NCBI GenBank assembly: GCA_024280215.1
Contig: JAJRQO010000014.1
Location: 1 to 64,000, forward strand
From: Candidatus Zixiibacteriota bacterium
Lineage (GTDB): Bacteria > Zixibacteria > MSB-5A5 > GN15 > FEB-12
Length of the DNA: 64,000 nt
Direction: 5' to 3'
Shown piece after piece: positions 1-64,000 of this stretch. The notes under the pieces are model-generated. The model saw only the letters and a program-made list of their open reading frames with translations, was not told the DNA's origin and made no database searches. Numbering within the stretch: position 1 is the stretch's first letter; every line of letters begins with the position of its first letter. The translations under genes were made by a program, and so were the position numbers.

Positions 1-139
1 ACTTAAGATATTTGAGTATATTGAATTGTTTTATAACCGTAACCGTCGTCATTCGAGCTTAGGATACAAAAGTCCAGCTCAATTTGAAGTGATGACAAAA
101 CATACTTAACTCCGTGTCCGTTTTTGCGGGGGAAGTCCA
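1..139 (+). mobile_element. Right end of an IS3-family insertion sequence (partial)
   Basis: The window opens inside an insertion sequence. It carries the last 35 codons of an IS3-type transposase (2-109), then about 30 bp that look like a terminal inverted repeat; read inward from 139 this begins TGGACTTCCCCCGC and is rich in C runs, as in many IS3-family ends. The element therefore most likely ends at about 139. The left end and target duplication lie outside the window, so the family call rests on the protein tail and the end sequence alone. Confidence 0.65.
2..109 (+). CDS. IS3-family transposase OrfB, C-terminal fragment
   Basis: Frame 2 encodes 35 residues ending at TAA 107-109, with the segment [20 protein letters not shown]. 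This is the classic C-terminus of the rve integrase domain of IS3-family OrfB transposases: an aromatic-rich helix, NRxRRHSxLGY, then the SPAxFE box. The DDE catalytic residues would lie upstream of the window. It is partial only because the window starts inside it; nothing visible suggests damage at this end. It would catalyse excision and insertion of the surrounding element. Confidence 0.8.
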
Positions 140-916
140 TTGTTGTATTATCAAAGTTTAGCTTATTATAATTTAGACATTATTGATTCAGCATTTATGA
201 GCTTAAAAAAATCAGTAGCTTTTAATGATTATTTTCCTTTTTCACATTCAAATTTATCCAATCTCTATCTTGAAAAAGGGTACTATAAAGAGGCTCTTTT
301 ACATAGCGACAGGGCAATTGAATTAGATAGTAATTTTGCTGATGCTTGGAATAATAGAGCAGGGGCATTAATACAATTAAATTTTATTGATAGTGCTGAA
401 TTTGCTTATCAGAATGCTATTAGAATAAAACCTGACTTCAAAAAAGTATGGTTTAACCTTGGTATAATTAAAATCAACAGCAATGAGTATAAAGAGGCAG
501 TGCGTTGTTATAATAAAGCTTTAGAAATTGATAATAAATTTGTAGAAGCATGGATTAAACTTGCTGAAATTTCTGCATATGTTGGGGATTCTCTTATGTC
601 GTTTTCATATTATGATTCTGCCATTATTTATGCTGATAATCCTTGGTATCCATGGTCCCAAAAGAGTATGTTGCATCAATTAATGGGTAACCATGAAAAT
701 GCGTTACTATGTATTGATAGTGCGATAGTTTATGGTGAAAGAATAAGTGAGAACGATAAATTTCTCTGGTATTTAAAAGCTTATTCCTTGACTGTCCTTT
801 TTAAATATCCTGAATGTGTAGAAGCATGTGATACTGTATTAAAGTATCATCCTAATAACCAAGATGCATATTTAATGCGTAAAGATGCATTAAAAAGGAT
901 GGGTGTAGGTTTTTAG
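140..916 (+). pseudogene. TPR-repeat protein, 5' end removed by the IS insertion
   Basis: An open frame of about 258 residues made almost wholly of tetratricopeptide repeats (for example SNLYLEKGYYKEALLHSDRA, then NRAGALIQLNFIDSAEFAYQ, then NLGIIKINSNEYKEAVRCYN). TPRs form helical scaffolds for protein contacts. The frame begins in the middle of a TPR with no signal peptide or ribosome site, directly after the probable IS terminus at 139 and in the same frame as the transposase stop at 107-109. I read this as a gene beheaded by the IS. The first TTG at 140 could start translation by chance but is unlikely to be native. It is followed by a perfect hairpin terminator. Specific function is unknown. 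Confidence 0.7.
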
Positions 917-939
917 ATTAACCTTAAGTTATTAACAAA

Positions 940-974
940 AAAGGGCAGGTCTCAAAAGCGAGACCTGCCCTTTG
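940..974. terminator. Bidirectional hairpin between the TPR gene and the cytochrome gene
   Basis: A perfect 13-14 bp stem (AGGGCAGGTCTC / GAGACCTGCCCT) with a 6-nt loop, A-rich on its left and T-rich on its right, lies between the convergent gene ends at 916 and 997. It can terminate both strands. The same GCAGGTCT/AGACCTGC core recurs at 2475-2500 and 36927-36949, so it also belongs to a dispersed repeat family. Confidence 0.75.
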
Positions 975-996
975 TATTGAATTATTAATTACTTAC

Positions 997-2226
997 TTAT
1001 TTCTTAGCTCGTAATTCAGTAGCTCTTTCTTTAATCTCTGCTAAGTCACGCACCATCTCAGACCATCCATACCATAAAGCATAATCAGGGTTGTTATGGA
1101 ATGCACCCTGAAAAGTACGCATACGATGTTTCAAATGCATCTCAAACAAGATCTGTTCAATGACAGTCGGGGCATCATGGAATGTTAGCAAGTCAGGGAA
1201 TGCATACGAATATGATTCCGGCATAGGTATTGAACCATCGGCATAGAGACTTGCGATAATACGAATTGCCTGAGCAAGAAGATGGTCGGCTTCGCGAATC
1301 ATATCATCACCTTTGGCCATTTCACCTTTGGCAAAGTTTTCACTATGACAATCAGAACAGACAGAAATCATTTTGTTGCGTTCTTTGTCAAATGATGCTT
1401 GATCTAAACGGGCAACATCGGCAGCCTTGACAACATCGAGACGTGCCGTCGGGTTACCTTCAGGGTCTAAGACACCAAGTGCCTGCAAAATTGTTACTTG
1501 GTCAGCTTTCCATTGTGGGTCTTCAGGCAGAGGTAAACGTACTGCTAAAAATCCCCATGCTGTGCGGACTTCATGGTCACCATTCGGCATGTGACAGGTT
1601 TGGCATGTTGGAGCAACTGTTGATTCGCTTAATGTACCATTTTGTTGGAGTAAATAGCGAACACCATGTTTTGATGAGGAGTACATTTCCCATTGTGGAT
1701 GATCAAAACCCATGTGACATGTTTGGCATGCTTGAGGTTGTTGCGCTTCTTTGACTGAGAATGTATGACGGGTGTGACATGCATCACATGCGGCGTGTCC
1801 AAATTTGGAACCTGCAGCTTTGAGTTCTTTGATTTGTTCTTCGGACTTAACGCCGATTTTGTGACAACCGCCACATCCTTTCATTCCATCAACTAATGTC
1901 GATGGCAAGTTGTGTGTGGTTGGCATTGCTTGAAATGATGCCCATCCGAGGGCATGTTTTCCTGCCGAGTATTGTGACACCTGAGTTTCGTGACATTCGT
2001 TACATGTTTCTGGTGTTGGCAATTGTACCAAGTCGACATCATCGGCGGATTTATGTGAATCACCATGACAGGAGGCACAGCCGATTTCACTTTCAAAATG
2101 TTTAGAGTTCTGCCAATCCTTGACAGCTCCAGGGGTAATCTTACTGTGACAGTCAACACAACTGTCTGCCGAGACATTGACTACTGCGAATGTTAGCAAT
2201 GCTACGATTGTTAAAAGTTTTTTCAT
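997..2226 (-). CDS. Octaheme c-type cytochrome, hydroxylamine oxidoreductase (HAO)-like
   Basis: A 409-residue secreted protein with a signal peptide (about residues 1-20) and exactly eight CXXCH haem motifs, starting at residues 23, 50, 75, 118, 147, 167, 208 and 290. All are plain CXXCH with no CXXCK, which argues against NrfA-type nitrite reductases. The C-terminal region HNNPDYALWYGWSEM (about 377-391) resembles the end of octaheme HAO-family proteins. Family members oxidise hydroxylamine or hydrazine, or run in reverse on nitrite and hydroxylamine; substrate and direction cannot be told here. The cross-linking tyrosine of true HAO cannot be assigned without alignment, though Y382 and Y386 are nearby candidates. 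The gene stands alone, without a recognisable membrane quinol partner, and should act in the periplasm. Confidence 0.75.
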   Translation of the reverse strand: MKKLLTIVALLTFAVVNVSADSCVDCHSKITPGAVKDWQNSKHFESEIGCASCHGDSHKSADDVDLVQLPTPETCNECHETQVSQYSAGKHALGWASFQAMPTTHNLPSTLVDGMKGCGGCHKIGVKSEEQIKELKAAGSKFGHAACDACHTRHTFSVKEAQQPQACQTCHMGFDHPQWEMYSSSKHGVRYLLQQNGTLSESTVAPTCQTCHMPNGDHEVRTAWGFLAVRLPLPEDPQWKADQVTILQALGVLDPEGNPTARLDVVKAADVARLDQASFDKERNKMISVCSDCHSENFAKGEMAKGDDMIREADHLLAQAIRIIASLYADGSIPMPESYSYAFPDLLTFHDAPTVIEQILFEMHLKHRMRTFQGAFHNNPDYALWYGWSEMVRDLAEIKERATELRAKK

Positions 2227-2441
2227 TGTATACCTTTCTCATCTATTATGTATGTGTGTGTCTATTATAGTTTGTCTCATATTATTGTACAAGTTTAATT
2301 TTGTCTGTAAAAGAGGACAAAACAAGACTGGTTCTTCTACTTTCTCTATGTCACATATATCTAATCTTAACGCAGATGTGATTGATATAAGTCAAAAGAG
2401 TTGTATTTTATAAAGTAGTTATGATTATTTTTACATTGTAG

Positions 2442-2535
2442 CGACAGGGCATTGCCCTGTCGAAAATAGTTGTAGGCAGGTCTCGCTTTTGAGACCTGCC
2501 AATTATAAGTTGTAAGGGCGTTTCGTGAAACGCCC
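2442..2535. repeat. Three consecutive short palindromes
   Basis: Three unrelated near-perfect palindromes are packed in under 100 bp: 2442-2462 (CGACAGGGC / GCCCTGTCG), 2475-2500 (GGCAGGTCTC / GAGACCTGCC) and 2516-2535 (GGGCGTTTCG / tGAAACGCCC). Each has relatives elsewhere in the window (9978-9996; 940-974 and 36927-36949; 3754-3773 and 5229-5256). They look like members of dispersed REP-like families. They have no constant spacing and are not a CRISPR. Confidence 0.75.
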
Positions 2536-2618
2536 AAGAATAGTAGAGCGGAAATCTTTAGCATTTTCGCCAAACAGTCCGCTTTGGGGTTTGTTGAAAA
2601 AAATAAATTGTCTTTCAA

Positions 2619-2690
2619 GTCCCTTCGACTCCTCTCAGGGTGACTTTAAAGACAATAACTTACAATCTGTCATACTGAGCGGAGTCGAGG
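2619..2690. repeat. CCTTCGACTC...GGAGTCGAGG inverted repeat element
   Basis: A long imperfect inverted repeat: CCCTTCGACTCC and CAGGGTGAC on the left, GTCATACTGAGC and GGAGTCGAGG on the right. Related elements are at 3165-3225, 24472-24586 and 36957-36993. The text following it (GTATGTTCAT) is the same after the 24.5-kb copy. Confidence 0.65.
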
Positions 2691-2717
2691 TATGTTCATT
2701 AAAGATGAAAGAGCAAT

Positions 2718-3155
2718 ATGGCAAAAGTAAAAATATTATCGCAAGTTTTAGAAAGCGAACAGACCTCAAATACTGTTCCGATGTTCACCGCACAGGTTGC
2801 GGCGGGTTTTCCGTCACCCGCCGATGATTACCTTGAGGGAAATCTCGACCTCAACACATATCTGATACAACATCCGGTGGCGACATATTTTGTACGGGTG
2901 ACAGGTGATTCGATGATTGGTGCGGGGATTCATTCAGGGGATATATTGATTGTCGACCGTTCACTTGAGCCGACAAGCCGTCGGGTGGTGATTGCGATTG
3001 TCAATGGCGAGTTGACTGTTAAACGGTTGATTCGGAAATCTGACCGAGTTATCTTGATGCCAGAGAATGAACGGTATAAACCGATTGAAATCAAAGACGA
3101 GACCGAGCTTGAAGTCTGGGGGGTGGTGACCTCGGTCATCCACGGGCTGATGTAA
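2718..3155 (+). CDS. umuD: UmuD-like translesion accessory protein, self-cleaving S24 peptidase
   Basis: A 145-residue protein matching UmuD throughout. The self-cleavage region is AQVAAGFPSPADDY, with A29-G30 as the probable scissile bond (Escherichia coli cleaves C24-G25). The catalytic serine is S65 in GDSM and the general-base lysine is K102; their 37-residue spacing equals the S60/K97 spacing of the E. coli protein. RecA-stimulated cleavage would give UmuD', which joins UmuC to form the error-prone DNA polymerase V. The start ATG at 2718 has only a weak AAAGAG-type ribosome site. I see no clear LexA box, but LexA boxes vary between phyla. Unusually, umuC is not adjacent: it starts about 2.1 kb downstream. 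Confidence 0.9.
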   Translation: MAKVKILSQVLESEQTSNTVPMFTAQVAAGFPSPADDYLEGNLDLNTYLIQHPVATYFVRVTGDSMIGAGIHSGDILIVDRSLEPTSRRVVIAIVNGELTVKRLIRKSDRVILMPENERYKPIEIKDETELEVWGVVTSVIHGLM

Positions 3156-3164
3156 TTATAATAA

Positions 3165-3262
3165 GTCATGCTGAGCTTGTCGAAGTATGCACCAATAGAA
3201 AACCCTTCGACAGGCTCAGGGTGACAATTATATTTGTGCATGGCAGACGTCCTCGTCTGCCA
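3165..3262. repeat. Two palindromic repeats downstream of umuD
   Basis: 3165-3225 is a GTCATGCTGAGCTTGTCGAAG ... CCTTCGACAGGCTCAGGGTGAC inverted repeat, the same family as 2619-2690. 3241-3262 is a 22-bp palindrome (TGGCAGACG / CGTCTGCCA) whose arms recur further apart at 9835-9887. Either could terminate umuD transcription, although neither has a T run. Confidence 0.7.
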
Positions 3263-3287
3263 ATGTAAAACATAGGAGAAACAAACG

Positions 3288-3713
3288 ATGCCATGTTTAG
3301 AAATATCAATGCCAAGAGTCGACGCTGAAACAAAAGAAAAACTAAGCGACGCTCTCACCAAAGTATTCGATGAATCAACAAAATTCGGTGCCGAGATTTT
3401 TGGCATCCGTTACCATGAATATGATATAGGACAATCCGCATCTGGTGGAACTGTCTGGGATGGGCGGAGTGGGCGACCGTACCTGCACATGCTCTTGTAT
3501 ATTCCTCGTATCGACCGTGCGACAAAGCAGATGTTGGTCGAAAAATTTTCTCAGGCGTTTGTTCAAGTCATCGGTAAAGAGAACTGGGTACCCGTTATAC
3601 ATATCTGCGAACATCCGTATGACAATGTTGGTGTCGAGGGAAAACTCTTGTCTGACCAATACGACGCCTGTGCAAAGAGCAAGTTCTATTATGATGTTGG
3701 TGATGAGGGGTAA
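3288..3713 (+). CDS. Tautomerase-superfamily protein with two fused 4-OT-like halves
   Basis: A 141-residue protein starting Met-Pro, so processing would expose an N-terminal proline, the catalytic base of the tautomerase (4-oxalocrotonate tautomerase/MIF) superfamily. Residues about 2-30 and 64-125 each resemble one 4-OT repeat (PCLEISMPRVDAETKEKLSD; then PYLHMLLYIPRIDRATKQ with a later GVEG motif). That makes it a long, fused member like the cis-CaaD/MSAD group rather than a 62-residue 4-OT. The second half lacks a proline at its own processed terminus. The ribosome site AGGAG lies about 12 bp before ATG 3288. The substrate is unknown, and its position between umuD and umuC gives no clue. 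Confidence 0.7.
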   Translation: MPCLEISMPRVDAETKEKLSDALTKVFDESTKFGAEIFGIRYHEYDIGQSASGGTVWDGRSGRPYLHMLLYIPRIDRATKQMLVEKFSQAFVQVIGKENWVPVIHICEHPYDNVGVEGKLLSDQYDACAKSKFYYDVGDEG

Positions 3714-3722
3714 AATTTGTAG

Positions 3723-3840
3723 GGAACAGGCTTGCCTGTTCCGTTAATACGTAGGGGCGTTTCGCGAAACGTCTAGAGTTGGTAGTAAATTTTGTAGGTC
3801 GGCGTTCCAAAATTGAGCGACAGCGAGTACGGAACCCGAC
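3723..3840. repeat. Cluster of three REP-like palindromes
   Basis: 3723-3742 is GGAACAGGCTTGCCTGTTCC, a perfect 20-bp palindrome. 3754-3773 is a GGGGCGTTTCG/CGAAACGtC palindrome. 3795-3840 carries GTAGGTCGGCGTTCC ... GGAACCCGAC, a member of the GTCGGG family that also flanks the RAYT gene at 29.4 kb. The 3714-3929 gap contains nothing else recognisable. Confidence 0.75.
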
Positions 3841-3929
3841 AAGAAAGAAAATAAGTGTCATGAAAGTGTTTCTAATTCTGCTAAAAACGTATAATGAAAA
3901 AGATAAGCTAATAAAATAAGGATTGTGTC

Positions 3930-5156
3930 ATGATTGCTGAAGCAGGTAAATTTAATATCAAATTTGCTATAATAGTATTATTAATGATTCTTATCTTAAG
4001 AAATGTTTCTTATAGTAGCGATACAACCAATCAAAACGCACCCTTTATTGGTGAAATTGAGATTGAAAATATAAAAGGGCGGCATTCTCACACATATCCC
4101 CAAATTATATCATCTAATAATATGCTTATTTATTCTGATGGAAATAACCATCCTCTTTTAGCCTTTGATACTAAGTCTTTAGAAAAGAAATGGGAATTAG
4201 ATTTAAATATATCTTATATCTTTCTTCCTGAAAAAGATAATGAATATTTTATTGCTTGTGATTATGAAAAGAAAAATAATTTATATTTATATAAAATTGA
4301 TATTAAAACGGGTGAGGTTGTATGGAAAGCTAGAGGGATGGGACCAGCAAGCCGTTCTTCAAAAGATTTTTTACTTTTAGATGATTTTTTGGTAATTGCT
4401 TCTTGGAACAGCCTAAGCATTCATTCATTTGAAAGCGGTATATTATTAAAAGAATATCAATATGATATGGCAAATAGTAAAGTGCATGATTTTATTAAGA
4501 AAGTTCAGAATAATGATTTCGAATGGGATTCAACATTGGCTGTTTGGGCAATAGATGATAAATTAATTATTCTTAATACAAAAACTCAAGAAATTGTTTC
4601 AATAGTGCAACCAAAAGAAAATTTAAGATATACAGATCAATTACCCGATGGTTATAAGGGATTAGGTATGGAAGTCTATAAATTATCTCAAGAACCATTC
4701 CCAATTCGATATCTTCTATCTTCTAGATACAGTAGAGGTATTCATGATTTCTACTATTATGATTTAATCAATAACAAAATACTATGGGAACTTGAAAGAG
4801 GGACAATCTTTGATTATGATTTCTTCGGTGATGATATCTTCATATCCAACTATAAAGGAATAACTTGCATTGATAGGTTTACTGGTAAAAAAAAGTGGGA
4901 AAATGTTAAGCGTAAAGGTGATATTACTTCGATTAAATTTTCTGATAATATAGTTTATCATTACATAAAAGGTGAAATTGATGCGTTGAATTTAGATGAT
5001 GGCTCAATTTTATGGTCAGATTCTTTAGGAAGTTGGACTAGACATCCACCAGTTATATCAGATGATAGAGTATTTGTCTTATACCAGGGTGATGATAGGG
5101 ATAATAATTTTATTAGAATTTATAGTCATAAAAAAACAGTTGAGATGTTAAAATAG
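3930..5156 (+). CDS. PQQ-type beta-propeller repeat protein, exported
   Basis: A 408-residue protein with an N-terminal hydrophobic signal or anchor (about residues 10-29). Repeated blades of PQQ/quinoprotein-like type follow, recognisable by recurring 'D..tG...W' ends: FDTKSLEKKWEL, DIKTGEVVWKA, DRFTGKKKWENV, NLDDGSILWSD. Such propellers are usually extracytoplasmic scaffolds or BamB-like factors; the cofactor-binding residues of true quinoprotein dehydrogenases are not evident. The start at ATG 3930 lacks a strong ribosome site. The gene is clearly AT-richer than umuD and umuC on either side, is flanked by palindrome clusters on both sides, and looks like a later insertion that separated the two umu genes. 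Function unknown. Confidence 0.65.
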   Translation: MIAEAGKFNIKFAIIVLLMILILRNVSYSSDTTNQNAPFIGEIEIENIKGRHSHTYPQIISSNNMLIYSDGNNHPLLAFDTKSLEKKWELDLNISYIFLPEKDNEYFIACDYEKKNNLYLYKIDIKTGEVVWKARGMGPASRSSKDFLLLDDFLVIASWNSLSIHSFESGILLKEYQYDMANSKVHDFIKKVQNNDFEWDSTLAVWAIDDKLIILNTKTQEIVSIVQPKENLRYTDQLPDGYKGLGMEVYKLSQEPFPIRYLLSSRYSRGIHDFYYYDLINNKILWELERGTIFDYDFFGDDIFISNYKGITCIDRFTGKKKWENVKRKGDITSIKFSDNIVYHYIKGEIDALNLDDGSILWSDSLGSWTRHPPVISDDRVFVLYQGDDRDNNFIRIYSHKKTVEMLK

Positions 5157-5167
5157 GCTAATCACTT

Positions 5168-5256
5168 GTCGGGTTCTGTATCCACCTATCGGTGTTCGCT
5201 GGGAACCCGACCTACTAATATAAAATACGTAGGGGCGTTACATGTAACGCCCCTAC
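5168..5256. repeat. Two palindromic repeats between the PQQ-repeat gene and umuC
   Basis: 5168-5211 runs from GTCGGGTTC to GGGAACCCGAC and is a GTCGGG-family inverted repeat. 5229-5256 is a perfect 28-bp palindrome (GTAGGGGCGTTACA / TGTAACGCCCCTAC), related to 2516-2535 and 3754-3773. They may end transcription of the upstream gene. Confidence 0.8.
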
Positions 5257-5310
5257 AAGAATGTACTCTTTATGTGATTCCGAAAATAGCACCGTTCGGT
5301 ATATTGTAGC

Positions 5311-6657
5311 ATGGAACTTTCACGACAAAAATTAACCATCCCCATTGAGCTTGGGATACGTAAAGATGACGATGCCCTCAATTCCGTCTACGCCCTCGTC
5401 GACTGCAACAATTTCTACGCATCATGCGAACGGGTCTTTGACCCGAAACTTGAGAACCAACCGATAGTAGTGCTTTCCAACAACGACGGATGTATTGTCG
5501 CTCGTTCCAACGAAGTTAAGGCATTAAAAATCGGAATGGGGCAGCCGTATTTTAAATTCAAAGATGTTATCGAAAAAAACAATGTGCATGTCTTTTCATC
5601 CAACTACACTCTCTATGGCGATATGTCTCGACGGGTGATGTCATCGCTTGCCCAGTTTGCTCCCGAGTTTGAAATCTATTCAATTGACGAAGCTTTTTTG
5701 AATCTGAAAGGATGTGACCGAGTTGACGGGTTCAAAAACCTGACTGAATATGCAAGGCAAATTCGAACCGCGGTTCTTAAGTGGACAGGCATTCCTGTTT
5801 CAATCGGCATCGGGCGCACCAAAACACTTTCAAAACTCGCCAACCGCTTAGCAAAAAAATCTGCCAAGACAGGCGGGGTGCTTGACCTGCTTGACTCGCC
5901 GTACATTGACCAAGCTCTCGAGCGGGTAGAGGTCTGGGATGTTTGGGGAATCGGTCGCCAACACGGCAAACGTCTCGTCGCACAGGGGATTGTCAACGCC
6001 CGTCAGTTGCGTGATGCCGATGACAGGCTGATTCGCAAACAGATGGGCGTCGTTGGCATGCGTCTTGTCTATGAACTGCGGGGGATTTCCTGCCAGCGTC
6101 TTGAGACTGTCGCTCCCAAACGCAAGGGGGTGGTCTCGTCTCGGTCGTTCGGACGAAAAGTTACCGATGTAAACGAACTGCGTGAGTCAGTTTCGGCTCA
6201 TGTTGCCAATGCTGCTGAACGTTTGCGGAAACAAAATTTGGCGACACGTGTTCTGACAATTTTTGTGCTGACTAATCCATTTTCCAAACAGGATGAACAG
6301 TATTCTAACTCGCTGACTATAAAAATTCCGCACGGTACATCGAACACATCGGAACTAATGCACTACGCTATGCACGGCGTTGATAAAATTTTTCGGGATG
6401 GATACAAATATAAAAAAGCGGGCGTGATGCTTGACGATTTGATTCCTGACGACCAAATACAGGCGACTCTTTTTGATAATTGTGATGGTGTCAAAAATAA
6501 AAAAATCATGTCAACTTTGGATTCGCTCAATGATAAACTTGGTTCGGGGACACTTACTTATGCCTCGCAGGGGATAACCCGCCCATGGAAAATGAAATGC
6601 GAAAAACGCACGCCCAAATATACGACCGACTGGGAGCAGTTGGTTGAGGTGAGGTAG
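5311..6657 (+). CDS. umuC: UmuC-like Y-family DNA polymerase (Pol V catalytic subunit)
   Basis: A 448-residue Y-family translesion polymerase. Residues about 27-45 hold the first metal-binding aspartate and finger motif ([17 protein letters not shown]). SIDEAFLNL (about 124-132) holds the catalytic acidic pair. The thumb helix-hairpin-helix region follows ([12 protein letters not shown]), then little-finger and UmuC C-terminal domains ending in a YTTDW-type tail. With UmuD' it copies damaged templates during the SOS response. The N-terminus is about 25 residues longer than usual; no internal start with a good ribosome site exists before YALVDC, so ATG 5311 is kept with some doubt. It is separated from umuD by a tautomerase and a PQQ-repeat gene. 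Confidence 0.9.
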
Positions 6658-6880
6658 AGGGGGGAGACTTGTCCTCAGGATCGTAAATACTTTTATCTAC
6701 ATTCAGTTCACATCCGTTGAATTTAAACAAAAATTTGATACGACCACAAGTTGGCCAACGGTAATGATCTTCCTCTTTTCCTATGTCAAGATACCCAAAA
6801 AGTGCAATATATCTTTCGGGATATTGGCTAATAATGAATGCATGTTAGTTAGATTGTTCTATGAGAATTACTGAGAGGCT

Positions 6881-7744
6881 TTATAAAAAACTATTCATTT
6901 CAATATTAAATTGTTCTTCGGTATTAGTGCGAAGTTCGATAAGGTCATCATCTTCAATTAGAGTAGAGCCAAAATATAAGGCACCCTCTAAATCTGGATT
7001 ATATGCTTCGATAAATCCAGCACCAATATACTTCGCGATTGAATCTGACAATGCAACAATTCTTGATAAGCTTTTTGTTGTCTCAGGTCGATTCGGATTA
7101 GTAGCGTGGTGGGCTGAAATTTGTGTCGTTAAATTTGTTGGGAATTGCCATTTTCTCAATAAAGCTTGGCAAACATTAACGTGATTAAAACCAAATTCTT
7201 TTCCTTCTACAACAATAAAAGATAAGTTTGTTTCTTTTACTTTATTAATAATATCATTATAAATATTTGGAGCTTGTTTTAATAAAACTAATTTACCAAT
7301 ATCATGAAGAAGACCACATAAATATGCTTCCTCCTCATCTATACCACCAAATTTTTTGACAATTAACCGTGCTCCCAACGCAGTCGCCAGCGAATGTTCC
7401 CATAAAATTTTTGAGATTTCAACTTGAGTGTCGGAATGAAACATTTGAGCAGTAGAGGCAGTTATGATTATTGATTTTACTTGGTTAAAACCTAAGACTC
7501 TAATTGCTTCTGATACGGTTGTTATTTTTGAAGCACGACCATAAGCTGGAGAATTTGACATTCGTATAACTTTTGCTGATAATATCTGGTCAGCAGTTAT
7601 GTTTTTGGTAATATCTTCAATATTTGACTGTAAGTCAGATGTCAATTTTATTACCTTATTTAAAATAATTGGAGCTGCGGGGAGTTCGCCAAGTTGTTCA
7701 ATTAGTTTATTTACTGTTTTAATATCTGTATCTGGAATGATCAA
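6881..7744 (-). CDS. HDOD-domain signalling protein
   Basis: A 287-residue protein that is essentially one HDOD domain. It begins LPAAPIILNKVIKLTSD, as HDOD domains do, continues with NSPAYGRASKITTVSEAIRV and LGFNQVKSI, and carries LCGLLHDIGKL (about residues 142-152), which keeps an HD pair unlike many degenerate HDODs, then HHATNP near 210. HDOD proteins sit in two-component and cyclic-di-GMP networks controlling motility and stress; enzymatic activity is usually absent. The start is TTG (reverse complement of 7742-7744) with AAGGG about 9 nt upstream. No kinase or receiver gene is adjacent. Confidence 0.8.
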   Translation of the reverse strand: MIIPDTDIKTVNKLIEQLGELPAAPIILNKVIKLTSDLQSNIEDITKNITADQILSAKVIRMSNSPAYGRASKITTVSEAIRVLGFNQVKSIIITASTAQMFHSDTQVEISKILWEHSLATALGARLIVKKFGGIDEEEAYLCGLLHDIGKLVLLKQAPNIYNDIINKVKETNLSFIVVEGKEFGFNHVNVCQALLRKWQFPTNLTTQISAHHATNPNRPETTKSLSRIVALSDSIAKYIGAGFIEAYNPDLEGALYFGSTLIEDDDLIELRTNTEEQFNIEMNSFL

Positions 7745-7890
7745 CTATTTTAGCCCTTTTGTAATATTAGATCAGCAATAAAGACAGTAATCTCTATGAT
7801 AGTTTATCGGATCTAAATCAACTTTCTTTAATGTCCGAATCCGCTTAAATTAAGTGTTAGTCATAATGTACTGTTTATAAATAAGGGTAT

Positions 7891-7939
7891 CGATAAACGA
7901 TAAAAAACACTTGACAAGCGATAAGGAATTGTCGATAAT
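7891..7939 (+). promoter_or_regulatory. Promoter with four CGATAA boxes before the DUF2975 module
   Basis: TTGACA (7911-7916), a 17-bp spacer and GATAAT (7934-7939) form a near-consensus sigma-70 promoter. CGATAA occurs at 7891, 7898, 7919 and 7933, spaced 7, 21 and 14 bp; the last overlaps the -10 box and the third lies just after the -35 box. This is what an operator would look like, and the HTH protein at 9579-9785 is the obvious candidate to bind it. Confidence 0.7.
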
Positions 7940-7974
7940 CAATTGTGGTGATAAATTTATAGAGAGAAGGTAAT

Positions 7975-8631
7975 ATGACTGAATTAACAAATAATAATGA
8001 CTTAAAGTCCCTCAAAGATTCCAAAGCACTAAAAGTGTGTTACTGGTTTACAAATATAAGTTTTTATCTTAGCTGTTTTGCGGCAATTCTTGTTGTTGTA
8101 CTGCTTGGAGTAAATATGTTTGGTGGCGTCAGAACTTTGAAATATATGCAACTACCGATTATAGTAACCTATGATGATATAAGCAGGACTCTCCCGCTTG
8201 ACCAAACAAAGTCAGACGAGTTAGTTCCGGTTGTTGGTTTTGAAAGAGTAAAATTGGATGTCAGTAAATATGAAAAAATGGCACAGATGATGTGGCTTCC
8301 GTTGATACTATTATTAGGAGTCATTTATATAATCTATCTTTTCAAAATTTTCTTAAAAACGGTCAGGCTAAACTCACCGTTTGACAAAGATAATCCAAAA
8401 AGATTAAAGCTTATCGGTTATCTTATAACCGCCGCTGGACCGATTGTTGGAATTACAAGTAATATCTACGCTCGAATTTTTATCCATCTGATTGATCTCC
8501 CTGGAGCGAGTATTGAAATTCCTACCGAGATGTATCCGTTTACAATTTTTCTTGGTCTGATGATTGTTGTTATAGCACAGGTATTTGAAATTGCCGTTAA
8601 GATGAAACTCGAACAAGACCTGACAGTTTAA
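7975..8631 (+). CDS. DUF2975 four-helix membrane protein (copy 1)
   Basis: A 218-residue integral membrane protein with predicted segments near residues 27-50, 106-127, 142-165 and 185-207, and an extracellular loop between the first two. The pattern ends in the IAQVFEIAVKMKLEQDLTV tail of DUF2975 proteins. The family is usually encoded beside a small Cro-type HTH gene and has no established biochemical role. GAAGG lies before ATG 7975. A good promoter lies upstream. The downstream HTH partner expected from the family is reduced to a 10-codon relic at 8643, while an intact one follows the second copy at 9579. Confidence 0.75.
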   Translation: MTELTNNNDLKSLKDSKALKVCYWFTNISFYLSCFAAILVVVLLGVNMFGGVRTLKYMQLPIIVTYDDISRTLPLDQTKSDELVPVVGFERVKLDVSKYEKMAQMMWLPLILLLGVIYIIYLFKIFLKTVRLNSPFDKDNPKRLKLIGYLITAAGPIVGITSNIYARIFIHLIDLPGASIEIPTEMYPFTIFLGLMIVVIAQVFEIAVKMKLEQDLTV

Positions 8632-8642
8632 GGGAGAGGCTT

Positions 8643-8726
8643 ATGCCTATAATTGTAAATCTTGATGTGATGGTTTGTTGGTGTTTCAAAAACAAATTAA
8701 CAATATGGAGGAAAAAATGGCATTAA
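8643..8726 (+). pseudogene. Relic of a Cro-type HTH gene: first 10 codons only
   Basis: 8643-8672 encodes MPIIVNLDVM and is identical to the start of the intact HTH gene at 9579-9608 except for one silent base (29 of 30). After codon 10 the frame runs into unrelated sequence and stops at about 8726, overlapping the start of the next gene. This is a truncated duplicate, not a functional regulator. Confidence 0.8.
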
Positions 8727-9568
8727 AATTCAAATGTAAGCATTGTGGTGAAGAACTTATAGTTTATTACCTCAAAATAGGTGAGCAAGCTCAATGTACT
8801 AACTGTAACAAAAAGGGGACAGTCCCTGAGACAGCAGAGTTTGCCGATTTGACAAAGCCTGTACCTTTGCCTCGTACTAACCCGTTGATTGAGCAGGATG
8901 AAGAGCGAAGGAAAGAGAGTTTGCGAGAGGAAATTATTCGCAAGCCTTCTGTAAGAGTAGTAAAGTTCGCACTGGACACAGTTTGGTATGTCGGAATTGT
9001 CTTTATTACTTTTATTACATTAGGATGGTTAGTAGGTGGGGTAATAGATGCGGGCTTCTTTAGTGATAAGGTACTTGAATTACCGATAATAATTCGATAT
9101 CACGAATCGACAAGCCCTAATCCTTTGGAAGATGCTGGAGTTGTTGATAGAGAAGATAGCATAGTTCTTCTAGGTCATTCTGACGGTTTTTATCAGGTAT
9201 CGGAAGGAAAATGGCCTTGGTCTGTGGTAGTTGACATGATCCTGAGTGCAATGTTTGTGATGGGGGCTACATACTTTCTGAGAAAAATATTCCGTTCAAT
9301 CGTTAAAGGTAGACCGTTCTCAAAACAAAATTCAGAAGATATTCGGAAAGTTGGTTATATCATCGCACTATGGGGACCAGTTTATGGTACTTTCAACTTT
9401 CTACAAGGAGCATACTATCTTCCATTTGTCAGATTGGCAAATGCAGAGGTGGGCGTTGAACTCAACTGGTACCCAAAACTTATCATTGTTGGCATGGTGA
9501 TAATTGCTATCTCTCATCTATTTGAGTTAGCTTCACGTATTCAACGTGAAAACGAGTTGACTATATGA
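8717..9568 (+). CDS. DUF2975 membrane protein with N-terminal zinc ribbon (copy 2)
   Basis: A 283-residue protein from ATG 8717, chosen over an upstream TTG because GGAGG precedes it directly. Residues 7-30 form a zinc ribbon (C7-x2-C10 ... C27-x2-C30). A charged linker is followed by a four-helix DUF2975 domain: segments near 92-112, a loop, 170-190, 210-232 and 250-272, ending FELASRIQRENELTI, parallel to the tail of copy 1. It is a diverged paralogue of the 7975 gene that carries an extra metal-binding head. The intact HTH gene starts 10 bp downstream, so the pair is probably co-transcribed. No enzymatic role is known. Confidence 0.75.
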   Translation: MALKFKCKHCGEELIVYYLKIGEQAQCTNCNKKGTVPETAEFADLTKPVPLPRTNPLIEQDEERRKESLREEIIRKPSVRVVKFALDTVWYVGIVFITFITLGWLVGGVIDAGFFSDKVLELPIIIRYHESTSPNPLEDAGVVDREDSIVLLGHSDGFYQVSEGKWPWSVVVDMILSAMFVMGATYFLRKIFRSIVKGRPFSKQNSEDIRKVGYIIALWGPVYGTFNFLQGAYYLPFVRLANAEVGVELNWYPKLIIVGMVIIAISHLFELASRIQRENELTI

Positions 9569-9578
9569 GGGTGGTGCT

Positions 9579-9785
9579 ATGCCTATAATCGTAAATCTTG
9601 ATGTGATGCTTGCCAAACGTAAGATGTCTCTTACTGAGCTATCTGAAAAAGTGGATATAACTATTGCAAATCTTTCTGTGTTGAAAAAAAACCATGCCAA
9701 GGCTATTCGGTTTTCGACTTTGGATTCTATATGCAAGGTTCTTGACTGCCAGCCGGGTGATATTTTGGAATATGTTGATGATTGA
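9579..9785 (+). CDS. Small Cro/C1-type HTH regulator of the DUF2975 module
   Basis: A 68-residue protein that is a single helix-turn-helix of the HTH_26/YozG type: LAKRKMSLTELSEKVDITIA, then NLSVLKKNHAKAIRFSTLDS, then a C-terminal CQPGDILEY signature. Proteins of this kind sit next to DUF2975 genes in many genomes and probably regulate them. It follows the zinc-ribbon DUF2975 gene by 10 bp. Its first 10 codons are duplicated at 8643. The four CGATAA boxes at 7891-7939 are a plausible target. Confidence 0.85.
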   Translation: MPIIVNLDVMLAKRKMSLTELSEKVDITIANLSVLKKNHAKAIRFSTLDSICKVLDCQPGDILEYVDD

Positions 9786-9834
9786 GATAAATAGTAAAGT
9801 TGGAAGGAATCTATTTCTGACAACGCATAACAAA

Positions 9835-9996
9835 GGCAGACGAGGGCTGTATAGTATCATAAGATGCATTACACGAGGGCGTCTGCCATGCACATAAAAA
9901 GCTTTGCTTCCCCTATAAAAAGAGGGGCTTGAGGTGTGTTGGTTTTGTAGGAAACTGGCTTACCTGTTTCCGCTTGAGACAGGGCAATGCCATGTC
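9835..9996. repeat. Palindromes in the 9786-10142 intergenic gap
   Basis: 9835-9887 has GGCAGACG and CGTCTGCC arms about 35 bp apart, the same arms as the compact palindrome at 3241. 9950-9971 (GGAAACtGGCTTACCtGTTTCC) is a variant of the 3723 palindrome. 9978-9996 (GACAGGGCAATGCCATGTC) is a decayed copy of 2442-2462. The remaining 150 bp before the next gene is AT-rich and carries no recognised feature. Confidence 0.65.
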
Positions 9997-10142
9997 GGTA
10001 CGTATTAAAGGTTGTTGTCCTTCTAACAATCAGTAACAATTTGGTCTGATTTATCAAGCTTGACTTTCAGAAATATTGAGTTATCTTCTTTGCCTACATA
10101 GGTATAGCCATGAAAAAGAACAGTTTTCACCTGAAAGTTTAG

Positions 10143-12278
10143 ATGAATATCTTCACCAAATTGACAGAGAAGCAAAAACGAAGAATCGAGATAATTATCG
10201 CAGTTATCATGCTTTTTGTCATGTTTGAAATGCGTGCCTATAAGCTCGATGCAGACCCACCGATTGGGTTATCATTTTCAACCGATGTCTATACCGACAG
10301 TAACCATTATACGCTTTTTGCCAAACAAAAAGTGTTGACCGACGATTTTAACCCATACGATGAAACACGATTTGTCTTTTTCCTGAAATCCTCGGTGACA
10401 CTTTTAGCCTTTTTCGTTTTCAGTTTATTTGGGGTTACGCTTGAGATGTCGAACCTTGTTGGTCTTTTTTATTCTTTTGGCTCGTTGCTTCTGTTTTATA
10501 TGATTCTCAGGAAAATCTCAAACCCGATTACAGGTATAATCTATCTACTGCTGATAGCAGTAAACTATAACCAGATTTTCTATGGACGACTTGCATTTTT
10601 AGAACATGCGATGTCGTTTTATGCCTTTTTGTCTTTGACATTATTGTTGTATTGTACACGAACTTTTTGGATTCTCTTTGCGGGAGCTTTTTTAGCGGTT
10701 GGAATATTTTTTGGAAAAATTATAGGTGTAATTTTTGTCGTACCATTTGCAGGTTTCTTTTTATATCAGCATTTTGTTGAAGAAAAGGAAACCAAACTAC
10801 CGCTGATTTATTTCAGTTCTGGCTTTATCGCTATGACACTCTTTTGGCTTTTCTTTTCGTATCTCCCGATGCAAAAACAGGTAGCATCATATGTTGGGGA
10901 GCATGCCTTTTCGCTCTATGGAAACTTAGCCGCTTTTGAATCATTTGATAATTTTGTCTGGAAGTATTTTTCGTTTGGGAAAGAGTCAAAACTTTTTGCC
11001 CGTATGAGAGTGCCACTATTGTTCGCTTCAATTTTCTTATCAATGTTCGCTATTAGTTTTTTCAATAGAGGCACCTTGAAAGAAAAATTAAAAAATTATA
11101 ACAGTGGAAAATTTTTCATCTTTCTGATGATAGTTTCATTTTACGGTGGTTTGATGATTTGGAACAACAGACCGCTTAGATATCAACTCGAACTTATCTA
11201 TCCATTCTATGCTGCCGCATCTATCATTTTAGGTTCTATGTTCTATAAATTAAAAAAACATGAAAGTAACAAAATTCCACTTTTTTCATTGCTGATTATC
11301 TTTGTCATCTTTCTCCCTGTTATTTACCAGTACTATAATATGTATGTTGGTTTAATTGGTGGGTCATTTTTCTATGATGACTATAAATTTATCACAGTTG
11401 GCTGGACGTTCTTTTTCAGTCTTGCTGTTTATGCTTTGATGATTTCCTATCAAAAATATAATGAACAGTTGCAGGCAAAGGTGTTTCGTTATGTCCGTAT
11501 TGGTTTTGCCGTTGCGATTGTCGCCGTTGTATTTACATCCAATATCTTAGATTTTCTCTATTGGGCAGAACGTCCGACATTTACTGGTCGGGATAATTCA
11601 CTTGATTTAGGGGAGCTTCTTGCCGAAGGAGCGGTTGTTTCAGGTCCTTATGCTGGGCTTCTGACTGCTGAAAATAAAGTAGGAACTGTTATTCACATGT
11701 TTGGTGTCACCAAAGCTGATCCTGATTTCTTTAAAAATCAACCTATAACTCATTTATTGCTTGATAGTGGTAATGAAACAAGGGCAAAAGAGGATTATCC
11801 GATACTTATGGATTCTTCAGAGCTTTTATTTACCTACCATGTTGGACAGCAAAAAGTCCGATTGTACCGAATTGCTGGTTTTACTGGGAATGACATTGCT
11901 GACTCTTATCAGCTTTCGCCCTTTGAACATGTCGTGTCAGTTTATGATAATGGTAAAGGTCAGATAAATAACGATTTAGTGGTTGAACTAATTGAAAAAA
12001 ATCCCGATAATATAGCATGTTACACATTTTTAGCTGAAGCTGCGGAACAAGATTCGATTTTCCAACTTTCTGAGATGATGTTTAAAAAAGCGGTTGAATT
12101 TTCGCCGACAAATTATAATCTTAATGCACGCTTAGCTAAATTTTATCAAGACAGGTACAACGAAACCAATATTGAGTTGTATAAAGCCGAAAGTAAAAAT
12201 TATTACGAGGAAGCTATTAAGTTTTCTCCGACGACATCACGCTTGAAACGAGAACTAATCGAACTTGAGCAAAGCTAA
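10143..12278 (+). CDS. GT-C membrane glycosyltransferase (ArnT/PMT-like) with C-terminal TPRs
   Basis: A 711-residue polytopic protein with about a dozen hydrophobic segments between residues 17 and 470, preceded by a first extracytoplasmic loop with the acidic DADPPIGLSFSTD stretch expected of PMT/ArnT-type enzymes. The RLAFLEH motif (about 150-156) also fits the family. Such enzymes move sugars from polyprenyl-phosphate donors to lipid or protein acceptors outside the membrane. Residues about 620-705 form TPR-like helices. It heads a glycan cluster with a polyprenyl-phosphate glycosyltransferase 21 bp downstream that could make its donor. The start ATG 10143 has no strong ribosome site. The acceptor is unknown. 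Confidence 0.7.
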   Translation: MNIFTKLTEKQKRRIEIIIAVIMLFVMFEMRAYKLDADPPIGLSFSTDVYTDSNHYTLFAKQKVLTDDFNPYDETRFVFFLKSSVTLLAFFVFSLFGVTLEMSNLVGLFYSFGSLLLFYMILRKISNPITGIIYLLLIAVNYNQIFYGRLAFLEHAMSFYAFLSLTLLLYCTRTFWILFAGAFLAVGIFFGKIIGVIFVVPFAGFFLYQHFVEEKETKLPLIYFSSGFIAMTLFWLFFSYLPMQKQVASYVGEHAFSLYGNLAAFESFDNFVWKYFSFGKESKLFARMRVPLLFASIFLSMFAISFFNRGTLKEKLKNYNSGKFFIFLMIVSFYGGLMIWNNRPLRYQLELIYPFYAAASIILGSMFYKLKKHESNKIPLFSLLIIFVIFLPVIYQYYNMYVGLIGGSFFYDDYKFITVGWTFFFSLAVYALMISYQKYNEQLQAKVFRYVRIGFAVAIVAVVFTSNILDFLYWAERPTFTGRDNSLDLGELLAEGAVVSGPYAGLLTAENKVGTVIHMFGVTKADPDFFKNQPITHLLLDSGNETRAKEDYPILMDSSELLFTYHVGQQKVRLYRIAGFTGNDIADSYQLSPFEHVVSVYDNGKGQINNDLVVELIEKNPDNIACYTFLAEAAEQDSIFQLSEMMFKKAVEFSPTNYNLNARLAKFYQDRYNETNIELYKAESKNYYEEAIKFSPTTSRLKRELIELEQS

Positions 12279-12299
12279 AGAGAGATAAATCTGATTTTT

Positions 12300-13226
12300 A
12301 TGGAAAAGTATAATTTTATAGTTTCGACTATTGTCCCAGCTTTTAATGAAGAGGGGAATATCGAGGAGTTTTGCAAACAGTACGACACTATGCTCCAAGA
12401 TGCACCATTTGAGTCAGAAGTTGTTTTTATTGACGATGGTTCTACCGATAAGACCCTACATGTAATTAAGCAATGTGCTGATAAATATAGTTTTGTAAGG
12501 TATGCGGTTCATCAAAGAAATCGTGGATTAACTGCTGCTTTACAGTTAGGATTTGACACTGCCAAGGGTGGTGTGTTTGTCTTTTACCCTGCTGATTTAC
12601 AATATAAACCTGAAGATATACCAGCACTTATAAAACCAATTTTCGAAGGTGCTGATTTGTGTACTGGCTGGAAACAGGGCGCTTATAATAAAAAATTTGT
12701 ATCAAATGTATACAACTGGATTTCACGCAAAATATTTAATCTCAAAGTACATGACCTAAATTCTGTCAAAGCATTCCGCCGTGAGGTAGTCGAGCAAATT
12801 TTCTTGCGTCAGGACTGGCATCGCTATTTGGTCGTCTTGGCAGCAGATGAAGGCTTCCGAGTGGAAGAGGTAAAGATGCCTCTCTATGACCGAGCATGGG
12901 GTGAATCAAAGTTTTCAATCTGGAGAATCCCGATTGGAGTCCTTGATATGGTAGCAGTAAAATTTCAAATTACATTTTTGAAAAAACCACTTCTCTTTTT
13001 TGGAGCAATAGGGTCTGTTTCTATTTTTGTCGGACTTCTTACTGGCATGTGGGCTGTTTATTTGAAATATTGGCAACATGAAACCCAGTTACCATTGTTG
13101 TACTTAGTCGTCCTCTTGATTGGTTTAGGATTTGGACTTTTTCTGATGGGATTTATCACAGAAGGACAGACTGCTATCAAAGAAGAGTTGACTGATTTAC
13201 GTCGGAAAATGATTAAAAGAAAATAA
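12300..13226 (+). CDS. GT2 polyprenyl-phosphate glycosyltransferase with membrane tail
   Basis: A 308-residue enzyme with a GT-A catalytic domain (STIVPAFNEEGNIEEF; VVFIDDGSTDKT; HQRNRGLTAALQLG; the YPADLQ variant of the DxD region) and two C-terminal membrane helices near 235-257 and 268-290. The layout is that of ArnC/GtrB/DPM1-like enzymes, which load a sugar on undecaprenyl phosphate on the inner membrane face. The central acidic motif is PADLQ rather than DADLQ, which may matter for metal binding. It lies between two GT-C-type membrane proteins that would use its product. Confidence 0.8.
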   Translation: MEKYNFIVSTIVPAFNEEGNIEEFCKQYDTMLQDAPFESEVVFIDDGSTDKTLHVIKQCADKYSFVRYAVHQRNRGLTAALQLGFDTAKGGVFVFYPADLQYKPEDIPALIKPIFEGADLCTGWKQGAYNKKFVSNVYNWISRKIFNLKVHDLNSVKAFRREVVEQIFLRQDWHRYLVVLAADEGFRVEEVKMPLYDRAWGESKFSIWRIPIGVLDMVAVKFQITFLKKPLLFFGAIGSVSIFVGLLTGMWAVYLKYWQHETQLPLLYLVVLLIGLGFGLFLMGFITEGQTAIKEELTDLRRKMIKRK

Positions 13227-13308
13227 TAAGAACTATAAGTTGATGCAAAGTTGCATTTGTTCAGTATAACGAGTAACGAATCAAGAGTTCAGAGTATCGG
13301 AGAATCGA

Positions 13309-15780
13309 TTGGCTAAACAGCAAAAAACAAAAGTAAACAGGGTTCCTAAATCAAATTCGTTTGACCCTGAAACATCAAAATATTTTACACCTGTTGCATT
13401 TGTGGGGTTGGCTGTTGCCTTACTTGTCCTTTTCTCTGAATTTATTTTCTCATCAAAAATGCTGCATGGCTCGGATATGATTCAAGCGGGGATTTTCTTC
13501 CGTTCATTTTTAGTCGAATCTGTTTGGAATAGTGGTTCTGTTCCGCAATGGAATCCGTATATTTTTGGAGGGATGCCGTATGTTGAAGCATTTCACGGTG
13601 ATATATTTTATCCGCTCTCGTTTTTAAAATACTTTGGGGCTATATACCGTTCATTAGGATTTGTCTTGGTCTTTCATATCTTTTTGGCAGGTCTTTTTAT
13701 GTACGCCTGTGCCAGAGAATTTAAGCTATCAAAAGTTGCTTCGCTGATGTCTGCGATTTCATATATGTTTGCATCGTATTTAATATCACTTGTCTCTCCA
13801 GGGCATGACGGAAAAATATTTGTCACGACACTCTTTCCTCTCACAATTATGTTCACTCAAAGAGGTTTTGATTCTAAAGAGCTACTCAAATCATTTTTCA
13901 ATTTTTCAATGCTTGGCTTAGTCATCGGATTTATCATTTTATCGCCTCATCCACAGATGTCATATTATTCCCTTTGGGCAATTTCATTTTTTGCTGCATT
14001 TAAGTTGATTACAAACTTTATCGCTACAAAATCAGTCCCTGAATTTATGCGTCCTGCAATGCTGACCACCTATGCTGTTGTAATTGGTCTGCTACTTTCT
14101 GCTATTCAGTTTTATCCTGGTTATACATATACAACAGAGTTTTCACCTCGTACCGATTCTAAATCTGGTTGGGAATGGGCGACATCATGGTCGCTTCACG
14201 AAGAGGAAGCCTTTTCATTACTTGTCCCTGAATTTTCAGGGGTGAATTCCTCGAATAAAGAATATCAACGTTCGACTATCTATTGGGGGAAAAATGCATT
14301 TAAAGATAATTCTGAATCAGTTGGGATTGTTGGACTTTTTATGGCACTTCTTGGACTTTTCTTTGTCAGAAAGAAGGAATCATATTTCTTTGGTGGTTTG
14401 GCGCTTTTTGCTTTTATATATGCTCTTGGGGCGACGACACCATTGTTTCAACTCTTCTTTTATCTGATACCAAAAGTTAAATCACTCCGAGCACCGTCGA
14501 TGATTATGTTTTTATTCTCATTCTCAATCGCAATGTTGGCTGGGATGGGGATGCAAAAAATTATAGATGAGAGCCGTTCATTTAAAGAAAAGTATCTCAA
14601 ACAATTTCAATATCTTCTGTTCGGATTTCCACTTTTTATCTTTGTCTTAGCTTTACTGTTTAGCATGGATGGAAGAGGGATGTTGGACAGTTGGATGTCG
14701 ATGTTTTATTCTGAAGCATCACAAACTATGGTGCAGCAAGGGGTATCCAAAGCAGATGTTGCCTACATGAATCTGTCATCGATTCAGTCAGGTCTCTGGT
14801 TATCATTTTTGTTCACTGCCTTAGCGGCAGGTGCTATTTGGATTTATCAATCTAAAAAAGCTGGCGTACTAATATTGTGTGGGATGTTGCTGATACCTGT
14901 GATTAACTCGGTGCGGTTTAATAAACGTTTTGTGACGACGACCGACCAGTCTAAAATCGTAGATGAAAATTCTCTTACTAAATTTTTTACTCAGAAAACA
15001 GAAAAGTTTCGGGTTATGAATTTTATTGGCGGAGCAATCAAAGAAGATTACCTGCCTCATTTTGGAATTGAAATGGTTGTTGGCTATCACGGAAACCAAC
15101 TAAAATGGTATGATAAATTGCTTGGAGGGCCAGGCAAAGTCAATCAAACTAATCCGAATTTTCTTAATCTCACAGGTGCGAAATATCTGCTTTTTCCAGC
15201 TGAACAATCTTTCCCCGCTGGTTATTTTGGTGAAAAACGAGTTTTTCAAGCTGCTAATTTTGGACAATTTCAGGTCTTACAAAATGACAATGCTCTGCCG
15301 AGAGCCTTTTTAGTCGACCAATTTCAAGTATTTGATAACACCGAATTAATTGTAAATGAAGTGATGACAACTAAATCTGACCTATCGAAAACAGTATTTT
15401 TAGAAGAACAGCCAACGCTTACATATCAGAAAGACTCTCTTTCGACAGCTTCCGTCATAATTTCTGACTATCAGACGGACTCTTTAGTATTAAAATTGAA
15501 TGTTTCACAAAATAAAATACTTGTATTGACCGATAACTATTACGACGCTTGGACGGTTTCTATTGATGGAAACCGAAGCAAAATATTGAGAGCATACGGG
15601 TCATTTCGAGCGGTGGAAATACCAGCTGGTTCAAAAGAAGCTGTTTTTCGATTTGAATCCAAAAGATATGCCACAGGTAAACTCTCGACGAACTTGACAG
15701 CCTTATTTTTGACACTTATAATAGGTTTTTACTTTGTGTCAGGCTACAATAGACGAAAAAAGAAAGAAGTGGAAGCGTAA
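13309..15780 (+). CDS. YfhO-family large membrane protein
   Basis: An 823-residue protein with about 14 membrane helices, typical YfhO features (VPQWNPYIFGGMPYVEAFHG near residue 80, SPRTDSKSGWEWA near 280) and a C-terminal extracytoplasmic domain (about 560-790) with the VLTDNYYDAWTVSIDG motif. YfhO proteins are GT-C-like and have been linked to glycosylation of lipoteichoic acid or other surface polymers in Firmicutes; here only a glycan-transfer role is inferred. Translation starts at TTG 13309 with GGAG about 8 nt before it. It is followed by a polyprenol-phosphate mannose synthase-like gene 3 bp downstream. Confidence 0.8.
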   Translation: MAKQQKTKVNRVPKSNSFDPETSKYFTPVAFVGLAVALLVLFSEFIFSSKMLHGSDMIQAGIFFRSFLVESVWNSGSVPQWNPYIFGGMPYVEAFHGDIFYPLSFLKYFGAIYRSLGFVLVFHIFLAGLFMYACAREFKLSKVASLMSAISYMFASYLISLVSPGHDGKIFVTTLFPLTIMFTQRGFDSKELLKSFFNFSMLGLVIGFIILSPHPQMSYYSLWAISFFAAFKLITNFIATKSVPEFMRPAMLTTYAVVIGLLLSAIQFYPGYTYTTEFSPRTDSKSGWEWATSWSLHEEEAFSLLVPEFSGVNSSNKEYQRSTIYWGKNAFKDNSESVGIVGLFMALLGLFFVRKKESYFFGGLALFAFIYALGATTPLFQLFFYLIPKVKSLRAPSMIMFLFSFSIAMLAGMGMQKIIDESRSFKEKYLKQFQYLLFGFPLFIFVLALLFSMDGRGMLDSWMSMFYSEASQTMVQQGVSKADVAYMNLSSIQSGLWLSFLFTALAAGAIWIYQSKKAGVLILCGMLLIPVINSVRFNKRFVTTTDQSKIVDENSLTKFFTQKTEKFRVMNFIGGAIKEDYLPHFGIEMVVGYHGNQLKWYDKLLGGPGKVNQTNPNFLNLTGAKYLLFPAEQSFPAGYFGEKRVFQAANFGQFQVLQNDNALPRAFLVDQFQVFDNTELIVNEVMTTKSDLSKTVFLEEQPTLTYQKDSLSTASVIISDYQTDSLVLKLNVSQNKILVLTDNYYDAWTVSIDGNRSKILRAYGSFRAVEIPAGSKEAVFRFESKRYATGKLSTNLTALFLTLIIGFYFVSGYNRRKKKEVEA

Positions 15781-15783
15781 ATC

Positions 15784-16512
15784 ATGCCGCAATCAAAAAG
15801 AGCTTTAATTATATTTCCAACATATAATGAAAAAGAAAATATAGAGAAAATCGTTCATGCGGTACTTCCTTTAGATGCACGGATTCATGTGTTAATTGTT
15901 GACGACAGTTCTCCTGATGGTACTGGAGAGATTGCCGATAAGTTGGTTGCTTCTGAAGAGAAAGTAAATGTCCTGCATCGCAAAAACAAAGAAGGACTCG
16001 GCAAAGCATATATCGCTGGTTTTAAATGGGCACTTGAGCATGACTACGACTATATCTTTGAGATGGATGCTGATTTCTCTCACGGTCCTGAATATCTTCG
16101 TGACTTCTTAAGAGAAATTCAAACTTATGACTTGGTCTTAGGTTCTCGCTATATCTCAGGTGTCAATGTGATTAACTGGCCAATGTCTCGTCTGTTGTTA
16201 TCTTTCTTTGCTAATAAATATACGCAAATTATTACAGGTCTTCCTATCAAGGATGCAACTGGAGGTTTTAAATGTTTCCGCAAAGAAGTCCTTCAGGCTA
16301 TAAATTTGGACGATGTCAAGGCCTCGGGTTATTCATTTCAAATTGAGATGACAATGCGTGCCTGGAAAAAAGGATTCAAAGTCAAAGAGATTCCAATTAT
16401 TTTTATGGATCGTATTGCAGGTACATCAAAGATGTCCAAAAAAATTATGCGTGAGGCCATCTGGATGGTCTGGATGTTGCGTGTGAAATCTATGTTTGGG
16501 AAATTGAGCTAA
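15784..16512 (+). CDS. Polyprenol monophosphomannose synthase-like GT2 (DPM1-like)
   Basis: A 242-residue soluble GT2 enzyme of the DPM1 type: IFPTYNEKENIEKIV, VDDSSPDGTGEIAD, NKEGLGKAYIAGF, then the metal-binding MDADFSH and LGSRYISG, with GGFKCF near residue 160. DPM1-class enzymes transfer mannose from GDP-mannose to a polyprenyl phosphate. There is no membrane tail, as in the bacterial short forms. It is tightly linked to the YfhO gene upstream (3-bp gap) and to a rhamnosyltransferase-like GT2 downstream (7-bp gap). Confidence 0.85.
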   Translation: MPQSKRALIIFPTYNEKENIEKIVHAVLPLDARIHVLIVDDSSPDGTGEIADKLVASEEKVNVLHRKNKEGLGKAYIAGFKWALEHDYDYIFEMDADFSHGPEYLRDFLREIQTYDLVLGSRYISGVNVINWPMSRLLLSFFANKYTQIITGLPIKDATGGFKCFRKEVLQAINLDDVKASGYSFQIEMTMRAWKKGFKVKEIPIIFMDRIAGTSKMSKKIMREAIWMVWMLRVKSMFGKLS

Positions 16513-16519
16513 TTCTGTT

Positions 16520-17359
16520 TTGAGCAAACAAATTAATCTTTCGATAATTGTCGTTACATATAATTCTTTACCAGCCTTAGATGCATCATTAGTTTCATTA
16601 ACAAAATCAAACTATCAAAACTTTGAACTTATTGTTGTCGATAATAATTCTGCCGATAACTCTGTCGAAACTGTTCTGTCATATTTCCCTGAAGCAATTA
16701 TTATAAAAAATAAAAAAAATATTGGCTTTGCCAATGCCTGTAATATTGCTGCTAAAAGAGCATCTTCTGAGTTCCTTCTTTTTTTTAATCCTGACTTAGA
16801 GATAGATTCTGATGCACTTTCTGAGACAATAGAGTTTATGAATTCAACTGAAGATGTAGGTGCTGTTTCTGGACGTATGCGTTTCCCCGATGATTCCTTT
16901 CAGGCGACTTGTCGTAATTTTCCTAATATGAGTAATATCTTTTTATCACGTGGTTCGGTATTATCAAAAATAATCCCGACCGATAAATCATATACATTGC
17001 CTGATTTTAAGGAAGTAACAGTAGTTGATGCTGTCGCTGGGACTTTTATGGCTGTGCGAAGGGAGAGGTTTCAGGAGGTTGGGATGTTTGACGAACGATT
17101 TTTCATGTATATGGAAGACACCGATTTATCCTATCGACTTACATTGCTCGGTTGCCGAAACTATTTTTTACCACAAGCAGGTGGGGTGCATTTATGGGGA
17201 AAAGGGAGTTCGGGCGGTCATTTTATTCGAAATTATTATCATCATTTGTCAGTTTGGAAATATTTTTTGAAGCATTTTCCCGGAGGATTTTCTATATTGT
17301 TCTTGCCATTTTTGTTAATAAGTAATTTTATACTTTCAATGCTTTTACCAAAAAGATAA
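16520..17359 (+). CDS. GT2 glycosyltransferase, WbbL/rhamnosyltransferase-like
   Basis: A 279-residue GT2 enzyme: SIIVVTYNSLPALDASLVSL, VDNNSADNSVE, NIGFANACNIA, FLLFFNPDLEI (the NPD version of the metal site common in rhamnosyltransferase-like members), VAGTFMAVRRE and FFMYMEDTDLSYR. The last motif is typical of the WbbL/RfbN-like group, which adds deoxysugars to lipid-linked intermediates. A C-terminal hydrophobic stretch (about 255-277) may dock it to the membrane. The start is TTG 16520. The nucleotide sugar cannot be predicted from sequence. Confidence 0.8.
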   Translation: MSKQINLSIIVVTYNSLPALDASLVSLTKSNYQNFELIVVDNNSADNSVETVLSYFPEAIIIKNKKNIGFANACNIAAKRASSEFLLFFNPDLEIDSDALSETIEFMNSTEDVGAVSGRMRFPDDSFQATCRNFPNMSNIFLSRGSVLSKIIPTDKSYTLPDFKEVTVVDAVAGTFMAVRRERFQEVGMFDERFFMYMEDTDLSYRLTLLGCRNYFLPQAGGVHLWGKGSSGGHFIRNYYHHLSVWKYFLKHFPGGFSILFLPFLLISNFILSMLLPKR

Positions 17360-17369
17360 GAATTGACAC

Positions 17370-18440
17370 ATGACATATCTGTTTGAATTTGTAGCTATTT
17401 CTATAAGCCTTTTTTCTGCTCTACTTTTAATACCTCTCAGTATTAAACTGAGTCACAAATATCAACTGCTTGATTTCCCTGGAGAACATAAAAGACACAA
17501 AAAACCCGTCCCATTTTTAGGTGGTGTGGTTTTATTTGTTTCTGTCTGGTTGTCAATATTTGTGAGTAGTTTTCTTTTTCCGAGTATGTTTGATGGATTG
17601 TCAGTCGTCATTCTTTTTGTATTCTTAGGTTCATTGATCATTACATTGGTTGGTGTCTCAGATGATTTAAAACCACTACCTGCTTGGGTAAAACTTATTG
17701 CTCAAATGGCGTCGGCGTTACTTCTCTTTTTTGGTGGGGTTGATGTTGAGTTTCTTACAACTCCTTTTGGTTCTATTGAGCTTGGGAACTATTCGATTTT
17801 AATCACAATTGTTTGGGTGGTGATGTTGACTAATGCTATCAATCTTATCGACGGTTTAGATGGACTTGCGACAGGTGTTTCTCTTATAGGGGCAATCACT
17901 ATGTTGATTGTTGGGGGATTGTATAATGTTGGTGGAATTATGGTTTTTATCTTATCGCTGACAGGCTTTTTTCTTGTCTTTCTTAATTATAATCGTTACC
18001 CAGCCAGAATATTTTTAGGGGATTCTGGTTCGATGCAAATCGGTTTTTATTTTGCTGTTTTTTCATTATTGTTTCCTCTAAAATCATACACTGTTTCGGC
18101 ATTATATTTACCACTTTTAGCTTTAGGTGTTCCTTTACTTGAGGTTGTCTCATCCTTTACAAGACGATTGCTGAGTGGCAAAAATATTATGAAAGCTGAT
18201 AGAAGACACCTTTTTCATTATCTCGGTCTCTTTGGACTTTCTCCGTCAAAGGTAGTACTCGTATTCTATTTATTAGCAATTGTTTATGGAGCTTGTACTA
18301 TTGCCATGTATTTTTGGGATAGAGTCATAGTCTTTTCTCTTTTACTCTTTTTTATGGTTGTTATTTTCAGTATATTTTATATCTTTATAACCAAATTGGC
18401 CTCGCGGAAAAGTTCGTTTAGGCAAAATGAAATAGAATAA
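17370..18440 (+). CDS. Undecaprenyl-phosphate GlcNAc-1-phosphate transferase (WecA/TagO-like)
   Basis: A 356-residue polytopic protein of the MraY/WecA family. Visible signatures are the DFPGEHKRHKKPVPFLGG loop near residues 35-52, VGVSDDLKPLPAW with the catalytic DD pair, NAINLIDGLDGLATG and FLGDSGSM, and RRHLFHYL (HIH-type loop) near 275. It transfers a sugar-1-phosphate from a UDP-sugar to undecaprenyl phosphate on the cytoplasmic face, the first committed step of surface glycan synthesis. It closes the glycan cluster and lies 18 bp before accA. Confidence 0.88.
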   Translation: MTYLFEFVAISISLFSALLLIPLSIKLSHKYQLLDFPGEHKRHKKPVPFLGGVVLFVSVWLSIFVSSFLFPSMFDGLSVVILFVFLGSLIITLVGVSDDLKPLPAWVKLIAQMASALLLFFGGVDVEFLTTPFGSIELGNYSILITIVWVVMLTNAINLIDGLDGLATGVSLIGAITMLIVGGLYNVGGIMVFILSLTGFFLVFLNYNRYPARIFLGDSGSMQIGFYFAVFSLLFPLKSYTVSALYLPLLALGVPLLEVVSSFTRRLLSGKNIMKADRRHLFHYLGLFGLSPSKVVLVFYLLAIVYGACTIAMYFWDRVIVFSLLLFFMVVIFSIFYIFITKLASRKSSFRQNEIE

Positions 18441-18458
18441 GAAACGTGGCGGAAATAA

Positions 18459-19418
18459 ATGGGTACAGGTCCTTATTTAGAATTTGAAAAACCGATAGCA
18501 GAACTTGAAAAAAAGATTTCTGATATGAAAGATTTTTCTATTGGAAGCGATGTTGAGCTTAGCGGCGAAATTGCATCGATGCAGAAAAAACTCGATAAGC
18601 TTCGCACCGAAATTTATGATAATCTCACTCGATGGGAAAAAGTTCAACTTTCCAGACATCCGAAACGACCATACACTCTCGACTATATCAATGCCATGTC
18701 TACTGATTTTATTGAACTCCATGGAGATAGATATTTTGGCGATGATAATGCTATGATTGGTGGCTTTGGAATGATAGATAAACAGAAAGTCATGTTCATC
18801 GGTCAACAAAAGGGAAGAGATACCAAAGAAAAATTATTCCGTAATTTTGGTATGGCTCACCCAGAAGGATACCGTAAAGCACTCAGACTTTTTTATATGG
18901 CACAAAAATTTAACGTTCCTATTGTTGTACTCATAGATACTCCAGGTGCTTTTCCTGGGATTGCCGCTGAAGAACGAGGTCAAGCTGAAGCTATCGCACG
19001 AAATATTCGTGAGATGTCTCGTATCAAAGTCCCGATTGTTGTCATTATCATCGGTGAAGGTGCCTCTGGTGGTGCTTTAGGCGTTGGTGTTGGCGATGTG
19101 GTTATGATGCTTGAGTATGCATGGTATTCTGTTATTTCGCCTGAAGGTTGTGCGGCAATATTATGGAGGAATGCGATACATGCTCCCGAAGCTGCCGATG
19201 CTCTCAAAGTGACTTCACCCGATTTAATCAATTTAAAAATTGTTGATAAAGTAATTAAAGAACCACCAAGTGGAGCTCAAAACAATTTACAAGAAGCTGC
19301 CGAATATGTCAAAGAAGCAATCTTAGGAGCTCTTGATGAGTTGAAAGAGACTCCAGTTGATATTCTGCTTTTAGATAGATTACAAAAATATCGCCATATC
19401 GGCGAATATGATGAATAG
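18459..19418 (+). CDS. accA: Acetyl-CoA carboxylase carboxyltransferase subunit alpha
   Basis: A 319-residue AccA of normal length. Landmarks are the N-terminal helical region (YLEFEKPIAELEKKI), HPKRPYTLDYI, FIELHGDRYFGDD, the crotonase-like core VLIDTPGAFPGIAAEERGQA, and IGEGASGGALGVGVGD with SPEGCAAILW near residue 225. With AccD it carries out the transcarboxylation half-reaction that makes malonyl-CoA for fatty acid synthesis. There is no zinc ribbon, as expected for the alpha chain. accD is not in the window. It is followed 14 bp later by a small zinc-binding protein. Confidence 0.95.
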   Translation: MGTGPYLEFEKPIAELEKKISDMKDFSIGSDVELSGEIASMQKKLDKLRTEIYDNLTRWEKVQLSRHPKRPYTLDYINAMSTDFIELHGDRYFGDDNAMIGGFGMIDKQKVMFIGQQKGRDTKEKLFRNFGMAHPEGYRKALRLFYMAQKFNVPIVVLIDTPGAFPGIAAEERGQAEAIARNIREMSRIKVPIVVIIIGEGASGGALGVGVGDVVMMLEYAWYSVISPEGCAAILWRNAIHAPEAADALKVTSPDLINLKIVDKVIKEPPSGAQNNLQEAAEYVKEAILGALDELKETPVDILLLDRLQKYRHIGEYDE

Positions 19419-19432
19419 AAATGGAGTCGGAG

Positions 19433-19600
19433 ATGACTTTAACAAAAAACTTATTAGATAAATTAGTTTGTCCAAGTTGTAAAAACAAAATGCGATATGA
19501 AGAAAAAAAAGACAAACTTATTTGTCAGAATTGTTCAGTAGCATATAAAGTAAATAATGATGTCCCAGTTTTGTTAGCAGATGAAGCTGAGAAAATATAA
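19433..19600 (+). CDS. Trm112/UPF0434-like small zinc-binding protein
   Basis: A 55-residue protein with LVCPSCKNKM at residues 11-20 and ICQNCSVAYKV at 30-40 (two CxxC pairs), followed by NDVPVLLADEAEKI. That is the Trm112/YcaR signature: CPxCK ... CxxCxxxYPVxxxIPxLL. Trm112 partners activate methyltransferases in eukaryotes and archaea; the bacterial role is uncertain. GGAG precedes ATG 19433 by about 5 bp. It lies between accA and the EIIA-like gene with short gaps. Confidence 0.85.
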   Translation: MTLTKNLLDKLVCPSCKNKMRYEEKKDKLICQNCSVAYKVNNDVPVLLADEAEKI

Positions 19601-19617
19601 ATCAAAGGTAAAAAAGA

Positions 19618-20070
19618 ATGAAATTATCAAAGTTTTGCGAAGAAAATCTTATTACATTTAATCTGAACGCCTCGACAAAAGATGATGTGATAAAAGAGCT
19701 TGTTGATACAATTGCCAACTCAAATATGGTTAATAACGCTGAGTTGCTTTTTAAAGATATCACCGAACGTGAAAGTTTAGTTACGACTGGTGTTGGTTAT
19801 GGTGTAGCATTTCCACATGCTAAAACTAAAGCAGTCAAAGGAATTGTAATCGCCTTTGGTCGTTCGACTGACGGTGTTGAATTTGATGCGATGGATCATA
19901 AACCTGTTCAACTCTTTTTCTTAATAGCTGCTCCTGAAGATGCAATCGGTGCTCATCTTAATGTTATGGCGAGACTTTCATTTCTCATGAAGTCAGAAGA
20001 GAACCGTATGAAACTCTTAGAAGCAACTTCTCCTGGAGATGTCTTAGCATTAATGGACAATGTTGAATAA
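19618..20070 (+). CDS. PTS IIA-like protein (PtsN/fructose EIIA type)
   Basis: A 150-residue single-domain EIIA of the fructose/mannitol class. The phosphorylatable histidine is H67 in GVAFPHAKT, preceded by ERESLVTTGVGYG; the conserved VQLFFLIAAPE follows near residue 105 and the second helix carries HLNVMARLS. No EIIB or EIIC is present here, so it is more likely a regulatory PtsN-like protein than a sugar transporter component. It sits between lipid and cell-shape genes, a context in which a signalling role is plausible but not shown. Confidence 0.88.
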   Translation: MKLSKFCEENLITFNLNASTKDDVIKELVDTIANSNMVNNAELLFKDITERESLVTTGVGYGVAFPHAKTKAVKGIVIAFGRSTDGVEFDAMDHKPVQLFFLIAAPEDAIGAHLNVMARLSFLMKSEENRMKLLEATSPGDVLALMDNVE

Positions 20071-20106
20071 ATAAAAATTTTTACTGGCAAGGACGCCTCG
20101 GTACCA

Positions 20107-20901
20107 ATGAATAAAATAAGTAATCTGTTTACGAGACATTTTCGTAATTTTCATTTTATCTTTATTATACTCACTATTGTTGTTTTATTCGCTGGTGAAA
20201 AAATGATAAATCCATTTTTAAACCAAGCAGTTGCAACGGTCTTTTATTCTCCATTTTCAAAAATGAAAAATAGTTTTTTAGAACTAAAATCTGTCTCTGA
20301 AGATAATGCTCTTTTATCTCAGGCGCTTATTGATGTCTCTATGAAAATATCATTTTATGAAGAAGCATCTTTGGAAAATGAACGTTTGAGAACTATCTTG
20401 GGGTTTCATCCTCCACAAAATTATACGTTAGAACCAGCAAAAGTTATCTCGATTTCTGGTGAATATACTCCAATTACTGCAACTATTAATAAAGGTTCTA
20501 ATGACTCTATTTGGATTGACCAACCAGTGATAAATCAACAGGGTTTGGTCGGACGGGTAAGCTCTGTCTCTCCTGATTTTTCAGTCGTGCAATTATTGAC
20601 TGATCCTTCAAATAGAGTAGCTGCTCGAGTTGTTGCAAGTAGAGAAATGGGAATAGTTAAATACAATACAAACTCAGGAATGTATTTGGATAACTTCCCA
20701 ATTCAGGGTGATATTGCCGTGAACGATAAGATTATCTCTTCAGGTTTAGGCGGAGTCTATCCTGCTGGACTGACAGTTGGAACGGTTACCGAAGTTATCA
20801 AAGAAGAGTTAGAACCATTTTATAAAGTTAAAATTTTGCCAGCTTCTAATTTTTATTCTCTTGAAGAAATCTTTATTCTACGGGAGATTATTATAGAATG
20901 A
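20107..20901 (+). CDS. mreC: Rod shape-determining protein MreC
   Basis: A 264-residue MreC: one membrane helix near residues 15-33, a coiled-coil region about 55-95 (FLELKSVSEDNALLSQALID), and a periplasmic beta domain with LEPAKVISISGEYTPITATI, NQQGLVGRVSSVSPDFSVVQ and ISSGLGGVYPAGLTVGTV. MreC links the MreB filament to the elongation synthases PBP2 and RodA. mreB is not immediately upstream, unlike the usual mreBCD order. The gene overlaps mreD by 4 bp. Confidence 0.92.
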   Translation: MNKISNLFTRHFRNFHFIFIILTIVVLFAGEKMINPFLNQAVATVFYSPFSKMKNSFLELKSVSEDNALLSQALIDVSMKISFYEEASLENERLRTILGFHPPQNYTLEPAKVISISGEYTPITATINKGSNDSIWIDQPVINQQGLVGRVSSVSPDFSVVQLLTDPSNRVAARVVASREMGIVKYNTNSGMYLDNFPIQGDIAVNDKIISSGLGGVYPAGLTVGTVTEVIKEELEPFYKVKILPASNFYSLEEIFILREIIIE

Positions 20902-21386
20902 CAAAGTATATTCCATATCTTTTGTATCTTTGGTTAATCGCAATGCATCAAGTTTTTCTTGCAGATGTTACATCAATCTTCGGTGCTAAAATTAATCTTG
21001 CGGTTCTGATTGTTTTACTTATCGCAATGTATAAAAAAGAAGTTACTGCTACTTGGTTTGGCTTGCTTGTAGGGCTAATCGGTTTTGCGGGTATAACTGA
21101 AATTTCTGCTTGGCAAACATTAGCAATGGCACTAATTGGGTTAATTGCATTTCATCTTAAAGAAAAAATGAACTTGGATTCTCTGTTTGCTCGAGTATCA
21201 TTAATCTTTGGAGGTGTTTTGGTGCATAATATAATATTACTACTTCTTGAAGTGAATGATAATCTTTTTGGTTCTATCATTCAATACGCTATTACGGGGG
21301 CTGTGTATACTACCATCATTGGTACAATCTTTTTCCTTATTAAAGATGGTATCTTTACTTTTGAAAAAACGAAAACAATTTTTTAG
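20898..21386 (+). CDS. mreD: Rod shape-determining protein MreD
   Basis: A 162-residue integral membrane protein with about five predicted helices, the size and hydropathy of MreD, overlapping mreC (ATGA, 20898-20901) and followed 4 bp later by the PBP2 gene. MreD sequences are poorly conserved; the call rests mainly on position plus motifs such as FGAKINLAVLIVLLIAMYKK near residues 28-47. It acts with MreC in the elongasome. Confidence 0.88.
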   Translation: MTKYIPYLLYLWLIAMHQVFLADVTSIFGAKINLAVLIVLLIAMYKKEVTATWFGLLVGLIGFAGITEISAWQTLAMALIGLIAFHLKEKMNLDSLFARVSLIFGGVLVHNIILLLLEVNDNLFGSIIQYAITGAVYTTIIGTIFFLIKDGIFTFEKTKTIF

Positions 21387-21389
21387 TCT

Positions 21390-23225
21390 ATGGTACAGTT
21401 TAAACTTTCAATTGAAAAACGGGAAAAATTAAGCTACTTGTTTTTTGTACTTCTTTTCTTTGTTCTGTTCTCTGGACTTTTTAAACTACAGATTATAAAC
21501 CATGCTACCCTTGCAAAACAATCTGAAAATAATCGAATTCGGGTTGTGTCGATTCTTCCAAGAAGAGGGATTGTCACTGATCGTAATGGGCAGATTATAA
21601 TTGATAACCGTCCTTCGTATACTGTTTCTGTTGTCCCTGCAGAGATTGTCAAAGGGAAGACGATTGAAAATTTATCGGAACTAATTTCACTTGATACTAC
21701 TCAAATTATAAAAAGAATTCGTCGCAACATGGTCAGTAGATACCAACCAGCTCCAGTCAAACGAGATATTTCATTTGAAATTGTTGCAATCTTAGAAGAG
21801 CAGTATAAAAAGTTCCCTGGTGTTGTCTATCAAATGGAGCGAGTTCGTCAATACAATAAGAAACTTGGGGCAGAGACCTACACTGGGTATGTCGGAGAAG
21901 TCTCTGAAAATGAGCTGAAAAAAAATGCCAATGAGGAGCTTGATCTTGGCTCTATCATAGGAAAAAAAGGAATAGAAAAAAAATACGATGATATTCTCCG
22001 AGGGAGAGAAGGAACCAAGTATGTCGAAATCACTGCATCAGGACAACTATTGGGTGAGTATGCTGATAAAGGAAAAATCCCTGCTGAACCAGGTGGTAAT
22101 CTAATTCTTTCTATTGATAATGATTTACAGATGGCATGTATTCAAGCACTTGATACTTTTTGTTGTGGTGCGATAGTTGCGATGGACCCTCGTAATGGAG
22201 AGATTTTAGCGATGACTTCATATCCAGGGTATGACGCAAATATATTTTCATCAGTGATTCCAGAATCGTTGTGGAATGAAATTCGTGATGATACGACTCA
22301 TCCGCTGCTTAACCGTCCACTCAAAGGACTCTATCCACCTGGGTCGACAGTCAAGTTTGTTGGAGTTGGTGCTGGACTTGAAGAAGGAGTAATTTCTGAG
22401 AACTCTACATTTAAGCCATGTATTGGTGGCTATCAGTTTGGTAATCGTTTTTTCGGATGTTGGCATGCAGCTGGTCATGGAAGTTTGAATGCGGTTCATA
22501 CACTTGAACAATCATGTGATGTATATATGTATCAGCTTGGTCTAAAACTTGGTATTGATAAATTGAGTGAATATTATAGAGACTGTGGTTTTGGTATTAA
22601 AACTGGAGTCGACTTACCACAAGAAGCTTCGGGGTTGAATCCGAACACGACATATTATGATAAAAGATATGGCAAACGTAAATGGACAATTGGATTAGTA
22701 CTTAATAATTCAATTGGCCAGGGTGAACTTTTGGTTACACCGTTACAACTTGCTCAATTTTTCTGCGGACTTGCAAATGATGGTGTTGTCTACAAACCGC
22801 ACATTGTAAAAAAAATTCAATATTATAATCAGCCTGAAATATTGATTAAACCAGAGGTCTCTTTTACATTACCATTTTCAACAAATACAATGAGGATTTT
22901 GTTTGATGGTCTCAGAATGGTTGTTGAAGGAAAGCATGGGACTGCCAAGAAATTAAAGAATAAATATTATACTCTTGGTGGCAAAACAGGTACTGCCGAA
23001 AACTCACATGGGGAAAATCATGCTTGGTTTGGGGCTGTTGCTCCTCTTGAAAATCCGGAAATTATTATTATTGCTCTCGTTGAAAATTCTGGTCATGGTT
23101 CAGAAATAGCAGCACCACTTGTAGGACAGATATTAAATGCCTATATGGCTAAAAAAATGAATATCCCAGAATTACTCCCACAAGTTGACACAGTTGAAAT
23201 TGCTGAAGTAGGGGATAGTCTATGA
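21390..23225 (+). CDS. mrdA: Penicillin-binding protein 2 (elongation transpeptidase)
   Basis: A 611-residue class B PBP. A membrane anchor (about 15-33) is followed by the pedestal domain with ILPRRGIVTDRNGQIIIDNR and the transpeptidase domain. The active-site motifs are all present: S319-T-V-K322 in PPGSTVK, S375-C-D377, and K532-T-G in GGKTGTAEN. It cross-links peptidoglycan during side-wall elongation. The SxN motif reads SCD, the form common in PBP2 of the MrdA group. It overlaps rodA by 4 bp, the usual mrdA-mrdB pairing. Confidence 0.94.
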   Translation: MVQFKLSIEKREKLSYLFFVLLFFVLFSGLFKLQIINHATLAKQSENNRIRVVSILPRRGIVTDRNGQIIIDNRPSYTVSVVPAEIVKGKTIENLSELISLDTTQIIKRIRRNMVSRYQPAPVKRDISFEIVAILEEQYKKFPGVVYQMERVRQYNKKLGAETYTGYVGEVSENELKKNANEELDLGSIIGKKGIEKKYDDILRGREGTKYVEITASGQLLGEYADKGKIPAEPGGNLILSIDNDLQMACIQALDTFCCGAIVAMDPRNGEILAMTSYPGYDANIFSSVIPESLWNEIRDDTTHPLLNRPLKGLYPPGSTVKFVGVGAGLEEGVISENSTFKPCIGGYQFGNRFFGCWHAAGHGSLNAVHTLEQSCDVYMYQLGLKLGIDKLSEYYRDCGFGIKTGVDLPQEASGLNPNTTYYDKRYGKRKWTIGLVLNNSIGQGELLVTPLQLAQFFCGLANDGVVYKPHIVKKIQYYNQPEILIKPEVSFTLPFSTNTMRILFDGLRMVVEGKHGTAKKLKNKYYTLGGKTGTAENSHGENHAWFGAVAPLENPEIIIIALVENSGHGSEIAAPLVGQILNAYMAKKMNIPELLPQVDTVEIAEVGDSL

Positions 23226-24442
23226 ATATAAAATACTCTTCTCTCGACTGGAAACTGATTCTTGCTGCAATGCTTTTGACTGCGATTGGTATAATTATGA
23301 TAATGTCGGCTCAGCATAATGCTTCAACAGAGTATCAGCAGCATTATTATCAAAGACAACTGATGTGGTTTGCGATTGCATTTTTTATCTTTGCAGTTAT
23401 TGTGCATATTCCTCCTAAACTATTTGATTTACTCGCCTATGTTATTTATGGCTTCTCTATAATTTTGCTCATATTGGTTTTGTTCCTTGGGTCTGCAAAA
23501 ATGGGAGCATTACGATGGTTCTCGTTTGGTCCTATTAATTTCGCACCATCTGATTTAGCCAAAGTTGCATTGTTGTTTGCTCTCTCTCGGTTTTTAGCAT
23601 ATACAAAGCTACCTGTGATAAGTAAAAGAAGAATGGCATTATCAAGTTTATTAGTTGCGGTTCCAGTTATGCTTATTCTCAAACAACCAGATTTAGGAAC
23701 GGCATTAGTCTTTTTGGTAGTGTTATTTGTCCTCTGGTTTTGGTCAGGACTTTCTCCCTTGTATTTGCTTCTTGTTGTCTCACCAATTATTTCTTTAATT
23801 ACAGCATCGCATTGGTTGGCTTGGGCGATATATTTTGTTCTCTTACTAATTTTCCTTATTACAACAAGACCAGGGTTACTCTTCGGAATAGTGACTGTTA
23901 TAACCAATCTTGCGTTTGGTTCAATAATGCCATTTTTATGGAACAGATTAGCTGAGTATCAAAAACTTCGTATCCTGACATTTTTAGACCCTGGAAGAGA
24001 CCCACGCGGGGCTGGTTATCAAATCATACAATCAAAAATAGCAATTGGTTCAGGTGGAGTCTTTGGAAAAGGATTTCTAAATGGTTCGCAAACCAGACTC
24101 GATTTTCTCCCTGAACCACATACGGACTTTATATTTTCTGTTCTTGGCGAAGAGTTTGGACTTTTTGGAGCAATGATTTTACTCTTTTTGTTTGGCGTTA
24201 TATTTTACCGAGCTATAAGAATAGCAGTACATTGTCGTTCAAAATTTTCTTCGATGCTTGTCATGGGGTCAGCTGGAATTATTATGTTTCAGTTTGTTGT
24301 AAACATCGGTATGACTTTAGGGTTTATGCCTGTAACAGGATTACCTCTACCGTTTGTTTCCTATGGAGGAACCTCCCTTGTTCTTTTCTGGGCACTCATT
24401 GGTTTCATGGTCGCTGCAGAAGCCCGTTGGCAGGAATACTAA
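23222..24442 (+). CDS. rodA: RodA SEDS peptidoglycan glycosyltransferase
   Basis: A 406-residue SEDS protein with about ten membrane helices. Signatures include WFSFGPINFAPSDLAKVALL, LKQPDLGTALVF, the DPRGAGYQIIQSKIAIGSGG stretch in the large extracytoplasmic loop, FLPEPHTDFIFSVLGEEFG, and MPVTGLPLPFVSYGGTS near the end. RodA polymerises glycan strands with PBP2. ATG 23222 overlaps the PBP2 stop. It ends the mre-mrd operon. Confidence 0.94.
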   Translation: MNIKYSSLDWKLILAAMLLTAIGIIMIMSAQHNASTEYQQHYYQRQLMWFAIAFFIFAVIVHIPPKLFDLLAYVIYGFSIILLILVLFLGSAKMGALRWFSFGPINFAPSDLAKVALLFALSRFLAYTKLPVISKRRMALSSLLVAVPVMLILKQPDLGTALVFLVVLFVLWFWSGLSPLYLLLVVSPIISLITASHWLAWAIYFVLLLIFLITTRPGLLFGIVTVITNLAFGSIMPFLWNRLAEYQKLRILTFLDPGRDPRGAGYQIIQSKIAIGSGGVFGKGFLNGSQTRLDFLPEPHTDFIFSVLGEEFGLFGAMILLFLFGVIFYRAIRIAVHCRSKFSSMLVMGSAGIIMFQFVVNIGMTLGFMPVTGLPLPFVSYGGTSLVLFWALIGFMVAAEARWQEY

Positions 24443-24471
24443 AACCGTGTGGTTAAAGTAGTTTTACAAGC

Positions 24472-24586
24472 TCCTTCGACTCCGTTTACAGGTTGCAAGT
24501 TGTTCAGAGTGAATTGAAAAATATCGATTTATAATATGTCACACTCAACACCTTGTACGGTGTGAGCGGAATCGACGTATGTTCAT
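24472..24586. repeat. CCTTCGACTCC...GCGGAATCGACG element
   Basis: A decayed copy of the CCTTCGACTC/GGAGTCGA inverted repeat family. The left arm is CTCCTTCGACTCCG and the right arm GAGCGGAATCGACG followed by TATGTTCAT, the same flank as after the 2.6-kb copy. Inside it is a small palindrome (CACCTTGTACGGTGTG). It may terminate the mre-mrd operon; there is no strong T run. Confidence 0.6.
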
Positions 24587-24613
24587 CTAATTGTAAAAGT
24601 AGAGAAATAAGTA

Positions 24614-25510
24614 ATGACAGAACAAACCCCTCTGAAATATTTTTTCGCCCTTGCTTTTGGAGCATTATGTATAAGTTTTGCTCCGATTTTTGTTAAGATG
24701 ATAGATACCGCGACTCTTGGTCCGACTGCGATTGCATTTTGGCGAACGCTGTTTGGTTCAATTATTTTATTTTCATTTGCTGCATTTAGAAAACAATCAC
24801 TAAAGCTTCCTAAAACAGTTTTTCTTTTTTCTTTGTTAGCGGGGCTAATTTTTTGCGGTGATTTATTTGTATGGCATAAGTCAATTCTTTTTGCAGGGGC
24901 TGGAATTGCTACTATTCTTGGGAATACTCAAGTTTTCTGGATGGCACTTATTGGAGTTGTCTTGTTCTCGGAAAAATTATCTCCGACATATTTGATTGCT
25001 GTTTGTATGGCGTTTATTGGAGTGATACTTTTAGTTGGGGTTGGTTCGATAGATGGATTTTCTGTACAGTATATCAAAGGAATAACCTTTGGGTTGATGA
25101 CTGGTGTCTTTTATGCAGGTTATATTACTTCAATCAAAAAAGCTGGACACACCAAAGAGAAAATTTCTTTTCTAACCCTTATGGCATGGACATCATTTTT
25201 TTCTGCTTTCTTTTTAGGTCTCGTTATGATGTTGGAACCTGACCCATATATACCTCAGGATAACTATACGTGGATAGTGCTTTTTGGGTTGGCGTTTGTA
25301 GCACAAGCTTTAGGGTGGTATGTTATCTCAAGCGTGCTTCCTAAAATAAAAGCGTCACAAAGTGGGATGGTGCTTCTATTACAACCGACGATGGCAATGG
25401 TGTGGGGAGTGTTGTTCTTCTCTGAAAGTTTGACTGCACTTCAGATTATCGGAGCAGGGCTTACGCTGGTGGCAATCTATTTTGGCTCCGTGAGGAATTC
25501 TAAAAAATAA
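24614..25510 (+). CDS. EamA/DMT-superfamily transporter
   Basis: A 298-residue protein with ten predicted membrane helices arranged as two EamA repeats (about residues 8-140 and 155-295). The repeats carry the typical SFAPIFVKMIDTATLGPTAI and FWRTLFGSIIL start and the PTMAMVWGVLFFSESLTALQ end. EamA proteins export amino acids, nucleotides or other metabolites; the substrate is not predictable. It is convergent with rocD and separated from it by a hairpin region. The ribosome site is weak. Confidence 0.85.
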   Translation: MTEQTPLKYFFALAFGALCISFAPIFVKMIDTATLGPTAIAFWRTLFGSIILFSFAAFRKQSLKLPKTVFLFSLLAGLIFCGDLFVWHKSILFAGAGIATILGNTQVFWMALIGVVLFSEKLSPTYLIAVCMAFIGVILLVGVGSIDGFSVQYIKGITFGLMTGVFYAGYITSIKKAGHTKEKISFLTLMAWTSFFSAFFLGLVMMLEPDPYIPQDNYTWIVLFGLAFVAQALGWYVISSVLPKIKASQSGMVLLLQPTMAMVWGVLFFSESLTALQIIGAGLTLVAIYFGSVRNSKK

Positions 25511-25513
25511 AAA

Positions 25514-25573
25514 AGCGAAGTCGCTTTCGCAACTCCGCTCTCTTCGTTTATATATAAATCAGCTTTTAAGCTG
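25514..25573. terminator. Convergent-gene hairpins between the EamA gene and rocD
   Basis: GCGAA/TTCGC (25515-25530 region) and CAGCTT/AAGCTG (about 25560-25572) form two short stems in the 60 bp between convergent stops. The second borders the rocD stop. They plausibly terminate both transcripts, though neither is strong. Confidence 0.45.
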
Positions 25574-26851
25574 TTAGTCGACTAATACTTTTTCAAGTCT
25601 TTCAACAATATAATCGGCTTCCGCTTCTGTGATTACCAAAGGAGGGGAGATACGGATTGTATGACCATGTGAGTCGTTACAAAGCATTCCAAGTTCCAGT
25701 AGTCTTTCACAGTAACCCATTGCGTCACCATTGTTCACTTCGATGCCAATAAATAAGCCACGACCACGAACTTCTTTGACATGTGATGAACGAGATGCGA
25801 TATCTTCGATTCTCTTTTTCAATGCATCACCAACTTTGGCAGAACGTTCAGCGAGTTTTTCATTGACTATAACGTCGATAGCTGCGTTTCCAGCAACACA
25901 AGCAAGTGGGTAGCCTCCATAGGTAGAACCTTCTTGACCAGGTTGGAAACAGATGTCCATTAGTTTTGAGTTGGTCATAAAGATAGAAAGAGGAACCAAA
26001 CCACCAGAGATTGCTTTCCCTAAAATCAAACCATCAGGGATAACATTTTCATGTTCAAAACAGAACATTTTGCCTGTACGACCTAAGCCAACTTGGATTT
26101 CATCAAAAAGTAGAATTATATTTTCGTTGTCACAAATTTCTCTGAGACCTTGTAAGAATCCTGCTGGTGGTTGATACATGCCACCCTCACCTTGCATTGG
26201 TTCAACTAAAATACCGCAAGTGTTTTTTGTGATAGCCTTTTTGACCGCGTCGATATTACCATACTCTACACAATTGAAACCTTGGGTGCGAGGTCCATAC
26301 CCACGGTAATATTTTTCAGTAGATGAGAATGAAACCGTTGTGACCATACGTCCATGGAAATTGTTTTCAAAGACGATAATTTCTTGATTACCATCTTCGA
26401 TTCCTTTTTCTTTCCATCCATAGTAACGAGCAAATTTAATTGCTGTTTCAACAGATTCAACACCACCATTTTTTGGAAGAACCTTGTTGCCGTTGTTACC
26501 ATGTTTTGGAGCAAGTTGTGGTGCGAGTTTTGCAGCTTTATCTAAAAAGAGTGCAAGCGAATCGGTGTAGACAACATTGGAAATCACAGAACCGTAGTTA
26601 TTGTTCAGTGCATCGGTAACCGCTTTGACAATTGTTGGGTTATGGTGTCCTTGGTTTGCGGCAGAATAGGCAGCCAAACAATCTAAGTATTTGTTGCCGT
26701 CGGAGTCATAGAGCCAAGCACCTTCGGTTTTGCGAACGACTAATTCGACTCGTCCATAATGATGAGCTCCGCTTGTTGATTCCATTGCGATGACATCTTT
26801 GTCGGAGACTTCTGAAAAGCCGACTGTTTGTTTTTTTGTAACTTCAGACAT
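25574..26851 (-). CDS. rocD: Ornithine--oxo-acid aminotransferase
   Basis: A 425-residue class-III PLP aminotransferase. The start MSEVTKKQ at 26851 is preferred over one 14 codons upstream because AGGAC lies before it. The AAYSAANQGHHNPTIVKAV segment is the ornithine aminotransferase hallmark. PLP contacts are FDEIQVGLGRTG and the Schiff-base lysine K279 in LGKAISGG, and GSTYGGYPLAC follows. OAT converts ornithine plus 2-oxoglutarate to glutamate semialdehyde and glutamate, linking arginine and proline metabolism. 4-aminobutyrate or acetylornithine transaminases are less likely given the N-terminal motif. It is monocistronic. Confidence 0.85.
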   Translation of the reverse strand: MSEVTKKQTVGFSEVSDKDVIAMESTSGAHHYGRVELVVRKTEGAWLYDSDGNKYLDCLAAYSAANQGHHNPTIVKAVTDALNNNYGSVISNVVYTDSLALFLDKAAKLAPQLAPKHGNNGNKVLPKNGGVESVETAIKFARYYGWKEKGIEDGNQEIIVFENNFHGRMVTTVSFSSTEKYYRGYGPRTQGFNCVEYGNIDAVKKAITKNTCGILVEPMQGEGGMYQPPAGFLQGLREICDNENIILLFDEIQVGLGRTGKMFCFEHENVIPDGLILGKAISGGLVPLSIFMTNSKLMDICFQPGQEGSTYGGYPLACVAGNAAIDVIVNEKLAERSAKVGDALKKRIEDIASRSSHVKEVRGRGLFIGIEVNNGDAMGYCERLLELGMLCNDSHGHTIRISPPLVITEAEADYIVERLEKVLVD

Positions 26852-27598
26852 TGTTCTGTCCTTTCTATTTTTTGTAACATTACTTAAAATCAAATTTGAG
26901 ATAGTATAATAGTTTAAAATCTCCCGTCAAGGTGCCTGTGGCACTTTTGTTAAATCTTAAAGAGTTGTTGTTCATAGAGATAGCCTGTTTGTAGTAGATT
27001 TATCAAATTGCAGCGAATTATATATGCGTAATAATAGAAAATTAGAATAATTATTCACATATAATTTAAAATATAGAAATTATATCATGACAATATTGAA
27101 AAATATGCATAATAGGTTCCTGAGAATATAATAATTTAAAATAAATATAGACGTTTAAATTTATTAATATTGAACAGATTCACATTTAGATATTAAATTT
27201 TTGAATACTACTCTCTTATAAATAGAATACAGAAAAGGCTTATTGTATAAACATTTAATGCATTCTATCATTGTCACAGTTCTTTGGTTTGCATTTACAA
27301 ATTAATTTATAAGTATATTGTTCTAAGTCGCAAAGTTTACGTTCTACTTGACTTTAACCATAAAATTTGATTTCATTTGTTTTAGAATGGTGAAGTAAAA
27401 AATTAAACAACATGGGAAAGCATTGCCAAAAAAATAATTTGTATTTATGGGAAATATAAATTATTTTCTCAATACATTTATTGAGATTAAAAATTCTCAG
27501 TACATTTATTCTATTACATCTTATTACCTTCTTATTAAAATCAAATATGTATTTGATCTACAAAGGTAAAGAAACACATAAGAGCTATACTACCAAGG
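26852..27598. other. About 750-bp AT-rich intergenic region
   Basis: The left end holds the rocD leader. The rest is very AT-rich and contains no frame that looks like a protein and no tRNA. A short direct repeat (TCTCAATACATTTATT at about 27468 and TCTCAGTACATTTATT at about 27496) is the only structure I see. Part may be promoter for the FN3/dockerin gene, but no -35/-10 pair stands out. Confidence 0.5.
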
Positions 27599-28258
27599 AT
27601 GGTTATTATCAGATTCAAAAATGCCTTGTTAAGGCAATCAAATATAAAATTTAATTGTGTCAAAATTGGTAGAGAACCTACAACAATAAGTAAAAGAATA
27701 GTACTGTTTTTGTTCATTTTTACTGTCATATGTTACTCTGAACCTCAAGCAGCTGAGGTTACCTCTACAACAGTTAGACTCACCTGGACAGCATCTGCTG
27801 ATAACGGTCCTTTCAGTGCCATAGCTTCATATTATGATCTTAGATATGCATTGGTACCAATCACAAATGATAATTGGGAGAGTGCAAATATTGTCAATAA
27901 TGTTCCAGCACCAAATCTTAGAGGGAGTGCGGAATCATTTGTTATCATGGAACTAACCCCAGAAATAGATTATTATTTTGCTATAAAAGTTGGTGATAAT
28001 TCAAATAATTGGTCAGAGTTATCAAATGTTGTGAGGCTCAGAACAGCTTCACCTCCGATTTGTGGTGATCTTGATGAATCTGGTAGGGTTGATATTACTG
28101 ATCTTGTTTACTTAATTGCTTATATGTTTATAGATGGAATCCCCAAGATAAATTTAAATGCGAGTGATTTCGATTCTTCTGGAAGTCTTGATGTTGCCGA
28201 CCTCGTTAATTTTGTCGAGTATATGTTTGGGGATGGACGAGTTATTAATTGTCCATGA
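27599..28258 (+). CDS. Secreted stub with fibronectin-III and dockerin-like domains
   Basis: A 219-residue protein: a hydrophobic signal segment (about 34-46), one fibronectin type III-like domain (about 50-150, with TVRLTWTASADNG, YDLRYALVPI, LTPEIDYYFAIKVGDNSNN and LSNVVRL), and a C-terminal dockerin-like pair of calcium loops (GDLDESGRVDITDLVYLIAY and SDFDSSGSLDVADLVNFVEY). In FCB-group bacteria such tails end large secreted proteins and dockerin-like repeats may serve in sorting or binding. It is very short: a catalytic or propeller domain would normally precede the FN3, so it may be a remnant. The true start is uncertain because no ribosome site precedes ATG 27599. Confidence 0.6.
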   Translation: MVIIRFKNALLRQSNIKFNCVKIGREPTTISKRIVLFLFIFTVICYSEPQAAEVTSTTVRLTWTASADNGPFSAIASYYDLRYALVPITNDNWESANIVNNVPAPNLRGSAESFVIMELTPEIDYYFAIKVGDNSNNWSELSNVVRLRTASPPICGDLDESGRVDITDLVYLIAYMFIDGIPKINLNASDFDSSGSLDVADLVNFVEYMFGDGRVINCP

Positions 28259-28358
28259 TAGAGTTTTAATTACAAATTGTGTGTAAAAGTTTAATCTTTT
28301 GTGACTATTTGAATTGATTATCTGTTTCTAAAAGGACTTGTATTATGAATAAAATATC

Positions 28359-28382
28359 AAGTCTAATAATAGACTTTATTTT
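28359..28382. terminator. Hairpin between the dockerin gene and queG
   Basis: AAGTCT-AATAAT-AGACTT followed by TATTTTT forms a short intrinsic terminator for the rightward dockerin gene. It overlaps the stop codon of the leftward queG, where it may also act. Confidence 0.55.
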
Positions 28383-29332
28383 TCTACTTCATTTTTTAAA
28401 GCAATCGTGCAATTACGCTTGAGACCATCTTCTTTGGGACGGGTGAGAGGAGTACCAGCCGTCAGTTTTAAAAATGCCTCACGATCTTTTAAGTTCAGTA
28501 CTTCCTTTAAATCTAAAAATTCACCAACACCGTTTTTGTAATCAAACTCTTTGTGTGTTGTACTCAGTTGACGACTCAGATTATGAGGGCAGACATCCTG
28601 ACAACCATCGCATCCGAAAACCATCGCACCAAATTTAGAAGCCAGTTTATCGGGGATAGTTGCGGGTCGTTCAATAGTAAGGTAGGAGATGCACTTATTA
28701 GAATCGACTACACGGGGAGATACGATTGCATCGGTTGGGCAGGCATCGATACAAAGGCGACAGCTTCCGCATTTGCCATGTTCTAAATCAGTCGGTTGGT
28801 CTGGCTCAATTTCTATCGTTGTTAAAATCTCCGAGAGAAAAACCCACGACCCAAATTGCTTACTGATAAGCATACCGTTTTTGCCAATGTAACCAAGCCC
28901 TGCTTTTTCAGCGTATGGGCGTTCTAAAAATGGACCGTAATCAACCCACCATTTGTGTTGATGGTCGCCTGATATTTCTTTGTCTAAACGGTAGAGCAAA
29001 CCTTCTGATTTTTTCCTGATAATTTTATGGTAATCTTTTCCTCTGGCATATCGAGAGACCAAACCCTTTCCTTTTGGAACTGATTCAGAATTTGGTTGAT
29101 AATAATTGATGCCGAGTATGATAACCGACTTAACACTTTCAAGAAGTTCTTTCGGGTCAAAGCGTCTGCTTTGATTTTTGGCTATCCATTCCATCTGACC
29201 ATGATAGGAATTTTCGAGCCACTTTGTGAATTGCTTTTCGGACTCTGGTAACCTATCAGGAGTCGTGACACCGCATATATCAAAACCTGCTAACTGAGCC
29301 AGTTCTTTGAGTTTTGTGTTAGTCAATATCAT
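28376..29332 (-). CDS. queG: Epoxyqueuosine reductase QueG
   Basis: A 318-residue QueG from ATG 29332 (MILTNTKLKEL). The frame opens further upstream, but those 27 codons lie in a palindromic repeat and are not family-like. Two [4Fe-4S] clusters are visible (CGSCRLCIDACPTDAI and CDGCQDVCPHN), along with WVDYGPFLERPYAEKAGLG containing the catalytic aspartate. QueG reduces epoxyqueuosine to queuosine in tRNA with GUN anticodons using a cobalamin cofactor. No other queuosine gene is nearby. The start region abuts a REP-like element belonging to the adjacent RAYT. Confidence 0.92.
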   Translation of the reverse strand: MILTNTKLKELAQLAGFDICGVTTPDRLPESEKQFTKWLENSYHGQMEWIAKNQSRRFDPKELLESVKSVIILGINYYQPNSESVPKGKGLVSRYARGKDYHKIIRKKSEGLLYRLDKEISGDHQHKWWVDYGPFLERPYAEKAGLGYIGKNGMLISKQFGSWVFLSEILTTIEIEPDQPTDLEHGKCGSCRLCIDACPTDAIVSPRVVDSNKCISYLTIERPATIPDKLASKFGAMVFGCDGCQDVCPHNLSRQLSTTHKEFDYKNGVGEFLDLKEVLNLKDREAFLKLTAGTPLTRPKEDGLKRNCTIALKNEVEK

Positions 29333-29345
29333 TGAGTTAATATAG

Positions 29346-29392
29346 TTGGTCGGTGTTCCGATTCCAAAAAATATAATTGAGAGAAACCCGAC
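29346..29392 (-). repeat. REP-like palindrome at the 3' side of the RAYT gene
   Basis: Read on the minus strand this runs GTCGGGTTTCTC ... GGAACACCGACC, matching the ends of the complete copy at 29895-29948 but in the opposite orientation. The internal GAAATC/GATTTC hairpin is lost. It lies between queG and the RAYT stop. Confidence 0.7.
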
Positions 29393-29396
29393 ATAG

Positions 29397-29876
29397 TTAT
29401 TCTCCGAACTCACCTTTAATTACAACTTTTTCACTAACTCCCCAATCATTACAATAATATCCATCCTGCTTATATTGATTAAATGATGAAAATTCCCATT
29501 TTGTGGGATTATCTACAAACCGATGCTTAACTGGATTATAATGTATATAATCTATATGATTATTCATGTCAACTTGATTTCGTATTACATGATCCCAAAA
29601 ACGATTTTGCCATACTTTTCCTGAACCAAAATTATCTCGATATAAACGAGAATATGTTATTTTAAACTTGTGGATAATATCAGATATTGACTCATGACCT
29701 GTTTTAATAATAAAATGTGTGTGGTCAGGCATAATAACCCATGATTTAAGAATTCGTTCTTTCCAAGCAATTTTGAATAACTCAGAATCATTTAATAAAA
29801 TCTTTCGTCTATTAAATGTTACAATCGTAATAAAATAATAGTGATGTTGTAAATTAAATCGTTTTAATGTTTTCAT
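29397..29876 (-). CDS. REP-associated tyrosine transposase (RAYT, Y1/HUH family)
   Basis: A 159-residue Y1 transposase of the IS200/IS605-related RAYT class. The HUH motif is HTH in IMPDHTHFIIKTG (about residues 49-61); the catalytic tyrosine region DYIHYNPVKH lies near 108-117, preceded by KVWQNRFWDHVIR, the usual RAYT signature. RAYTs are single-copy domesticated transposases that cut REP palindromes in single-stranded DNA. The gene is bracketed by two inverted GTCGGG-family palindromes (29346-29392 and 29895-29948), the arrangement expected of a REPtron. The start ATG is at 29876, directly next to the upstream palindrome. Confidence 0.88.
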   Translation of the reverse strand: MKTLKRFNLQHHYYFITIVTFNRRKILLNDSELFKIAWKERILKSWVIMPDHTHFIIKTGHESISDIIHKFKITYSRLYRDNFGSGKVWQNRFWDHVIRNQVDMNNHIDYIHYNPVKHRFVDNPTKWEFSSFNQYKQDGYYCNDWGVSEKVVIKGEFGE

Positions 29877-29894
29877 TTATTGTAACTCTTTTTT

Positions 29895-29948
29895 GTCGGG
29901 TTTCTCGACTTTGAAATCTGACGATTTCAAACCAACGGAACCGCGACC
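29895..29948 (+). repeat. Complete REP-like palindrome at the 5' side of the RAYT gene
   Basis: Starts GTCGGGTTTCTCG, contains an inner hairpin GAAATC-tgac-GATTTC, and closes CGGAACCGCGACC. A second long copy with the same inner hairpin lies at 38787-38858. The outer and inner stems make a nested cruciform-like structure. Confidence 0.8.
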
Positions 29949-30352
29949 TACAATAATTTATTTAATTTTCTGCTACAGTATAATCAGACTGACTGACAGG
30001 GAGTGTCATTAAAAGATTAAATCGTTATACTAACTCTTCAATATTAACTATACTTTTTAGTATGTGTTTATCTCTAAATTTGTCCATTAATAACAAAATT
30101 TTCTTGTTATTTCCGTAACTTATAGTATGTTACTCAAACAGAAAAAGCATACCAAACCTTATTGGTTAGCTTTGGCAAAAACAATCGTTTTAACTACCAG
30201 AGGTCAGAAATGACGTTTTTTTTAGGTTTAACATGTGAAAAATTTCTCAACCAAAAGCGAAGCCTCATTCATATGTCAATTTCTGATTATTCCACAAAAT
30301 TAGATAATAATTCATATTGCACCAAATATTTTCGATTGAAAGGACTTAACAG
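29949..30352. promoter_or_regulatory. Leader and promoter region of the electron-transfer operon
   Basis: No coding frame is convincing. Visible structure is a 21-bp segment at 29989-30009 (CTGACTGACAGGG-GTGTCAT) shared with 38474-38494, and a hairpin AATAACAA/TTGTTATT near 30091-30112. The operon start at 30353 is preceded by AAAGGA. A promoter must lie here, but no -35/-10 pair stands out. Confidence 0.4.
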
Positions 30353-30847
30353 ATGAGCAACTCTGCATATCTTTTATTAAAGTTTGATGATAAACAAAAA
30401 CTCCCTAATGCTTTTGAGCAACTTCAAGACACTTCTATTTTTGAAAATTACGATGCTGTAGACGGTCATTACCATCTGCTTATCAAGGTAGTTGAGAATA
30501 GTGAACAGACTTTGGCAATGGTGAAATCATTTGATGGTTTTTCAGAACTATCTGTTTGCCCGATTGAGCAAGATCATCAGAAAGAATTTATCTTAAATGA
30601 AGAGTTCCGTTACTGTTATGTTTTTATTGAAGCAGATGAAAAAAATCGTGATGCAGTAAAGACAAAAATAGAAAGTTTTGACGACACAGTTTTTTGTTCA
30701 TCAACAACTGGACCATACAATTTAATAGCATTACTAAAAAACGAGACATTTGATAAAATAGATCGTTTTGTAAAAACTGAAATAAAAAACCTCGACGGTG
30801 TTCTTCGTTTCAAACAGGACCATGTCATATTTCTTGATAGAATTTAG
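30353..30847 (+). CDS. Double RAM-domain (Lrp/AsnC ligand-binding-like) protein without HTH
   Basis: A 164-residue protein that reads as two tandem RAM-like halves: residues about 5-80 (AYLLLKFDDKQKLPNAF ... GHYHLLIKVVEN) and 87-155 (YCYVFIEADEKNRDAVKTKI ... TGPYNLIALLKNE). RAM domains bind amino acids or other small effectors in Lrp/AsnC regulators, but there is no DNA-binding domain here. It is the first gene of the NuoE-NuoF-fusion operon, 11 bp before nuoE, so it may sense a metabolite and act on that complex, or on a regulator elsewhere. The start ATG 30353 has AAAGGA upstream. Family assignment is by pattern only. Confidence 0.55.
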   Translation: MSNSAYLLLKFDDKQKLPNAFEQLQDTSIFENYDAVDGHYHLLIKVVENSEQTLAMVKSFDGFSELSVCPIEQDHQKEFILNEEFRYCYVFIEADEKNRDAVKTKIESFDDTVFCSSTTGPYNLIALLKNETFDKIDRFVKTEIKNLDGVLRFKQDHVIFLDRI

Positions 30848-30858
30848 GAGAGAGATTT

Positions 30859-31350
30859 ATGTCACAACAACAGTCAGACAATTTTAAACCATTCAATGTT
30901 GACTTGTGGAAATACGACGGTCAAGAGGGTGCTTTGATTCCTCTATTACAGTCGGCACAGGATACATACGGATATATTTCTGAAAAAGCGATAGACTATA
31001 TCGCACATATCACAGGCATACCAGCTGCAGATATCTATGGCGTGGTAACATTTTATGCACAGTTTAGAACCAAACCTCTTGGCAAGTATGTTGTCAAAGT
31101 TTGTAATGGTACTGCCTGTCATGTCAATGGTGCCAAACCTATCGGCGATACCATCACCGATGAATTAAGTATAAGTTACGATGAAACATCCGATGACGGT
31201 AATTTTACTCTCTTGTCAGTCGCATGTATCGGATGTTGTTCACTCGCACCAGTAATTTTAATTAACGATGAAACCTACGGCAGATTAACATCACCAAAAC
31301 TCCGTAAAATTTTACGTCAATATAAACGTAAAGTCAAAGAAGAGAAATAG
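30859..31350 (+). CDS. NuoE-like [2Fe-2S] subunit (HydC/HndA type)
   Basis: A 163-residue thioredoxin-fold [2Fe-2S] protein. After the helical N-terminus (EGALIPLLQSAQDTYGYISE) come the four cluster ligands: C-x4-C in VCNGTACHVNG and C-x3-C in ACIGCCSLAPV. This subunit passes electrons to or from the NuoF-like flavoprotein encoded next. In soluble complexes of this type (bifurcating hydrogenases, formate dehydrogenases, NADP-reducing hydrogenases) it is the smallest subunit. RBS GGAGAG precedes ATG. The gap to the next gene is 9 bp. Confidence 0.92.
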   Translation: MSQQQSDNFKPFNVDLWKYDGQEGALIPLLQSAQDTYGYISEKAIDYIAHITGIPAADIYGVVTFYAQFRTKPLGKYVVKVCNGTACHVNGAKPIGDTITDELSISYDETSDDGNFTLLSVACIGCCSLAPVILINDETYGRLTSPKLRKILRQYKRKVKEEK

Positions 31351-31359
31351 GAGCCGAAT

Positions 31360-33117
31360 ATGAAAACAGTAAAAGTAGGACTCGGCACTTGTGGTATCTC
31401 TGCTGGTGGTGAAAAAGTTTATAAAGCATTTCAAGAAGAATTAAAAGAACATCCCAATGCCTTTGTCTTAAAAGAAACAGGCTGTATTGGAATGTGTTAC
31501 TCTGAAGTCTTAATCGAAATTGAAAACGGTGCAGATAGTTCAGTCTTTTATGGAGAAGTAACTCCTGAACGTGTTGGTGAAATTGTTGAAAAAACAATTC
31601 TCTCAGACGACACAATTGAAGACTGGTTAGCCGTCAAAAAAGATAACACGAAAAACTTCTTAGAGAATCAAACACGTATCGTACTTCGAAACTGCGGTAT
31701 AATTGACCCAGGTTCTATCGACGAATATATCGAAAAGGGTGGTTATGAGGGTGCCAAAAAAGCACTTACTACAATGACCCCTGATGATGTAATTCAAGAT
31801 GTCATCAAGTCTGGTCTCAAGGGAAGAGGCGGTGGTGGTTTTCCAACTGGTGTTAAATGGAACTTTACAAAAGGTGCTAAAGGTGATCAAAAATATATTA
31901 TCTGTAACGCCGATGAAGGTGACCCAGGTGCCTTTATGGATCGTTCAGTATTAGAGGGTGACCCGAATGCCGTTCTTGAAGGAATGATTATCGCTGGTTA
32001 TGCTATTGGTGCCGACGCATCATATATTTATTGTCGGGCTGAATATCCAAAAGCTATCGCACGGCTCCGTCAAGCTATTGCCCAAGCGAAAAAGAAAAAT
32101 TTTCTCGGAGATAACATTTTCGGAACCGACTTCTCATTTAACATAAAAATCAAAGAGGGCGCTGGAGCATTTGTTTGCGGTGAAGAGACCGCACTGATTG
32201 CTTCTATTGAAGGCAAACGTGGTATGCCGAAATTTCGTCCTCCGTTTCCTGCTATTTCAGGACTCTGGGGCAAGCCAACCAATATCAACAATGTAGAAAC
32301 ATTTGCCAACGTCCCTTGGATTATTTTAAAAGGTGGCGATGCATACGCCGCATATGGTACCGATGATTCCAAAGGTACCAAAGTATTTGCAATGGCGGGA
32401 AAAGTAAAACGGACAGGACTTGTTGAAGTACCGATGGGCTGTTCTATCAATGAAATTATTTTTGATGTCTGTGATGGCATTGTTGATGATAAAAAATTCA
32501 AAGCAGTGCAGATGGGTGGTCCATCGGGTGGCTGTATCCCAGCCGACCAATGCGATGTCAAAATCGATTACAAAGAAATAAACAAGACTGGTGCTATCAT
32601 GGGTTCTGGTGGAATGGTGGTAATGGATGAGACAACATGTATGGTTGATGTTGCCAAGTTCTTCCTGTCATTTACCCAAGATGAATCATGTGGCAAATGT
32701 ACATTCTGCCGTATCGGTACCAAACGGATGCTTGAAATTTTAGAGCGTATCACTATTGGTGAAGGAACTATGGAAGACTTAGACAATTTAGAAGAGCTAA
32801 GCGGACAAATCAAAAACGCTTCTCTTTGTGGTCTTGGTCAGACAGCTCCGAATCCTGTGCTGACAACTATGAAGTATTTCAAAGATGAATATATCGCACA
32901 CATACAAGACAAAAAATGCCCAGCCCATGTATGCTCGGCTATTTTAGAATACACTATCAATGATGCCTGTACTGGTTGTACAATTTGTGCCAAAGCATGT
33001 CCGACTGATGCTATTTTAGGTGACAAAAAAGAACTACACATTATTGAACAAGACAAATGTATTAAATGCGGCAAGTGCTTTACCGTTTGCCGATTTGATG
33101 CTGTGGTGAAGGATTGA
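31360..33117 (+). CDS. NuoF-like NADH/FMN subunit with extra ferredoxin domains (HydB type)
   Basis: A 585-residue flavoprotein. Residues 1-110 are a thioredoxin-like [2Fe-2S] domain (GTCGISAGGEK ... GCIGMCYSEV). The complex-I 51-kDa core follows: GRGGGGFPTGVKW (NADH/FMN site), NADEGDPGAFMDR, SLBB, then the [4Fe-4S] ligands ESCGKCTFCRIGT and SLCGLGQTAPNP. The C-terminus carries two [4Fe-4S] ferredoxin motifs (CTGCTICAKACPTDAI and CIKCGKCFTVCRFDAV). This is the HydB/HndC architecture found in electron-bifurcating enzymes. Here no [FeFe]-hydrogenase follows; its place is taken by the GltD-molybdopterin fusion. Confidence 0.92.
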   Translation: MKTVKVGLGTCGISAGGEKVYKAFQEELKEHPNAFVLKETGCIGMCYSEVLIEIENGADSSVFYGEVTPERVGEIVEKTILSDDTIEDWLAVKKDNTKNFLENQTRIVLRNCGIIDPGSIDEYIEKGGYEGAKKALTTMTPDDVIQDVIKSGLKGRGGGGFPTGVKWNFTKGAKGDQKYIICNADEGDPGAFMDRSVLEGDPNAVLEGMIIAGYAIGADASYIYCRAEYPKAIARLRQAIAQAKKKNFLGDNIFGTDFSFNIKIKEGAGAFVCGEETALIASIEGKRGMPKFRPPFPAISGLWGKPTNINNVETFANVPWIILKGGDAYAAYGTDDSKGTKVFAMAGKVKRTGLVEVPMGCSINEIIFDVCDGIVDDKKFKAVQMGGPSGGCIPADQCDVKIDYKEINKTGAIMGSGGMVVMDETTCMVDVAKFFLSFTQDESCGKCTFCRIGTKRMLEILERITIGEGTMEDLDNLEELSGQIKNASLCGLGQTAPNPVLTTMKYFKDEYIAHIQDKKCPAHVCSAILEYTINDACTGCTICAKACPTDAILGDKKELHIIEQDKCIKCGKCFTVCRFDAVVKD

Positions 33118-33125
33118 GGTGAACA

Positions 33126-36100
33126 ATGGTTAAACTGACAATCAATGGAAAAGAAGTAACCGCATCTGAAGATAAAACTATCCTTCAAGTATGCCGTGAA
33201 CAAAATATAGATAACAATATCCCAACACTCTGCAACGATGACAAACTGAAACCGTATGGTTCCTGTTTTCTCTGCGTCGTAGAGATGGAAGGAGTCGACA
33301 AACTCTTCCCATCATGTGCTACAAAAGTTGGCGAGGGAATGAAGATTCAGACTCGTTCGGAAAAAGTAAAAGCTGCTCGCAAGACTTGCTTAGAATTACT
33401 TGTCTCCGACCATTATGCTGACTGCTTAGGACCTTGTCGTTTGGGTTGTCCCGCCGATGTTGATATTCAAGGCTACATGTCTTTAATCAATTTAGGGAAA
33501 CCGACCGAAGCAATCGCACTCATCAAAGAAAAATTACCGTTCCCATCAGTATGCGGTCGTGTCTGCACACGCAAATGCGAAGTCAACTGCCGTCGTTCGG
33601 TTATTGATGCTCCAGTTGGAATTGACTTTCTCAAGCGTTACGCCGCCGATCAGGATATGATTGGCGAGATGTGGCAACCAACACCAAAGCCTGACAATGG
33701 AATCCCTGTCGCTATCATCGGTGGTGGACCTGCTGGCTTAACAGCAGCCTACTATCTTGTTTGTGAAGGTTATCGTCCGACTGTCTATGAAGCATTGCCA
33801 AAACTTGGAGGTATGCTTCGCTATGGAATACCTGAGTATCGTCTTCCAAAAGATGTTCTCGCAAAAGAAATAGACTGGATAACATCGCTTGGTGTTGAAG
33901 TGAAAACTGAAACCGCTCTCGGAAAAGATTTTACTATTGATTCATTGTTTGACGATGGATTCAAATCTGTCTTTATCGGTCTTGGCGCTCAAGTTGGAAA
34001 ACCGATGCGTGTTGAAAATGAAGATGTCGAGGGTGTCCTTTCAGGTGTCGAATTTCTTCAACAGGTCGAACTCAAAACTGCTCCGAAAATTTCGGGTAAA
34101 GTCATCGTCGTTGGTGGTGGTAACACCGCACTCGATGCGGCTCGTTCGTCGATTCGCTTAGGTGCCGATGAAGTCGTCATTCTCTATCGTCGTACTCGCA
34201 AAGAGATGCCAGCAAATATTATGGAAATTGATGCTGCCGATGAAGAAGGTATCAAAATGGAATTTCTCGCCGCACCATCATCTATCAATGTTGACAAAGA
34301 TGGTCGTATGAAATCTATCGAATGTTTCCGTATGGAACTCGGTGAACCTGATGATTCTGGTCGTCGCCGTCCTGTCAAAATCGACGGCTCCGAACATGCT
34401 ATTGAAGCCGACTGGATTATTGCTGCTATCGGTCAGGATGTAAACTTAGATGGCGTTGACACCGATGACCAAATAGAATTAACATCATGGAAAACTATTG
34501 TCGCTAAAGAAGGAACTTTCAACACCGACCGTCCAGGCGTATTTGCTGGTGGTGATGTGGTAACTGGACCTGCCGATGCGGTCGATGCAATCGCAGCGGG
34601 TCGTCAAGCGGCTGTCGCCATTGATTCCTATATTAAAAATAATGTTATCAAACCACTCGGCTATCGTTTTGAAAGTAAACGGGATGCCTTCCATACTATC
34701 AAGAGGGAAGACCTGCTCGAAGTTGAAACATCCGAACGTCACCAGATGCTTGAACTTCCTGTCGCCAAACGTGTCTCATCATTTGATGAAGTCGAAGTCG
34801 GCTACACGCAAGATGAAGCGGTCAAAGAATCGCTCCGTTGTGCTGAGTGTGGATGCGATGTTTCTATCGCTTGTGATTTCAGAGATTACTGCTCGGAATA
34901 CGAAGTTGACCAAAACCGTTTTGTTGGTGCCTACAACAAATACAAAGTCGACACTCGTCATCCATTTATAAAAATAGATTCTAACAAATGTATCCGTTGT
35001 GGACGATGTGTCATGACCTGTTCAGAAATTCTCAATGTCTCCGCTTTAGGTTTTGTCAATCGTGGCTTTAGAACAATTGTAAAACCAGCCATGGAAAAAC
35101 CTCTGCTTGAAACAAACTGTGTCTCATGCGGTAACTGTATCGACGTTTGCCCTACAGGTGCCTTAAATGAAAAGATGCCGTTCCGTCGTTCTGGTCCATG
35201 GAAAATGGAAGGAACGCAATCGGTTTGTAACTACTGTTCGGTTGGTTGTAATATTTTAATTAACCATAAAACCCCTGATTTGTTTTTTGTTACTGGAGCT
35301 CCTCCTGATGCTGAACCTAATAATGGTGAGCTATGTGTCAAAGGGCGTTTTGGATATGAACATTATCTCGATGGTTCCCGTCTGACAAAACCGATGGTGA
35401 AAAAAGGTGACCGTATGGTTGAATGCACATGGGAAGAAGCGTTCGATGCTATCAAAGTTGGAATCGGAAACGTCTATGAACATGCAGACCGAGATCAGAC
35501 TTTGATTACCGCATCACCAAAACTAACCAATGAAGAACTTTATTTGGCAGGTATGTTTGCTCGTGCCGCTGTTGGAACAAATAATATCACATCGTTCCAA
35601 CGTCTAACTACTGAAGCAGACTATCATGCCTTAGATGATATCCTCGGAGCGACTGCATCGACTGTTTCAAATAAAGATGTTGAAAATGCTGATTTATTTA
35701 TTTTCCTCGGCGGCAACCCAACTGCTGACAATCCTGTTCTTGGATGGCAGATGAAACGTCGTATGAAAAACGGTACTAAAGCAATTGTCATTAATTCAAA
35801 TGAAATCGACTTGGTACAATATGCTACTGCGTGGGCTGACCCTCGTCGTGGTACCTCGACCGTTCTGCTCAATGTTATCATGGCGGAACTTATTAAAGCG
35901 GGTAAAATCGACGAGTCATTTATCGCAGGTAAGACTACTAACTTTGATCAAGTCAAAGATGAAATGCTCAAGCATGACCTCGATGAGGCCGCATCGGTTT
36001 CGGGTGTGACTGCGAAAACGATTTCAAAAATTGTTGAAATTTTATCCGACCCTTCATTGAAGATTGTTGCCTACTACAATATGGATAGCCGTATTGACCG

Positions 36101-36866
36101 TGCCACCAATGACCTCAAAGCACTTGGTACTCTCATGCTGATGCTTGGCAAACTCGGTGTTGATGGTTCAGGTATTGCGATAACATCGGGACAGTGTAAC
36201 CAAACGGGGATGAAAATCACAGGCTATGACCGTCATCTACTTCCTGGTGGACGATCTGTTGAAGATGCTTCTGCGATGAAAGAAATTTCTGCTATTTGGC
36301 AAAAAGATATTTCTGCAACGATTGAAAAATCTGGACATAATATCAACCGTAAGATGCGTGATAATAAAATTCGGGCAGCCTTTATCTTTGGTGAGAACCC
36401 AGCCAAGGACCCAGAATACAATTCGTTTATTGACCATCTTGATTTCTTGGTTGTCGCTGATATGTTTAAAAATGAAACCGTTCAGATGGCTGATGTTTTC
36501 CTACCGATGTCATCATACCTTGAGGGCAAGGGGCATCTTACCAATTGGGCTGGCACAAAACAATTCACCAATCCAATCGGCGAACCTTTGAGTGGGAAAC
36601 TGAATCTCGATATTATCAATGAACTGATGCACATCGTTGGTTATGACCGTGCCATAAATTCATTTGATGAGTTAGCATCTGAGATTGAGTACATGCAGAA
36701 ACATGCTGGGGTAGCGGTTCCACTTCAGGCACCATTTGCGACTGACGATGGCAAGGCACACTTCGCATTGTACACGACAGAAATTTCTACGACGTCTGCC
36801 AATGTCGAAGATATACTTGAAATCGATTCCCGCATCGCCGCCCGCACCAAAGAAATCAATGTGTAG
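33126..36866 (+). CDS. Fusion: NuoG-like ferredoxin + GltD-like FAD/NAD(P) + molybdopterin-type domain
   Basis: A 1246-residue multidomain redox protein. Residues 1-80: plant-type [2Fe-2S] (C36, C47, C50, C64). About 95-165: cysteine-rich GltD/NuoG-like region (HYADCLGPCRLGC; CGRVCTRKCEVNC). About 195-540: glutamate-synthase-small-subunit-like flavoprotein with IIGGGPAGLTAAYY and VVGGGNTALDAARSS nucleotide sites. About 625-690: two [4Fe-4S] clusters (CIRCGRCVMTC; CVSCGNCIDVCP). From about 697: molybdopterin oxidoreductase fold (VCNYCSVGCN; GELCVKGRFG). The catalytic Cys or Sec seen in formate dehydrogenases at the 'R-x-C/U-H' site is replaced: near 825 the sequence reads QRLTTEADYHAL. The C-terminal pterin-binding lobe also appears short. 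It is the third subunit of a NuoEF complex, perhaps joining NADH, a second nucleotide and ferredoxin; formate dehydrogenase activity is unlikely. Confidence 0.82.
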   Translation: MVKLTINGKEVTASEDKTILQVCREQNIDNNIPTLCNDDKLKPYGSCFLCVVEMEGVDKLFPSCATKVGEGMKIQTRSEKVKAARKTCLELLVSDHYADCLGPCRLGCPADVDIQGYMSLINLGKPTEAIALIKEKLPFPSVCGRVCTRKCEVNCRRSVIDAPVGIDFLKRYAADQDMIGEMWQPTPKPDNGIPVAIIGGGPAGLTAAYYLVCEGYRPTVYEALPKLGGMLRYGIPEYRLPKDVLAKEIDWITSLGVEVKTETALGKDFTIDSLFDDGFKSVFIGLGAQVGKPMRVENEDVEGVLSGVEFLQQVELKTAPKISGKVIVVGGGNTALDAARSSIRLGADEVVILYRRTRKEMPANIMEIDAADEEGIKMEFLAAPSSINVDKDGRMKSIECFRMELGEPDDSGRRRPVKIDGSEHAIEADWIIAAIGQDVNLDGVDTDDQIELTSWKTIVAKEGTFNTDRPGVFAGGDVVTGPADAVDAIAAGRQAAVAIDSYIKNNVIKPLGYRFESKRDAFHTIKREDLLEVETSERHQMLELPVAKRVSSFDEVEVGYTQDEAVKESLRCAECGCDVSIACDFRDYCSEYEVDQNRFVGAYNKYKVDTRHPFIKIDSNKCIRCGRCVMTCSEILNVSALGFVNRGFRTIVKPAMEKPLLETNCVSCGNCIDVCPTGALNEKMPFRRSGPWKMEGTQSVCNYCSVGCNILINHKTPDLFFVTGAPPDAEPNNGELCVKGRFGYEHYLDGSRLTKPMVKKGDRMVECTWEEAFDAIKVGIGNVYEHADRDQTLITASPKLTNEELYLAGMFARAAVGTNNITSFQRLTTEADYHALDDILGATASTVSNKDVENADLFIFLGGNPTADNPVLGWQMKRRMKNGTKAIVINSNEIDLVQYATAWADPRRGTSTVLLNVIMAELIKAGKIDESFIAGKTTNFDQVKDEMLKHDLDEAASVSGVTAKTISKIVEILSDPSLKIVAYYNMDSRIDRATNDLKALGTLMLMLGKLGVDGSGIAITSGQCNQTGMKITGYDRHLLPGGRSVEDASAMKEISAIWQKDISATIEKSGHNINRKMRDNKIRAAFIFGENPAKDPEYNSFIDHLDFLVVADMFKNETVQMADVFLPMSSYLEGKGHLTNWAGTKQFTNPIGEPLSGKLNLDIINELMHIVGYDRAINSFDELASEIEYMQKHAGVAVPLQAPFATDDGKAHFALYTTEISTTSANVEDILEIDSRIAARTKEINV

Positions 36867-36873
36867 CACATAA

Positions 36874-36993
36874 TGTCATTCCCAACTTGCTTGGTGCCTG
36901 CAGGCACTTGGGAATCTATATAGTAGGGCAGGTCTTTCCAAGACCTGCCTTTTTTAAGAAAGTCACCCTGAGTGGAGTCGAAGGGACTTTCTT
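36874..36993. repeat. Palindromes after the fusion gene, including the operon terminator
   Basis: 36874-36914 is an imperfect ATTCCCAACTTGCTTGG / CACTTGGGAAT palindrome with GTGCCTGCAGGCAC inside. 36957-36993 carries AAAGTCACCCTGAGTGGAGT with arms pairing to GGACTTTCTT, a relative of the CTTCGACTC family. The next 240 bp to 37235 is AT-rich with no recognised gene. Confidence 0.65.
36927..36955 (+). terminator. Intrinsic terminator of the electron-transfer operon
   Basis: GGCAGGTCTT-TCC-AAGACCTGCC is a perfect 10-bp stem with a 3-nt loop followed by six T residues. It lies 60 bp after the fusion gene stop and resembles the 940-974 and 2475-2500 palindromes, so a dispersed repeat appears to serve as a terminator. 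Confidence 0.85.
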
Positions 36994-37235
36994 AAAAGTT
37001 ATCCACAATCTCAATGGCTATAGATTCCGTTCAATCTTTTCTGTCTTATTAGGTTACACCGAATTGGGTTTGTTTTGTCAAATTTAAGTTTTTTTGATTG
37101 TCTCTTTTCCTCTTGATAAAATTATACGCTTCTCATAGAATAGGGGAGAGTTTGGAATTACATCGGATGTGTAGGGAATATGTGACTCGCAATCTTATAT
37201 CTATAAGAACAAGAAAACACCTGTCCGCCATTGTC

Positions 37236-37262
37236 GTTCCAGCGAAGGCTGGAATCCAGTCT
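37236..37262 (+). repeat. TTCCAGCGAAGGCTGGAA palindrome, copy 1
   Basis: An 18-bp palindromic core followed by TCCAGTCTT, just before the 3' end of the MORN gene. The same core and tail recur at 38011-38050 (same orientation, with an insert) and 38357-38400 (opposite orientation). Confidence 0.8.
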
Positions 37263-37283
37263 TAAAAATCAAAAGAAACCGTA

Positions 37284-37970
37284 TCAATCTTCAACTGTAA
37301 CTAACACTCCATTATCAAACAAGTCTTGTTTTATCATTTCACCACGTTCATTATATGTTGTCCATTTCCCATGTTTTTTACCTTCGTTCATTTTACCTAC
37401 ATCAAACCCATCTATTCTATCAACCCATAAATCTAATTCCTTGTTTTCAAAAGGGTAATCGATACGAAGTCTTGTACGATTCTTACCAATACAAAGGAGT
37501 AATTTTCCATCCATATAAAAACAACTACTATCTAAATTATCACTCATAAATTCTTTGGGTGAATCTTTAAACCACTTACATAACCCATGAAGATTACCTT
37601 GTTTGTAATACAGTATAGATTTTTCAGTATGGTTTTGATACCATTCAACAGATAATCCATGTTTTTTAGCATTTATAAATTGGCTCTCTTCTGCTTTCAT
37701 ACCATTTTCATACCAACTAATAAATGAATACGTCATTGTATTCACATAAGCATATTCCGCAGAGATTTTGTTTTTTCCATTCTTATACCAACTCATATAT
37801 TGCCCATGTTTTACAAACCCTTTTTCGTTCCCATAATGATTCGTTCTCATGTATAGTTCTTTTAATGTACTATCTTCATAATATACTGAAACAGTATCAT
37901 ATTTTGTGTCATCCCATCCAAAAGATAAAGCTGGTAGTAAAGTGATTAAAAGTATTAGTAATGTTTTCAT
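37284..37970 (-). CDS. Exported MORN-like repeat protein
   Basis: A 228-residue protein with a signal peptide (about 1-18) and several MORN_2-type repeats, seen as recurring 'HGxxxxWYxNGxx' units: KHGQYMSWYKNGKNKISAEY, ISWYENGMKAEE, KHGLSVEWYQNH, LHGLCKWFKDS, KHGKWTTYNERGEMIKQDLF. MORN-type repeats mediate protein or lipid contact; in bacteria such proteins (often called YwqK-like) mostly have no assigned role. It is monocistronic and lies between two palindromes of the TTCCAGCGAAGG family. Confidence 0.75.
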   Translation of the reverse strand: MKTLLILLITLLPALSFGWDDTKYDTVSVYYEDSTLKELYMRTNHYGNEKGFVKHGQYMSWYKNGKNKISAEYAYVNTMTYSFISWYENGMKAEESQFINAKKHGLSVEWYQNHTEKSILYYKQGNLHGLCKWFKDSPKEFMSDNLDSSCFYMDGKLLLCIGKNRTRLRIDYPFENKELDLWVDRIDGFDVGKMNEGKKHGKWTTYNERGEMIKQDLFDNGVLVTVED

Positions 37971-38010
37971 GAAATCTCCAATCTATTTATAATTATTTTT
38001 GCATTATTAT

Positions 38011-38050
38011 ACCTGCGAAGGCTGTGCCTGCAGGCACGCTGGAATCCAGT
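38011..38050 (+). repeat. TTCCAGCGAAGG-family palindrome, copy 2 with internal insert
   Basis: GCGAAGGCTG is followed by GTGCCTGCAGGCAC, then GCTGGAATCCAGTCTT. The inner 14-bp palindrome (also inside 36874-36914) looks inserted into the loop of the outer one. It directly precedes the 3' end of the GIY-YIG gene. Confidence 0.7.
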
Positions 38051-38052
38051 CT

Positions 38053-38340
38053 TTAAATCAATCGGTTATATAAATCTTCCCATTCTTTATTATCTTTTTC
38101 AATAAGTTTCAACTTCCAATTTCGTTTCCACCATTTTAATTGTTTCTCCCTACGAATAGCATCTTCAATACTGTCAGCGGATTCATAGTACACTAACGTA
38201 TCAATATTATACTTTGATGTAAAGCAACTCCCAAGTTTGTTTTTGTGTTGGTAGACTCGTTTTATTAAGTCGTTTGTGACGCCGATGTAAAGTGTACCGT
38301 TTCGTTTACTTGCAAGTATGTATACATAGTATGTTTTCAA
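38053..38340 (-). CDS. GIY-YIG nuclease, short YhbQ-like family
   Basis: A 95-residue protein from a TTG start (reverse complement of 38338-38340), chosen because AGAAAGG lies 7 nt upstream and homology begins there; the frame upstream runs through repeats (VIPAKAG). The GIY-YIG core is YYVYILASKRNGTLYIGVTN, and a catalytic-type arginine and glutamate lie in NDLIKRVYQH and DAIRREKQLKWW. Single-domain members are common but poorly understood; they are not UvrC. The gene is bracketed by inverted copies of the TTCCAGCGAAGG palindrome, echoing the RAYT arrangement 9 kb upstream. Confidence 0.85.
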   Translation of the reverse strand: MKTYYVYILASKRNGTLYIGVTNDLIKRVYQHKNKLGSCFTSKYNIDTLVYYESADSIEDAIRREKQLKWWKRNWKLKLIEKDNKEWEDLYNRLI

Positions 38341-38356
38341 AATAAAACCTTTCTGG

Positions 38357-38400
38357 TTCCCAGCCTTCGCTGGGATGACAAAGGGGACAGGGATGACAAA
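38357..38400 (-). repeat. TTCCAGCGAAGG-family palindrome, copy 3 (inverted)
   Basis: CCCAGCCTTCGCTGGG followed by ATGACAAAGGGG, which is then partly repeated (GGGATGACAAAGGGG). It lies upstream of the GIY-YIG gene in the opposite orientation to copy 2. Confidence 0.75.
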
Positions 38401-38978
38401 GGGGGGCGTTGTGAAAAATAATAAAGCGATGATAGCGTTAGGGCAAAATTTTCCATGCTTTAACATACAATCTCTGACTGACAGGGAATGTCATACTAAT
38501 CTCAATTTCCCTACAACATCCCACTAAATCCAAAAATTTCTCTTTAGATGAATGACCTAAAGAAGAGAGAGAAAATACATGAACAAAAACACTATAAATT
38601 ATAATATCAAAAATGGCTTTAAGCCATTTTTAAGGGCAAACCCATTTCCTCCTAACACCCTGCGGGTGATTTTTTATAGCGAAAGTTAGTATGAAAAAGG
38701 ACGTTTAAAAAACTTTTTATATGAGATGGAACCCATTTTGGAAATTAAAAAGTCAGGAGGACAGGCCTCCTGACCTACAAGACTTTGTCGGGTTTCTCGA
38801 TTTAGAAATCTTGCGATTTCAAACCAACTGAACAGCCTGCAAGCTGAGCAAACCCGACCTAGAAGTTTTGTACAAATTAGGAGGTTCAGGCATGCCTGAA
38901 CCCTACAGATAATATAAACAATAAAAGAAAACTGATTTCTTTCTTGTTATCTTTACAAATTCATTGTAGTTTCTCAAA
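38401..38978. repeat. Repeat-filled intergenic region before the Mpv17-like gene
   Basis: Contents in order: 38474-38494, the 21-bp CTGACTGACAGGG segment shared with 29989; 38609-38631, an AAAAATGGCTT/AAGCCATTTTT hairpin; 38752-38774, the GTCAGGAGGACAGGCCTCCT palindrome; 38787-38858, a long GTCGGGTTTCTCG REP-like element with inner GAAATCTTGCGATTTC hairpin, related to 29895-29948 with an extra CCTGCAAGCTGAGC stretch; 38883-38902, GGTTCAGGCATGCCTGAACC. No gene is seen. Confidence 0.75.
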
Positions 38979-39512
38979 ATGACAGACTCATATATCAACT
39001 TTGTTTTGGCTAATCCGCTATTGTCGGCAGCAATCCAGTTTGCTGTGTTAGGCACATTGGGTGAACTGATTTCGTTTTCATTTATCAAAAAGAAATTAGC
39101 CCTTCCATGTTCTTTCGGGCAACTTGTTGCCAAAATTTTCGCATGGGCATTGCTTGGGATTATTATCAAATATGGTTTTGCGGGGATGAAAGGGTTCACT
39201 CTTGCTCTGCTTGACCATCATCTGTTACCACAACTTTTTGCCACAGGTATCGGATGGGCGTTTGCTGTCTCTGTTCTGACCAATATCTTTTTCGGACCTC
39301 AGATGATGTTTTTCCACAGGCTTGAAGATAACCTGATTATGGGCGAGAAAAACTACCAAGGAATGTCGGTCGCTTTGAAGACTTTACTCTGGTTTTGGAT
39401 CCCAGCCCATACCGTGACTTTCTCGTTACCTGTTGAATATCAGATAGGGCTTGCAGCGATGTGGGGGATGGTTTTAGGCATTATTTTAGGGTATAGTAAC
39501 AGCCGAAAATAG
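38979..39512 (+). CDS. Polytopic membrane protein, Mpv17/PMP22-like
   Basis: A 177-residue protein with four or five predicted membrane helices. The segment VLTNIFFGPQMMFFHRLEDN (about 105-124) and the following WFWIPAHTVTFSLP resemble the core of bacterial Mpv17/PMP22-family proteins. Eukaryotic members are channel-like; bacterial function is unknown. ATG 38979 has no strong ribosome site. It stands alone between a repeat field and the rpe gene. The family call is by motif recollection and should be treated as tentative. Confidence 0.5.
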   Translation: MTDSYINFVLANPLLSAAIQFAVLGTLGELISFSFIKKKLALPCSFGQLVAKIFAWALLGIIIKYGFAGMKGFTLALLDHHLLPQLFATGIGWAFAVSVLTNIFFGPQMMFFHRLEDNLIMGEKNYQGMSVALKTLLWFWIPAHTVTFSLPVEYQIGLAAMWGMVLGIILGYSNSRK

Positions 39513-39573
39513 ACCTAAAATCTCTCTGTAATTCCTGCTTGCCAAGTCGAATATTTCTATATACATTTCCGCC

Positions 39574-40245
39574 ATGATAAAAATAGCTCCCTCCGTATTA
39601 GCAGTAGACTTTACAAAATTGGGTGCTGAGATTCAATCGGCTGACAATTCTCAAGCTGATTGGCATCACTTGGATATTATGGACGGGCATTTTGTCCCGA
39701 ATATCTCGTTTGGTCCAGCACTTGTCAAAACTGTTGACAAAATTTCCGACAGATATCTTGACGTACATCTCATGCTTTCAGAACCTGAAAAATACTTTGA
39801 AGATTTCAAAGATGCAGGTGCCGATAGCATTACATTTCATATCGAAATTCATCCCGACCCTCGTGAACATTTGAAGACGATTAAAGAGATGGGGATACAT
39901 GCGGGGATTTCTCTCAATCCTGACGCCAAAGCGGAACAAGTAATTCCATATCTCAAAGATTGTGATTTGCTTTTAGTGATGTCAGTTTTTCCTGGATTTG
40001 GGGGACAGTCATTTATTGAGTCTTCGCTTGATACTATAGCTGAGTGTCGTAAGCATATTGACAAGAATAACTTAAAATGTCTTATTTCTGTCGATGGTGG
40101 CGTTACTGGTGAGAATGCACAGCGGGTTGTTGATGCGGGTGCTGATGTATTGGTGATGGGTTCGGCGTTTTATAAGTCGACTGAACGTGCCAATTTGGTC
40201 GAAGCAGTTCATGATATTAAAAGAAATAAACAAGTAATTGAATAA
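39574..40245 (+). CDS. rpe: Ribulose-phosphate 3-epimerase
   Basis: A 223-residue TIM-barrel enzyme. Signatures: IAPSVLAVDFTKLGAEI at the start, HLDIMDGHFVPNISFGPALV with the metal-binding His and Asp, LDVHLMLSEPEKY, VMSVFPGFGGQSFI and SVDGGVTGENAQ, then the phosphate-binding MGSAFYK. It interconverts ribulose-5-P and xylulose-5-P in the pentose phosphate pathway. It precedes transketolase by about 50 bp, and the two act in consecutive steps. Confidence 0.96.
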   Translation: MIKIAPSVLAVDFTKLGAEIQSADNSQADWHHLDIMDGHFVPNISFGPALVKTVDKISDRYLDVHLMLSEPEKYFEDFKDAGADSITFHIEIHPDPREHLKTIKEMGIHAGISLNPDAKAEQVIPYLKDCDLLLVMSVFPGFGGQSFIESSLDTIAECRKHIDKNNLKCLISVDGGVTGENAQRVVDAGADVLVMGSAFYKSTERANLVEAVHDIKRNKQVIE

Positions 40246-40296
40246 TTATAAAGTGAATATAGAGTTTTGATATATCTCAATAAGGAAATCAGGCAG

Positions 40297-42222
40297 ATGT
40301 TTGAACAAGGACGTGGCTTCTCAGAAGAAAAACTTTCGAGTGAATTAAAAAATAAAATTAGCGATGCCGCCAAAGTGTGTCGTGGCAATATTATCAAAAT
40401 GACAACGCTTGCTATGTCGGGACATCCTGGTGGTTCGATGTCATCTGTTGACATTTATCTGATGCTCTATATGTTGAGCAATATTGACTCCAAAAACACA
40501 ACTCGTGATGACCGTGATCGGATTATTATCTCGCACGGACATACTTCCCCTGGGGCATACACTGCATTAGCAATTGCTGACTTTTTTGATGTAGATGATG
40601 CTATTGCTGGCTTTCGTTTAGCTGGTTCACCATTTGAAGGGCATGTAGAACGTTCGGTGCCTGGGATTGAATGGGGAACAGGTAACTTAGGTCAAGGACT
40701 TGCGGTTGGATTAGGCAAAGCACTTTATGCTCGCTTGTCAGACCAAGATTTTCATACTTTTGTCGTTATGGGTGACGGGGAACAGCAAAAAGGTCAAATT
40801 GGCGAGTCTCGTAAAATTGCTGCTAAGTTCAAATTATCAAAACTGACGACGATTATCGATTATAATAAATTACAAATTTCAGGTGACATCTCAGACGTGC
40901 TTCATCAGAATCTTACAGAAGAATGGAAAGCTGATGGTTGGCAGGTTATAGAAATCGATGGTCATGATTACGACCAGATTTATGACGCTCTCTACAAAGC
41001 TAAACACAATGATGGTGCTCCTATTATGATCTTAGCAAATACGGTTATGGGTAAAGGGATTTCATTTATGGAAAACAAGCATGGCTTCCATGGTGCTCCT
41101 GTCAAACCGAATCAGTTAACCGATGCACTCGCTGAACTTGGTATGGAAAATGACTTAGAGAAATATCAGCAGATGCGAACTTCGGAATTTGCTACAAAAT
41201 TAGCACAAAAATATCCGTTTGTAAAACCGGCATATCCTAATGTAAACAAAGGTGAAACTATCAATTATGCGATTGATGACAAAAGTGATAATCGTTCTGC
41301 ATTTGGAAATGCATTAGTCTCGGTTGCTGATGCCAATGCTAATAATAAAGGTTTTCATATTGGTGTCTTTGATTGTGACTTAGCAGGTTCTGTCAAGACT
41401 GCCGGCTTTGCCAAAAAATATCCAGACAGCTTTTTCCAGTTTGGCATAACAGAACATTCTACTGCAACAACAGTTGGTTCTCTTTCGGGAGAAAATGCGA
41501 TAGGGGTATGGGCTGATTTTGGAATGTTTGCAGTAGCAGAAACATACAACCAAGCACGTCTTAATGATATCAACCATGCCAATGCAAAACTATTTTGTAC
41601 CCATTGTGGAATCAATGTTGGTGAAGATGGAATGACTCATCAGTCGATAGATTATTTTGGACTTTTAAATTCAACTTTTGGATGGAAAGTTATCACTCCA
41701 GCTGATCCAAACCAAACCGATAAAATTGTACGCTATGTCTTAGCGACTCCTGGTAACTTTGCCGTTATCATGGGACGTTCGGTGATTCCTACAATCAGAA
41801 ATTCTGACGGGACGCCATTCTTTGGAGAGGGGTACGTGTACCGTTATGGTCGGATGGAAGAAATCCGCAAGGGTGAAAATGTTGCCGTGGTCTCATCTGG
41901 CAATATGTTGGCAACGGCTATGGAGGCGTACGAGAAAGATAGTTCATTCGCTTTGTATTCAATTTCAGATTGGTCTGATTTACATGCTGATGATATTAAA
42001 ACATTAGCAGGCTTCAAGAACATAATTGTCTTAGAGGATCACAATGTCAAAACTGGTTTAGGAACTGCAATTGCGGATGCGATGATGAGTTCTGGTAATA
42101 TAACTAAGTTAACAAAAATGGGCGTTACAAAATATGGTTCATCTGGAAAGCCTGTCGATTTATATAAAATGCTTGGCATGGATGCCGATGCGATTGTGCT
42201 AAAGGTAAAAGAACTCAATTAA
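40297..42222 (+). CDS. tkt: Transketolase
   Basis: A 641-residue single-chain transketolase from ATG 40297 (AAGGA about 10 nt upstream; a TTG 10 codons earlier is less likely). TPP-binding motifs: GHPGGSMSSVDIYLMLYM, SHGHTSPGAY, the GDGEQQKGQ ... NKLQISGD diphosphate site, and the pyrimidine domain GITEHSTATTVGSLSG. The C-terminal domain ends YGSSGKPVDLYKMLGMDADA. It transfers two-carbon ketol units between sugar phosphates. It is in an apparent operon with rpe, a glucokinase-like gene and thiamine pyrophosphokinase, which makes its cofactor. Confidence 0.95.
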   Translation: MFEQGRGFSEEKLSSELKNKISDAAKVCRGNIIKMTTLAMSGHPGGSMSSVDIYLMLYMLSNIDSKNTTRDDRDRIIISHGHTSPGAYTALAIADFFDVDDAIAGFRLAGSPFEGHVERSVPGIEWGTGNLGQGLAVGLGKALYARLSDQDFHTFVVMGDGEQQKGQIGESRKIAAKFKLSKLTTIIDYNKLQISGDISDVLHQNLTEEWKADGWQVIEIDGHDYDQIYDALYKAKHNDGAPIMILANTVMGKGISFMENKHGFHGAPVKPNQLTDALAELGMENDLEKYQQMRTSEFATKLAQKYPFVKPAYPNVNKGETINYAIDDKSDNRSAFGNALVSVADANANNKGFHIGVFDCDLAGSVKTAGFAKKYPDSFFQFGITEHSTATTVGSLSGENAIGVWADFGMFAVAETYNQARLNDINHANAKLFCTHCGINVGEDGMTHQSIDYFGLLNSTFGWKVITPADPNQTDKIVRYVLATPGNFAVIMGRSVIPTIRNSDGTPFFGEGYVYRYGRMEEIRKGENVAVVSSGNMLATAMEAYEKDSSFALYSISDWSDLHADDIKTLAGFKNIIVLEDHNVKTGLGTAIADAMMSSGNITKLTKMGVTKYGSSGKPVDLYKMLGMDADAIVLKVKELN

Positions 42223-42243
42223 TCTTGTATTGGAATTAAATTT

Positions 42244-43212
42244 ATGTTAGCAGGATATATTTCAGCTCATACGACTTTGTTGGCTCGGGTTCTTTCGATT
42301 AATTCAGAACCTGTGTTTACCAAGTTGGTAGAGTATGAAAATAGTCAGTTTTCAGGGTTTGATTCAATCCTTTCCTTGTATATGCGACAGAATAAAGTTG
42401 ACACAAAAGTCGCATGTTTTGGGGTTGCAGGGCCTGTAATCAATAACAAAGTAATGGCAACCAATATCCCATGGAAAATTGATGGAAGCAAATTGCAAGA
42501 GCAGTACGAATTTTCAAAAGTTAAGCTCTGTAATGACTTAGAGGCTACGGCTAAAGGGTTGTTTTACCTGACAGAAGAAAACCTTTTTACCATTAACAAA
42601 GGAAAAGAAGTAAAAGGTAGCAACTATGGATTGCTTGCTGCAGGTTGTGGACTTGGAGAAGGTCTACTCTTTTATGATGGTAAAAAATACCATCCGTATG
42701 CATCAGAAGGTGGCCATTCGGGTTTTACACCAGGCAATCAATTAGAAGCAGATTTATGGGAACATTTTTATAGTAATTTGGGTTTTGTAGAGACAGAAGA
42801 TATATTATCTTTAAGTGGGCTTGAACGAATTTATGAGTTTATGCTTTCCAACAATCGGGTTACAAAGCCTGATTGGTTTAAGAAAACAAAAGATAAACCA
42901 ACAAAGATTGTTGAGTTTGGTTTATCTGGTCATGATGAGGTCGCAGTAAAAACATTGGAATTGTTTATCGACTGTCTGGCGTCGGAAGCAGCCAATCTTG
43001 CCTTAAAAGGGATGACTCTTTCGGGGATGTACCTCGGGGGATTAATTGTACCACAAATTATTATGGCGATGGAAGATGGGCGGTTTATGGAACGTTTTGT
43101 ACATAAAGGAAAAATGGAAACATTACTTTCTAAAATCCCCGTTAAAGTAATTATGGATGATAAAATTGCTCTCAAGGGAGCAGGAACTATAGCATACGAG
43201 TTATCAAAATGA
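42244..43212 (+). CDS. glk: Glucokinase-family protein with degenerate phosphate-binding loop
   Basis: A 322-residue protein of the bacterial glucokinase (Glk, PF02685) family: FGVAGPV, TNIPWKIDGSKL, the catalytic-type aspartate in LCNDLEATAKGL (the ND of E. coli Glk D100), AAGCGLGEGLLF, SEGGHSGFTP with the glucose-binding Glu-Gly-Gly-His, and GGLIVPQI near residue 270. The N-terminal ATP phosphate loop, normally DIGGTxx, here reads AGYISAHTT, so the metal-binding aspartate is gone. Sugar binding looks preserved but phosphotransfer may be lost or altered. Its role could be glucose phosphorylation or sensing. It overlaps thiN by 4 bp. Confidence 0.75.
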   Translation: MLAGYISAHTTLLARVLSINSEPVFTKLVEYENSQFSGFDSILSLYMRQNKVDTKVACFGVAGPVINNKVMATNIPWKIDGSKLQEQYEFSKVKLCNDLEATAKGLFYLTEENLFTINKGKEVKGSNYGLLAAGCGLGEGLLFYDGKKYHPYASEGGHSGFTPGNQLEADLWEHFYSNLGFVETEDILSLSGLERIYEFMLSNNRVTKPDWFKKTKDKPTKIVEFGLSGHDEVAVKTLELFIDCLASEAANLALKGMTLSGMYLGGLIVPQIIMAMEDGRFMERFVHKGKMETLLSKIPVKVIMDDKIALKGAGTIAYELSK

Positions 43213-43859
43213 AGAAAAAATTTATACTGTTTTTAAATGGTCACTATAAAGAAGAAGACGTCGAATATTATAAAAATCTTATCGAAGATAAAACCTCGGT
43301 CGCGGTTGATGGTGGCTACGAATTTTTTGTTAAAGCAAAGATAGATCCTGACTATGTTATAGGTGATATGGACTCTATTGATAGATTAGAAGAGTCGATT
43401 TCGGAGGATGTTGCTATCTTTGAATTTCCAAAAGATAAAGATCTTACCGATGGACACGCTGCTTTAGATTTTTGCATGAAAGAAGATTTTAGCTCAATTG
43501 AGGTTGTCATGCCTGAGATTGGTGAGCCTGATCATTTCATTGGAAATATTATGCTTCTTTTTAATAAAGAAGTGAAAAAGAAAATTCGTGAAAAACGTGA
43601 TATTCTTTTCTTAAGTAAAAATTATGAGTATCGAATATTGGATAATTCCAAATTAGAAATTCTTGATGCTGCTGGTGATAGCTTTTCTATTATGCCTATT
43701 TCAAAATCTATCATGCTTTTCTGTGAAGGCACAAAATTTGATGTCAAAAATCTAAAAGTAGATTTAGGTGATACGAGAGCATTGCGAAACGAAATTGTGA
43801 CCAATGAGATGATGATTAAAATCTCGGGTGAAGCAATTTTTATTCGTAAAAAGAAGTAG
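43209..43859 (+). CDS. thiN: Thiamine pyrophosphokinase-like protein
   Basis: A 216-residue protein with the TPK layout: VDGGYEFFVKAKIDPDYVIG then GDMDSI (catalytic aspartates), FPKDKDLTDGHAALDF (the KDxTD motif), a degenerate thiamine-binding GEPDHFIGNI, and a C-terminal beta domain with GTKFDVKNLKVDLGDTRALR followed by NEI. It converts thiamine to thiamine diphosphate. Clustering with transketolase, a TPP enzyme, supports this. The usual GGR-x-DH motif is weak, so full activity is not certain. The start overlaps the glucokinase stop (ATGA). Confidence 0.82.
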   Translation: MKKKFILFLNGHYKEEDVEYYKNLIEDKTSVAVDGGYEFFVKAKIDPDYVIGDMDSIDRLEESISEDVAIFEFPKDKDLTDGHAALDFCMKEDFSSIEVVMPEIGEPDHFIGNIMLLFNKEVKKKIREKRDILFLSKNYEYRILDNSKLEILDAAGDSFSIMPISKSIMLFCEGTKFDVKNLKVDLGDTRALRNEIVTNEMMIKISGEAIFIRKKK

Positions 43860-43891
43860 CCGATATTGTTTGCGAATTTTTATCTGTTTTC

Positions 43892-43919
43892 TTGACAAGT
43901 ACAATAGTTTGACTATATT
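43892..43919 (+). promoter_or_regulatory. Sigma-70 promoter of tRNA-Gln
   Basis: TTGACA (43892-43897), a 16-bp spacer and TATATT (43914-43919) lie about 40 bp before the tRNA. A small TCAGCT/AGCTGA hairpin sits between promoter and tRNA. Confidence 0.75.
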
Positions 43920-43959
43920 CAAAATCTGCTTCAGCTATAGAGCTGAAATCGAAATCTAC

Positions 43960-44030
43960 TGGGATATCGTCCAATGGTAGGACATGCGGTTCTGGTCCGC
44001 AGAATCAGGGTTCGAATCCTTGTATCCCAG
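43960..44030 (+). tRNA. tRNA-Gln (anticodon CTG)
   Basis: A complete cloverleaf of 71 nt without encoded CCA. Acceptor TGGGATA/TATCCCA, D stem GTCC/GGAC, anticodon stem TGCGG/CCGCA with loop TTCTGGT giving CTG (reads CAG), a 4-nt variable region, T stem CAGGG/CCTTG with TTCGAAT loop, discriminator G. The U1-A72 pair at the acceptor end is typical of bacterial tRNA-Gln. Confidence 0.95.
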
Positions 44031-44110
44031 CTTTTTACAAACAATCCCTGAATATTGATGTTTTTATAGACACGTTCATTTCTTCTGATTTGCATACTCA
44101 CAATAAAAAA

Positions 44111-44133
44111 GGTAGACCGTTTTGTGGGCTACC
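44111..44133 (-). terminator. Terminator of the leftward small membrane protein gene
   Basis: On the minus strand GGTAGCCC-ACAAAAC-GGTCTACC is followed by six T residues, an intrinsic terminator just after the gene stop at 44155. It also separates this gene from tRNA-Gln. Confidence 0.75.
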
Positions 44134-44154
44134 TTGTGATAGTAGATTTAGATT

Positions 44155-44475
44155 TTACTCAGATTGAGACGAAGAGAAGTTTTTCTCGTTATCGAATGTC
44201 ATTTCTATGCCACCTGTCCATTTTGCATAAAGATTATATATAAATGCTGTTATAATCCCACCGATAAATCCAAAAAAACTGAGGATTAAAGGGGCAAAAA
44301 ATATAGCCCCAATACCAAAAATCATTCCAAGAAAACCAGTTTCATCTCCTGTATTGAATGCAAACCCAAGCAATGTCATCAGTGATATAAATCCACCAAC
44401 AATAAGCCCTAAGCCGACATACCAGATACAAGATACTAACCCCCAAGAAAATACTCCAACATGTTTTAAACGCAT
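44155..44475 (-). CDS. Small membrane protein of unknown function
   Basis: A 106-residue protein with two long hydrophobic stretches (about 10-38 and 48-85, each possibly two helices), starting MRLKHVGVFSWG and ending in a polar tail after IYNLYAKWTGGIEM. The ending YNLxAKWTGGIE recurs in short uncharacterised bacterial and archaeal membrane proteins. A strong GGAGG site precedes the ATG. Monocistronic, with its own terminator. I do not recognise a function. Confidence 0.65.
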   Translation of the reverse strand: MRLKHVGVFSWGLVSCIWYVGLGLIVGGFISLMTLLGFAFNTGDETGFLGMIFGIGAIFFAPLILSFFGFIGGIITAFIYNLYAKWTGGIEMTFDNEKNFSSSQSE

Positions 44476-44869
44476 GATTCCTCCTGTTTTTATTTGGTCT
44501 TTTTTGTTCTATATTGTTTTCTAATATAAAATGTATGGACAATAATGTCAAGTATAAACAAGGAGCGATTAGTGGTGTTTAAATTAAAGAGGGCTGAGTT
44601 TTAATTACCAGCCTTATATTTGAATTGTTTTGATTCTAATTATGGGGATTACAATTAGTCCCTAAAGATTTTTGAGAAAAAATCAAATGGTTATCTTTCG
44701 TAGGTGGCGATTATCTTTGTGTCGGTTACTGAATTTTCAAAGTAGTTTATCTTCATTTCTATATAACCTCATTTGATAGTATATCTTTTCTATGTGAAAA
44801 GATAAAATAATGGATATAATAAGTCAATAATATTGCTTGTGATAAGTGATTGATTTTAAGCCATAAACA
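44476..44869. other. About 390-bp intergenic region before the PIF1-like helicase
   Basis: AT-rich with no gene seen. The left part is the leader of the leftward membrane protein and contains TTGTTTTCTAATAT and ATGGACAATAA, both repeated next to each other at 48347-48369. No clear promoter or ribosome site for the helicase gene was found, and its N-terminus is uncertain. Confidence 0.45.
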
Positions 44870-46312
44870 TTGCATAGTTTGTATATTAAATATTGGAAAA
44901 GTTTTTGCATAAAATCGGAGTATGAAATTTTAAAAGATAATAAAAAAAGCTCAGCGTCTAAAATCGCTTTAGCAAAAAAAGGAATCGGCAAAAGACGAAT
45001 TAGCCGAAAAGATGTTGATATTGAAAAACCTCTTGTTTTTGATTTGACTGATGAGAAAAAAGAAGTCTTTAATATCTTAGAATACAGTAATGACCATGTT
45101 TTTCTGACTGGTAAAGCGGGTACTGGGAAGTCTAACTTTTTACAATATTTTCGTACTACCACACGTAAAAAAGTTGTAGTTGTTGCTTTTACAGGGGTAG
45201 CGGCAATCAATGTTCAGGGGCAGACGATTCATTCATTTTTCAAGTTTCACCCTCGCACCACGATTGACACTATCAGAAGACAATGGGGTGAAGATGCCAA
45301 AATGTACAAACGGATTGACACGATTATTATCGACGAGATTTCGATGGTGCGTGCTGATTTGCTTGATTTTATCGACAAATTTATGCGTATCAATGGCAAC
45401 GATTCAAGTAAACCGTTTGGGGGAGTGCAGGTTTTTGCGATTGGTGATCTGTTTCAGCTTCCGCCGATTGTACAGCGAGATGAGGAAGAGTATTTTTCAA
45501 CCGTCTATAAAAGCCAATACTTTTTTGATTCGCATGTATATCAGGAGGCTAACTTTATAAAAAAAGAACTGACCGAGATGTATCGTCAGGACAAAGATGA
45601 ACAGGGTGAATTTATTAAAGCGTTGGACAATTTGCGAGTCTGTTCATTTGATGATGCCGATATTGACTTAATCAACCATCGCTACGATTCTATCTATGAA
45701 AAACCATCGGACGAATTTGTTATTTCACTTGTACCGACCAATAAAGTCGCTGACTATATCAACAATATTGAACTGTCAAAGTTGTCACCAGAACCACGTA
45801 CCTACACAGGGGAAATCACCGATGACTTCAAAGCAAAAGAACTTCCAACCGCTATGAATCTTGAATTAAAAGAGGGAGCCCAAGTGATGCTCCTGCATAA
45901 CGACCCTCGTCAAAGATGGGTCAATGGTGATATTGTGAAAATCGTCAAAACGGAAAAAGAATATGTCAGGGTTCTCTTCGATGATGGTTCTTTTGATGAC
46001 ATCGTAAGTAATAAATGGGAATCGATAAAATTTGTTTTAGATGAAGAGACCGATAAGATCAATCCTGTAGTAGCGGGGACGTTTACCCAGCTTCCGATAA
46101 AGCTGGCGTGGGCGGTGACTATTCACAAAGCACAGGGGAAGACCTTTGAGAAAGTGCATATAGAATTTGGACGGGGGACATTTGCTCCAGGGCAGGCGTA
46201 TGTTGCCCTGAGTCGCTGTCGGTCGCTTGAGGGGATGACCTTGACATCGCCGCTTCAAAAACGGTATGTCTTTACCGACAAGAAGATTAAAGATTTTATG
46301 GAGATTGCATAA
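44870..46312 (+). CDS. PIF1-like 5'-3' DNA helicase
   Basis: A frame of up to 480 residues encoding a PIF1/RecD-type SF1B helicase: Walker A in FLTGKAGTGKSNFLQYF (about 78-94), VVVAFTGVAAINVQGQTIHS, Walker B IIIDEISMV, FGGVQVFAIGDLFQLPP, and the C-terminal LAWAVTIHKAQGKTFEKVHI and AYVALSRCRSLEGM motifs. PIF1 enzymes unwind DNA, including G-quadruplexes and stalled forks. The first about 55 residues before VFDLTDEKKEVFNIL are low in family features and no ATG with a ribosome site exists, so TTG 44870 is only a limit. Its last about 35 codons are duplicated in diverged form at 47835-47945. Confidence 0.85.
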   Translation: MHSLYIKYWKSFCIKSEYEILKDNKKSSASKIALAKKGIGKRRISRKDVDIEKPLVFDLTDEKKEVFNILEYSNDHVFLTGKAGTGKSNFLQYFRTTTRKKVVVVAFTGVAAINVQGQTIHSFFKFHPRTTIDTIRRQWGEDAKMYKRIDTIIIDEISMVRADLLDFIDKFMRINGNDSSKPFGGVQVFAIGDLFQLPPIVQRDEEEYFSTVYKSQYFFDSHVYQEANFIKKELTEMYRQDKDEQGEFIKALDNLRVCSFDDADIDLINHRYDSIYEKPSDEFVISLVPTNKVADYINNIELSKLSPEPRTYTGEITDDFKAKELPTAMNLELKEGAQVMLLHNDPRQRWVNGDIVKIVKTEKEYVRVLFDDGSFDDIVSNKWESIKFVLDEETDKINPVVAGTFTQLPIKLAWAVTIHKAQGKTFEKVHIEFGRGTFAPGQAYVALSRCRSLEGMTLTSPLQKRYVFTDKKIKDFMEIA

Positions 46313-46952
46313 CAAGAAATATCTTCGTAGTTGCTATCAATAATAGTAGGTCGAAACCCCTGTGGTTCCGACAGGGAAATCACTATCTACAAAGTAAAGT
46401 AGGGAAGAACCCTTTAGCGGTTCTGCCAAAACAATATTTTTCTGTTGTGTCTGGTGCTTTCCGACGAAATCGGATACGCCTGACACTTGGTAACTCTGTC
46501 AGTTCACAATTCACATTCCGTGAATCAGGAACTGACAGAACGAGAAACAGTTTATTCTTGACAGATGTGCTAAGGTAATGCATTATTAGATATAAGTTAT
46601 ATAGTATATACTATATAAATGTATAATGTGATTTGACTATTTTAATAGAATATTACTAAATAAAAGTAGTAATAAAACTTTATCTTCAATTATGATGAGT
46701 TTATACATTACTTTAATATCTTTTTATATCATCCCCTCACTAAAAAGATAATATTAACAGAAAAAATAACCGTTTTTCTTTAAGATGAATTAAAGAGAAC
46801 ACAAAAAAAGTGTGTTTCGTATGTGGGAAAGAGCAACTTGACACCTGTCTGTTGTGTTAGTGGATTGCTTGACGGCTCCCTAAACTCATTAAAGATAACC
46901 GGAACTAGTAAGTAATATTTAGGTTAAAATAGTATTATATGGAGGTAATAAC
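46313..46952. repeat. Palindrome cluster and gap between the PIF1 and TonB-like genes
   Basis: 46347-46375 has TAGGTCGAAACC and a CCCTG/CAGGG hairpin. 46447-46486 has GTGTCtGG ... CGcCTGACAC arms with an inner TCCGACGAAATCGGA. 46496-46538 is a long CTGTCAGTTC / GAACTGACAG palindrome with inner ATTCAC/GTGAAT arms. They are nested palindromes like the REP elements elsewhere. 46540-46952 is very AT-rich without a recognised feature, apart from GGAGGT before the TonB-like gene. Confidence 0.65.
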
Positions 46953-47831
46953 ATGTCTTCCGAAGTATCTAAAAAATATCAAATACACCCTGGATGGGAA
47001 TTAAAACGTAGTTGCCCAAAAAATATGGGTATAAGCGGAGTGATTGTTAATGGAACTTTTTTACTTATTGTTTTTCTTTTTGTAATGTTACAGAATAAAG
47101 AAAGTGATAAAGTTAGTATCCAATCTGATGTAGTAAGTGTCTCTGACATTAAAGAAGCTGGTGGCAATGGAATACCTCCAGCAGAAAAACCTGTAGGTAA
47201 GAGTTCTAAGGGTTCTTTGGCAATGTTGTTACCAGATGATTTTCCAAGCGGTTTTATGGCTAAGATTAAAATCATAAGAGAATATTCACGCCCAACAATG
47301 CTAATTTCAATACTGACTCCAAAAAATGTATATGAGCCAATCTCTCTTAACTCTTTATTTTCAGAAGTGGTTCCTGATCCTTTTGAAGAGGTAAGTAATA
47401 CATTTGCTTATGGTACAGGTGAAAATTATGGTCAAGGTGATGATTATGGTCTACCACCACAAGAACCGTATATGCCAAATATGTCATTTTCACCTTTAAT
47501 GACTCGCCAAAAAGGTTTGGTTATGCTATTTCCTGTCAAATTTCCATGGTATACTTCTCATGATGTTATAGGCTACGTCGAGGTTATTATTAACATAGAT
47601 GAAAAAGGTCTAATTGAATGGGAAATTATAAAAGAAGAACCTAAGGGCAAAGGATTCGGAATCGCAGTTGAGGAAGCTATAAAAAGAAGTAAATTTAATC
47701 CTCCGCTTAATGAATATGGTGAACCAACTTCTATCAAAGTTGGACTACAATGTACGGTATGCTATGGATGCCCACCTTCAACTAATTCTACGTATGGAAA
47801 AATGGACGTGTTTCAAATAACACAAAACTAA
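46953..47831 (+). CDS. TonB C-terminal-like protein with one membrane anchor
   Basis: A 292-residue protein: cytoplasmic N-terminus, one membrane helix (about 28-46), a low-complexity linker, and a C-terminal domain (about 205-275) resembling TonB_C: GYVEVIINIDEKGLIEWEII, GKGFGIAVEEAIKRSKFNPP, GEPTSIKVGLQ. TonB-type domains transmit energy to outer-membrane receptors, which supports a diderm cell. No ExbB/ExbD or receptor gene is near, and the tail after the domain has an unusual CTVCYGCPP. GGAGGT gives a strong start. The gene stops exactly where homology to the PIF1 3' end resumes, so it seems carried on an inserted segment. Confidence 0.7.
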   Translation: MSSEVSKKYQIHPGWELKRSCPKNMGISGVIVNGTFLLIVFLFVMLQNKESDKVSIQSDVVSVSDIKEAGGNGIPPAEKPVGKSSKGSLAMLLPDDFPSGFMAKIKIIREYSRPTMLISILTPKNVYEPISLNSLFSEVVPDPFEEVSNTFAYGTGENYGQGDDYGLPPQEPYMPNMSFSPLMTRQKGLVMLFPVKFPWYTSHDVIGYVEVIINIDEKGLIEWEIIKEEPKGKGFGIAVEEAIKRSKFNPPLNEYGEPTSIKVGLQCTVCYGCPPSTNSTYGKMDVFQITQN

Positions 47832-47834
47832 AAT

Positions 47835-47945
47835 ATCGCCTTTTCTCGTTGCCAGTCGCTTGAGGGGATGACCTTGACATCTCCACTTCAAAAACGATAT
47901 GTCTTTACCGACAAAAAAATCAAAGAGTTTATGGGAATTGCGTAG
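47835..47945 (+). pseudogene. Relic: diverged duplicate of the PIF1 helicase 3' end
   Basis: The last about 35 codons of a PIF1-like gene, in frame to a TAG, beginning within a few bases of the TonB-like stop. Against 46215-46312 the last 99 bases differ at about 14 positions, but only three change an amino acid (R to Q, D to E, E to G). The relic therefore descends from a paralogue or foreign allele that evolved under purifying selection before being truncated. It ends 7 bp from the 3' end of tRNA-Arg. Confidence 0.85.
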
Positions 47946-47951
47946 AAAAAA

Positions 47952-48025
47952 TACCCCAGACAGGACTCGAACCTGTTACCCTCTGCTTAGAAGGCAGATG
48001 CTCTATCCAGATGAGCTACCGGGGC
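47952..48025 (-). tRNA. tRNA-Arg (anticodon TCT)
   Basis: A complete 74-nt cloverleaf on the minus strand. Acceptor GCCCCGG/CTGGGGT (one G-U end pair and one internal G-U), D stem GCTC/GAGC, anticodon stem TCTGC/GCAGA with loop CTTCTAA giving TCT (reads AGA), T stem ACAGG/CCTGT with TTCGAGT loop, discriminator A. No encoded CCA. It marks the left edge of the defence island and would be a natural integration landmark. Confidence 0.94.
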
Positions 48026-48442
48026 AAATTATGTTGTCAGACAACGACTTAAGGTAGTGCAATTACCGTATATTCGTAGAAAATCAGAGGCTCTATTTCT
48101 GTCCGTATTTGGGCTGATTTTTGCAAAGGGCATCTGACTACTACATTCTTCATGGGGGCAAGTGTACTCATTTAAGGCACTTAAATCAACTAAAAATTAC
48201 TTATTTTCATAACTTCTTGACGTATATAGATAAGCAAGGACATGATTGTTGTTAGTTCTGTTTATCTCTATTACTATACAATTGAAAGTAAAATAAGAAT
48301 AATTATATTTTACTCTTAGCTATTAAAGTAAAATAAGGACTATAATTTGTTTTCTAATATGGACAATAACATAGTTGTAAATAAAAATCCTACTTGACAA
48401 CAGCTATTTATTTGTTGTATCATTGTTGTATGAAAGACAATA
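48026..48442. other. Intergenic region between tRNA-Arg and the defence operon
   Basis: No gene is seen. The left half includes a TTGTCAGACAA-like palindrome at about 48034-48045. 48347-48369 repeats TTGTTTTCTAATAT plus GGACAATAA from the 44.5-kb leader. The right end holds the promoter of the AbiE operon. Confidence 0.5.
48394..48431 (+). promoter_or_regulatory. Promoter and direct-repeat operator of the AbiE operon
   Basis: TTGACA (48394-48399), an 18-bp spacer and TATCAT (48418-48423). TTGTTGTAT occurs twice, at 48412-48420 and 48423-48431, 11 bp apart and overlapping the -10 box. AbiEi antitoxins repress their own promoters by binding repeats, so this is a plausible AbiEi operator. Confidence 0.65.
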
Positions 48443-49267
48443 ATGATTAACCAAAATAAAATGACTGGATTAGGGGCAAAAGAAGCTGAACTGATTGCTA
48501 CGGTAGGGAGCAAGGGTCTTAAGGTATTTACTGTTTCTGATGTTGCAGGATTATTAAACATTACTAATATATCAGCCTCACAGATAATACATCGTTTGGT
48601 TGAAAAACGTAAATTACAACGTATTGAGAAAGCTAAGTATCTACTGATTCCACCTGAAGCTTGGAAAGCAGGGGAATATACTGAAGAAGGTATTATTATA
48701 GCTTCTCAGTTATTATCACCTTATTACCTCAGCTATTGGACTGCTCTTTCTTTTTACGGATGGACTGAACAGCCATCAAGAACAATCTTTGTAGCAACTC
48801 AAAAGAGGAAACTTCCTATTGAAATACAAGGAATTCAAATAAAGTTTATTCAACTGAAAAAAGAAAAGTTTTTTGGCTATGAGCAACACTGGGTCGGAAA
48901 TCAGAAAATCTTAGTAGCTGACCAAGAGAAAACAATAATAGATTGTTTAGACCAACCACGTTATTGCGGAGAGATTGTTGAAGTTGCCAAAGGCTTATGG
49001 AACGGAAGAAAAGATTTAGATCAAAATAAATTACTTGAATATGCTCTGAAAATGAAAAACGGAGCAATTGTCAAACGTCTTGGCTATCTTCTTGATATTC
49101 TGGAAATCAGTAAGCCTAAAATCAGAAAAGAACTTCTGAAGAATATAACTCCGAATCTTGCTGTATTAGACCCAAGTAATAAAGGGGCGACTGGCAAAGA
49201 AAACAAAGAGTGGAATCTAAAAGTAAATGTTGATTCACATAATTTAATTGAGTGGAGAACGCACTAA
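48443..49267 (+). CDS. AbiEi antitoxin-like regulator (type IV toxin-antitoxin)
   Basis: A 274-residue protein. Residues about 10-65 form a winged helix (VFTVSDVAGLLNITNISASQ then IIHRLVEKRKLQRIEKAKY), as in the AbiEi_4 domain. The rest matches the AbiEi C-terminal antitoxin domain: SYWTALSFYGWTEQPSRTIF, VADQEKTIIDCLDQPRYCG, and AIVKRLGYLLDILEI. AbiEi represses the operon and neutralises AbiEii without direct contact. The ribosome site at ATG 48443 is poor. AbiEii starts 3 bp after the stop. This is the first gene of the large defence operon. Confidence 0.9.
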   Translation: MINQNKMTGLGAKEAELIATVGSKGLKVFTVSDVAGLLNITNISASQIIHRLVEKRKLQRIEKAKYLLIPPEAWKAGEYTEEGIIIASQLLSPYYLSYWTALSFYGWTEQPSRTIFVATQKRKLPIEIQGIQIKFIQLKKEKFFGYEQHWVGNQKILVADQEKTIIDCLDQPRYCGEIVEVAKGLWNGRKDLDQNKLLEYALKMKNGAIVKRLGYLLDILEISKPKIRKELLKNITPNLAVLDPSNKGATGKENKEWNLKVNVDSHNLIEWRTH

Positions 49268-49270
49268 TCT

Positions 49271-50104
49271 ATGATAGATGCAACTGAAATCCGTACCTTA
49301 GCGGCTCAAGCAAAAATTGACCCGGGAATAATAGAAAAAGATTACGTCTTGTCAAAAGTGCTGATGGCTCTGGCTCAAGTTGAACTGTTTAATCAAAGTC
49401 TTTTATTTAAAGGTGGCACTGTACTTAAAAAATTCTATTACCCTGAATGGAGATTTTCCGAAGACCTTGATTTTACTGCAAAGGCAAAGCTTACCCCTAA
49501 ACAAGTAAAATCTATTTTTCAAGAAACAGTTGAAAAGGTTGGTAAACTGTTCGGGCTAACTATGAGGATTTTGGAATATTCGCAATATCCAAAAACAGGA
49601 GATGAGTTACTTTCTGTCCAATTCAAACTTGGGTATGATGGTCCGCTTAGAAAATCAAGCGGACAAAAAAACAACGTTCGGGTTGATATTGCTTTTGAAG
49701 AAAGACTTATTTCCGAGCCTGTAAAAAGAAAAATACATTCTGGATATTCTGACGATATAGAATCTGAAATGACGGTTTACTCATTAGAAGAAGTTCTGTC
49801 AGAGAAACTTCGATCTATTTTACAAAGAGGTAAAAGTCGGGATTACTATGATGTATGGATTTTATTGAAAAAATATAAAGACGACTTTTCAAATGAGAGA
49901 TTATGGGAGATACTTAAAGGGAAATGTGAGTTTAAAAATATCCCAACGCCCAAGACAGAAGATTTTTTTAATAAAGAACGCACTGAAGAAGCAGGGCGAT
50001 ACTGGGAACGGGGACTTGCTCATCAGCTCAATGATTTACCTGACTTTGAAATAGTTCTTGAAGAGTTAAAGAATTTACTTAATAAGAATATAATTGAAAA
50101 ATAA
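49271..50104 (+). CDS. AbiEii nucleotidyltransferase toxin
   Basis: A 277-residue DNA polymerase-beta-like nucleotidyltransferase: FKGGTVLKKFY (GGT at 48-50) and RFSEDLDF (S63, D65, D67), then SLEEVLSEKLRSILQRGKSR and DYYDVW near 171-196. All AbiEii motifs are kept, so the toxin is probably active; related toxins block growth by adding nucleotides to tRNA. AbiE systems stop phage by growth arrest. Here the pair is not free-standing: the helicase gene begins 8 bp downstream in the same direction, so toxin and nuclease-type genes should share a transcript. Confidence 0.92.
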   Translation: MIDATEIRTLAAQAKIDPGIIEKDYVLSKVLMALAQVELFNQSLLFKGGTVLKKFYYPEWRFSEDLDFTAKAKLTPKQVKSIFQETVEKVGKLFGLTMRILEYSQYPKTGDELLSVQFKLGYDGPLRKSSGQKNNVRVDIAFEERLISEPVKRKIHSGYSDDIESEMTVYSLEEVLSEKLRSILQRGKSRDYYDVWILLKKYKDDFSNERLWEILKGKCEFKNIPTPKTEDFFNKERTEEAGRYWERGLAHQLNDLPDFEIVLEELKNLLNKNIIEK

Positions 50105-50112
50105 TAAGAGAT

Positions 50113-53100
50113 ATGAAAACAGACTTAACTTTTATAACAAACGAAAAAGATAGGCGATTGCTAGATCGCTTTAATGTACTGATTAAAGATACAAAGTTTT
50201 TTGATGTGCTTGTAGGTTATTTTTATACAAGTGGTTTCTATTCCATTTATAAGTCTCTTGAAAATACTGAAAAAATCCGTATTCTTATTGGTATTTCAAC
50301 AAGTAAGCAAACATTAGATTTGATCAATCAGTCAAAGCAAGAGGTGCTTCCATTCTCTCATGCTGAGACTAAGGAAGAATTTGCTAATGCTGTAGTTGCT
50401 GAACTTGGCAATTCAGATGACAAGAAAGAAATTGAAGAAGGTGTTCATAAATTCCTTGAATGGCTTCGTTCTGGCAAATTAGAGATACGTGCATATCCAT
50501 CTCAAAATATCCATGCCAAACTATACATTATGACTTTTGCTGAAGATGATCGTGATGTAGGTAGAGTAATTACAGGTTCTAGTAATTTCACTCAATCAGG
50601 ATTGTCTGACAACTTAGAGTTTAATGTCGAACTCAAAGATTCAAATGATTACGATTTCGCAAAAGATAAATTTGAACAGCTATGGTTAGATTCTGTTGAT
50701 GTTAAAGATAAGTATATTGATACTATTCAAGAAAGAACTTGGCTCAATGACACTGTCACTCCTTATCAACTATATCTTAAATTTCTTTATGAATACTTTA
50801 AAGATGAAATTTCTCAAACAGGTGGAGTCATATTTGATTATGAGCCGATTGACTTTAAGCGTCTCGAATATCAAGAACAGGCTGTTCTAAATGCTAAAAA
50901 AATTCTTGATGAATATGGCGGAGCCTTCATATCTGATGTTGTTGGTTTAGGGAAAACATATATGGCGGCTATGCTTGCCAGTCAACTTGATGGTAGGACT
51001 TTGGTTATTGCACCACCAGTATTATTGGATAAACAAAACCCAGGGTCATGGCCAAACGTGTTTTCTGATTTTCGGGTCAGCTCAGATTTTGAATCTTTGG
51101 GAAAGCTTGATTCTCTCATAAAACGAGGAGTAGAAAAATATAAAAATATTATCATTGATGAAGCTCATCGTTTTAGAACCGAAACAAACATCACCTATGA
51201 AAAGCTTGCTCAAATTTGTCGAGGAAAACGAGTTGTTTTAGTAACAGCAACCCCATTCAATAATTCACCGAAGGATATACTTGCACAGATTAAGCTATTT
51301 CAAAAATCTAGAAAGAGTACTATTCCTGGTACACCTGACCTTGAACGATTCTTTTCTAAACTAGAGAGTAAGCTTAAGGGACTCGATAGACAAAAAGATC
51401 AAACTGAATATATTCAAGCGGTCAAAGAAAACGCTCGTGAGATACGAGATAAAGTATTGAAATATTTGATGGTGCGTCGAACGAGACAGGAGATTGAAAA
51501 ATATTTTCCTGATGATTTAAAGAAACAAGGTCTTAAGTTTCCTGAAGTTATTGATCCGTCACCAATCTATTACGAATTGAGTGACGAAGAGGATAAAATA
51601 TTTAGTGAAACAATTACATTACTTGCCCAGAAGTTCAAATATGCTCGTTATACAGCAATGTTGTATTACGTGGGAGAAGTAACACAACCTGAACAACTTG
51701 CCAATCGTAATATGGGCAGGTTTATGAAAATTCTTATAGTAAAACGTCTTGAAAGTAGTTTTTTTGCTTTTCGTAATACAATTGATAGATTCATCTCATC
51801 ATATGAGATGTTTATTGAGCAATTTGATAAAGGGGCAGTTTACGTAAGTAAAAAATATTCAAACAAGATATTTGAATTATTGGAAAATGATGATGAAAAT
51901 AGAATTCTGAAACTTATTGAAGAAGATAAAGCACAAAAGTATAAGGCCTCTGATTTTGATAAAAAATTCAAAAAAGATTTAGAACATGATTTATCAATAT
52001 TGAAACGTATTCGGGATTTATGGTTAACAATCAACCGTGACCCTAAACTTCTTAAATTTATTGAAGTATTATCTTCTCAAAAAGTTCTTAAAGACAATAA
52101 GCTTCTAGTTTTTACAGAATCAAAAGAAACAGCAGACTATTTGACCAAACATTTGAATAACAAGTTTAAGGATCAAATCTTGTCATTTACTGGACAATCA
52201 AGTGCCAATACTCGTGAAAAAGTTATTGAGAACTTTGATGCCAGAGCTAGATATCCAAAAGATGATTACAGAATATTAATAGCTACTGAAGTCCTATCAG
52301 AAGGTGTAAATCTTCATAGTGCAAATGTAGTAATTAATTATGATATTCCTTGGAATCCAACACGACTAATGCAAAGAGTGGGACGTATCAATCGGGTAGA
52401 TACTGCTTTTGACAAAATTTATACATTTAATTTTTTTCCTACAAAGCGATCAAATGATGAAATTAAACTAAAGGAATCAGCAGAAGCAAAAATTCACGCT
52501 TTTATCTCATTACTTGGAGCAGATGCGAGATTACTCACTGAAGGGGAGCCGATAGAGCAACATGAAATGTTTGATAGATTGATATCAAAGAAGACAATCA
52601 CAGGTGAGGATGGAGAAGAGGAAAGTAGTCTTAAATATCTTCACGTAATTAGAAATATTAGGGATAATGATCCTGATTTATTTGAGCAAATTAAAAGGCT
52701 TCCAAGAAAAGCACGAACAGCACGTAAAGAAAAAGGAAAAGGCAATAGTCTTATAACTTACTTTATTAAAGGGAAATTACAAAAATTCTATATGAGTGGT
52801 GAGGGAGAGTCTGTTGAAATAGATTTTTTAGAAACTGCTAAAACACTTGAAACTAAAAGTTCTACTAAACGAGAAAAACTCGGTGCTGACTTTTACAAAC
52901 TTCTAGAAAAGAACAAGGAAGCATTTGTTTTTGCAACTACTGATGATGTACCTGAGGTGAAACTAAAAGGTGGAAGGGATACAGCTACACAGCTTCTCAA
53001 AATCCTCAGAGCCATACTTGATTTTCGACAATTCACAGAAGAACAGGAACAGTTTTTCAAAAAAGTAATGAAGCAATTAGAAGAAGGTGGTTTACCTCGT

Positions 53101-53289
53101 CAGACTACAAAAACAGCATTAAAAGAAATGAATAGTGTGATGAAAAATGATTTTAAACCGCTTAAAATGTTAGCTGTACTTCAGAAGAACATACCAGTAG
53201 AACTACTTGAGGGTCATCTTGCGGAATCATCCGCTAAGACAGCGGGTCCGAGGGAAGTTATTTTATCAGAATATTTAATTGGGGATTAA
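50113..53289 (+). CDS. PLD-family nuclease fused to an SNF2-type SF2 helicase
   Basis: A 1058-residue protein. Residues about 15-180 are a phospholipase-D-type nuclease half with H134-x-K136 (NIHAKLYIM), GSSNFTQSG (156-163) and a distal glutamate (E169). From about 250 comes an SF2 helicase: Walker A DVVGLGKT (275-282), DEAH 349-352, TATPFNN (378-384), and a C-terminal RecA domain with LVFTESKETADYL, LSEGVNLHSANVVINYDIPW and QRVGRINRVD (about 665-770). A long C-terminal region (about 800-1058) has no clear domain. Such proteins pair with DNA methyltransferases in several anti-phage systems. The stop is 1 bp before the methyltransferase start. Likely role: translocation on and cleavage of unmodified DNA. 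Confidence 0.85.
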   Translation: MKTDLTFITNEKDRRLLDRFNVLIKDTKFFDVLVGYFYTSGFYSIYKSLENTEKIRILIGISTSKQTLDLINQSKQEVLPFSHAETKEEFANAVVAELGNSDDKKEIEEGVHKFLEWLRSGKLEIRAYPSQNIHAKLYIMTFAEDDRDVGRVITGSSNFTQSGLSDNLEFNVELKDSNDYDFAKDKFEQLWLDSVDVKDKYIDTIQERTWLNDTVTPYQLYLKFLYEYFKDEISQTGGVIFDYEPIDFKRLEYQEQAVLNAKKILDEYGGAFISDVVGLGKTYMAAMLASQLDGRTLVIAPPVLLDKQNPGSWPNVFSDFRVSSDFESLGKLDSLIKRGVEKYKNIIIDEAHRFRTETNITYEKLAQICRGKRVVLVTATPFNNSPKDILAQIKLFQKSRKSTIPGTPDLERFFSKLESKLKGLDRQKDQTEYIQAVKENAREIRDKVLKYLMVRRTRQEIEKYFPDDLKKQGLKFPEVIDPSPIYYELSDEEDKIFSETITLLAQKFKYARYTAMLYYVGEVTQPEQLANRNMGRFMKILIVKRLESSFFAFRNTIDRFISSYEMFIEQFDKGAVYVSKKYSNKIFELLENDDENRILKLIEEDKAQKYKASDFDKKFKKDLEHDLSILKRIRDLWLTINRDPKLLKFIEVLSSQKVLKDNKLLVFTESKETADYLTKHLNNKFKDQILSFTGQSSANTREKVIENFDARARYPKDDYRILIATEVLSEGVNLHSANVVINYDIPWNPTRLMQRVGRINRVDTAFDKIYTFNFFPTKRSNDEIKLKESAEAKIHAFISLLGADARLLTEGEPIEQHEMFDRLISKKTITGEDGEEESSLKYLHVIRNIRDNDPDLFEQIKRLPRKARTARKEKGKGNSLITYFIKGKLQKFYMSGEGESVEIDFLETAKTLETKSSTKREKLGADFYKLLEKNKEAFVFATTDDVPEVKLKGGRDTATQLLKILRAILDFRQFTEEQEQFFKKVMKQLEEGGLPRQTTKTALKEMNSVMKNDFKPLKMLAVLQKNIPVELLEGHLAESSAKTAGPREVILSEYLIGD

Positions 53290-53290
53290 T

Positions 53291-56200
53291 ATGCAGAAAG
53301 AAGCCGCCAAAAAACTCATACGTGATACTTTAGAAAAGCCTTTTAATAAAGAACAATTTTCTGTTTTTATTAAAAATCTATTAAATCACTTAGAATCCGC
53401 TCCTTTCCCTCGACCTAGAACAGGACAGATGATTTTTGCTGACTTTAGAAGTCATATAAGTTCTCTAGATCGTGTTGGTAAGTACACTGATAGTGAAGGT
53501 CGTAAGTTAGATGTTTTGATTGTTAAGTTGAGTAAAACTACTTCACTTGAGAGGGCACGTTCTAAACTTAGAAATTTTGTAGCAAAGTATTTAAAAGAAA
53601 GTCAAGGTGGTCAATATAAAGAAGCCGCTTTGGTTGCATTTGTATCTCCAAATGAAAAAGATTGGCGTTTTTCTTTTGTGAAGATGGAATATAAATTTGA
53701 CACAACAAAGCAAGGTTCACCGAAAATTAAAGAAGAGTTTACTCCTGCTAAACGGTATTCATTTTTAGTAGGTGAACATGAAAACAGTCACACTGCTCAA
53801 ACAAGTTTATTGCCGATTCTAGAGAATTCGGATAATGATCCGTCTTTATTGGACTTAGAAAATGCTTTCAGTATTGAAACTGTTACAAAAGAATTCTTTG
53901 AAAAGTATCGAGGACTATTTTTGGAAATCAAAGAATCCTTAGATAAGATTGTCCAGAAAGATAAAGCGATTAAAGCTGACTTCGAAGAGAAGGGTGTAGA
54001 TACTGTAGATTTTTCAAAGAAGCTTCTCGGGCAGATAGTCTTCTTATATTTCCTTCAGAAAAAAGGATGGTTTGGTGTTGCTCGAAACGAAGCTTGGGGA
54101 ACGGGACCAAAAAACTTTTTAAAACTTCTGTTTGAAGGCAAAATGTCGAGTTATGACAATTTCTTTAATGATATTCTTGAGCCTTTATTCTATGAGGCAC
54201 TTGCAGTTGAAAGGCAGGCTGACTATTATAGTCCGTTTAAATGCAAGGTTCCTTTTTTGAATGGTGGTCTTTTTGACCCATTGAACGATTATGATTGGGT
54301 TCATACTGACATTTTGATTCCAGATGAATTGTTCTCAAATAAAACAAAAACTAAACAGGGTGATATCGGAACTGGTATCCTTGATGTTTTTGACCGTTAT
54401 AATTTTACGGTCAAAGAAGACGAACCTCTTGAAAAAGAAGTTGCTGTTGACCCTGAAATGCTTGGTAAAGTATTTGAGAATTTGCTTGAAGTTAAAGACC
54501 GAAAATCCAAAGGTACATACTACACTCCAAGAGAAATCGTTCACTATATGTGTCAGGAAAGTTTAATCAATTATCTGACTACTGAGTTGGAAGAGCAAGT
54601 TGAGAGAGAAGATATTGAAACACTTATTAAGCATGGAGAAACTGCTCTTGAAAATGATGCTTTAGTGTCTGACAAGGGTGTAGAAAAAGGAAAGTACAAA
54701 TATAAACTTCCTAAGTCCATTCGAGAACATAATGAACTAATTGATAGAAAACTTGCTGAAATAAAAGTTTGTGACCCAGCAGTAGGTTCTGGTGCTTTTC
54801 TTGTTGGCATGATGAGTGAGATTGTTAAAACGAGGTCTGTCTTAGCTCGGCTTATCAATCCTAATGAAGAAGTAAACGTTTATGACTTTAAAAGAGATGC
54901 TATTCAGGATTCGCTTCATGGTGTTGATATCGACTTAGGTGCTGTCGAAATTGCAAAACTCCGACTGTGGCTTTCGTTAATAGTTGATGAAGAAAATTAC
55001 AAGCATATTAAGCCTTTACCTAACCTTGATTATAAGATAATGCAGGGTAATAGTCTTCTTGAGGAATATGAAGGGATTAAACTCATTGATGAACGATTTT
55101 TTGAAAAACACGAAGAAAAAGAGCAAATCCTTAAGCGACTCAAAAAACAGCAAAATAAATTATCAAGAGATTATATTGAATTTCATAAAAACAATAAGCT
55201 AACTACAGTAAAAAAGGCAGAACTCAATAAACTTCTTAAGGAAGTTGAAAAACAAATAAAAGCTTTTGATAAACCCCAAAATGATAATCAAGATGATTTT
55301 GGGTTTTATGGTGAGAGAGAAACACAATCAAAAGCTGATAAGCTATTGGAATTACATGAACGATTTTTTAGTGTCCATCATAAAAGCGAAAAAGATCGTA
55401 TTCATAAGAAAATAGATGAACTTACATGGGATTTAATTGAAACTACAATAAGAAAAAAGGGTAAAGAAAGTAAATTGGAAGATGTCAAAAAATTTCAACG
55501 AACAAATACTAGCCCATTCTTTTTGTGGAAATTAAATTTTGCTGATGTCTTTCGTGAGAAAAATGGTTTTGATATTGTGATAGCTAATCCACCATATATA
55601 TTTTCAAGGGGAAACTTGTCTGATTCAGATAAGAAAGTTTACAAAAAAAACTATTCATTAACTCAATTCAAAATAAATTTATATATATTATTTATCGAAA
55701 AATCATATAATTTAATCAGTAATAACGGCTTATTCGCTTTTATAATCCCTAACAACTGGTTAACTTTGTCAACAACTTCTGACTTACGCTATTTTATTCT
55801 AGACAAAACAAGAAATATTCGTCTAGTATTTAATTATGAATCAGTATTTGAGAATGCTAGTGTAGATACATGCCTGCTTTTCTTCGGTAAAAATGGAGAT
55901 CCTTCTCTAAGTACTTATAAATGGACAGAGGATAGTATTGTAAATATTAATAAGCAACATACAAAACATTATATCAATAATAGAAATCACATCATAAGTA
56001 ATATCAATGCCCAAGATAGCATAATTGGTCAGATTTGTGGGAAGATAAATTCTCAATCAATATTACTTTCTTCAATTGCAGAAGTTAGGAATGGTGTTCA
56101 AGCATACACTGTAGGTGAAGGTAAACCTATACAAACAAAGACAATGAAAGAAAACCGAGTATATCATTCTTTAGAAAAAAAAGGTGAAGATTGGATCAAA

Positions 56201-56791
56201 TATCTTGATGGTGTTGATGTGAAAAGGTATAAATGTGATTGGAGTAATCAATACATTAAATATGGTAAAAATCTTTCTCGTTCTAGAAAAGCAGAATTAT
56301 TTAATGGAGATAGGCTATTAGTAAGACAGATACCAGCTAAACCACCATATTCCATTCATTGTTGTTATATAACAGAAAATGCTATCAATGATAACAATAG
56401 TATGATTATCAAAGTTACCGATAATCAATCAAATATAAAATATTTGCAATGCTTATTAAATTCACGACTTATATCATTTTGGTTTATTCATACTTTTGGG
56501 AAATTACAAAGAACAACTTTTCCTCAATTTAAAATTAAAGAATTGAGAATATTTCCTATAAAACCAATATCATTGGTAGATCAAGAAAAATTTGTTGAGT
56601 ATGTCAATAAGATGAACAACTATACAAATGAAAATAGTTATTTAAACAATTCGCAATTATCCGTAAAAATAAAATCTCTTAATTTTTTAATTGATCAATT
56701 AGTATATAAACTATATGACCTAACTCCAGAAGAGATTGCGATAGTTGAAAACAGTAGTAATGTTATTACAAAAAGTAATTTTAAATTTTAA
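53291..56791 (+). CDS. Large Eco57I/TaqI-like N6-adenine DNA methyltransferase
   Basis: A 1166-residue protein from ATG 53291 (GGGGA upstream), directly after the helicase stop. The catalytic core has motif I VCDPAVGSGAFLVGM (about 493-507) and motif IV NPPY (766-769), split by a long charged helical insert (about 600-750). GTYYTPREIVHYM just before motif I is typical of Eco57I/type IIG enzymes. The C-terminal part (about 900-1130) resembles a TaqI-like specificity domain (GKNLSRSRKAELFNGDRLLV). The N-terminal about 220 residues are not recognised; the only nuclease-like hint is KLDVLIVKL, not a proper PD-(D/E)xK. It would mark self DNA and recognise the target for the module. Confidence 0.88.
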   Translation: MQKEAAKKLIRDTLEKPFNKEQFSVFIKNLLNHLESAPFPRPRTGQMIFADFRSHISSLDRVGKYTDSEGRKLDVLIVKLSKTTSLERARSKLRNFVAKYLKESQGGQYKEAALVAFVSPNEKDWRFSFVKMEYKFDTTKQGSPKIKEEFTPAKRYSFLVGEHENSHTAQTSLLPILENSDNDPSLLDLENAFSIETVTKEFFEKYRGLFLEIKESLDKIVQKDKAIKADFEEKGVDTVDFSKKLLGQIVFLYFLQKKGWFGVARNEAWGTGPKNFLKLLFEGKMSSYDNFFNDILEPLFYEALAVERQADYYSPFKCKVPFLNGGLFDPLNDYDWVHTDILIPDELFSNKTKTKQGDIGTGILDVFDRYNFTVKEDEPLEKEVAVDPEMLGKVFENLLEVKDRKSKGTYYTPREIVHYMCQESLINYLTTELEEQVEREDIETLIKHGETALENDALVSDKGVEKGKYKYKLPKSIREHNELIDRKLAEIKVCDPAVGSGAFLVGMMSEIVKTRSVLARLINPNEEVNVYDFKRDAIQDSLHGVDIDLGAVEIAKLRLWLSLIVDEENYKHIKPLPNLDYKIMQGNSLLEEYEGIKLIDERFFEKHEEKEQILKRLKKQQNKLSRDYIEFHKNNKLTTVKKAELNKLLKEVEKQIKAFDKPQNDNQDDFGFYGERETQSKADKLLELHERFFSVHHKSEKDRIHKKIDELTWDLIETTIRKKGKESKLEDVKKFQRTNTSPFFLWKLNFADVFREKNGFDIVIANPPYIFSRGNLSDSDKKVYKKNYSLTQFKINLYILFIEKSYNLISNNGLFAFIIPNNWLTLSTTSDLRYFILDKTRNIRLVFNYESVFENASVDTCLLFFGKNGDPSLSTYKWTEDSIVNINKQHTKHYINNRNHIISNINAQDSIIGQICGKINSQSILLSSIAEVRNGVQAYTVGEGKPIQTKTMKENRVYHSLEKKGEDWIKYLDGVDVKRYKCDWSNQYIKYGKNLSRSRKAELFNGDRLLVRQIPAKPPYSIHCCYITENAINDNNSMIIKVTDNQSNIKYLQCLLNSRLISFWFIHTFGKLQRTTFPQFKIKELRIFPIKPISLVDQEKFVEYVNKMNNYTNENSYLNNSQLSVKIKSLNFLIDQLVYKLYDLTPEEIAIVENSSNVITKSNFKF

Positions 56792-56808
56792 CTAGGAGAA
56801 TTAAAAAA

Positions 56809-57009
56809 GTGGTTGTTAAAGAGATATTTTCAGCTCCGTCCCCAAAAGATGGAGCAACAAAGACTTGGGAAGCAATTTCAGAACTGGGTACAGCCAATCC
56901 AATATTATTCGAAACTACAGCACTTGAGGATAATGAAGAGTATAGACCCGAGGACGAAGGTTATGATGTTTTATTAAGCTATTATAAAAAAGCATATCCT
57001 AATTCATAA
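56809..57009 (+). CDS. 66-residue protein between the methyltransferase and OLD genes
   Basis: A short acidic protein (starts MVVKEIFSAPSPK; contains ALEDNEEYRPEDEGYDVLL) with AGGAG about 9 nt before a GTG start at 56809, so it is likely translated. It sits 17 bp after the methyltransferase and 72 bp before the OLD gene. No domain is recognised. Its acidic central stretch would suit a DNA mimic or inhibitor, but that is speculation. Confidence 0.6.
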   Translation: MVVKEIFSAPSPKDGATKTWEAISELGTANPILFETTALEDNEEYRPEDEGYDVLLSYYKKAYPNS

Positions 57010-57081
57010 TCGTACTCTATTGCGATACTATACCAAAAATGTAGTGTTACAAGGGGGATTAATTAACTAAGAAGGGAAATT

Positions 57082-58989
57082 ATGAAGATTAAACGAGCAG
57101 AGATTAAGAATTTTAGATCACTAAAAGATATTACAATTGATTTTGAACCTACGTGCAGAATATTAGTTGGTATCAACGAATCAGGTAAGTCAAATGTCTT
57201 GCGAGCATTATCGATGATAGATGCAAATGCGATGCCAACAAAGACAGATATCAGAGAACCATTACCGAATGAACAACCTATCAGTGAATCTACTATTCTC
57301 TTTGTTCTAGAAATGAATTCCAAGGAATTAAAATCGATATATAATAATTGCAAAGTAAAAATACTTTCAAAGCAAGGTGATGAAGTACTTTTAAAAAAAG
57401 GACGAAAGTATTATAACCTTTCTGAAATAATCTCTCTCAGAAATGAAGGACTTTATGAAATAGATGTTGAAAAGCAAACTAAAAATGCCAAATACTGGTC
57501 TTTGGATGACGATTACATCATATCAGGGAATTGGAAAAAACCTAATGCCAGTTGTCCTCCGGAATTAGAAGTTGTAGTTGGAAAAGACAAGAAGGCTTTA
57601 CTTAAGAATTTTGTTCTTATAAATCACGATGATTTTTCAGATATACCCGAAGAACAATTAGATGAAGTTACGCTTGAAGATATTGATAACTTAGTAAGTG
57701 AGGAAATTACAGATACAGTTGATTCTAATTTACCTGATGTCATTTTTTGGGAATATGATGAAAAGAATCTATTGCCTCCTTCGGTTGTGTTAGCTGATTT
57801 TGCGGTTAATCCCGATAGTTGTATTCCATTAAAGAATATGTTTTCGTTAGCAGGTGTAGCTGATATTCAGCAGGAGCTTAATGAAGCTCAAACAAAATCT
57901 CAGAACGCTTTAAGAAACTTATTGTCACGAGTAGCTGTTCACACAACAAACCACTTCAGGAAAGTTTGGAAGGAGTACAAAGATGTTAAGTTTAATCTTG
58001 AGCCAAATGGTGCTAACATTGATGCTTCAATTCATGAAAAGAACCGCTGGGATTTTGCTCAGAGAAGCGATGGTTTTAAGAGATTTGTAAGTTTCCTTCT
58101 TTTAATTTCTATTAAAGTACAAACGAACACTATTGGTAATACTCTTTTGTTAATAGATGAACCTGATGTTAGTTTACATCCATCAGGGGCAAGATACTTA
58201 AGAGATGAGCTAATCAAGATAGCGAAAACTAATACAGTCATATTTACAACACATTCAATATTTATGATTGATCGAGATTATATCGGTCGACATATAATTG
58301 TTAAGAAACAAAAAGAGCAAACATCTATAACAAAAGCAGATGAATCTAACTTTGTTGATGAAGAAGTAATTTATAATGCACTCGGATATAGTATCTTTGA
58401 AACTCTTAATGAAAACAATATTATCTTTGAGGGTTGGAGAGATAAAAGATTGTTTCAAGTAGCGATTAGTAATTTACCTACGAATATGAAGGAGTTTAAA
58501 AAGAAACTTCAGGGCATTGGTCTTTGTCATGCAAAAGGAGTTAAACAGATAAAATGTATTAGCCCTATGCTAGGACTTGCTAGACGCAAATGCATTATTA
58601 TTAGTGATTGTGATAAGCCTGCTCTTGAATGTCAGAAAAAATATATTGAGTCACATAGTTATGGGGAATGGTTTACTTACAAGGATGTTGATGAAGATTG
58701 TTCTTCTATCACAGGTGAAGATTTTATAAAGGATACTATTATAAAAAAGGCACTTAACAAAATTCGTAAGCAATATTCTGAGATATCTGGAGAACCAACT
58801 TTGAATCTAGCTGGTGGAAAACTCAACGGTGTTTCTATTTGGCTAAATGATTCGAGCCTGGAAAGTGAAAAATGTAAATCATTTTTAAATGAACTCAAAG
58901 GTGAAATCTTTAGTGATTTAAAAACATCACATATTGAAAATAGTTATTATGATTTCTTAAAAAAATTAGCTGAAAAAATTGAATGTTAG
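57082..58989 (+). CDS. OLD-family ATPase with TOPRIM nuclease domain
   Basis: A 635-residue OLD-type protein. The ABC/SMC-like ATPase has Walker A GINESGKS (30-37), a signature region QRSDGFKRFVSFLLL (about 330) and Walker B LLLIDEPDVSLHP (about 354-366) followed by FTTHSIFMID. The TOPRIM nuclease domain has IIFEGWRDKRLF (about 446; the glutamate) and IIISDCDKP (about 504; the DxD). OLD nucleases cut DNA with metal ions and appear in Gabija and related systems. No UvrD-like partner is present; instead it is the last gene of the AbiE/helicase/methylase operon and would be its ATPase component. AAGGG precedes ATG. Confidence 0.88.
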   Translation: MKIKRAEIKNFRSLKDITIDFEPTCRILVGINESGKSNVLRALSMIDANAMPTKTDIREPLPNEQPISESTILFVLEMNSKELKSIYNNCKVKILSKQGDEVLLKKGRKYYNLSEIISLRNEGLYEIDVEKQTKNAKYWSLDDDYIISGNWKKPNASCPPELEVVVGKDKKALLKNFVLINHDDFSDIPEEQLDEVTLEDIDNLVSEEITDTVDSNLPDVIFWEYDEKNLLPPSVVLADFAVNPDSCIPLKNMFSLAGVADIQQELNEAQTKSQNALRNLLSRVAVHTTNHFRKVWKEYKDVKFNLEPNGANIDASIHEKNRWDFAQRSDGFKRFVSFLLLISIKVQTNTIGNTLLLIDEPDVSLHPSGARYLRDELIKIAKTNTVIFTTHSIFMIDRDYIGRHIIVKKQKEQTSITKADESNFVDEEVIYNALGYSIFETLNENNIIFEGWRDKRLFQVAISNLPTNMKEFKKKLQGIGLCHAKGVKQIKCISPMLGLARRKCIIISDCDKPALECQKKYIESHSYGEWFTYKDVDEDCSSITGEDFIKDTIIKKALNKIRKQYSEISGEPTLNLAGGKLNGVSIWLNDSSLESEKCKSFLNELKGEIFSDLKTSHIENSYYDFLKKLAEKIEC

Positions 58990-59120
58990 AAATAATGTCG
59001 ATTATGTAAAATCATCTCTCTTACAAATACCACTCTGATTTATATATAGCTCGCTCAATAATCAAGCGTAATTTCATATTTGCTTTGTTGTTTTTAAAAT
59101 AGGGGAGTTCTCCTTCTCAT

Positions 59121-59167
59121 GGTTTTTTTGGGTCCCTCTTGCCGGTGGGTGAAGGAACCAAAAACCC
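59121..59167 (+). promoter_or_regulatory. Stable leader hairpin before the ArdC-type gene
   Basis: GGTTTTTTTGGGTCC (59121-59135) and GGAACCAAAAACCC (59154-59167) can pair over nearly all their length. The loop contains GCCGGTGGG. It lies 22 bp before the start codon, with the GAAGGAG ribosome site just after the stem, so it may be an attenuator or a translational control element. Confidence 0.5.
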
Positions 59168-59188
59168 ATTTAACGAAGGAGAAATTTT

Positions 59189-59974
59189 ATGAAAAACAAC
59201 AAAGCAAAACAACTAATTGAAAACGCTCTCACATCATTAACTGAATCTCTTGAGAACGGTCAAAGTGATGAATTAAAAAAGTATCTCAAAACTATGAGTA
59301 TATTTCATCATTACAGTTTTAGAAACGTTATGCTTATAGCTCTTCAGAAACCAAACGCAACTCATACCTCTGGCTTTCACACTTGGAAAAAGCTTGGTCG
59401 ATTTGTCAAAAAAGGCGAGAAGGGCATTACTATTATTGCTCCGTTAGTATTCAAGAAAGAATCTGTTGAAAATAATGATAACAGTTCTAATGTTTCTGAA
59501 ATTAGCGGATTCAAAGCCGTTCACGTTTTTGACATTAGCCAAACTGACGGAGATGAACTGCCTGAATTCGCACGTGTGCAAGGTGATCCGACTCATTATC
59601 AGGAAATGCTTAATAATTTTATTTCTGCTAATAGTATTACTCTTGAGTATTCGGATTCCTTACACGCCGTTGGCTGTTCATCAGGAGGTAAAATAACTAT
59701 CCGTTCAGGTTTGACACCAGCTGAAGATTTTAGTGTGAAAGTCCATGAGTTGGCTCATGAGTTTTTACATCACACAGGAGAGAAGCTTTCTAAGACTCAG
59801 AAAGAGACAGAAGCCGAAGCAGTTGCCTATGTTGTTTGTCAGTCTATTGGTCTTGATACTAATACCGCATTTAGCGACTATATCCAACTCTACAAAGGCA
59901 AAAAAGAAACACTAATCAATTCAATTCAGAGAATCAAAGATGTTTCAGGAAAGATACTTCAAGCTCTATCATAG
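59189..59974 (+). CDS. ArdC-like protein: ssDNA-binding domain plus ImmA/IrrE-type metallopeptidase
   Basis: A 261-residue protein. The N-terminal domain (about 1-90) matches ArdC_N: YLKTMSIFHHYSFRNVMLIA then GFHTWKKLGRFVKKGEKGI. The C-terminal domain is a zincin with HELAHEFLHH (H186, E187, H190) and the third ligand glutamate in ETEAEAVAYVV (about 206-210). ArdC proteins of plasmids protect incoming DNA from restriction. Finding one inside a defence island is notable: it may protect the element itself or may act as a phage-sensing protease. It has its own leader hairpin and terminator, so it is a separate unit. Confidence 0.85.
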   Translation: MKNNKAKQLIENALTSLTESLENGQSDELKKYLKTMSIFHHYSFRNVMLIALQKPNATHTSGFHTWKKLGRFVKKGEKGITIIAPLVFKKESVENNDNSSNVSEISGFKAVHVFDISQTDGDELPEFARVQGDPTHYQEMLNNFISANSITLEYSDSLHAVGCSSGGKITIRSGLTPAEDFSVKVHELAHEFLHHTGEKLSKTQKETEAEAVAYVVCQSIGLDTNTAFSDYIQLYKGKKETLINSIQRIKDVSGKILQALS

Positions 59975-59992
59975 AGCTTGTTTTATTTTTTT

Positions 59993-60016
59993 AAACCGCC
60001 TCTTGAGGCGGTTTTT
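59993..60016 (+). terminator. Terminator after the ArdC-type gene
   Basis: AAACCGCC-TCTTGA-GGCGGTTT plus a T run, a textbook intrinsic terminator, 19 bp after the stop codon. Confidence 0.9.
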
Positions 60017-60106
60017 CACTTTGTTTAAGATGTGTAATTGCCTTATTGTGGATTTAGGTGCATATTATATGTAGATAATATAAACAGTTAAATAAGGTAT
60101 ATAAAT

Positions 60107-61072
60107 ATGACAGTAATTAAGAGAACTGAAAAAGGCATTGAATATCTTTTTGGTTTACTTAAAGAAAAGGTAAAAACTGTAACAAGAGTTGCATTATGGA
60201 AAATTCCTCATAAAAGTGATAAAGAAGATATTGCCTTAAAAATCGGTCGTTACAATAAAACTAATTTTGAACCTGAAACACTTGAAGTTTCAAATCCCAA
60301 AAGCGAACTAACTTTGGACAATGACGAGTTTCAGGAATTACTTGAATTTTTATCAAATAACTATGAACCTTTCAAACAAGGAATAAAAAAATATATTCCG
60401 CTAGACGAAAAATTTGATCAAACAAGTATAGAACACCTAAAAGCTATTTTTGACAATCCTGACAAACAACAATTATTAGATTTCATTGTTAGTAATAATA
60501 TATTACCTGAAGAGTTGATAACTGGTTTGCAATATCAATCTAGAATAAATGCTGTTAGGGAATTTGAAACCATGCTCGGACAAGATTTAGTTGAGCAAAA
60601 ATGGCAAGAGTGGTTACAACGCAATGAGTGGGTTCTTGGTAGTGAGTTTGTGAGAATACTTGATGAACGTGAAATTGATATTTCTAATATTACAGATTAT
60701 TTAATGCAGGCTTATGATGGCTTTTTAGATATTGTAGAAATTAAGAGACCTGATGGAAATTTACTGTTTTGGGCAAATGCTCAAGACCACGGAAATTATG
60801 TTCCATCTACTGATTTAATTAAAGCTGTTACGCAAGCAACAAAGTATATTTATGAAGTTGAACGTGAAGCTAATAGTGTTAAATTCCTTGAGCGTGTAGA
60901 TAATGTCAAAACAATTAAACCTCGTTGTATTCTAATTTTTGGAAGATCAAATGATTGGAATAATGAACAAAAAGAAGCATTTCGCATTCTAAATTCAAGT
61001 TATCATAATATGACAATCATGACTTATGACCATGTTTTATTAAGAGCAAAGAAAATATTAGAACTTGATTAA
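60107..61072 (+). CDS. sduA: Shedu (SduA/DUF4263) anti-phage nuclease
   Basis: A 321-residue protein. The C-terminal half is the Shedu catalytic domain: EQKWQEWLQRNEWVLGSEFV (about 163-182), then DGFLDIVEIKRPD with D208, E211 and K213 as the PD-(D/E)xK triad, and a downstream AVTQATKYIYEVE carrying the usual Q and Y. The N-terminal about 150 residues are a separate sensor or regulatory domain without a recognised family. Shedu is a one-gene system that degrades phage DNA after sensing ends or other cues. AAGG precedes the ATG. It is a separate transcription unit, isolated from the ArdC-type gene by a terminator. Confidence 0.88.
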   Translation: MTVIKRTEKGIEYLFGLLKEKVKTVTRVALWKIPHKSDKEDIALKIGRYNKTNFEPETLEVSNPKSELTLDNDEFQELLEFLSNNYEPFKQGIKKYIPLDEKFDQTSIEHLKAIFDNPDKQQLLDFIVSNNILPEELITGLQYQSRINAVREFETMLGQDLVEQKWQEWLQRNEWVLGSEFVRILDEREIDISNITDYLMQAYDGFLDIVEIKRPDGNLLFWANAQDHGNYVPSTDLIKAVTQATKYIYEVEREANSVKFLERVDNVKTIKPRCILIFGRSNDWNNEQKEAFRILNSSYHNMTIMTYDHVLLRAKKILELD

Positions 61073-61141
61073 ATAGGATACAAAAATTAGAAAGTATTCT
61101 TAGAATTTACCCTACCGCAGGTGCTACCACTTTGTGTATAA

Positions 61142-62737
61142 CTATTGATTTTTGTAGTAAAAGGTTCGAACGTCGTTCACTAATGCCCGTACCAATGAAA
61201 TAGCCCTGCTTAAAGCAGGGTTTTTTTCGTAAGGTAAGCCAAGAATTAAGGGTTCGAACCGAAGATTATAGGGTCTAAAGGATTTGACCAGATTGAAAAT
61301 ATTATCAAATGGTTCTTTGGCTAACATTCGCAGTGTTTTGTCTGTCAAAATAGGGTTCGAACCGATTTTGTAAATGACTTCTTTTTTGTTCTCAATTGAC
61401 CCTTCAATAAAGGATTCCCTTAGTTTTTTCATAAAGTTAAAAGTAGTGATTGTCCGCCTGTTGGCTTCATCAAATCCTTCAGTAACTCGTTTTAGTTTTT
61501 GTTCAAGCATATCCTTTTCTTTCTCAAATTCGTTTTTTTTGTCCAAGTATTCTTCATCAGTGAGTAGATTCCTTATTTTTATCTGCAGTAGTTCTGCTTT
61601 ATTCTTTTCGTTTAGTGTTATTCTCTTTTTAAGAGAAGTAAGTTCTTGTTTGATATTGACCTCTTCAGGAGATTTTTGAGTTTCACTTATATGCAGTAAG
61701 TAGTCCAATAAATATTGGTCGTATGTAACTAAATTTATAAACGTTTCAAATTGATCGTTTAATTGTTTTTCTTCGATTGATCTTTGAGAACATGGAACCT
61801 TTCTTTTGGTACAGTGATAATAGATATATTTACTGCCAAATCGGTTTGTTTTATGCTCGGCTGTAACCGAAGCTCCACATTCACCGCATTTAATCAATCC
61901 TGTGTATTTGAATTTATATTGTTTAGGTCTGGTTGAAACAGGTGTGTGAATAATGTTTTGCACTTTAGTAAACTCTTTTTGAGTAATCATCGGTTTGTGT
62001 TTACCTTTGTATATTTGCCCTTTGTATTCAAACATCCCATAATAAAATGGATTTGAGAAAATATAATAAATTGATGAATAACTAACTGGGTTACCGCCAC
62101 CTGATCTATATTGTCTTGTGCGTAAACCAAATTTACCAGTTCCTAATTTGTGTACTTGGGGAACAGAATAAGCACCTGTAAGCATCAATTTCCACATTTT
62201 ATGGACTATAGAGAACCGTTCGGGGTCAGGAATGATAGTATGGTCATCTCTATTGTTTAAATAGCCCAGTGGTGCTTGGGATGGGTACCATCCTGTTTCA
62301 AGTTTAGCCTTGAGACCTCGTTTTACATTATCACTCAAATCATCAATATATTTTTTAGCCATACCAAATTCTAGTTGGAGCCAGAATTTGTCATTACCTG
62401 AATTTAAAAATGTTCTTTGGGGAGTATGGATGTTATTTAATTTCTTTTCTTCCATTGCCCAAATCAAAGCACCGCCATCTACAGGATTGCGAGCCAATCT
62501 ATCAAGTTTCCAACAGAGCAGTTCGTTTGTCTCACCTTTTTCAATCAAGTTATATAACTTATTAAATACTTCTCTGCCCGGAGCTTTAGCAGATTTACTT
62601 TCAGAAAATACTTTGTCGACTATCCAACCCATTCGTTTGGCATAGTCTTTTAATTCTTTGATCTGTGAATCTATAGATAAAATCTGTCTTTCTTCAGATT
62701 CAGTAGATTTTCTAACGTAAATTGTGACGTGATTCAT
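61142..62737 (-). CDS. Large serine recombinase
   Basis: A 531-residue site-specific recombinase. The N-terminal resolvase domain carries the nucleophile S11 (YVRKSTESEERQ) and CWKLDRLARNPVDGG. The Recombinase domain (about 155-260) contains APLGYLNN, a zinc ribbon begins CGECGASVTAEHK near 295, and a long coiled-coil follows (about 345-430). Such enzymes integrate and excise elements between short att sites. No Shine-Dalgarno site precedes the start, unlike the defence genes to the left. The last about 75 codons carry three copies of TTCGAAC in three different frames, and a hairpin (CCCTGCTTAAAGCAGGG followed by seven T) lies inside the coding end. Confidence 0.9.
   Translation of the reverse strand: MNHVTIYVRKSTESEERQILSIDSQIKELKDYAKRMGWIVDKVFSESKSAKAPGREVFNKLYNLIEKGETNELLCWKLDRLARNPVDGGALIWAMEEKKLNNIHTPQRTFLNSGNDKFWLQLEFGMAKKYIDDLSDNVKRGLKAKLETGWYPSQAPLGYLNNRDDHTIIPDPERFSIVHKMWKLMLTGAYSVPQVHKLGTGKFGLRTRQYRSGGGNPVSYSSIYYIFSNPFYYGMFEYKGQIYKGKHKPMITQKEFTKVQNIIHTPVSTRPKQYKFKYTGLIKCGECGASVTAEHKTNRFGSKYIYYHCTKRKVPCSQRSIEEKQLNDQFETFINLVTYDQYLLDYLLHISETQKSPEEVNIKQELTSLKKRITLNEKNKAELLQIKIRNLLTDEEYLDKKNEFEKEKDMLEQKLKRVTEGFDEANRRTITTFNFMKKLRESFIEGSIENKKEVIYKIGSNPILTDKTLRMLAKEPFDNIFNLVKSFRPYNLRFEPLILGLPYEKNPALSRAISLVRALVNDVRTFYYKNQ
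61161..61366. repeat. Three TTCGAAC boxes in the 3' end of the recombinase gene
   Basis: AAGGTTCGAACGTC (about 61161-61174), AAGGGTTCGAACCGAAG (about 61248-61264) and TAGGGTTCGAACCGATT (about 61351-61367). The last two agree over about 14 bases. On the coding strand they are read in three different frames (V-R-T, R-F-E-P and G-S-N-P), so protein selection cannot explain them. GGTTCGAACC is itself a palindrome and resembles a tRNA T-loop. Confidence 0.7.
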
Positions 62738-62870
62738 TTTCTTTAATTATGTTTATAAGGGATAGAAAGTTATTTATAATGTCCAATACTTTTTCATCGG
62801 ATAACTCTATGTTATATCTCAATTCGTACATCTTTTTAAATGTTTGTATTTGTTCTTTTGTAATTGTCAT
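62712..62870 (-). CDS. Small helical protein upstream of the recombinase
   Basis: A 52-residue frame starting MTITKEQIQTFKKMYELRYN and overlapping the recombinase start by 26 bp. It is highly helical, with a central IELSDEKVLDIINNFLSLIN. Short proteins of this pattern (FKxxYxxxFGIELSDEEAxxxxxxLLxLV) are, to my recollection, common beside serine recombinases in Patescibacteria and phage-like elements, where they might act as directionality or accessory factors. There is no Shine-Dalgarno site; a TATAAT lies just 8 nt before the ATG, so leaderless translation is possible. Confidence 0.55.
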   Translation of the reverse strand: MTITKEQIQTFKKMYELRYNIELSDEKVLDIINNFLSLINIIKENESRHNLR

Positions 62871-62951
62871 AGAGGAGCATTATACCTATTACTCAAAATT
62901 GTGATAGAGAGACATAATCTGCCAGAACGCTACCAAAATGCAATGTTTCTG

Positions 62952-62980
62952 TGGATAAATATGTCTGGAGACATTATCCA
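62952..62980. repeat. Palindrome in the divergent control region
   Basis: TGGATAAaTATGTC and GACATtATCCA form an imperfect palindrome of about 29 bp, with further outer pairing of GCTAC (about 62929) and GTAGC (about 62984). It lies between the leftward recombinase unit and the rightward genes and could be a regulator binding site or an att-related site. Confidence 0.55.
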
Positions 62981-63021
62981 AATGTAGCATTAATAATTTA
63001 GGTCTGCAAATTAATCAAACA

Positions 63022-63198
63022 ATGCACGATTTGCTATATTCTGACAGTCCTGTAAAATTTCCTGTTTTAAAACAAAACAATAGAATAACAATAATAGACA
63101 TACCAATATGCCTCCTTTTGTTGTCGATGGATAAAAACGGAGTTATCCCCAAAGAGGTAGCGTCTTGGCAGATTGATTGTATTTCAAGGTTGTTATAA
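63022..63198 (+). CDS. Hypothetical 58-residue protein
   Basis: An open frame starting MHDLLYSDSPVKF with a hydrophobic middle (IIDIPICLLLLSM) and a polar end (DKNGVIPKEVASWQIDCI). It is in the same direction as, and 53 bp before, the HTH gene. No ribosome site and no recognised family. An antisense frame of similar length exists over the same bases; the plus-strand frame seems more protein-like, but this is a weak call. Confidence 0.35.
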   Translation: MHDLLYSDSPVKFPVLKQNNRITIIDIPICLLLLSMDKNGVIPKEVASWQIDCISRLL

Positions 63199-63251
63199 CG
63201 TGTGAGAGAAGTCAAAAACAAAAATAAAAACTAAAACAAAAATTGTACTTT

Positions 63252-63524
63252 ATGTCCTGTGATGTAAGCAAAATTAAGATTAATCAGATTAGAAGATACC
63301 GTAAAAAACGGTATCTTCTACAACAGGACGTTGCCAAATTGTTGAAGCTTCAGCAGGAGAACGATATTTATCGTTGGGAAACTGGCACAAGAATACCGTC
63401 TTTAGCTAACGCTATAAAGTTGTCAGTCGCTCTCAACTGCCCAATTGAAATACTTTTCTTGGAGTATTTCCAACAGATTCAGAAAGAGATGTATCCTGAC
63501 AAATCAAATAAAAAAACTACGTAG
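63252..63524 (+). CDS. XRE-family HTH regulator
   Basis: A 90-residue protein with a lambda-repressor-like HTH at about 8-62: INQIRRYRKKRYLLQQDVAK, then QENDIYRWETGTRIPSLANA, then LSVALNCPIEILFLEY. ATG 63252 is preferred to the TTG three codons earlier. The leader is A-rich (AAAACTAAAACAAAAA) without a Shine-Dalgarno site. It probably controls the element that begins here; the 62952-62980 palindrome is a candidate target. Confidence 0.85.
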   Translation: MSCDVSKIKINQIRRYRKKRYLLQQDVAKLLKLQQENDIYRWETGTRIPSLANAIKLSVALNCPIEILFLEYFQQIQKEMYPDKSNKKTT

Positions 63525-63549
63525 TTCTAAATAACTAACAAAAACAAAA

Positions 63550-63780
63550 ATGACAAACACACAACAGAAAGCAAAAACAAAAGAGAGTTTGGCAAATGAG
63601 ATTGCCAAAGAGTTCAAAGAGGAGGAGAGAATAGAGTTGTTTCATCAAATCTTTTTAAGACATGATGAATCAATCATTCTAAAAGCATATGAGGAAGTAA
63701 AGAAAGTACCTATCGGTAAAATCAAGAAATCACAGTCTGCTTTATTTTTTTATCTTCTCAACAAATATGCTGAGAAATAA
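63550..63780 (+). CDS. Hypothetical 76-residue helical protein
   Basis: A charged, mostly helical protein (AKTKESLANEIAKEFKEEER; ILKAYEEVKKVPIGKIKKSQ) ending ALFFYLLNKYAEK. No recognised domain. The start codon follows ACTAACAAAAACAAAA, again an A-rich leader without Shine-Dalgarno. Its end overlaps the RuvC-like gene by 14 bp, which suggests translational coupling and a shared function. Confidence 0.6.
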   Translation: MTNTQQKAKTKESLANEIAKEFKEEERIELFHQIFLRHDESIILKAYEEVKKVPIGKIKKSQSALFFYLLNKYAEK

Positions 63781-64000
63781 AATAAAGATATTGAGTCTTG
63801 ACCCGGGAACAAAACATTTGGGATTCGCCGTATTCGAGGATACTGAATTAGTCGAATATGGAGTTAAGTCAATCAGACAAGGCTCCGAAAGCAGTATCCT
63901 TCAACATATCGAAGAAATCACCAAACGATGGATTAAGACTCTTGACCTAGATTATATCGTACTTGAGAAAAATCAGTTTTCTCAGATACAGAATAATTTA
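63767..64000 (+). CDS. RuvC-like Holliday-junction nuclease (partial, runs off the window)
   Basis: 78 codons from ATG 63767 to the window end. KILSLDPGTKHLGFAVFEDT (about 7-26) is the first strand of a RuvC/RNase-H fold with the catalytic aspartate D12 and the Gly-Thr-x-x-x-Gly turn. A later YIVLEKNQFS (about 67-76) gives the second acidic residue, E71. It would cut four-way junctions in the recombination or packaging of a mobile element. Chromosomal RuvC is less likely given the accessory neighbours; the missing C-terminus prevents a firm subfamily call. Confidence 0.8.
   Translation, partial: MLRNKIKILSLDPGTKHLGFAVFEDTELVEYGVKSIRQGSESSILQHIEEITKRWIKTLDLDYIVLEKNQFSQIQNNL

Follow-up and report, generated by a model that had tools for sequence, protein, structure and literature searches.

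A probable StnABC (Nfn-Bfu)-type electron-bifurcating transhydrogenase with a degenerate formate dehydrogenase-like module in a Candidatus Zixiibacteriota genome

We report an operon in a Candidatus Zixiibacteriota genome (GCA_024280215.1) that very probably encodes an electron-bifurcating transhydrogenase of the StnABC (Nfn-Bfu) type, in which the formate dehydrogenase (FDH)-like module of the largest subunit would be without a working Mo/W site. From the sequences compared here, we put the probability of this assignment at roughly 0.93. The operon is located within a stretch of 64,000 nt (contig JAJRQO010000014.1, positions 1 to 64,000), called the window in the following. A sequence-only reading of the protein encoded at 33126..36866 had suggested that it could belong to a complex that couples NAD(H), NADP(H) and ferredoxin by bifurcation or transhydrogenation, and that its molybdopterin fold is structural. 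This proposal matches StnABC/Nfn-Bfu by the sequence homology of all three subunits, and the FDH module is also placed in this family by its predicted fold. The novelty that was implied does not hold, because earlier papers already describe this family together with its structure and inactive FDH domain (PMC7483475, PMC10482914, PMC9304861), and by sequence the window StnABC belongs to this known family.

Four genes on the forward strand (30353-36866), separated by gaps of 8–11 bp, form the presumed operon. Its first gene (30353..30847) encodes a tandem-RAM protein of 164 aa without a DNA-binding domain. It is followed by stnA (30859..31350), stnB (31360..33117) and, as the last gene of the run, stnC (33126..36866), with gaps of 8–9 bp within stnABC. 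The order stnA-stnB-stnC was kept at the homologous loci compared across Zixibacteria and Ignavibacteria. StnA (BfuC) was recognized from its PDB matches, the Pfam family PF01257 and its cysteine positions as a NuoE/HydC-like subunit with one [2Fe-2S] cluster (C82, C87, C123, C127). StnB (BfuB), assigned from PDB matches and cysteine positions, is HydB/NuoF-like. It is predicted to contain an FMN and NAD(H) site, an N-terminal thioredoxin-like [2Fe-2S] domain and the B1 [4Fe-4S] cluster, while an extra ferredoxin-like 2x[4Fe-4S] domain at its C-terminus was identified from the cysteine inventory and the alignment to 8oh5_B and 9bov_B. These two subunits bear out the HydB/HydC-like partners suggested before. 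According to the cysteine inventory, all cysteines for the bifurcating core are present, i.e. those for the StnA [2Fe-2S] cluster and the N-terminal [2Fe-2S], B1 and 2x[4Fe-4S] clusters of StnB.

The third subunit, StnC (BfuA), is encoded by a single ORF of 1246 aa and was assigned by Pfam, PDB matches, alignments and its predicted fold. It consists of a NuoG-like [2Fe-2S] domain (residues 1–98), a GltD/NfnB-like FAD/NADPH module (100–510), a Cys-rich linker with a 4Fe-4S dicluster (572–680) and a dead FDH-like module (690–1246), with the GltD-like module inserted between the [2Fe-2S] domain and the NuoG/FDH-like part. The Pfam matches Fer2_4 (1–78), Fer4_20 (100–178), Pyr_redox_2 (195–492), Fer4_Nqo3 (613–680), Molybdop_Fe4S4 (697–746) and Molybdopterin (752–1167) agree with the four fused modules described from the sequence. 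The C-terminal pterin lobe had been described as short; indeed, the FDH alignments to StnC stop near residue 1190, ahead of FDH domain IV, and Pfam gave no match for this domain (Molydop_binding) in the window StnC.

All three subunits were compared by sequence against all PDB sequences. The top matches of StnC were 9bov_A (848 bits, E 1e-253) and 8oh5_C (775 bits, E 9e-232), followed by 9n5u_A (NfnA, 637 bits). Full-length StnC scored ~290–300 bits against classic NfnB-type proteins and up to ~300 bits against FDHs. For StnB the top chains were 9bov_B (851 bits), 8oh5_B (850 bits; both E ~1e-255) and 9n5u_B (807 bits), with lower scores for the HydB chains of NiFe (765 bits) and FeFe (665–697 bits) hydrogenases, and for StnA they were, in this order, 9n5u_C, 9bov_C and 8oh5_A. 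The agreement of the three subunits in their best solved matches points to a Stn/Nfn-Bfu complex. Classic Nfn (NfnAB), which bifurcates at the FAD of NfnB, was rejected because the partners are NuoE/HydB-like and not NfnA (DHODB-like).

Among the characterised systems, Nfn-ABC of Caldicellulosiruptor saccharolyticus (9bov/9bp5) was the best match for the sequences of StnC and StnB and near-best for StnA, but its StnC homologue has 1178 aa. The Stn (Sporomusa-type Nfn) complex of Sporomusa ovata couples NADPH, NAD+ and ferredoxin (PMC7483475), and cryo-EM located bifurcation in StnAB, whereas the FAD/NADPH site of StnC is non-bifurcating (PMC10482914). The window shares with S. ovata StnABC (8oh5/8oh9) the three subunits, the gene order, the StnC domain fusion, the N-terminal three-Cys pattern of StnB and the dead FDH-like domain. 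It differs in the length of StnC (1246 versus 1172 aa), in the tandem-RAM gene upstream and in its host, a respiring Zixibacteria-type bacterium and not an acetogen. A Bfu-type A subunit carrying a GltD insertion, together with a BfuBC core, also occurs in Thermococcus sibiricus Nfn-Bfu, for which bifurcation was shown experimentally (PMC9304861), and in NfnABC 9n5u, whose chains were within the top three PDB matches of every window subunit. Their A subunit is, however, far shorter, with 963 aa in 9n5u_A and ~200 residues less in T. sibiricus than in S. ovata, and in T. sibiricus the A4 cluster cysteines are missing (PMC9304861). NuoG of complex I likewise possesses [2Fe-2S] and [4Fe-4S] clusters and a catalytically silent molybdopterin-fold domain, but it lacks the GltD module and belongs to a membrane complex. 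The active NAD-dependent FDHs MeFDH1, FdsA and ForCE1 share the fold of domains I–III and the [4Fe-4S] site, but they retain Cys/Sec, His, Arg, the DPR and ERR motifs and domain IV, and lack the GltD module.

The alignment of S. ovata StnC (8oh5_C) with the window StnC has zero gaps over residues 104–205, and therefore the window K170 (codon 33633..33635) corresponds to S. ovata K170, while position 114 is Ile and not Cys. Similarly, the window R239 (codon 33840..33842) aligns with S. ovata R239. Both residues were invariant in every homologue covering these sites. In S. ovata, K170, which is strictly conserved in StnC, coordinates an unusual [4Fe-4S] cluster (C7), and R239 is required for activity (PMC10482914). 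Of the cluster cysteines checked across StnC homologues, only C589 varied, with a Gly in one homologue; all others were invariant. Position 114 was Ile in the window StnC and in all homologues covering the site. Mutation of S. ovata C114, located near cluster C7, halves the activity, but this residue is not strictly conserved and is Ile or Val in two homologues according to the structure paper (PMC10482914); therefore, its replacement is not disqualifying for Stn membership. The same subunits could alternatively form a non-bifurcating NAD(P)H/ferredoxin oxidoreductase, given that related complexes without bifurcation exist, such as R. capsulatus Fdh and T. thermophilus Nqo (PMC9304861), and the Ile at position 114 may be counted in its favor. 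Nevertheless, the cysteine pattern of the window StnAB, including the C-terminal ferredoxin-like domain, is that of S. ovata and C. saccharolyticus StnB/StnA, and we consider the non-bifurcating complex improbable.

The FDH site of the window StnC is, judged from alignments, dead. The segment QRLTTEADYH (StnC residues 825–834) had been noticed in place of the R-x-C/U-H of formate dehydrogenases. In a gapless alignment, HDCR FdhF reads GINNVDHCARLCH, MeFDH1 GTNNVDHCTRLCH and the window StnC GTNNITSFQRLTT; therefore, T828 takes the position of the catalytic Cys/Sec and T829 that of the catalytic His (codons 35607..35612). The loss of Cys/Sec was thus recognized correctly, but the His of this segment, H834, is not the catalytic one, since that residue falls on T829. 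A Cys or Sec aligned at the active site had been named as the observation that would speak against an inactive module, and the residue found there is T828. The Arg of the LRGQNN motif, a catalytic residue in FDHs, aligns with S1021 (codon 36186..36188). This loss of the catalytic Arg was overlooked in the sequence-only reading. Among 24 aligned sequences, position 828 was T, I, L, V or A and never Cys or Sec, position 829 was T, S or N and never His, and position 1021 was S, T or G and never Arg. Moreover, the DPR and ERR motifs, responsible for contacts to the pterin cofactor in the molybdopterin superfamily, are replaced by INS-x and NWxG-x in the aligned StnC homologues. In three further molybdopterin proteins encoded by this genome, a Cys is seen by eye in the matching stretch (ARMC twice, TLC once), and therefore the loss is specific to StnC.

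The possibility of an active NADPH- or NADH-linked FDH (Fdh-Bfu type) whose active site is unusual has to be weighed against these observations. The module has the fold of domains I–III and reaches its top sequence scores against active FDHs, and the genome possesses genes for molybdenum cofactor (Moco) synthesis, with homologues of moaA, moaC, mogA, moeA, mobA and mobB clustered on contig C19 next to a nitrate-reductase-like enzyme. The presence of such genes had been suggested as a check of the inactive site; they were found, but, as this genome also encodes other Mo enzymes, their presence is not diagnostic for StnC. By contrast, substitutions that vary across the family have removed all three catalytic residues and two pterin-binding motifs, domain IV is absent, and S. 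ovata StnC, which was likewise annotated as FDH, showed no formate oxidation (PMC7483475). We regard an active FDH as extremely improbable, and identity with NAD(P)-dependent FDHs was rejected on the missing Cys/Sec, His, Arg and domain IV.

The fold of the module was examined with an AlphaFold model of StnC residues 600–1246 (mean pLDDT 79). The first 93 residues (600–692) had pLDDT values <50, and the dicluster region was therefore not judged from the model. The best structural match by VIA-align was the C. saccharolyticus chain 9bov_A (Z 39.1, 515 residues, rmsd 2.8), followed by FDHs (Z 33–37) and 8oh5_C (Z 33.9), while Foldseek placed FDHs on top, with 9bov_A at rank 7 and 8oh5_C at rank 10. 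By sequence, the module scored up to 201 bits against active FDHs compared with 140 and 134 bits against the FDH modules of 9bov and 8oh5, respectively. The module is thus less eroded than in the characterised Stn enzymes, and a less eroded yet dead domain appears to be the simplest reading. The retention of such an unusually FDH-like dead domain in the window's clade is mildly new. In addition, LCVKGRFG and GENP are retained in the window StnC, and the LCxKG lysine, near the [4Fe-4S] cluster in FDHs, is kept in the window StnC and most homologues, so that a vestige of pterin binding is conceivable. Together with the lower degree of erosion, these motifs could suggest a module that still binds a pterin, perhaps a bis-MGD whose metal has no protein ligand, and that serves as an electron sink, as a sensor or in other chemistry within an otherwise Stn-like complex. 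Against this, the DPR and ERR motifs are lost, as is domain IV, and the catalytic positions are not conserved within the family. S. ovata StnC points in the same direction, since its cofactor list does not contain Moco and its clusters C1/C2 lie outside the electron path (PMC10482914). A pterin-binding module with such a function seems very unlikely to us.

For the StnABC transhydrogenase, we infer, by analogy with the characterised complexes, the cofactors, the electron path, the occurrence of bifurcation, the direction of the reaction and a structural function of the dead domain. NADPH would deliver a hydride to the FAD of the GltD-like StnC module, from where single electrons would travel along the [4Fe-4S]/[2Fe-2S] chain of StnC to the FMN in StnB. 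The HydBC-like StnAB core would then divide the electrons between NAD+ and ferredoxin; in the reverse direction, NADH and reduced ferredoxin would yield NADPH. In S. ovata, the FdhF domain of StnC is catalytically inactive and required for assembly or stability (PMC10482914), and the FDH-like module of the window StnC most likely serves fold and assembly in the same way.

The nearest named records are two Candidatus Zixiibacteriota MAGs (92% and 90% identity), and homologues occur also in records labelled GN15, Ignavibacteria and Bacteroidetes. At a threshold of at least 50% identity, a Stn homologue was found in 26 of 132 sampled genomes of the window's phylum. The window's genome (96% complete) contains a nuo operon with its own NuoG as well as nitrate-reductase-like and further Mo enzymes, and a search for PntB in it gave no match. 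The only other GltD-like match in this genome is a protein of ~614 aa beside a cytochrome bc operon, in line with the rare co-occurrence of Stn and Nfn (PMC7483475). Two matches to PF10418 (NfnA/DHODB Fe-S) are located on contigs on which no GltD-like gene was found. With the nuo operon and Mo enzymes present and PntB not found, Stn is therefore a candidate for the main NADP(H)/NAD(H) exchanger in this genome.

The tandem-RAM protein encoded upstream of stnA matched PF01037 (Lrp/AsnC ligand-binding, RAM) in its C-terminal half (E 1.2e-7), and its AlphaFold model (pLDDT 89) shows two beta-alpha-beta-beta-alpha-beta units. Stand-alone RAM proteins were among its PDB matches, as was siroheme decarboxylase NirDL, which matched over both halves. 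At each of the 11 loci with sufficient flanking sequence, among them those of Ignavibacteria, the gene directly precedes stnA. Within the phylum, it was present in 23 of the 26 Stn genomes; in the remaining three, the contig with Stn stops short of the position expected for this gene. One genome (G031) contained the gene without a detected Stn. The co-occurrence was highly significant (Fisher p ~4e-21) in a test that ignores relatedness and pools two genome samples as one. Judged from coordinates, the gene is located just upstream on the same contig in 16 of the 23 genomes, and in the other seven on separate contigs or scattered within one contig (G025). The protein evolves faster than the enzyme (28–39% versus 65–80% identity at the same non-congeneric loci). 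Among the papers listed in a literature search, none linked a RAM protein with a bifurcating transhydrogenase, and the close tracking of Stn by this neighbor across the phylum is mildly new. A role as putative regulator or fourth subunit of Stn is plausible. We suggest more tentatively, with the odds somewhat against it, that Stn of Zixibacteria and Ignavibacteria has in this protein a dedicated fourth component, a putative sensor of a small metabolite (e.g. an amino acid) that would regulate the transhydrogenase at the level of activity, assembly or expression.

The annotation as FDH or molybdopterin oxidoreductase can mislead in the case of StnC, and a less eroded dead FDH domain helps to reconstruct the origin of StnC from an FDH-type subunit. 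The conserved tandem-RAM neighbor provides a lead on the control of bifurcation. These results point to a Stn-type bifurcating transhydrogenase as a candidate for the main NADPH/NADH/ferredoxin exchanger in uncultured Zixibacteria-type bacteria and Ignavibacteria.

The gene directly upstream of stnA, the first gene of the predicted electron-bifurcating transhydrogenase StnABC, encodes a tandem-RAM (Lrp/AsnC ligand-binding) protein without a DNA-binding domain (30353-30847). In both Zixibacteria and Ignavibacteria it adjoins stnA, and its presence follows that of Stn. Further upstream, a 159-aa ORF on the reverse strand (29397-29876), by appearance a REP-associated tyrosine transposase, overlaps a queG-like ORF at the latter's upstream end.

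In G025, a single-contig genome of the same phylum (contig C1), the stnC homologue is split into two overlapping pieces separated by about 1.8 Mb, with the RAM gene located away from both; this arrangement suggests that the genome is a misassembled MAG.

The window's own genome (G000) contains a Moco gene cluster (L026, G000:C19:90500-103000) with mobA, mobB, moaA, moaC, MOSC, mogA and moeA homologues plus a transporter; next to it are genes for a nitrate-reductase-like molybdoenzyme, together with accessory genes of Fe-S/Nap-like type. It also carries a second NuoE/HydB/HoxU-like set (positions 15-3655 of L027, G000:C24:10000-17000), directly preceded by a 2-oxoacid:ferredoxin oxidoreductase gamma-like gene; together these are a candidate Por/Kor-Bfu bifurcating complex. 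Finally, in a single gene run (L029, G000:C25:50000-69500) Rieske/cytochrome b genes occur together with those for two further molybdopterin oxidoreductases, a multi-heme c-type protein and a GltD-like flavoprotein of 614 aa. This setting is unusual for a bc complex and may be linked to NAD(P)H.

Follow-up and report, generated by a model that had tools for sequence, protein, structure and literature searches.

Six genes that follow one another on the forward strand of a bacterial contig, beginning with an AbiE toxin-antitoxin pair and running on through a PLD-helicase, a DNA methyltransferase, a small protein and an OLD-family ATPase, raise the question of whether they make up one conserved defence system, as the first-pass annotation had it, or an assemblage of parts that relatives combine differently. 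The window, by which the whole analysed stretch of 64,000 nucleotides is meant (Candidatus Zixiibacteriota bacterium, contig JAJRQO010000014.1), holds the following features at and around these genes:

47951..48026, minus strand: tRNA-Arg(TCT), left island edge
48385..48442, plus strand: promoter and leader of abiEi (TTGACA-18-TATCAT at 48394-48423, 11/12 match)
48443..49267, plus strand: abiEi antitoxin/predicted autorepressor, 274 aa (PADLOC PDLC02267, 3.1e-81; Pfam AbiEi_1 marginal)
49271..50104, plus strand: abiEii nucleotidyltransferase toxin, 277 aa (Pfam AbiEii 1e-36, PADLOC 9e-77)
50113..53289, plus strand: PLD (HKD) nuclease-SF2/SNF2 helicase, predicted restriction motor and nuclease, 1058 aa (PLDc_2, ResIII, SNF2, Helicase_C)
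53291..56791, plus strand: N6-adenine DNA methyltransferase with a C-terminal TaqI_C target-recognition domain (TRD) (Eco57I 9e-31, TaqI_C 8e-20, N6_Mtase)
56809..57009, plus strand: 66-aa protein, GTG start after AGGAG (no Pfam, PADLOC or NCBIfam match)
57082..58989, plus strand: OLD-family ABC ATPase with a TOPRIM-like C-terminal nuclease, 635 aa (AAA_15 1.7e-27; PADLOC Old/AriA ~1e-32)
59189..59974, plus strand: ArdC-N domain protein, next island module
60107..61072, plus strand: Shedu SduA defence nuclease, a separate system in the island (SduA_C 1.3e-26, PADLOC 8e-144)
61142..62737, minus strand: large serine recombinase (Resolvase, Recombinase, Zn_ribbon_recom)

Layout and transcription of the locus

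The recomputed open reading frames (48443-49267, 49271-50104, 50113-53289, 53279/53291-56791, 56809-57009 and 57082-58989, all on the plus strand) bear out the six genes, the single direction and the spacings first described, the intergenic gaps being 3, 8, 1, 17 and 72 bp given an ATG start of the methyltransferase at 53291; the mechanical ORF start of this gene, a TTG at 53279 that could also be used, would result in an 11-bp overlap with the helicase. A single strong promoter-like site (TTGACA-18-TATCAT, 48394-48423) is located 20 bp upstream of abiEi, and it is not a chance match, because the same -35/-10 layout is conserved upstream of the orthologous abiEi genes in G036, G044, G031, G020, G034 and G118; in this genome, a 9-bp direct repeat (TTGTTGTAT) overlaps its -10 element. 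AbiE, the PLD-helicase and the DNA methylase do form one apparent transcription unit, as had been supposed. Nothing resembling a terminator was seen in the gap from abiEii to the helicase; the first strong terminator-like pair is found at 59960-60014, 3' of the ArdC-like gene.

In congeners G003 and G002 the tRNA-Arg(TCT) site lacks the island, and the large serine recombinase is likely the mobiliser of the island, whose ArdC-N protein also follows the helicase-methylase core in G032 (82% identity). Separately, a 3-kb segment that in a congener flanks the tRNA on its right side maps, in this genome, to position 7.7 kb of contig C21, a placement that is no proof of contig order and is compatible with insertion.

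The helicase-methyltransferase pair and its exchangeable neighbours

The reading of all six genes as a single conserved system had to be rejected, since the relatives retain only the helicase and the methylase, with AbiE and the pair of small protein and OLD ATPase each being exchanged. The conserved unit is thus one of two genes, PLD-helicase and N6-adenine methyltransferase, and the locus is a modular mosaic, a caution not to give loci of this kind a name that implies a fixed multi-gene system when two genes are conserved and the effector cassettes are exchangeable. In most of the relatives where both are visible, spread over several phyla, helicase and methylase are neighbours, nearly always without AbiE, and two IMG/VR viral contigs carry both of them, adjacent to each other, in the scan with the methylase; the viral-contig scans with the helicase and with OLD as the query gave no matches.

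The helicase motifs H.K...GSSN, GLGK[TS] and DE[AS][HQ] are conserved in 30 homologues, except for one GTGKT, and the combination of intact ATPase motifs with a PLD nuclease domain is as for ATP-dependent R-M that splits helicase-nuclease from methylase-TRD; we infer from the domain and its motif that PLD acts as the nuclease of the core. The methyltransferase, a whole-length match to PADLOC type IIG PDLC03596 (852 bits) with conserved DPAVGSGAF and NPPY, brings the SAM and NPPY motifs plus the TRD of such a split arrangement. Its N-terminal domain, where a type IIG R-M enzyme would have a PD-(D/E)XK nuclease, could be a divergent nuclease; no conserved D/E-x-K is present in the N-terminus, and the AlphaFold model made to seek a nuclease there is too poor to tell (mean pLDDT 48.7).

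Downstream of the core, the 66-aa ORF has a good Shine-Dalgarno sequence (AGGAG) ahead of its GTG, and its homologues are weak matches in two genomes only, neither of them near a core. The OLD protein combines an ABC ATPase with TOPRIM acidic residues, Walker A, DEP and E450/D454/D509/D511 being invariant with two relatives (structural reference: OLD, PDB 6p74); the TOPRIM Pfam profile stays below threshold in this protein and is marginal in the G183 relative. Together, the two genes are another swappable effector cassette, and the genes seen around the core in relatives encode Schlafen-AlbA, HEPN-MNT, Bro-N, SIR2, UvrD, Ppl, PLD or OLD.

The likeness to Hma, drawn from the helicase, methylase and ATPase genes that both group together, does not hold: Hma consists of the HmaA helicase, the HmaB m5C methylase and the HmaC ATPase (PADLOC paper, PMC8565338), whereas here the methylase is an Eco57I/TaqI-type N6-adenine enzyme by Pfam and NPPY, the helicase bears a PLD domain, a 66-aa protein is present, and HmaA matches only ~120 aa of the helicase C-terminal domain. 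BREX-related type 2 systems (PMC12839542) likewise have an HKD-SF2 helicase and an N6 methylase, R-M-like logic and backup effectors around the core, but are defined by a DUF499 ATPase and DUF3780, neither of which has a Pfam match in any of the six operon genes or in ArdC, SduA and the recombinase. CxC ABC-ATPase/PbeABCD loci (PMC10853773) share an HKD-SF2 helicase, a small protein, an ABC ATPase and sometimes a methylase, yet the ATPase here is OLD-TOPRIM with neither C-x-C nor C-x2-C, the methylase is N6A and not C5 or N4-cytosine, and DndE has no match among the scanned genes. The earlier statement that HsdS, PglZ, DUF1998 and BrxL are missing is borne out, none of them having been found among the operon genes. 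Of the DISARM parts DrmA and DrmB (DUF1998), the latter has no match, and DrmA- and DrmD-like matches are limited to helicase domains. Membership in Hma, DISARM, the BREX-related systems and Pbe was accordingly rejected, their defining parts not having been found.

AbiE as a promoter-bearing cassette

The intact pair reported at the operon head was confirmed by family profiles for both proteins (PADLOC AbiEi 3e-81, AbiEii 9e-77), with AbiEi directly 5' of AbiEii across a 3-bp gap. Order, families and motifs are those of the AbiE type IV toxin-antitoxin (PMC7725324), whose toxins bring about tRNA dysregulation and bacteriostasis; that system, however, usually stands alone, whereas here it leads an R-M operon. 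The catalytic motif of AbiEii, FKGGT...SEDLDF, is intact and, together with EKLRSI...SRDYYDVW, aligns to AbiGII 9hlo.

By blastn, homology to the AbiE loci of G036 and G044 spans 48385-50070 only, that to stand-alone or HsdM-linked AbiE stopping within the 3' end of abiEii at the DNA level, and helicase homology to AbiE-free cores begins at 50112 (G032) and 50105 (G018). Judged by these sequence boundaries, the AbiEi/AbiEii pair is a cassette that carries its own conserved promoter and has been joined in front of the core. Elsewhere AbiE immediately precedes an HsdM, HsdR or Res gene: the same AbiE (AbiEii 83%) lies 2-3 bp 5' of an HsdM gene in G036, and of 50 other AbiE pairs 8 have a PLD-helicase, HsdM, HsdR or Res as their next gene downstream on the same strand, the junctions at the heads of R-M operons being 3-8 bp or overlapping for several R-M types. 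AbiE pairs are mostly alone, without an R-M neighbour, and the 7 plasmid examples include none with one.

At least three further lineages (G092, G281 and G376) have AbiE next to a core of PLD-helicase and methylase, although in G376 it lies antisense between methylase and helicase, making co-transcription impossible there; among the 25 other helicase-bearing genomes, one has AbiE adjacent to the core, most cores being without it. The first-pass annotation had tied its proposal to the arrangement not being unique to this genome and to transcription not ending between abiEii and the helicase, and since the three lineages and the missing terminator-like site agree with it on both counts, the link with AbiE is real, though not obligatory. 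No description of AbiE heading R-M operons was found in the open-access literature searched.

A putative backup and its alternatives

The explanation that we lean towards, with moderate confidence, is a mosaic R-M operon of a two-protein ATP-dependent core, an AbiE cassette in front as a backup and an OLD cassette downstream. In a reading based on the domains, the intactness of the motifs and the conserved pairing, the methylase would mark host sites by means of a target-recognition domain of its own, while the helicase would translocate and its PLD domain cut unmarked DNA. The AbiE cassette, whose join is seen in the sequence, would place both under one promoter; AbiEi, if it behaves as known for AbiE, would silence AbiEii and probably repress the shared promoter; a phage shutting off or disabling the operon would then be expected to leave AbiEii to block translation via tRNA as a bacteriostatic second line, the 66-aa protein and OLD-TOPRIM ATPase serving as an exchangeable downstream effector cassette. 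Growth arrest as a backup is plausible by analogy: HEPN toxins and PrrC (PrrC-PrrI) occur in R-M operons as a proposed second defence line (PMC3710099), although that work concerns HEPN RNases and the toxin here is a nucleotidyltransferase with its own AbiEi antitoxin, and backup effectors are known around BREX and related systems (PMC12839542).

That the splice recurs beside other restriction systems points to a repeated coupling, by cells, of a growth-arresting toxin with their restriction enzymes, possibly as a backup. A wider and rather doubtful version would make AbiE a general guard cassette, a promoter-bearing unit that repeatedly moves before R-M genes of the type I, type III-like and PLD-helicase kinds, imposes AbiEi control and arrests growth through tRNA upon phage inhibition or shut-off of the restriction genes. 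If so, a widespread toxin-antitoxin family would gain a testable trigger, the failure or silencing of restriction genes sharing its promoter, and the guarding of R-M systems by toxins, a principle represented by PrrC/HEPN, would extend to nucleotidyltransferase toxins.

Less likely than the backup reading, AbiE might be a selfish or addiction module, one that lends stability to the R-M operon or to the island as a whole and senses neither phage nor the state of the core. In favour of this are its mostly solitary or plasmid-borne occurrence, its position here within an island that has a serine recombinase and occupies a tRNA site free in congeners, and its antisense insertion inside the core of G376; the recurring head placement with 3-8 bp or overlapping junctions across several R-M types, however, goes beyond what an island-level stabiliser needs. 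It is improbable that AbiEi is chiefly a C protein-like transcriptional controller of the R-M genes, with the cassette supplying a regulated promoter and toxicity being secondary: the only strong conserved promoter does lie 5' of abiEi, the helicase has a mere 8 bp upstream and shares DNA homology with AbiE-free cores from its start codon onwards, but the catalytic motifs of AbiEii are intact and another toxin family, HEPN-MNT, takes the same position in other cores. A chance juxtaposition of unrelated genes in a defence island seems the most improbable of all, even with ArdC, Shedu and the recombinase directly downstream and defence genes generally clustering, when AbiE adjoins a core of the PLD-helicase/methylase type in four lineages, the same-strand gene following it is of ATP-dependent R-M type in the eight other pairs mentioned above, and the translational spacing is tight.

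Operon and island layout

ORF calling in the window places six plus-strand genes in 48443-58989, and the first-pass annotation of six genes running in one direction with gaps of 3, 8, 1, 17 and 72 bp is correct with the methylase ATG at 53291.

Upstream of the operon, minus strand: tRNA-Arg(TCT)
48443-58989, plus strand, in order by profiles: AbiEi; AbiEii; PLD-SF2/SNF2 helicase; Eco57I/N6 methylase with TaqI_C; 66-aa protein (no family given by profile searches); OLD-type ATPase
59189-61072, downstream, same island: ArdC-N protein (ArdC-like, anti-restriction-type), then the adjoining Shedu SduA nuclease gene
Downstream in the island, opposite strand to the operon: large serine recombinase

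In two congeners (sampled genomes G003 and G002) and two same-family members (G036 and G032), the right side of tRNA-Arg(TCT) holds, in place of the island, a block which we take to be rlmN-like from our own reading of the sequence rather than a profile search, and another genome, G092, carries its own AbiE-helicase-methylase-OLD cluster ~8 kb downstream of the same tRNA. An ArdC-like gene also lies 3' of the core in G032 (82% identity), despite differing genes between. Upstream, 46200-46318 and 47833-47951 form a 119-bp direct repeat (82% identical): the 3' end of a helicase gene (44870-46312) recurs directly against the 3' end of tRNA-Arg, and a TonB-C-like gene (46953-47831) separates the two copies.

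The AbiE cassette and its recurrence

Blastn homology to the G036 AbiE locus covers 48385-50070, near the abiEii stop, with none beyond, and that to the G044 AbiE locus covers 48385-50015, where the G044 contig stops; position 48385 lies nine bases 5' of the -35 box of a TTGACA-17/18-TANNAT-type promoter that is kept 5' of abiEi in orthologues. Homology to AbiE-free cores starts at 50112 (G032) and 50105 (G018), which places the cassette/core junction within ~40 bp at the abiEii-helicase gene boundary. A transcription end at this boundary had been considered at first pass, and no terminator-like site was found between AbiE and the helicase in the window sequence. As far as sequence goes, AbiE appears to be tied to the R-M core through a shared promoter.

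Of the 25 further genomes that have a relative of the helicase, only G092 has AbiEii next to it. The G092 helicase is 76% identical to that of the window, but its AbiEii is only 31% identical and its AbiEi belongs to another Pfam family, so G092 acquired its AbiE separately. AbiE-side sampling (46/388 genomes) added two more core-linked cases: G281, where the order is methylase, 583-aa gene, AbiEi, AbiEii, PLD-helicase, and G376, where AbiE is antisense and separates the methylase gene from the helicase gene. These three genomes contradict the earlier-voiced possibility that AbiE stands beside the core in this genome alone.

The next same-strand gene encodes PLD-helicase, HsdM, HsdR or Res in 8 of the 50 AbiE pairs, other than the window's, with a visible neighbour: G092, G281, G036 (AbiEii 83% identical, HsdM gene 2-3 bp downstream), G137 (180-bp gap), G031 (HsdR gene overlapping the end of AbiEii by 4 bp), G013, G187 (a weak HsdR N-terminus match) and G267. 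No R-M gene was found upstream of AbiE among the larger neighbours checked (about 6/14); the resulting 8:0 gives p ~0.008 assuming equal odds for the upstream and downstream sides, a figure that is only indicative, because the presence of the AbiE promoter already lowers the frequency of genes close by on the upstream side. An R-M neighbour was absent at seven named plasmid AbiE loci. All these rates are rough, since the sample is centred on the window genome's relatives and draft contigs, with mechanical gene calls. The joining of an AbiE cassette to a compact R-M core is real and recurs, but is optional.

Several AbiEii proteins of about 400-500 aa bear a C-terminal extension (loci L149:13101-14537 of G281, L105, L092, L094, L095 and L102), which in G281 presumably resembles a WYL domain, judged by eye. 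An AbiEi/AbiEii pair in G157 (L090:930-2464) lies within apparent type III CRISPR genes (RAMP-family gene 5', overlapping HD-domain gene 3'), and in G083, whose AbiEii is 66% identical to that of the window, a small HNH endonuclease gene (L085:8772-9047) is found 3' of the pair.

The helicase-methylase core and a possible role of AbiE

Helicase relatives (E <= 1e-60) occur in 26/288 sampled genomes, own genome excluded, with identities of up to 80% within the family and 55-68% for genomes outside the class; twelve further loci lie on GTDB contigs, including Nitrospirae/Thermodesulfovibrionia, Spirochaetes and Fibrobacteres MAGs. A methylase homologue is located 3' of the helicase in most loci where the contig continues, and both genes are adjacent on two IMG/VR contigs, both without AbiE. 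Alignment of 30 helicases shows H-x-K...GSSN and the DE[AS][HQ] box retained throughout and Walker A as GLGK[TS] in 29 (the exception being GTGKT), while the methylases retain DPA.GS and NPPY. As methylase residues 1-150 lack a conserved PD-(D/E)XK lysine in the homologue alignment, the nuclease of the core is more likely to be the PLD domain than the methylase N-terminus. From the core pairing, the kept motifs and this likelier nuclease, we infer that the minimal unit would be a two-chain, ATP-dependent R-M system, one chain being the helicase-nuclease and the other the methylase-TRD.

The operon shares parts with Hma (PMC8565338), DISARM, BREX-related type 2 (PMC12839542) and CxC/Pbe (PMC10853773), but a defining feature of each is missing here; it is a variation, AbiE plus a compact R-M core, on an already known type of system. 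No account of AbiE heading R-M operons was found in the open-access literature searched, which is no proof of novelty.

Serratia AbiE toxins lead to tRNA dysregulation and probable bacteriostasis (PMC7725324). By analogy with PrrC, which the type Ic R-M PrrI keeps inactive until T4 Stp blocks PrrI and PrrC is released, with the at least 16 R-M-linked HEPN clades (PMC3710099), and with similar backup effectors in BREX and related systems (PMC12839542), AbiE may be a second line of defence linked to the R-M core, whose failure would release it.

Other exchangeable cassettes

At core loci, AbiE and OLD are replaced or accompanied by Schlafen-AlbA_2/GHKL genes, HEPN-MNT pairs, Bro-N, SIR2, UvrD, GIY-YIG or Ymh genes, a second PLD gene, or an ATPase that matches PADLOC Ppl. 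The window OLD protein keeps all TOPRIM acidic residues in alignment; its relatives in G183 and G058 are not located near a core. A Parabacteroides distasonis plasmid is annotated with the same plan (RNA-binding-domain protein, SNF2-related protein, N-6 DNA methylase), with a TIR protein further along. A viral contig (L156:4702-13183) has GIY-YIG and Ymh genes after helicase-methylase, another exchange of effectors, here on a mobile element.
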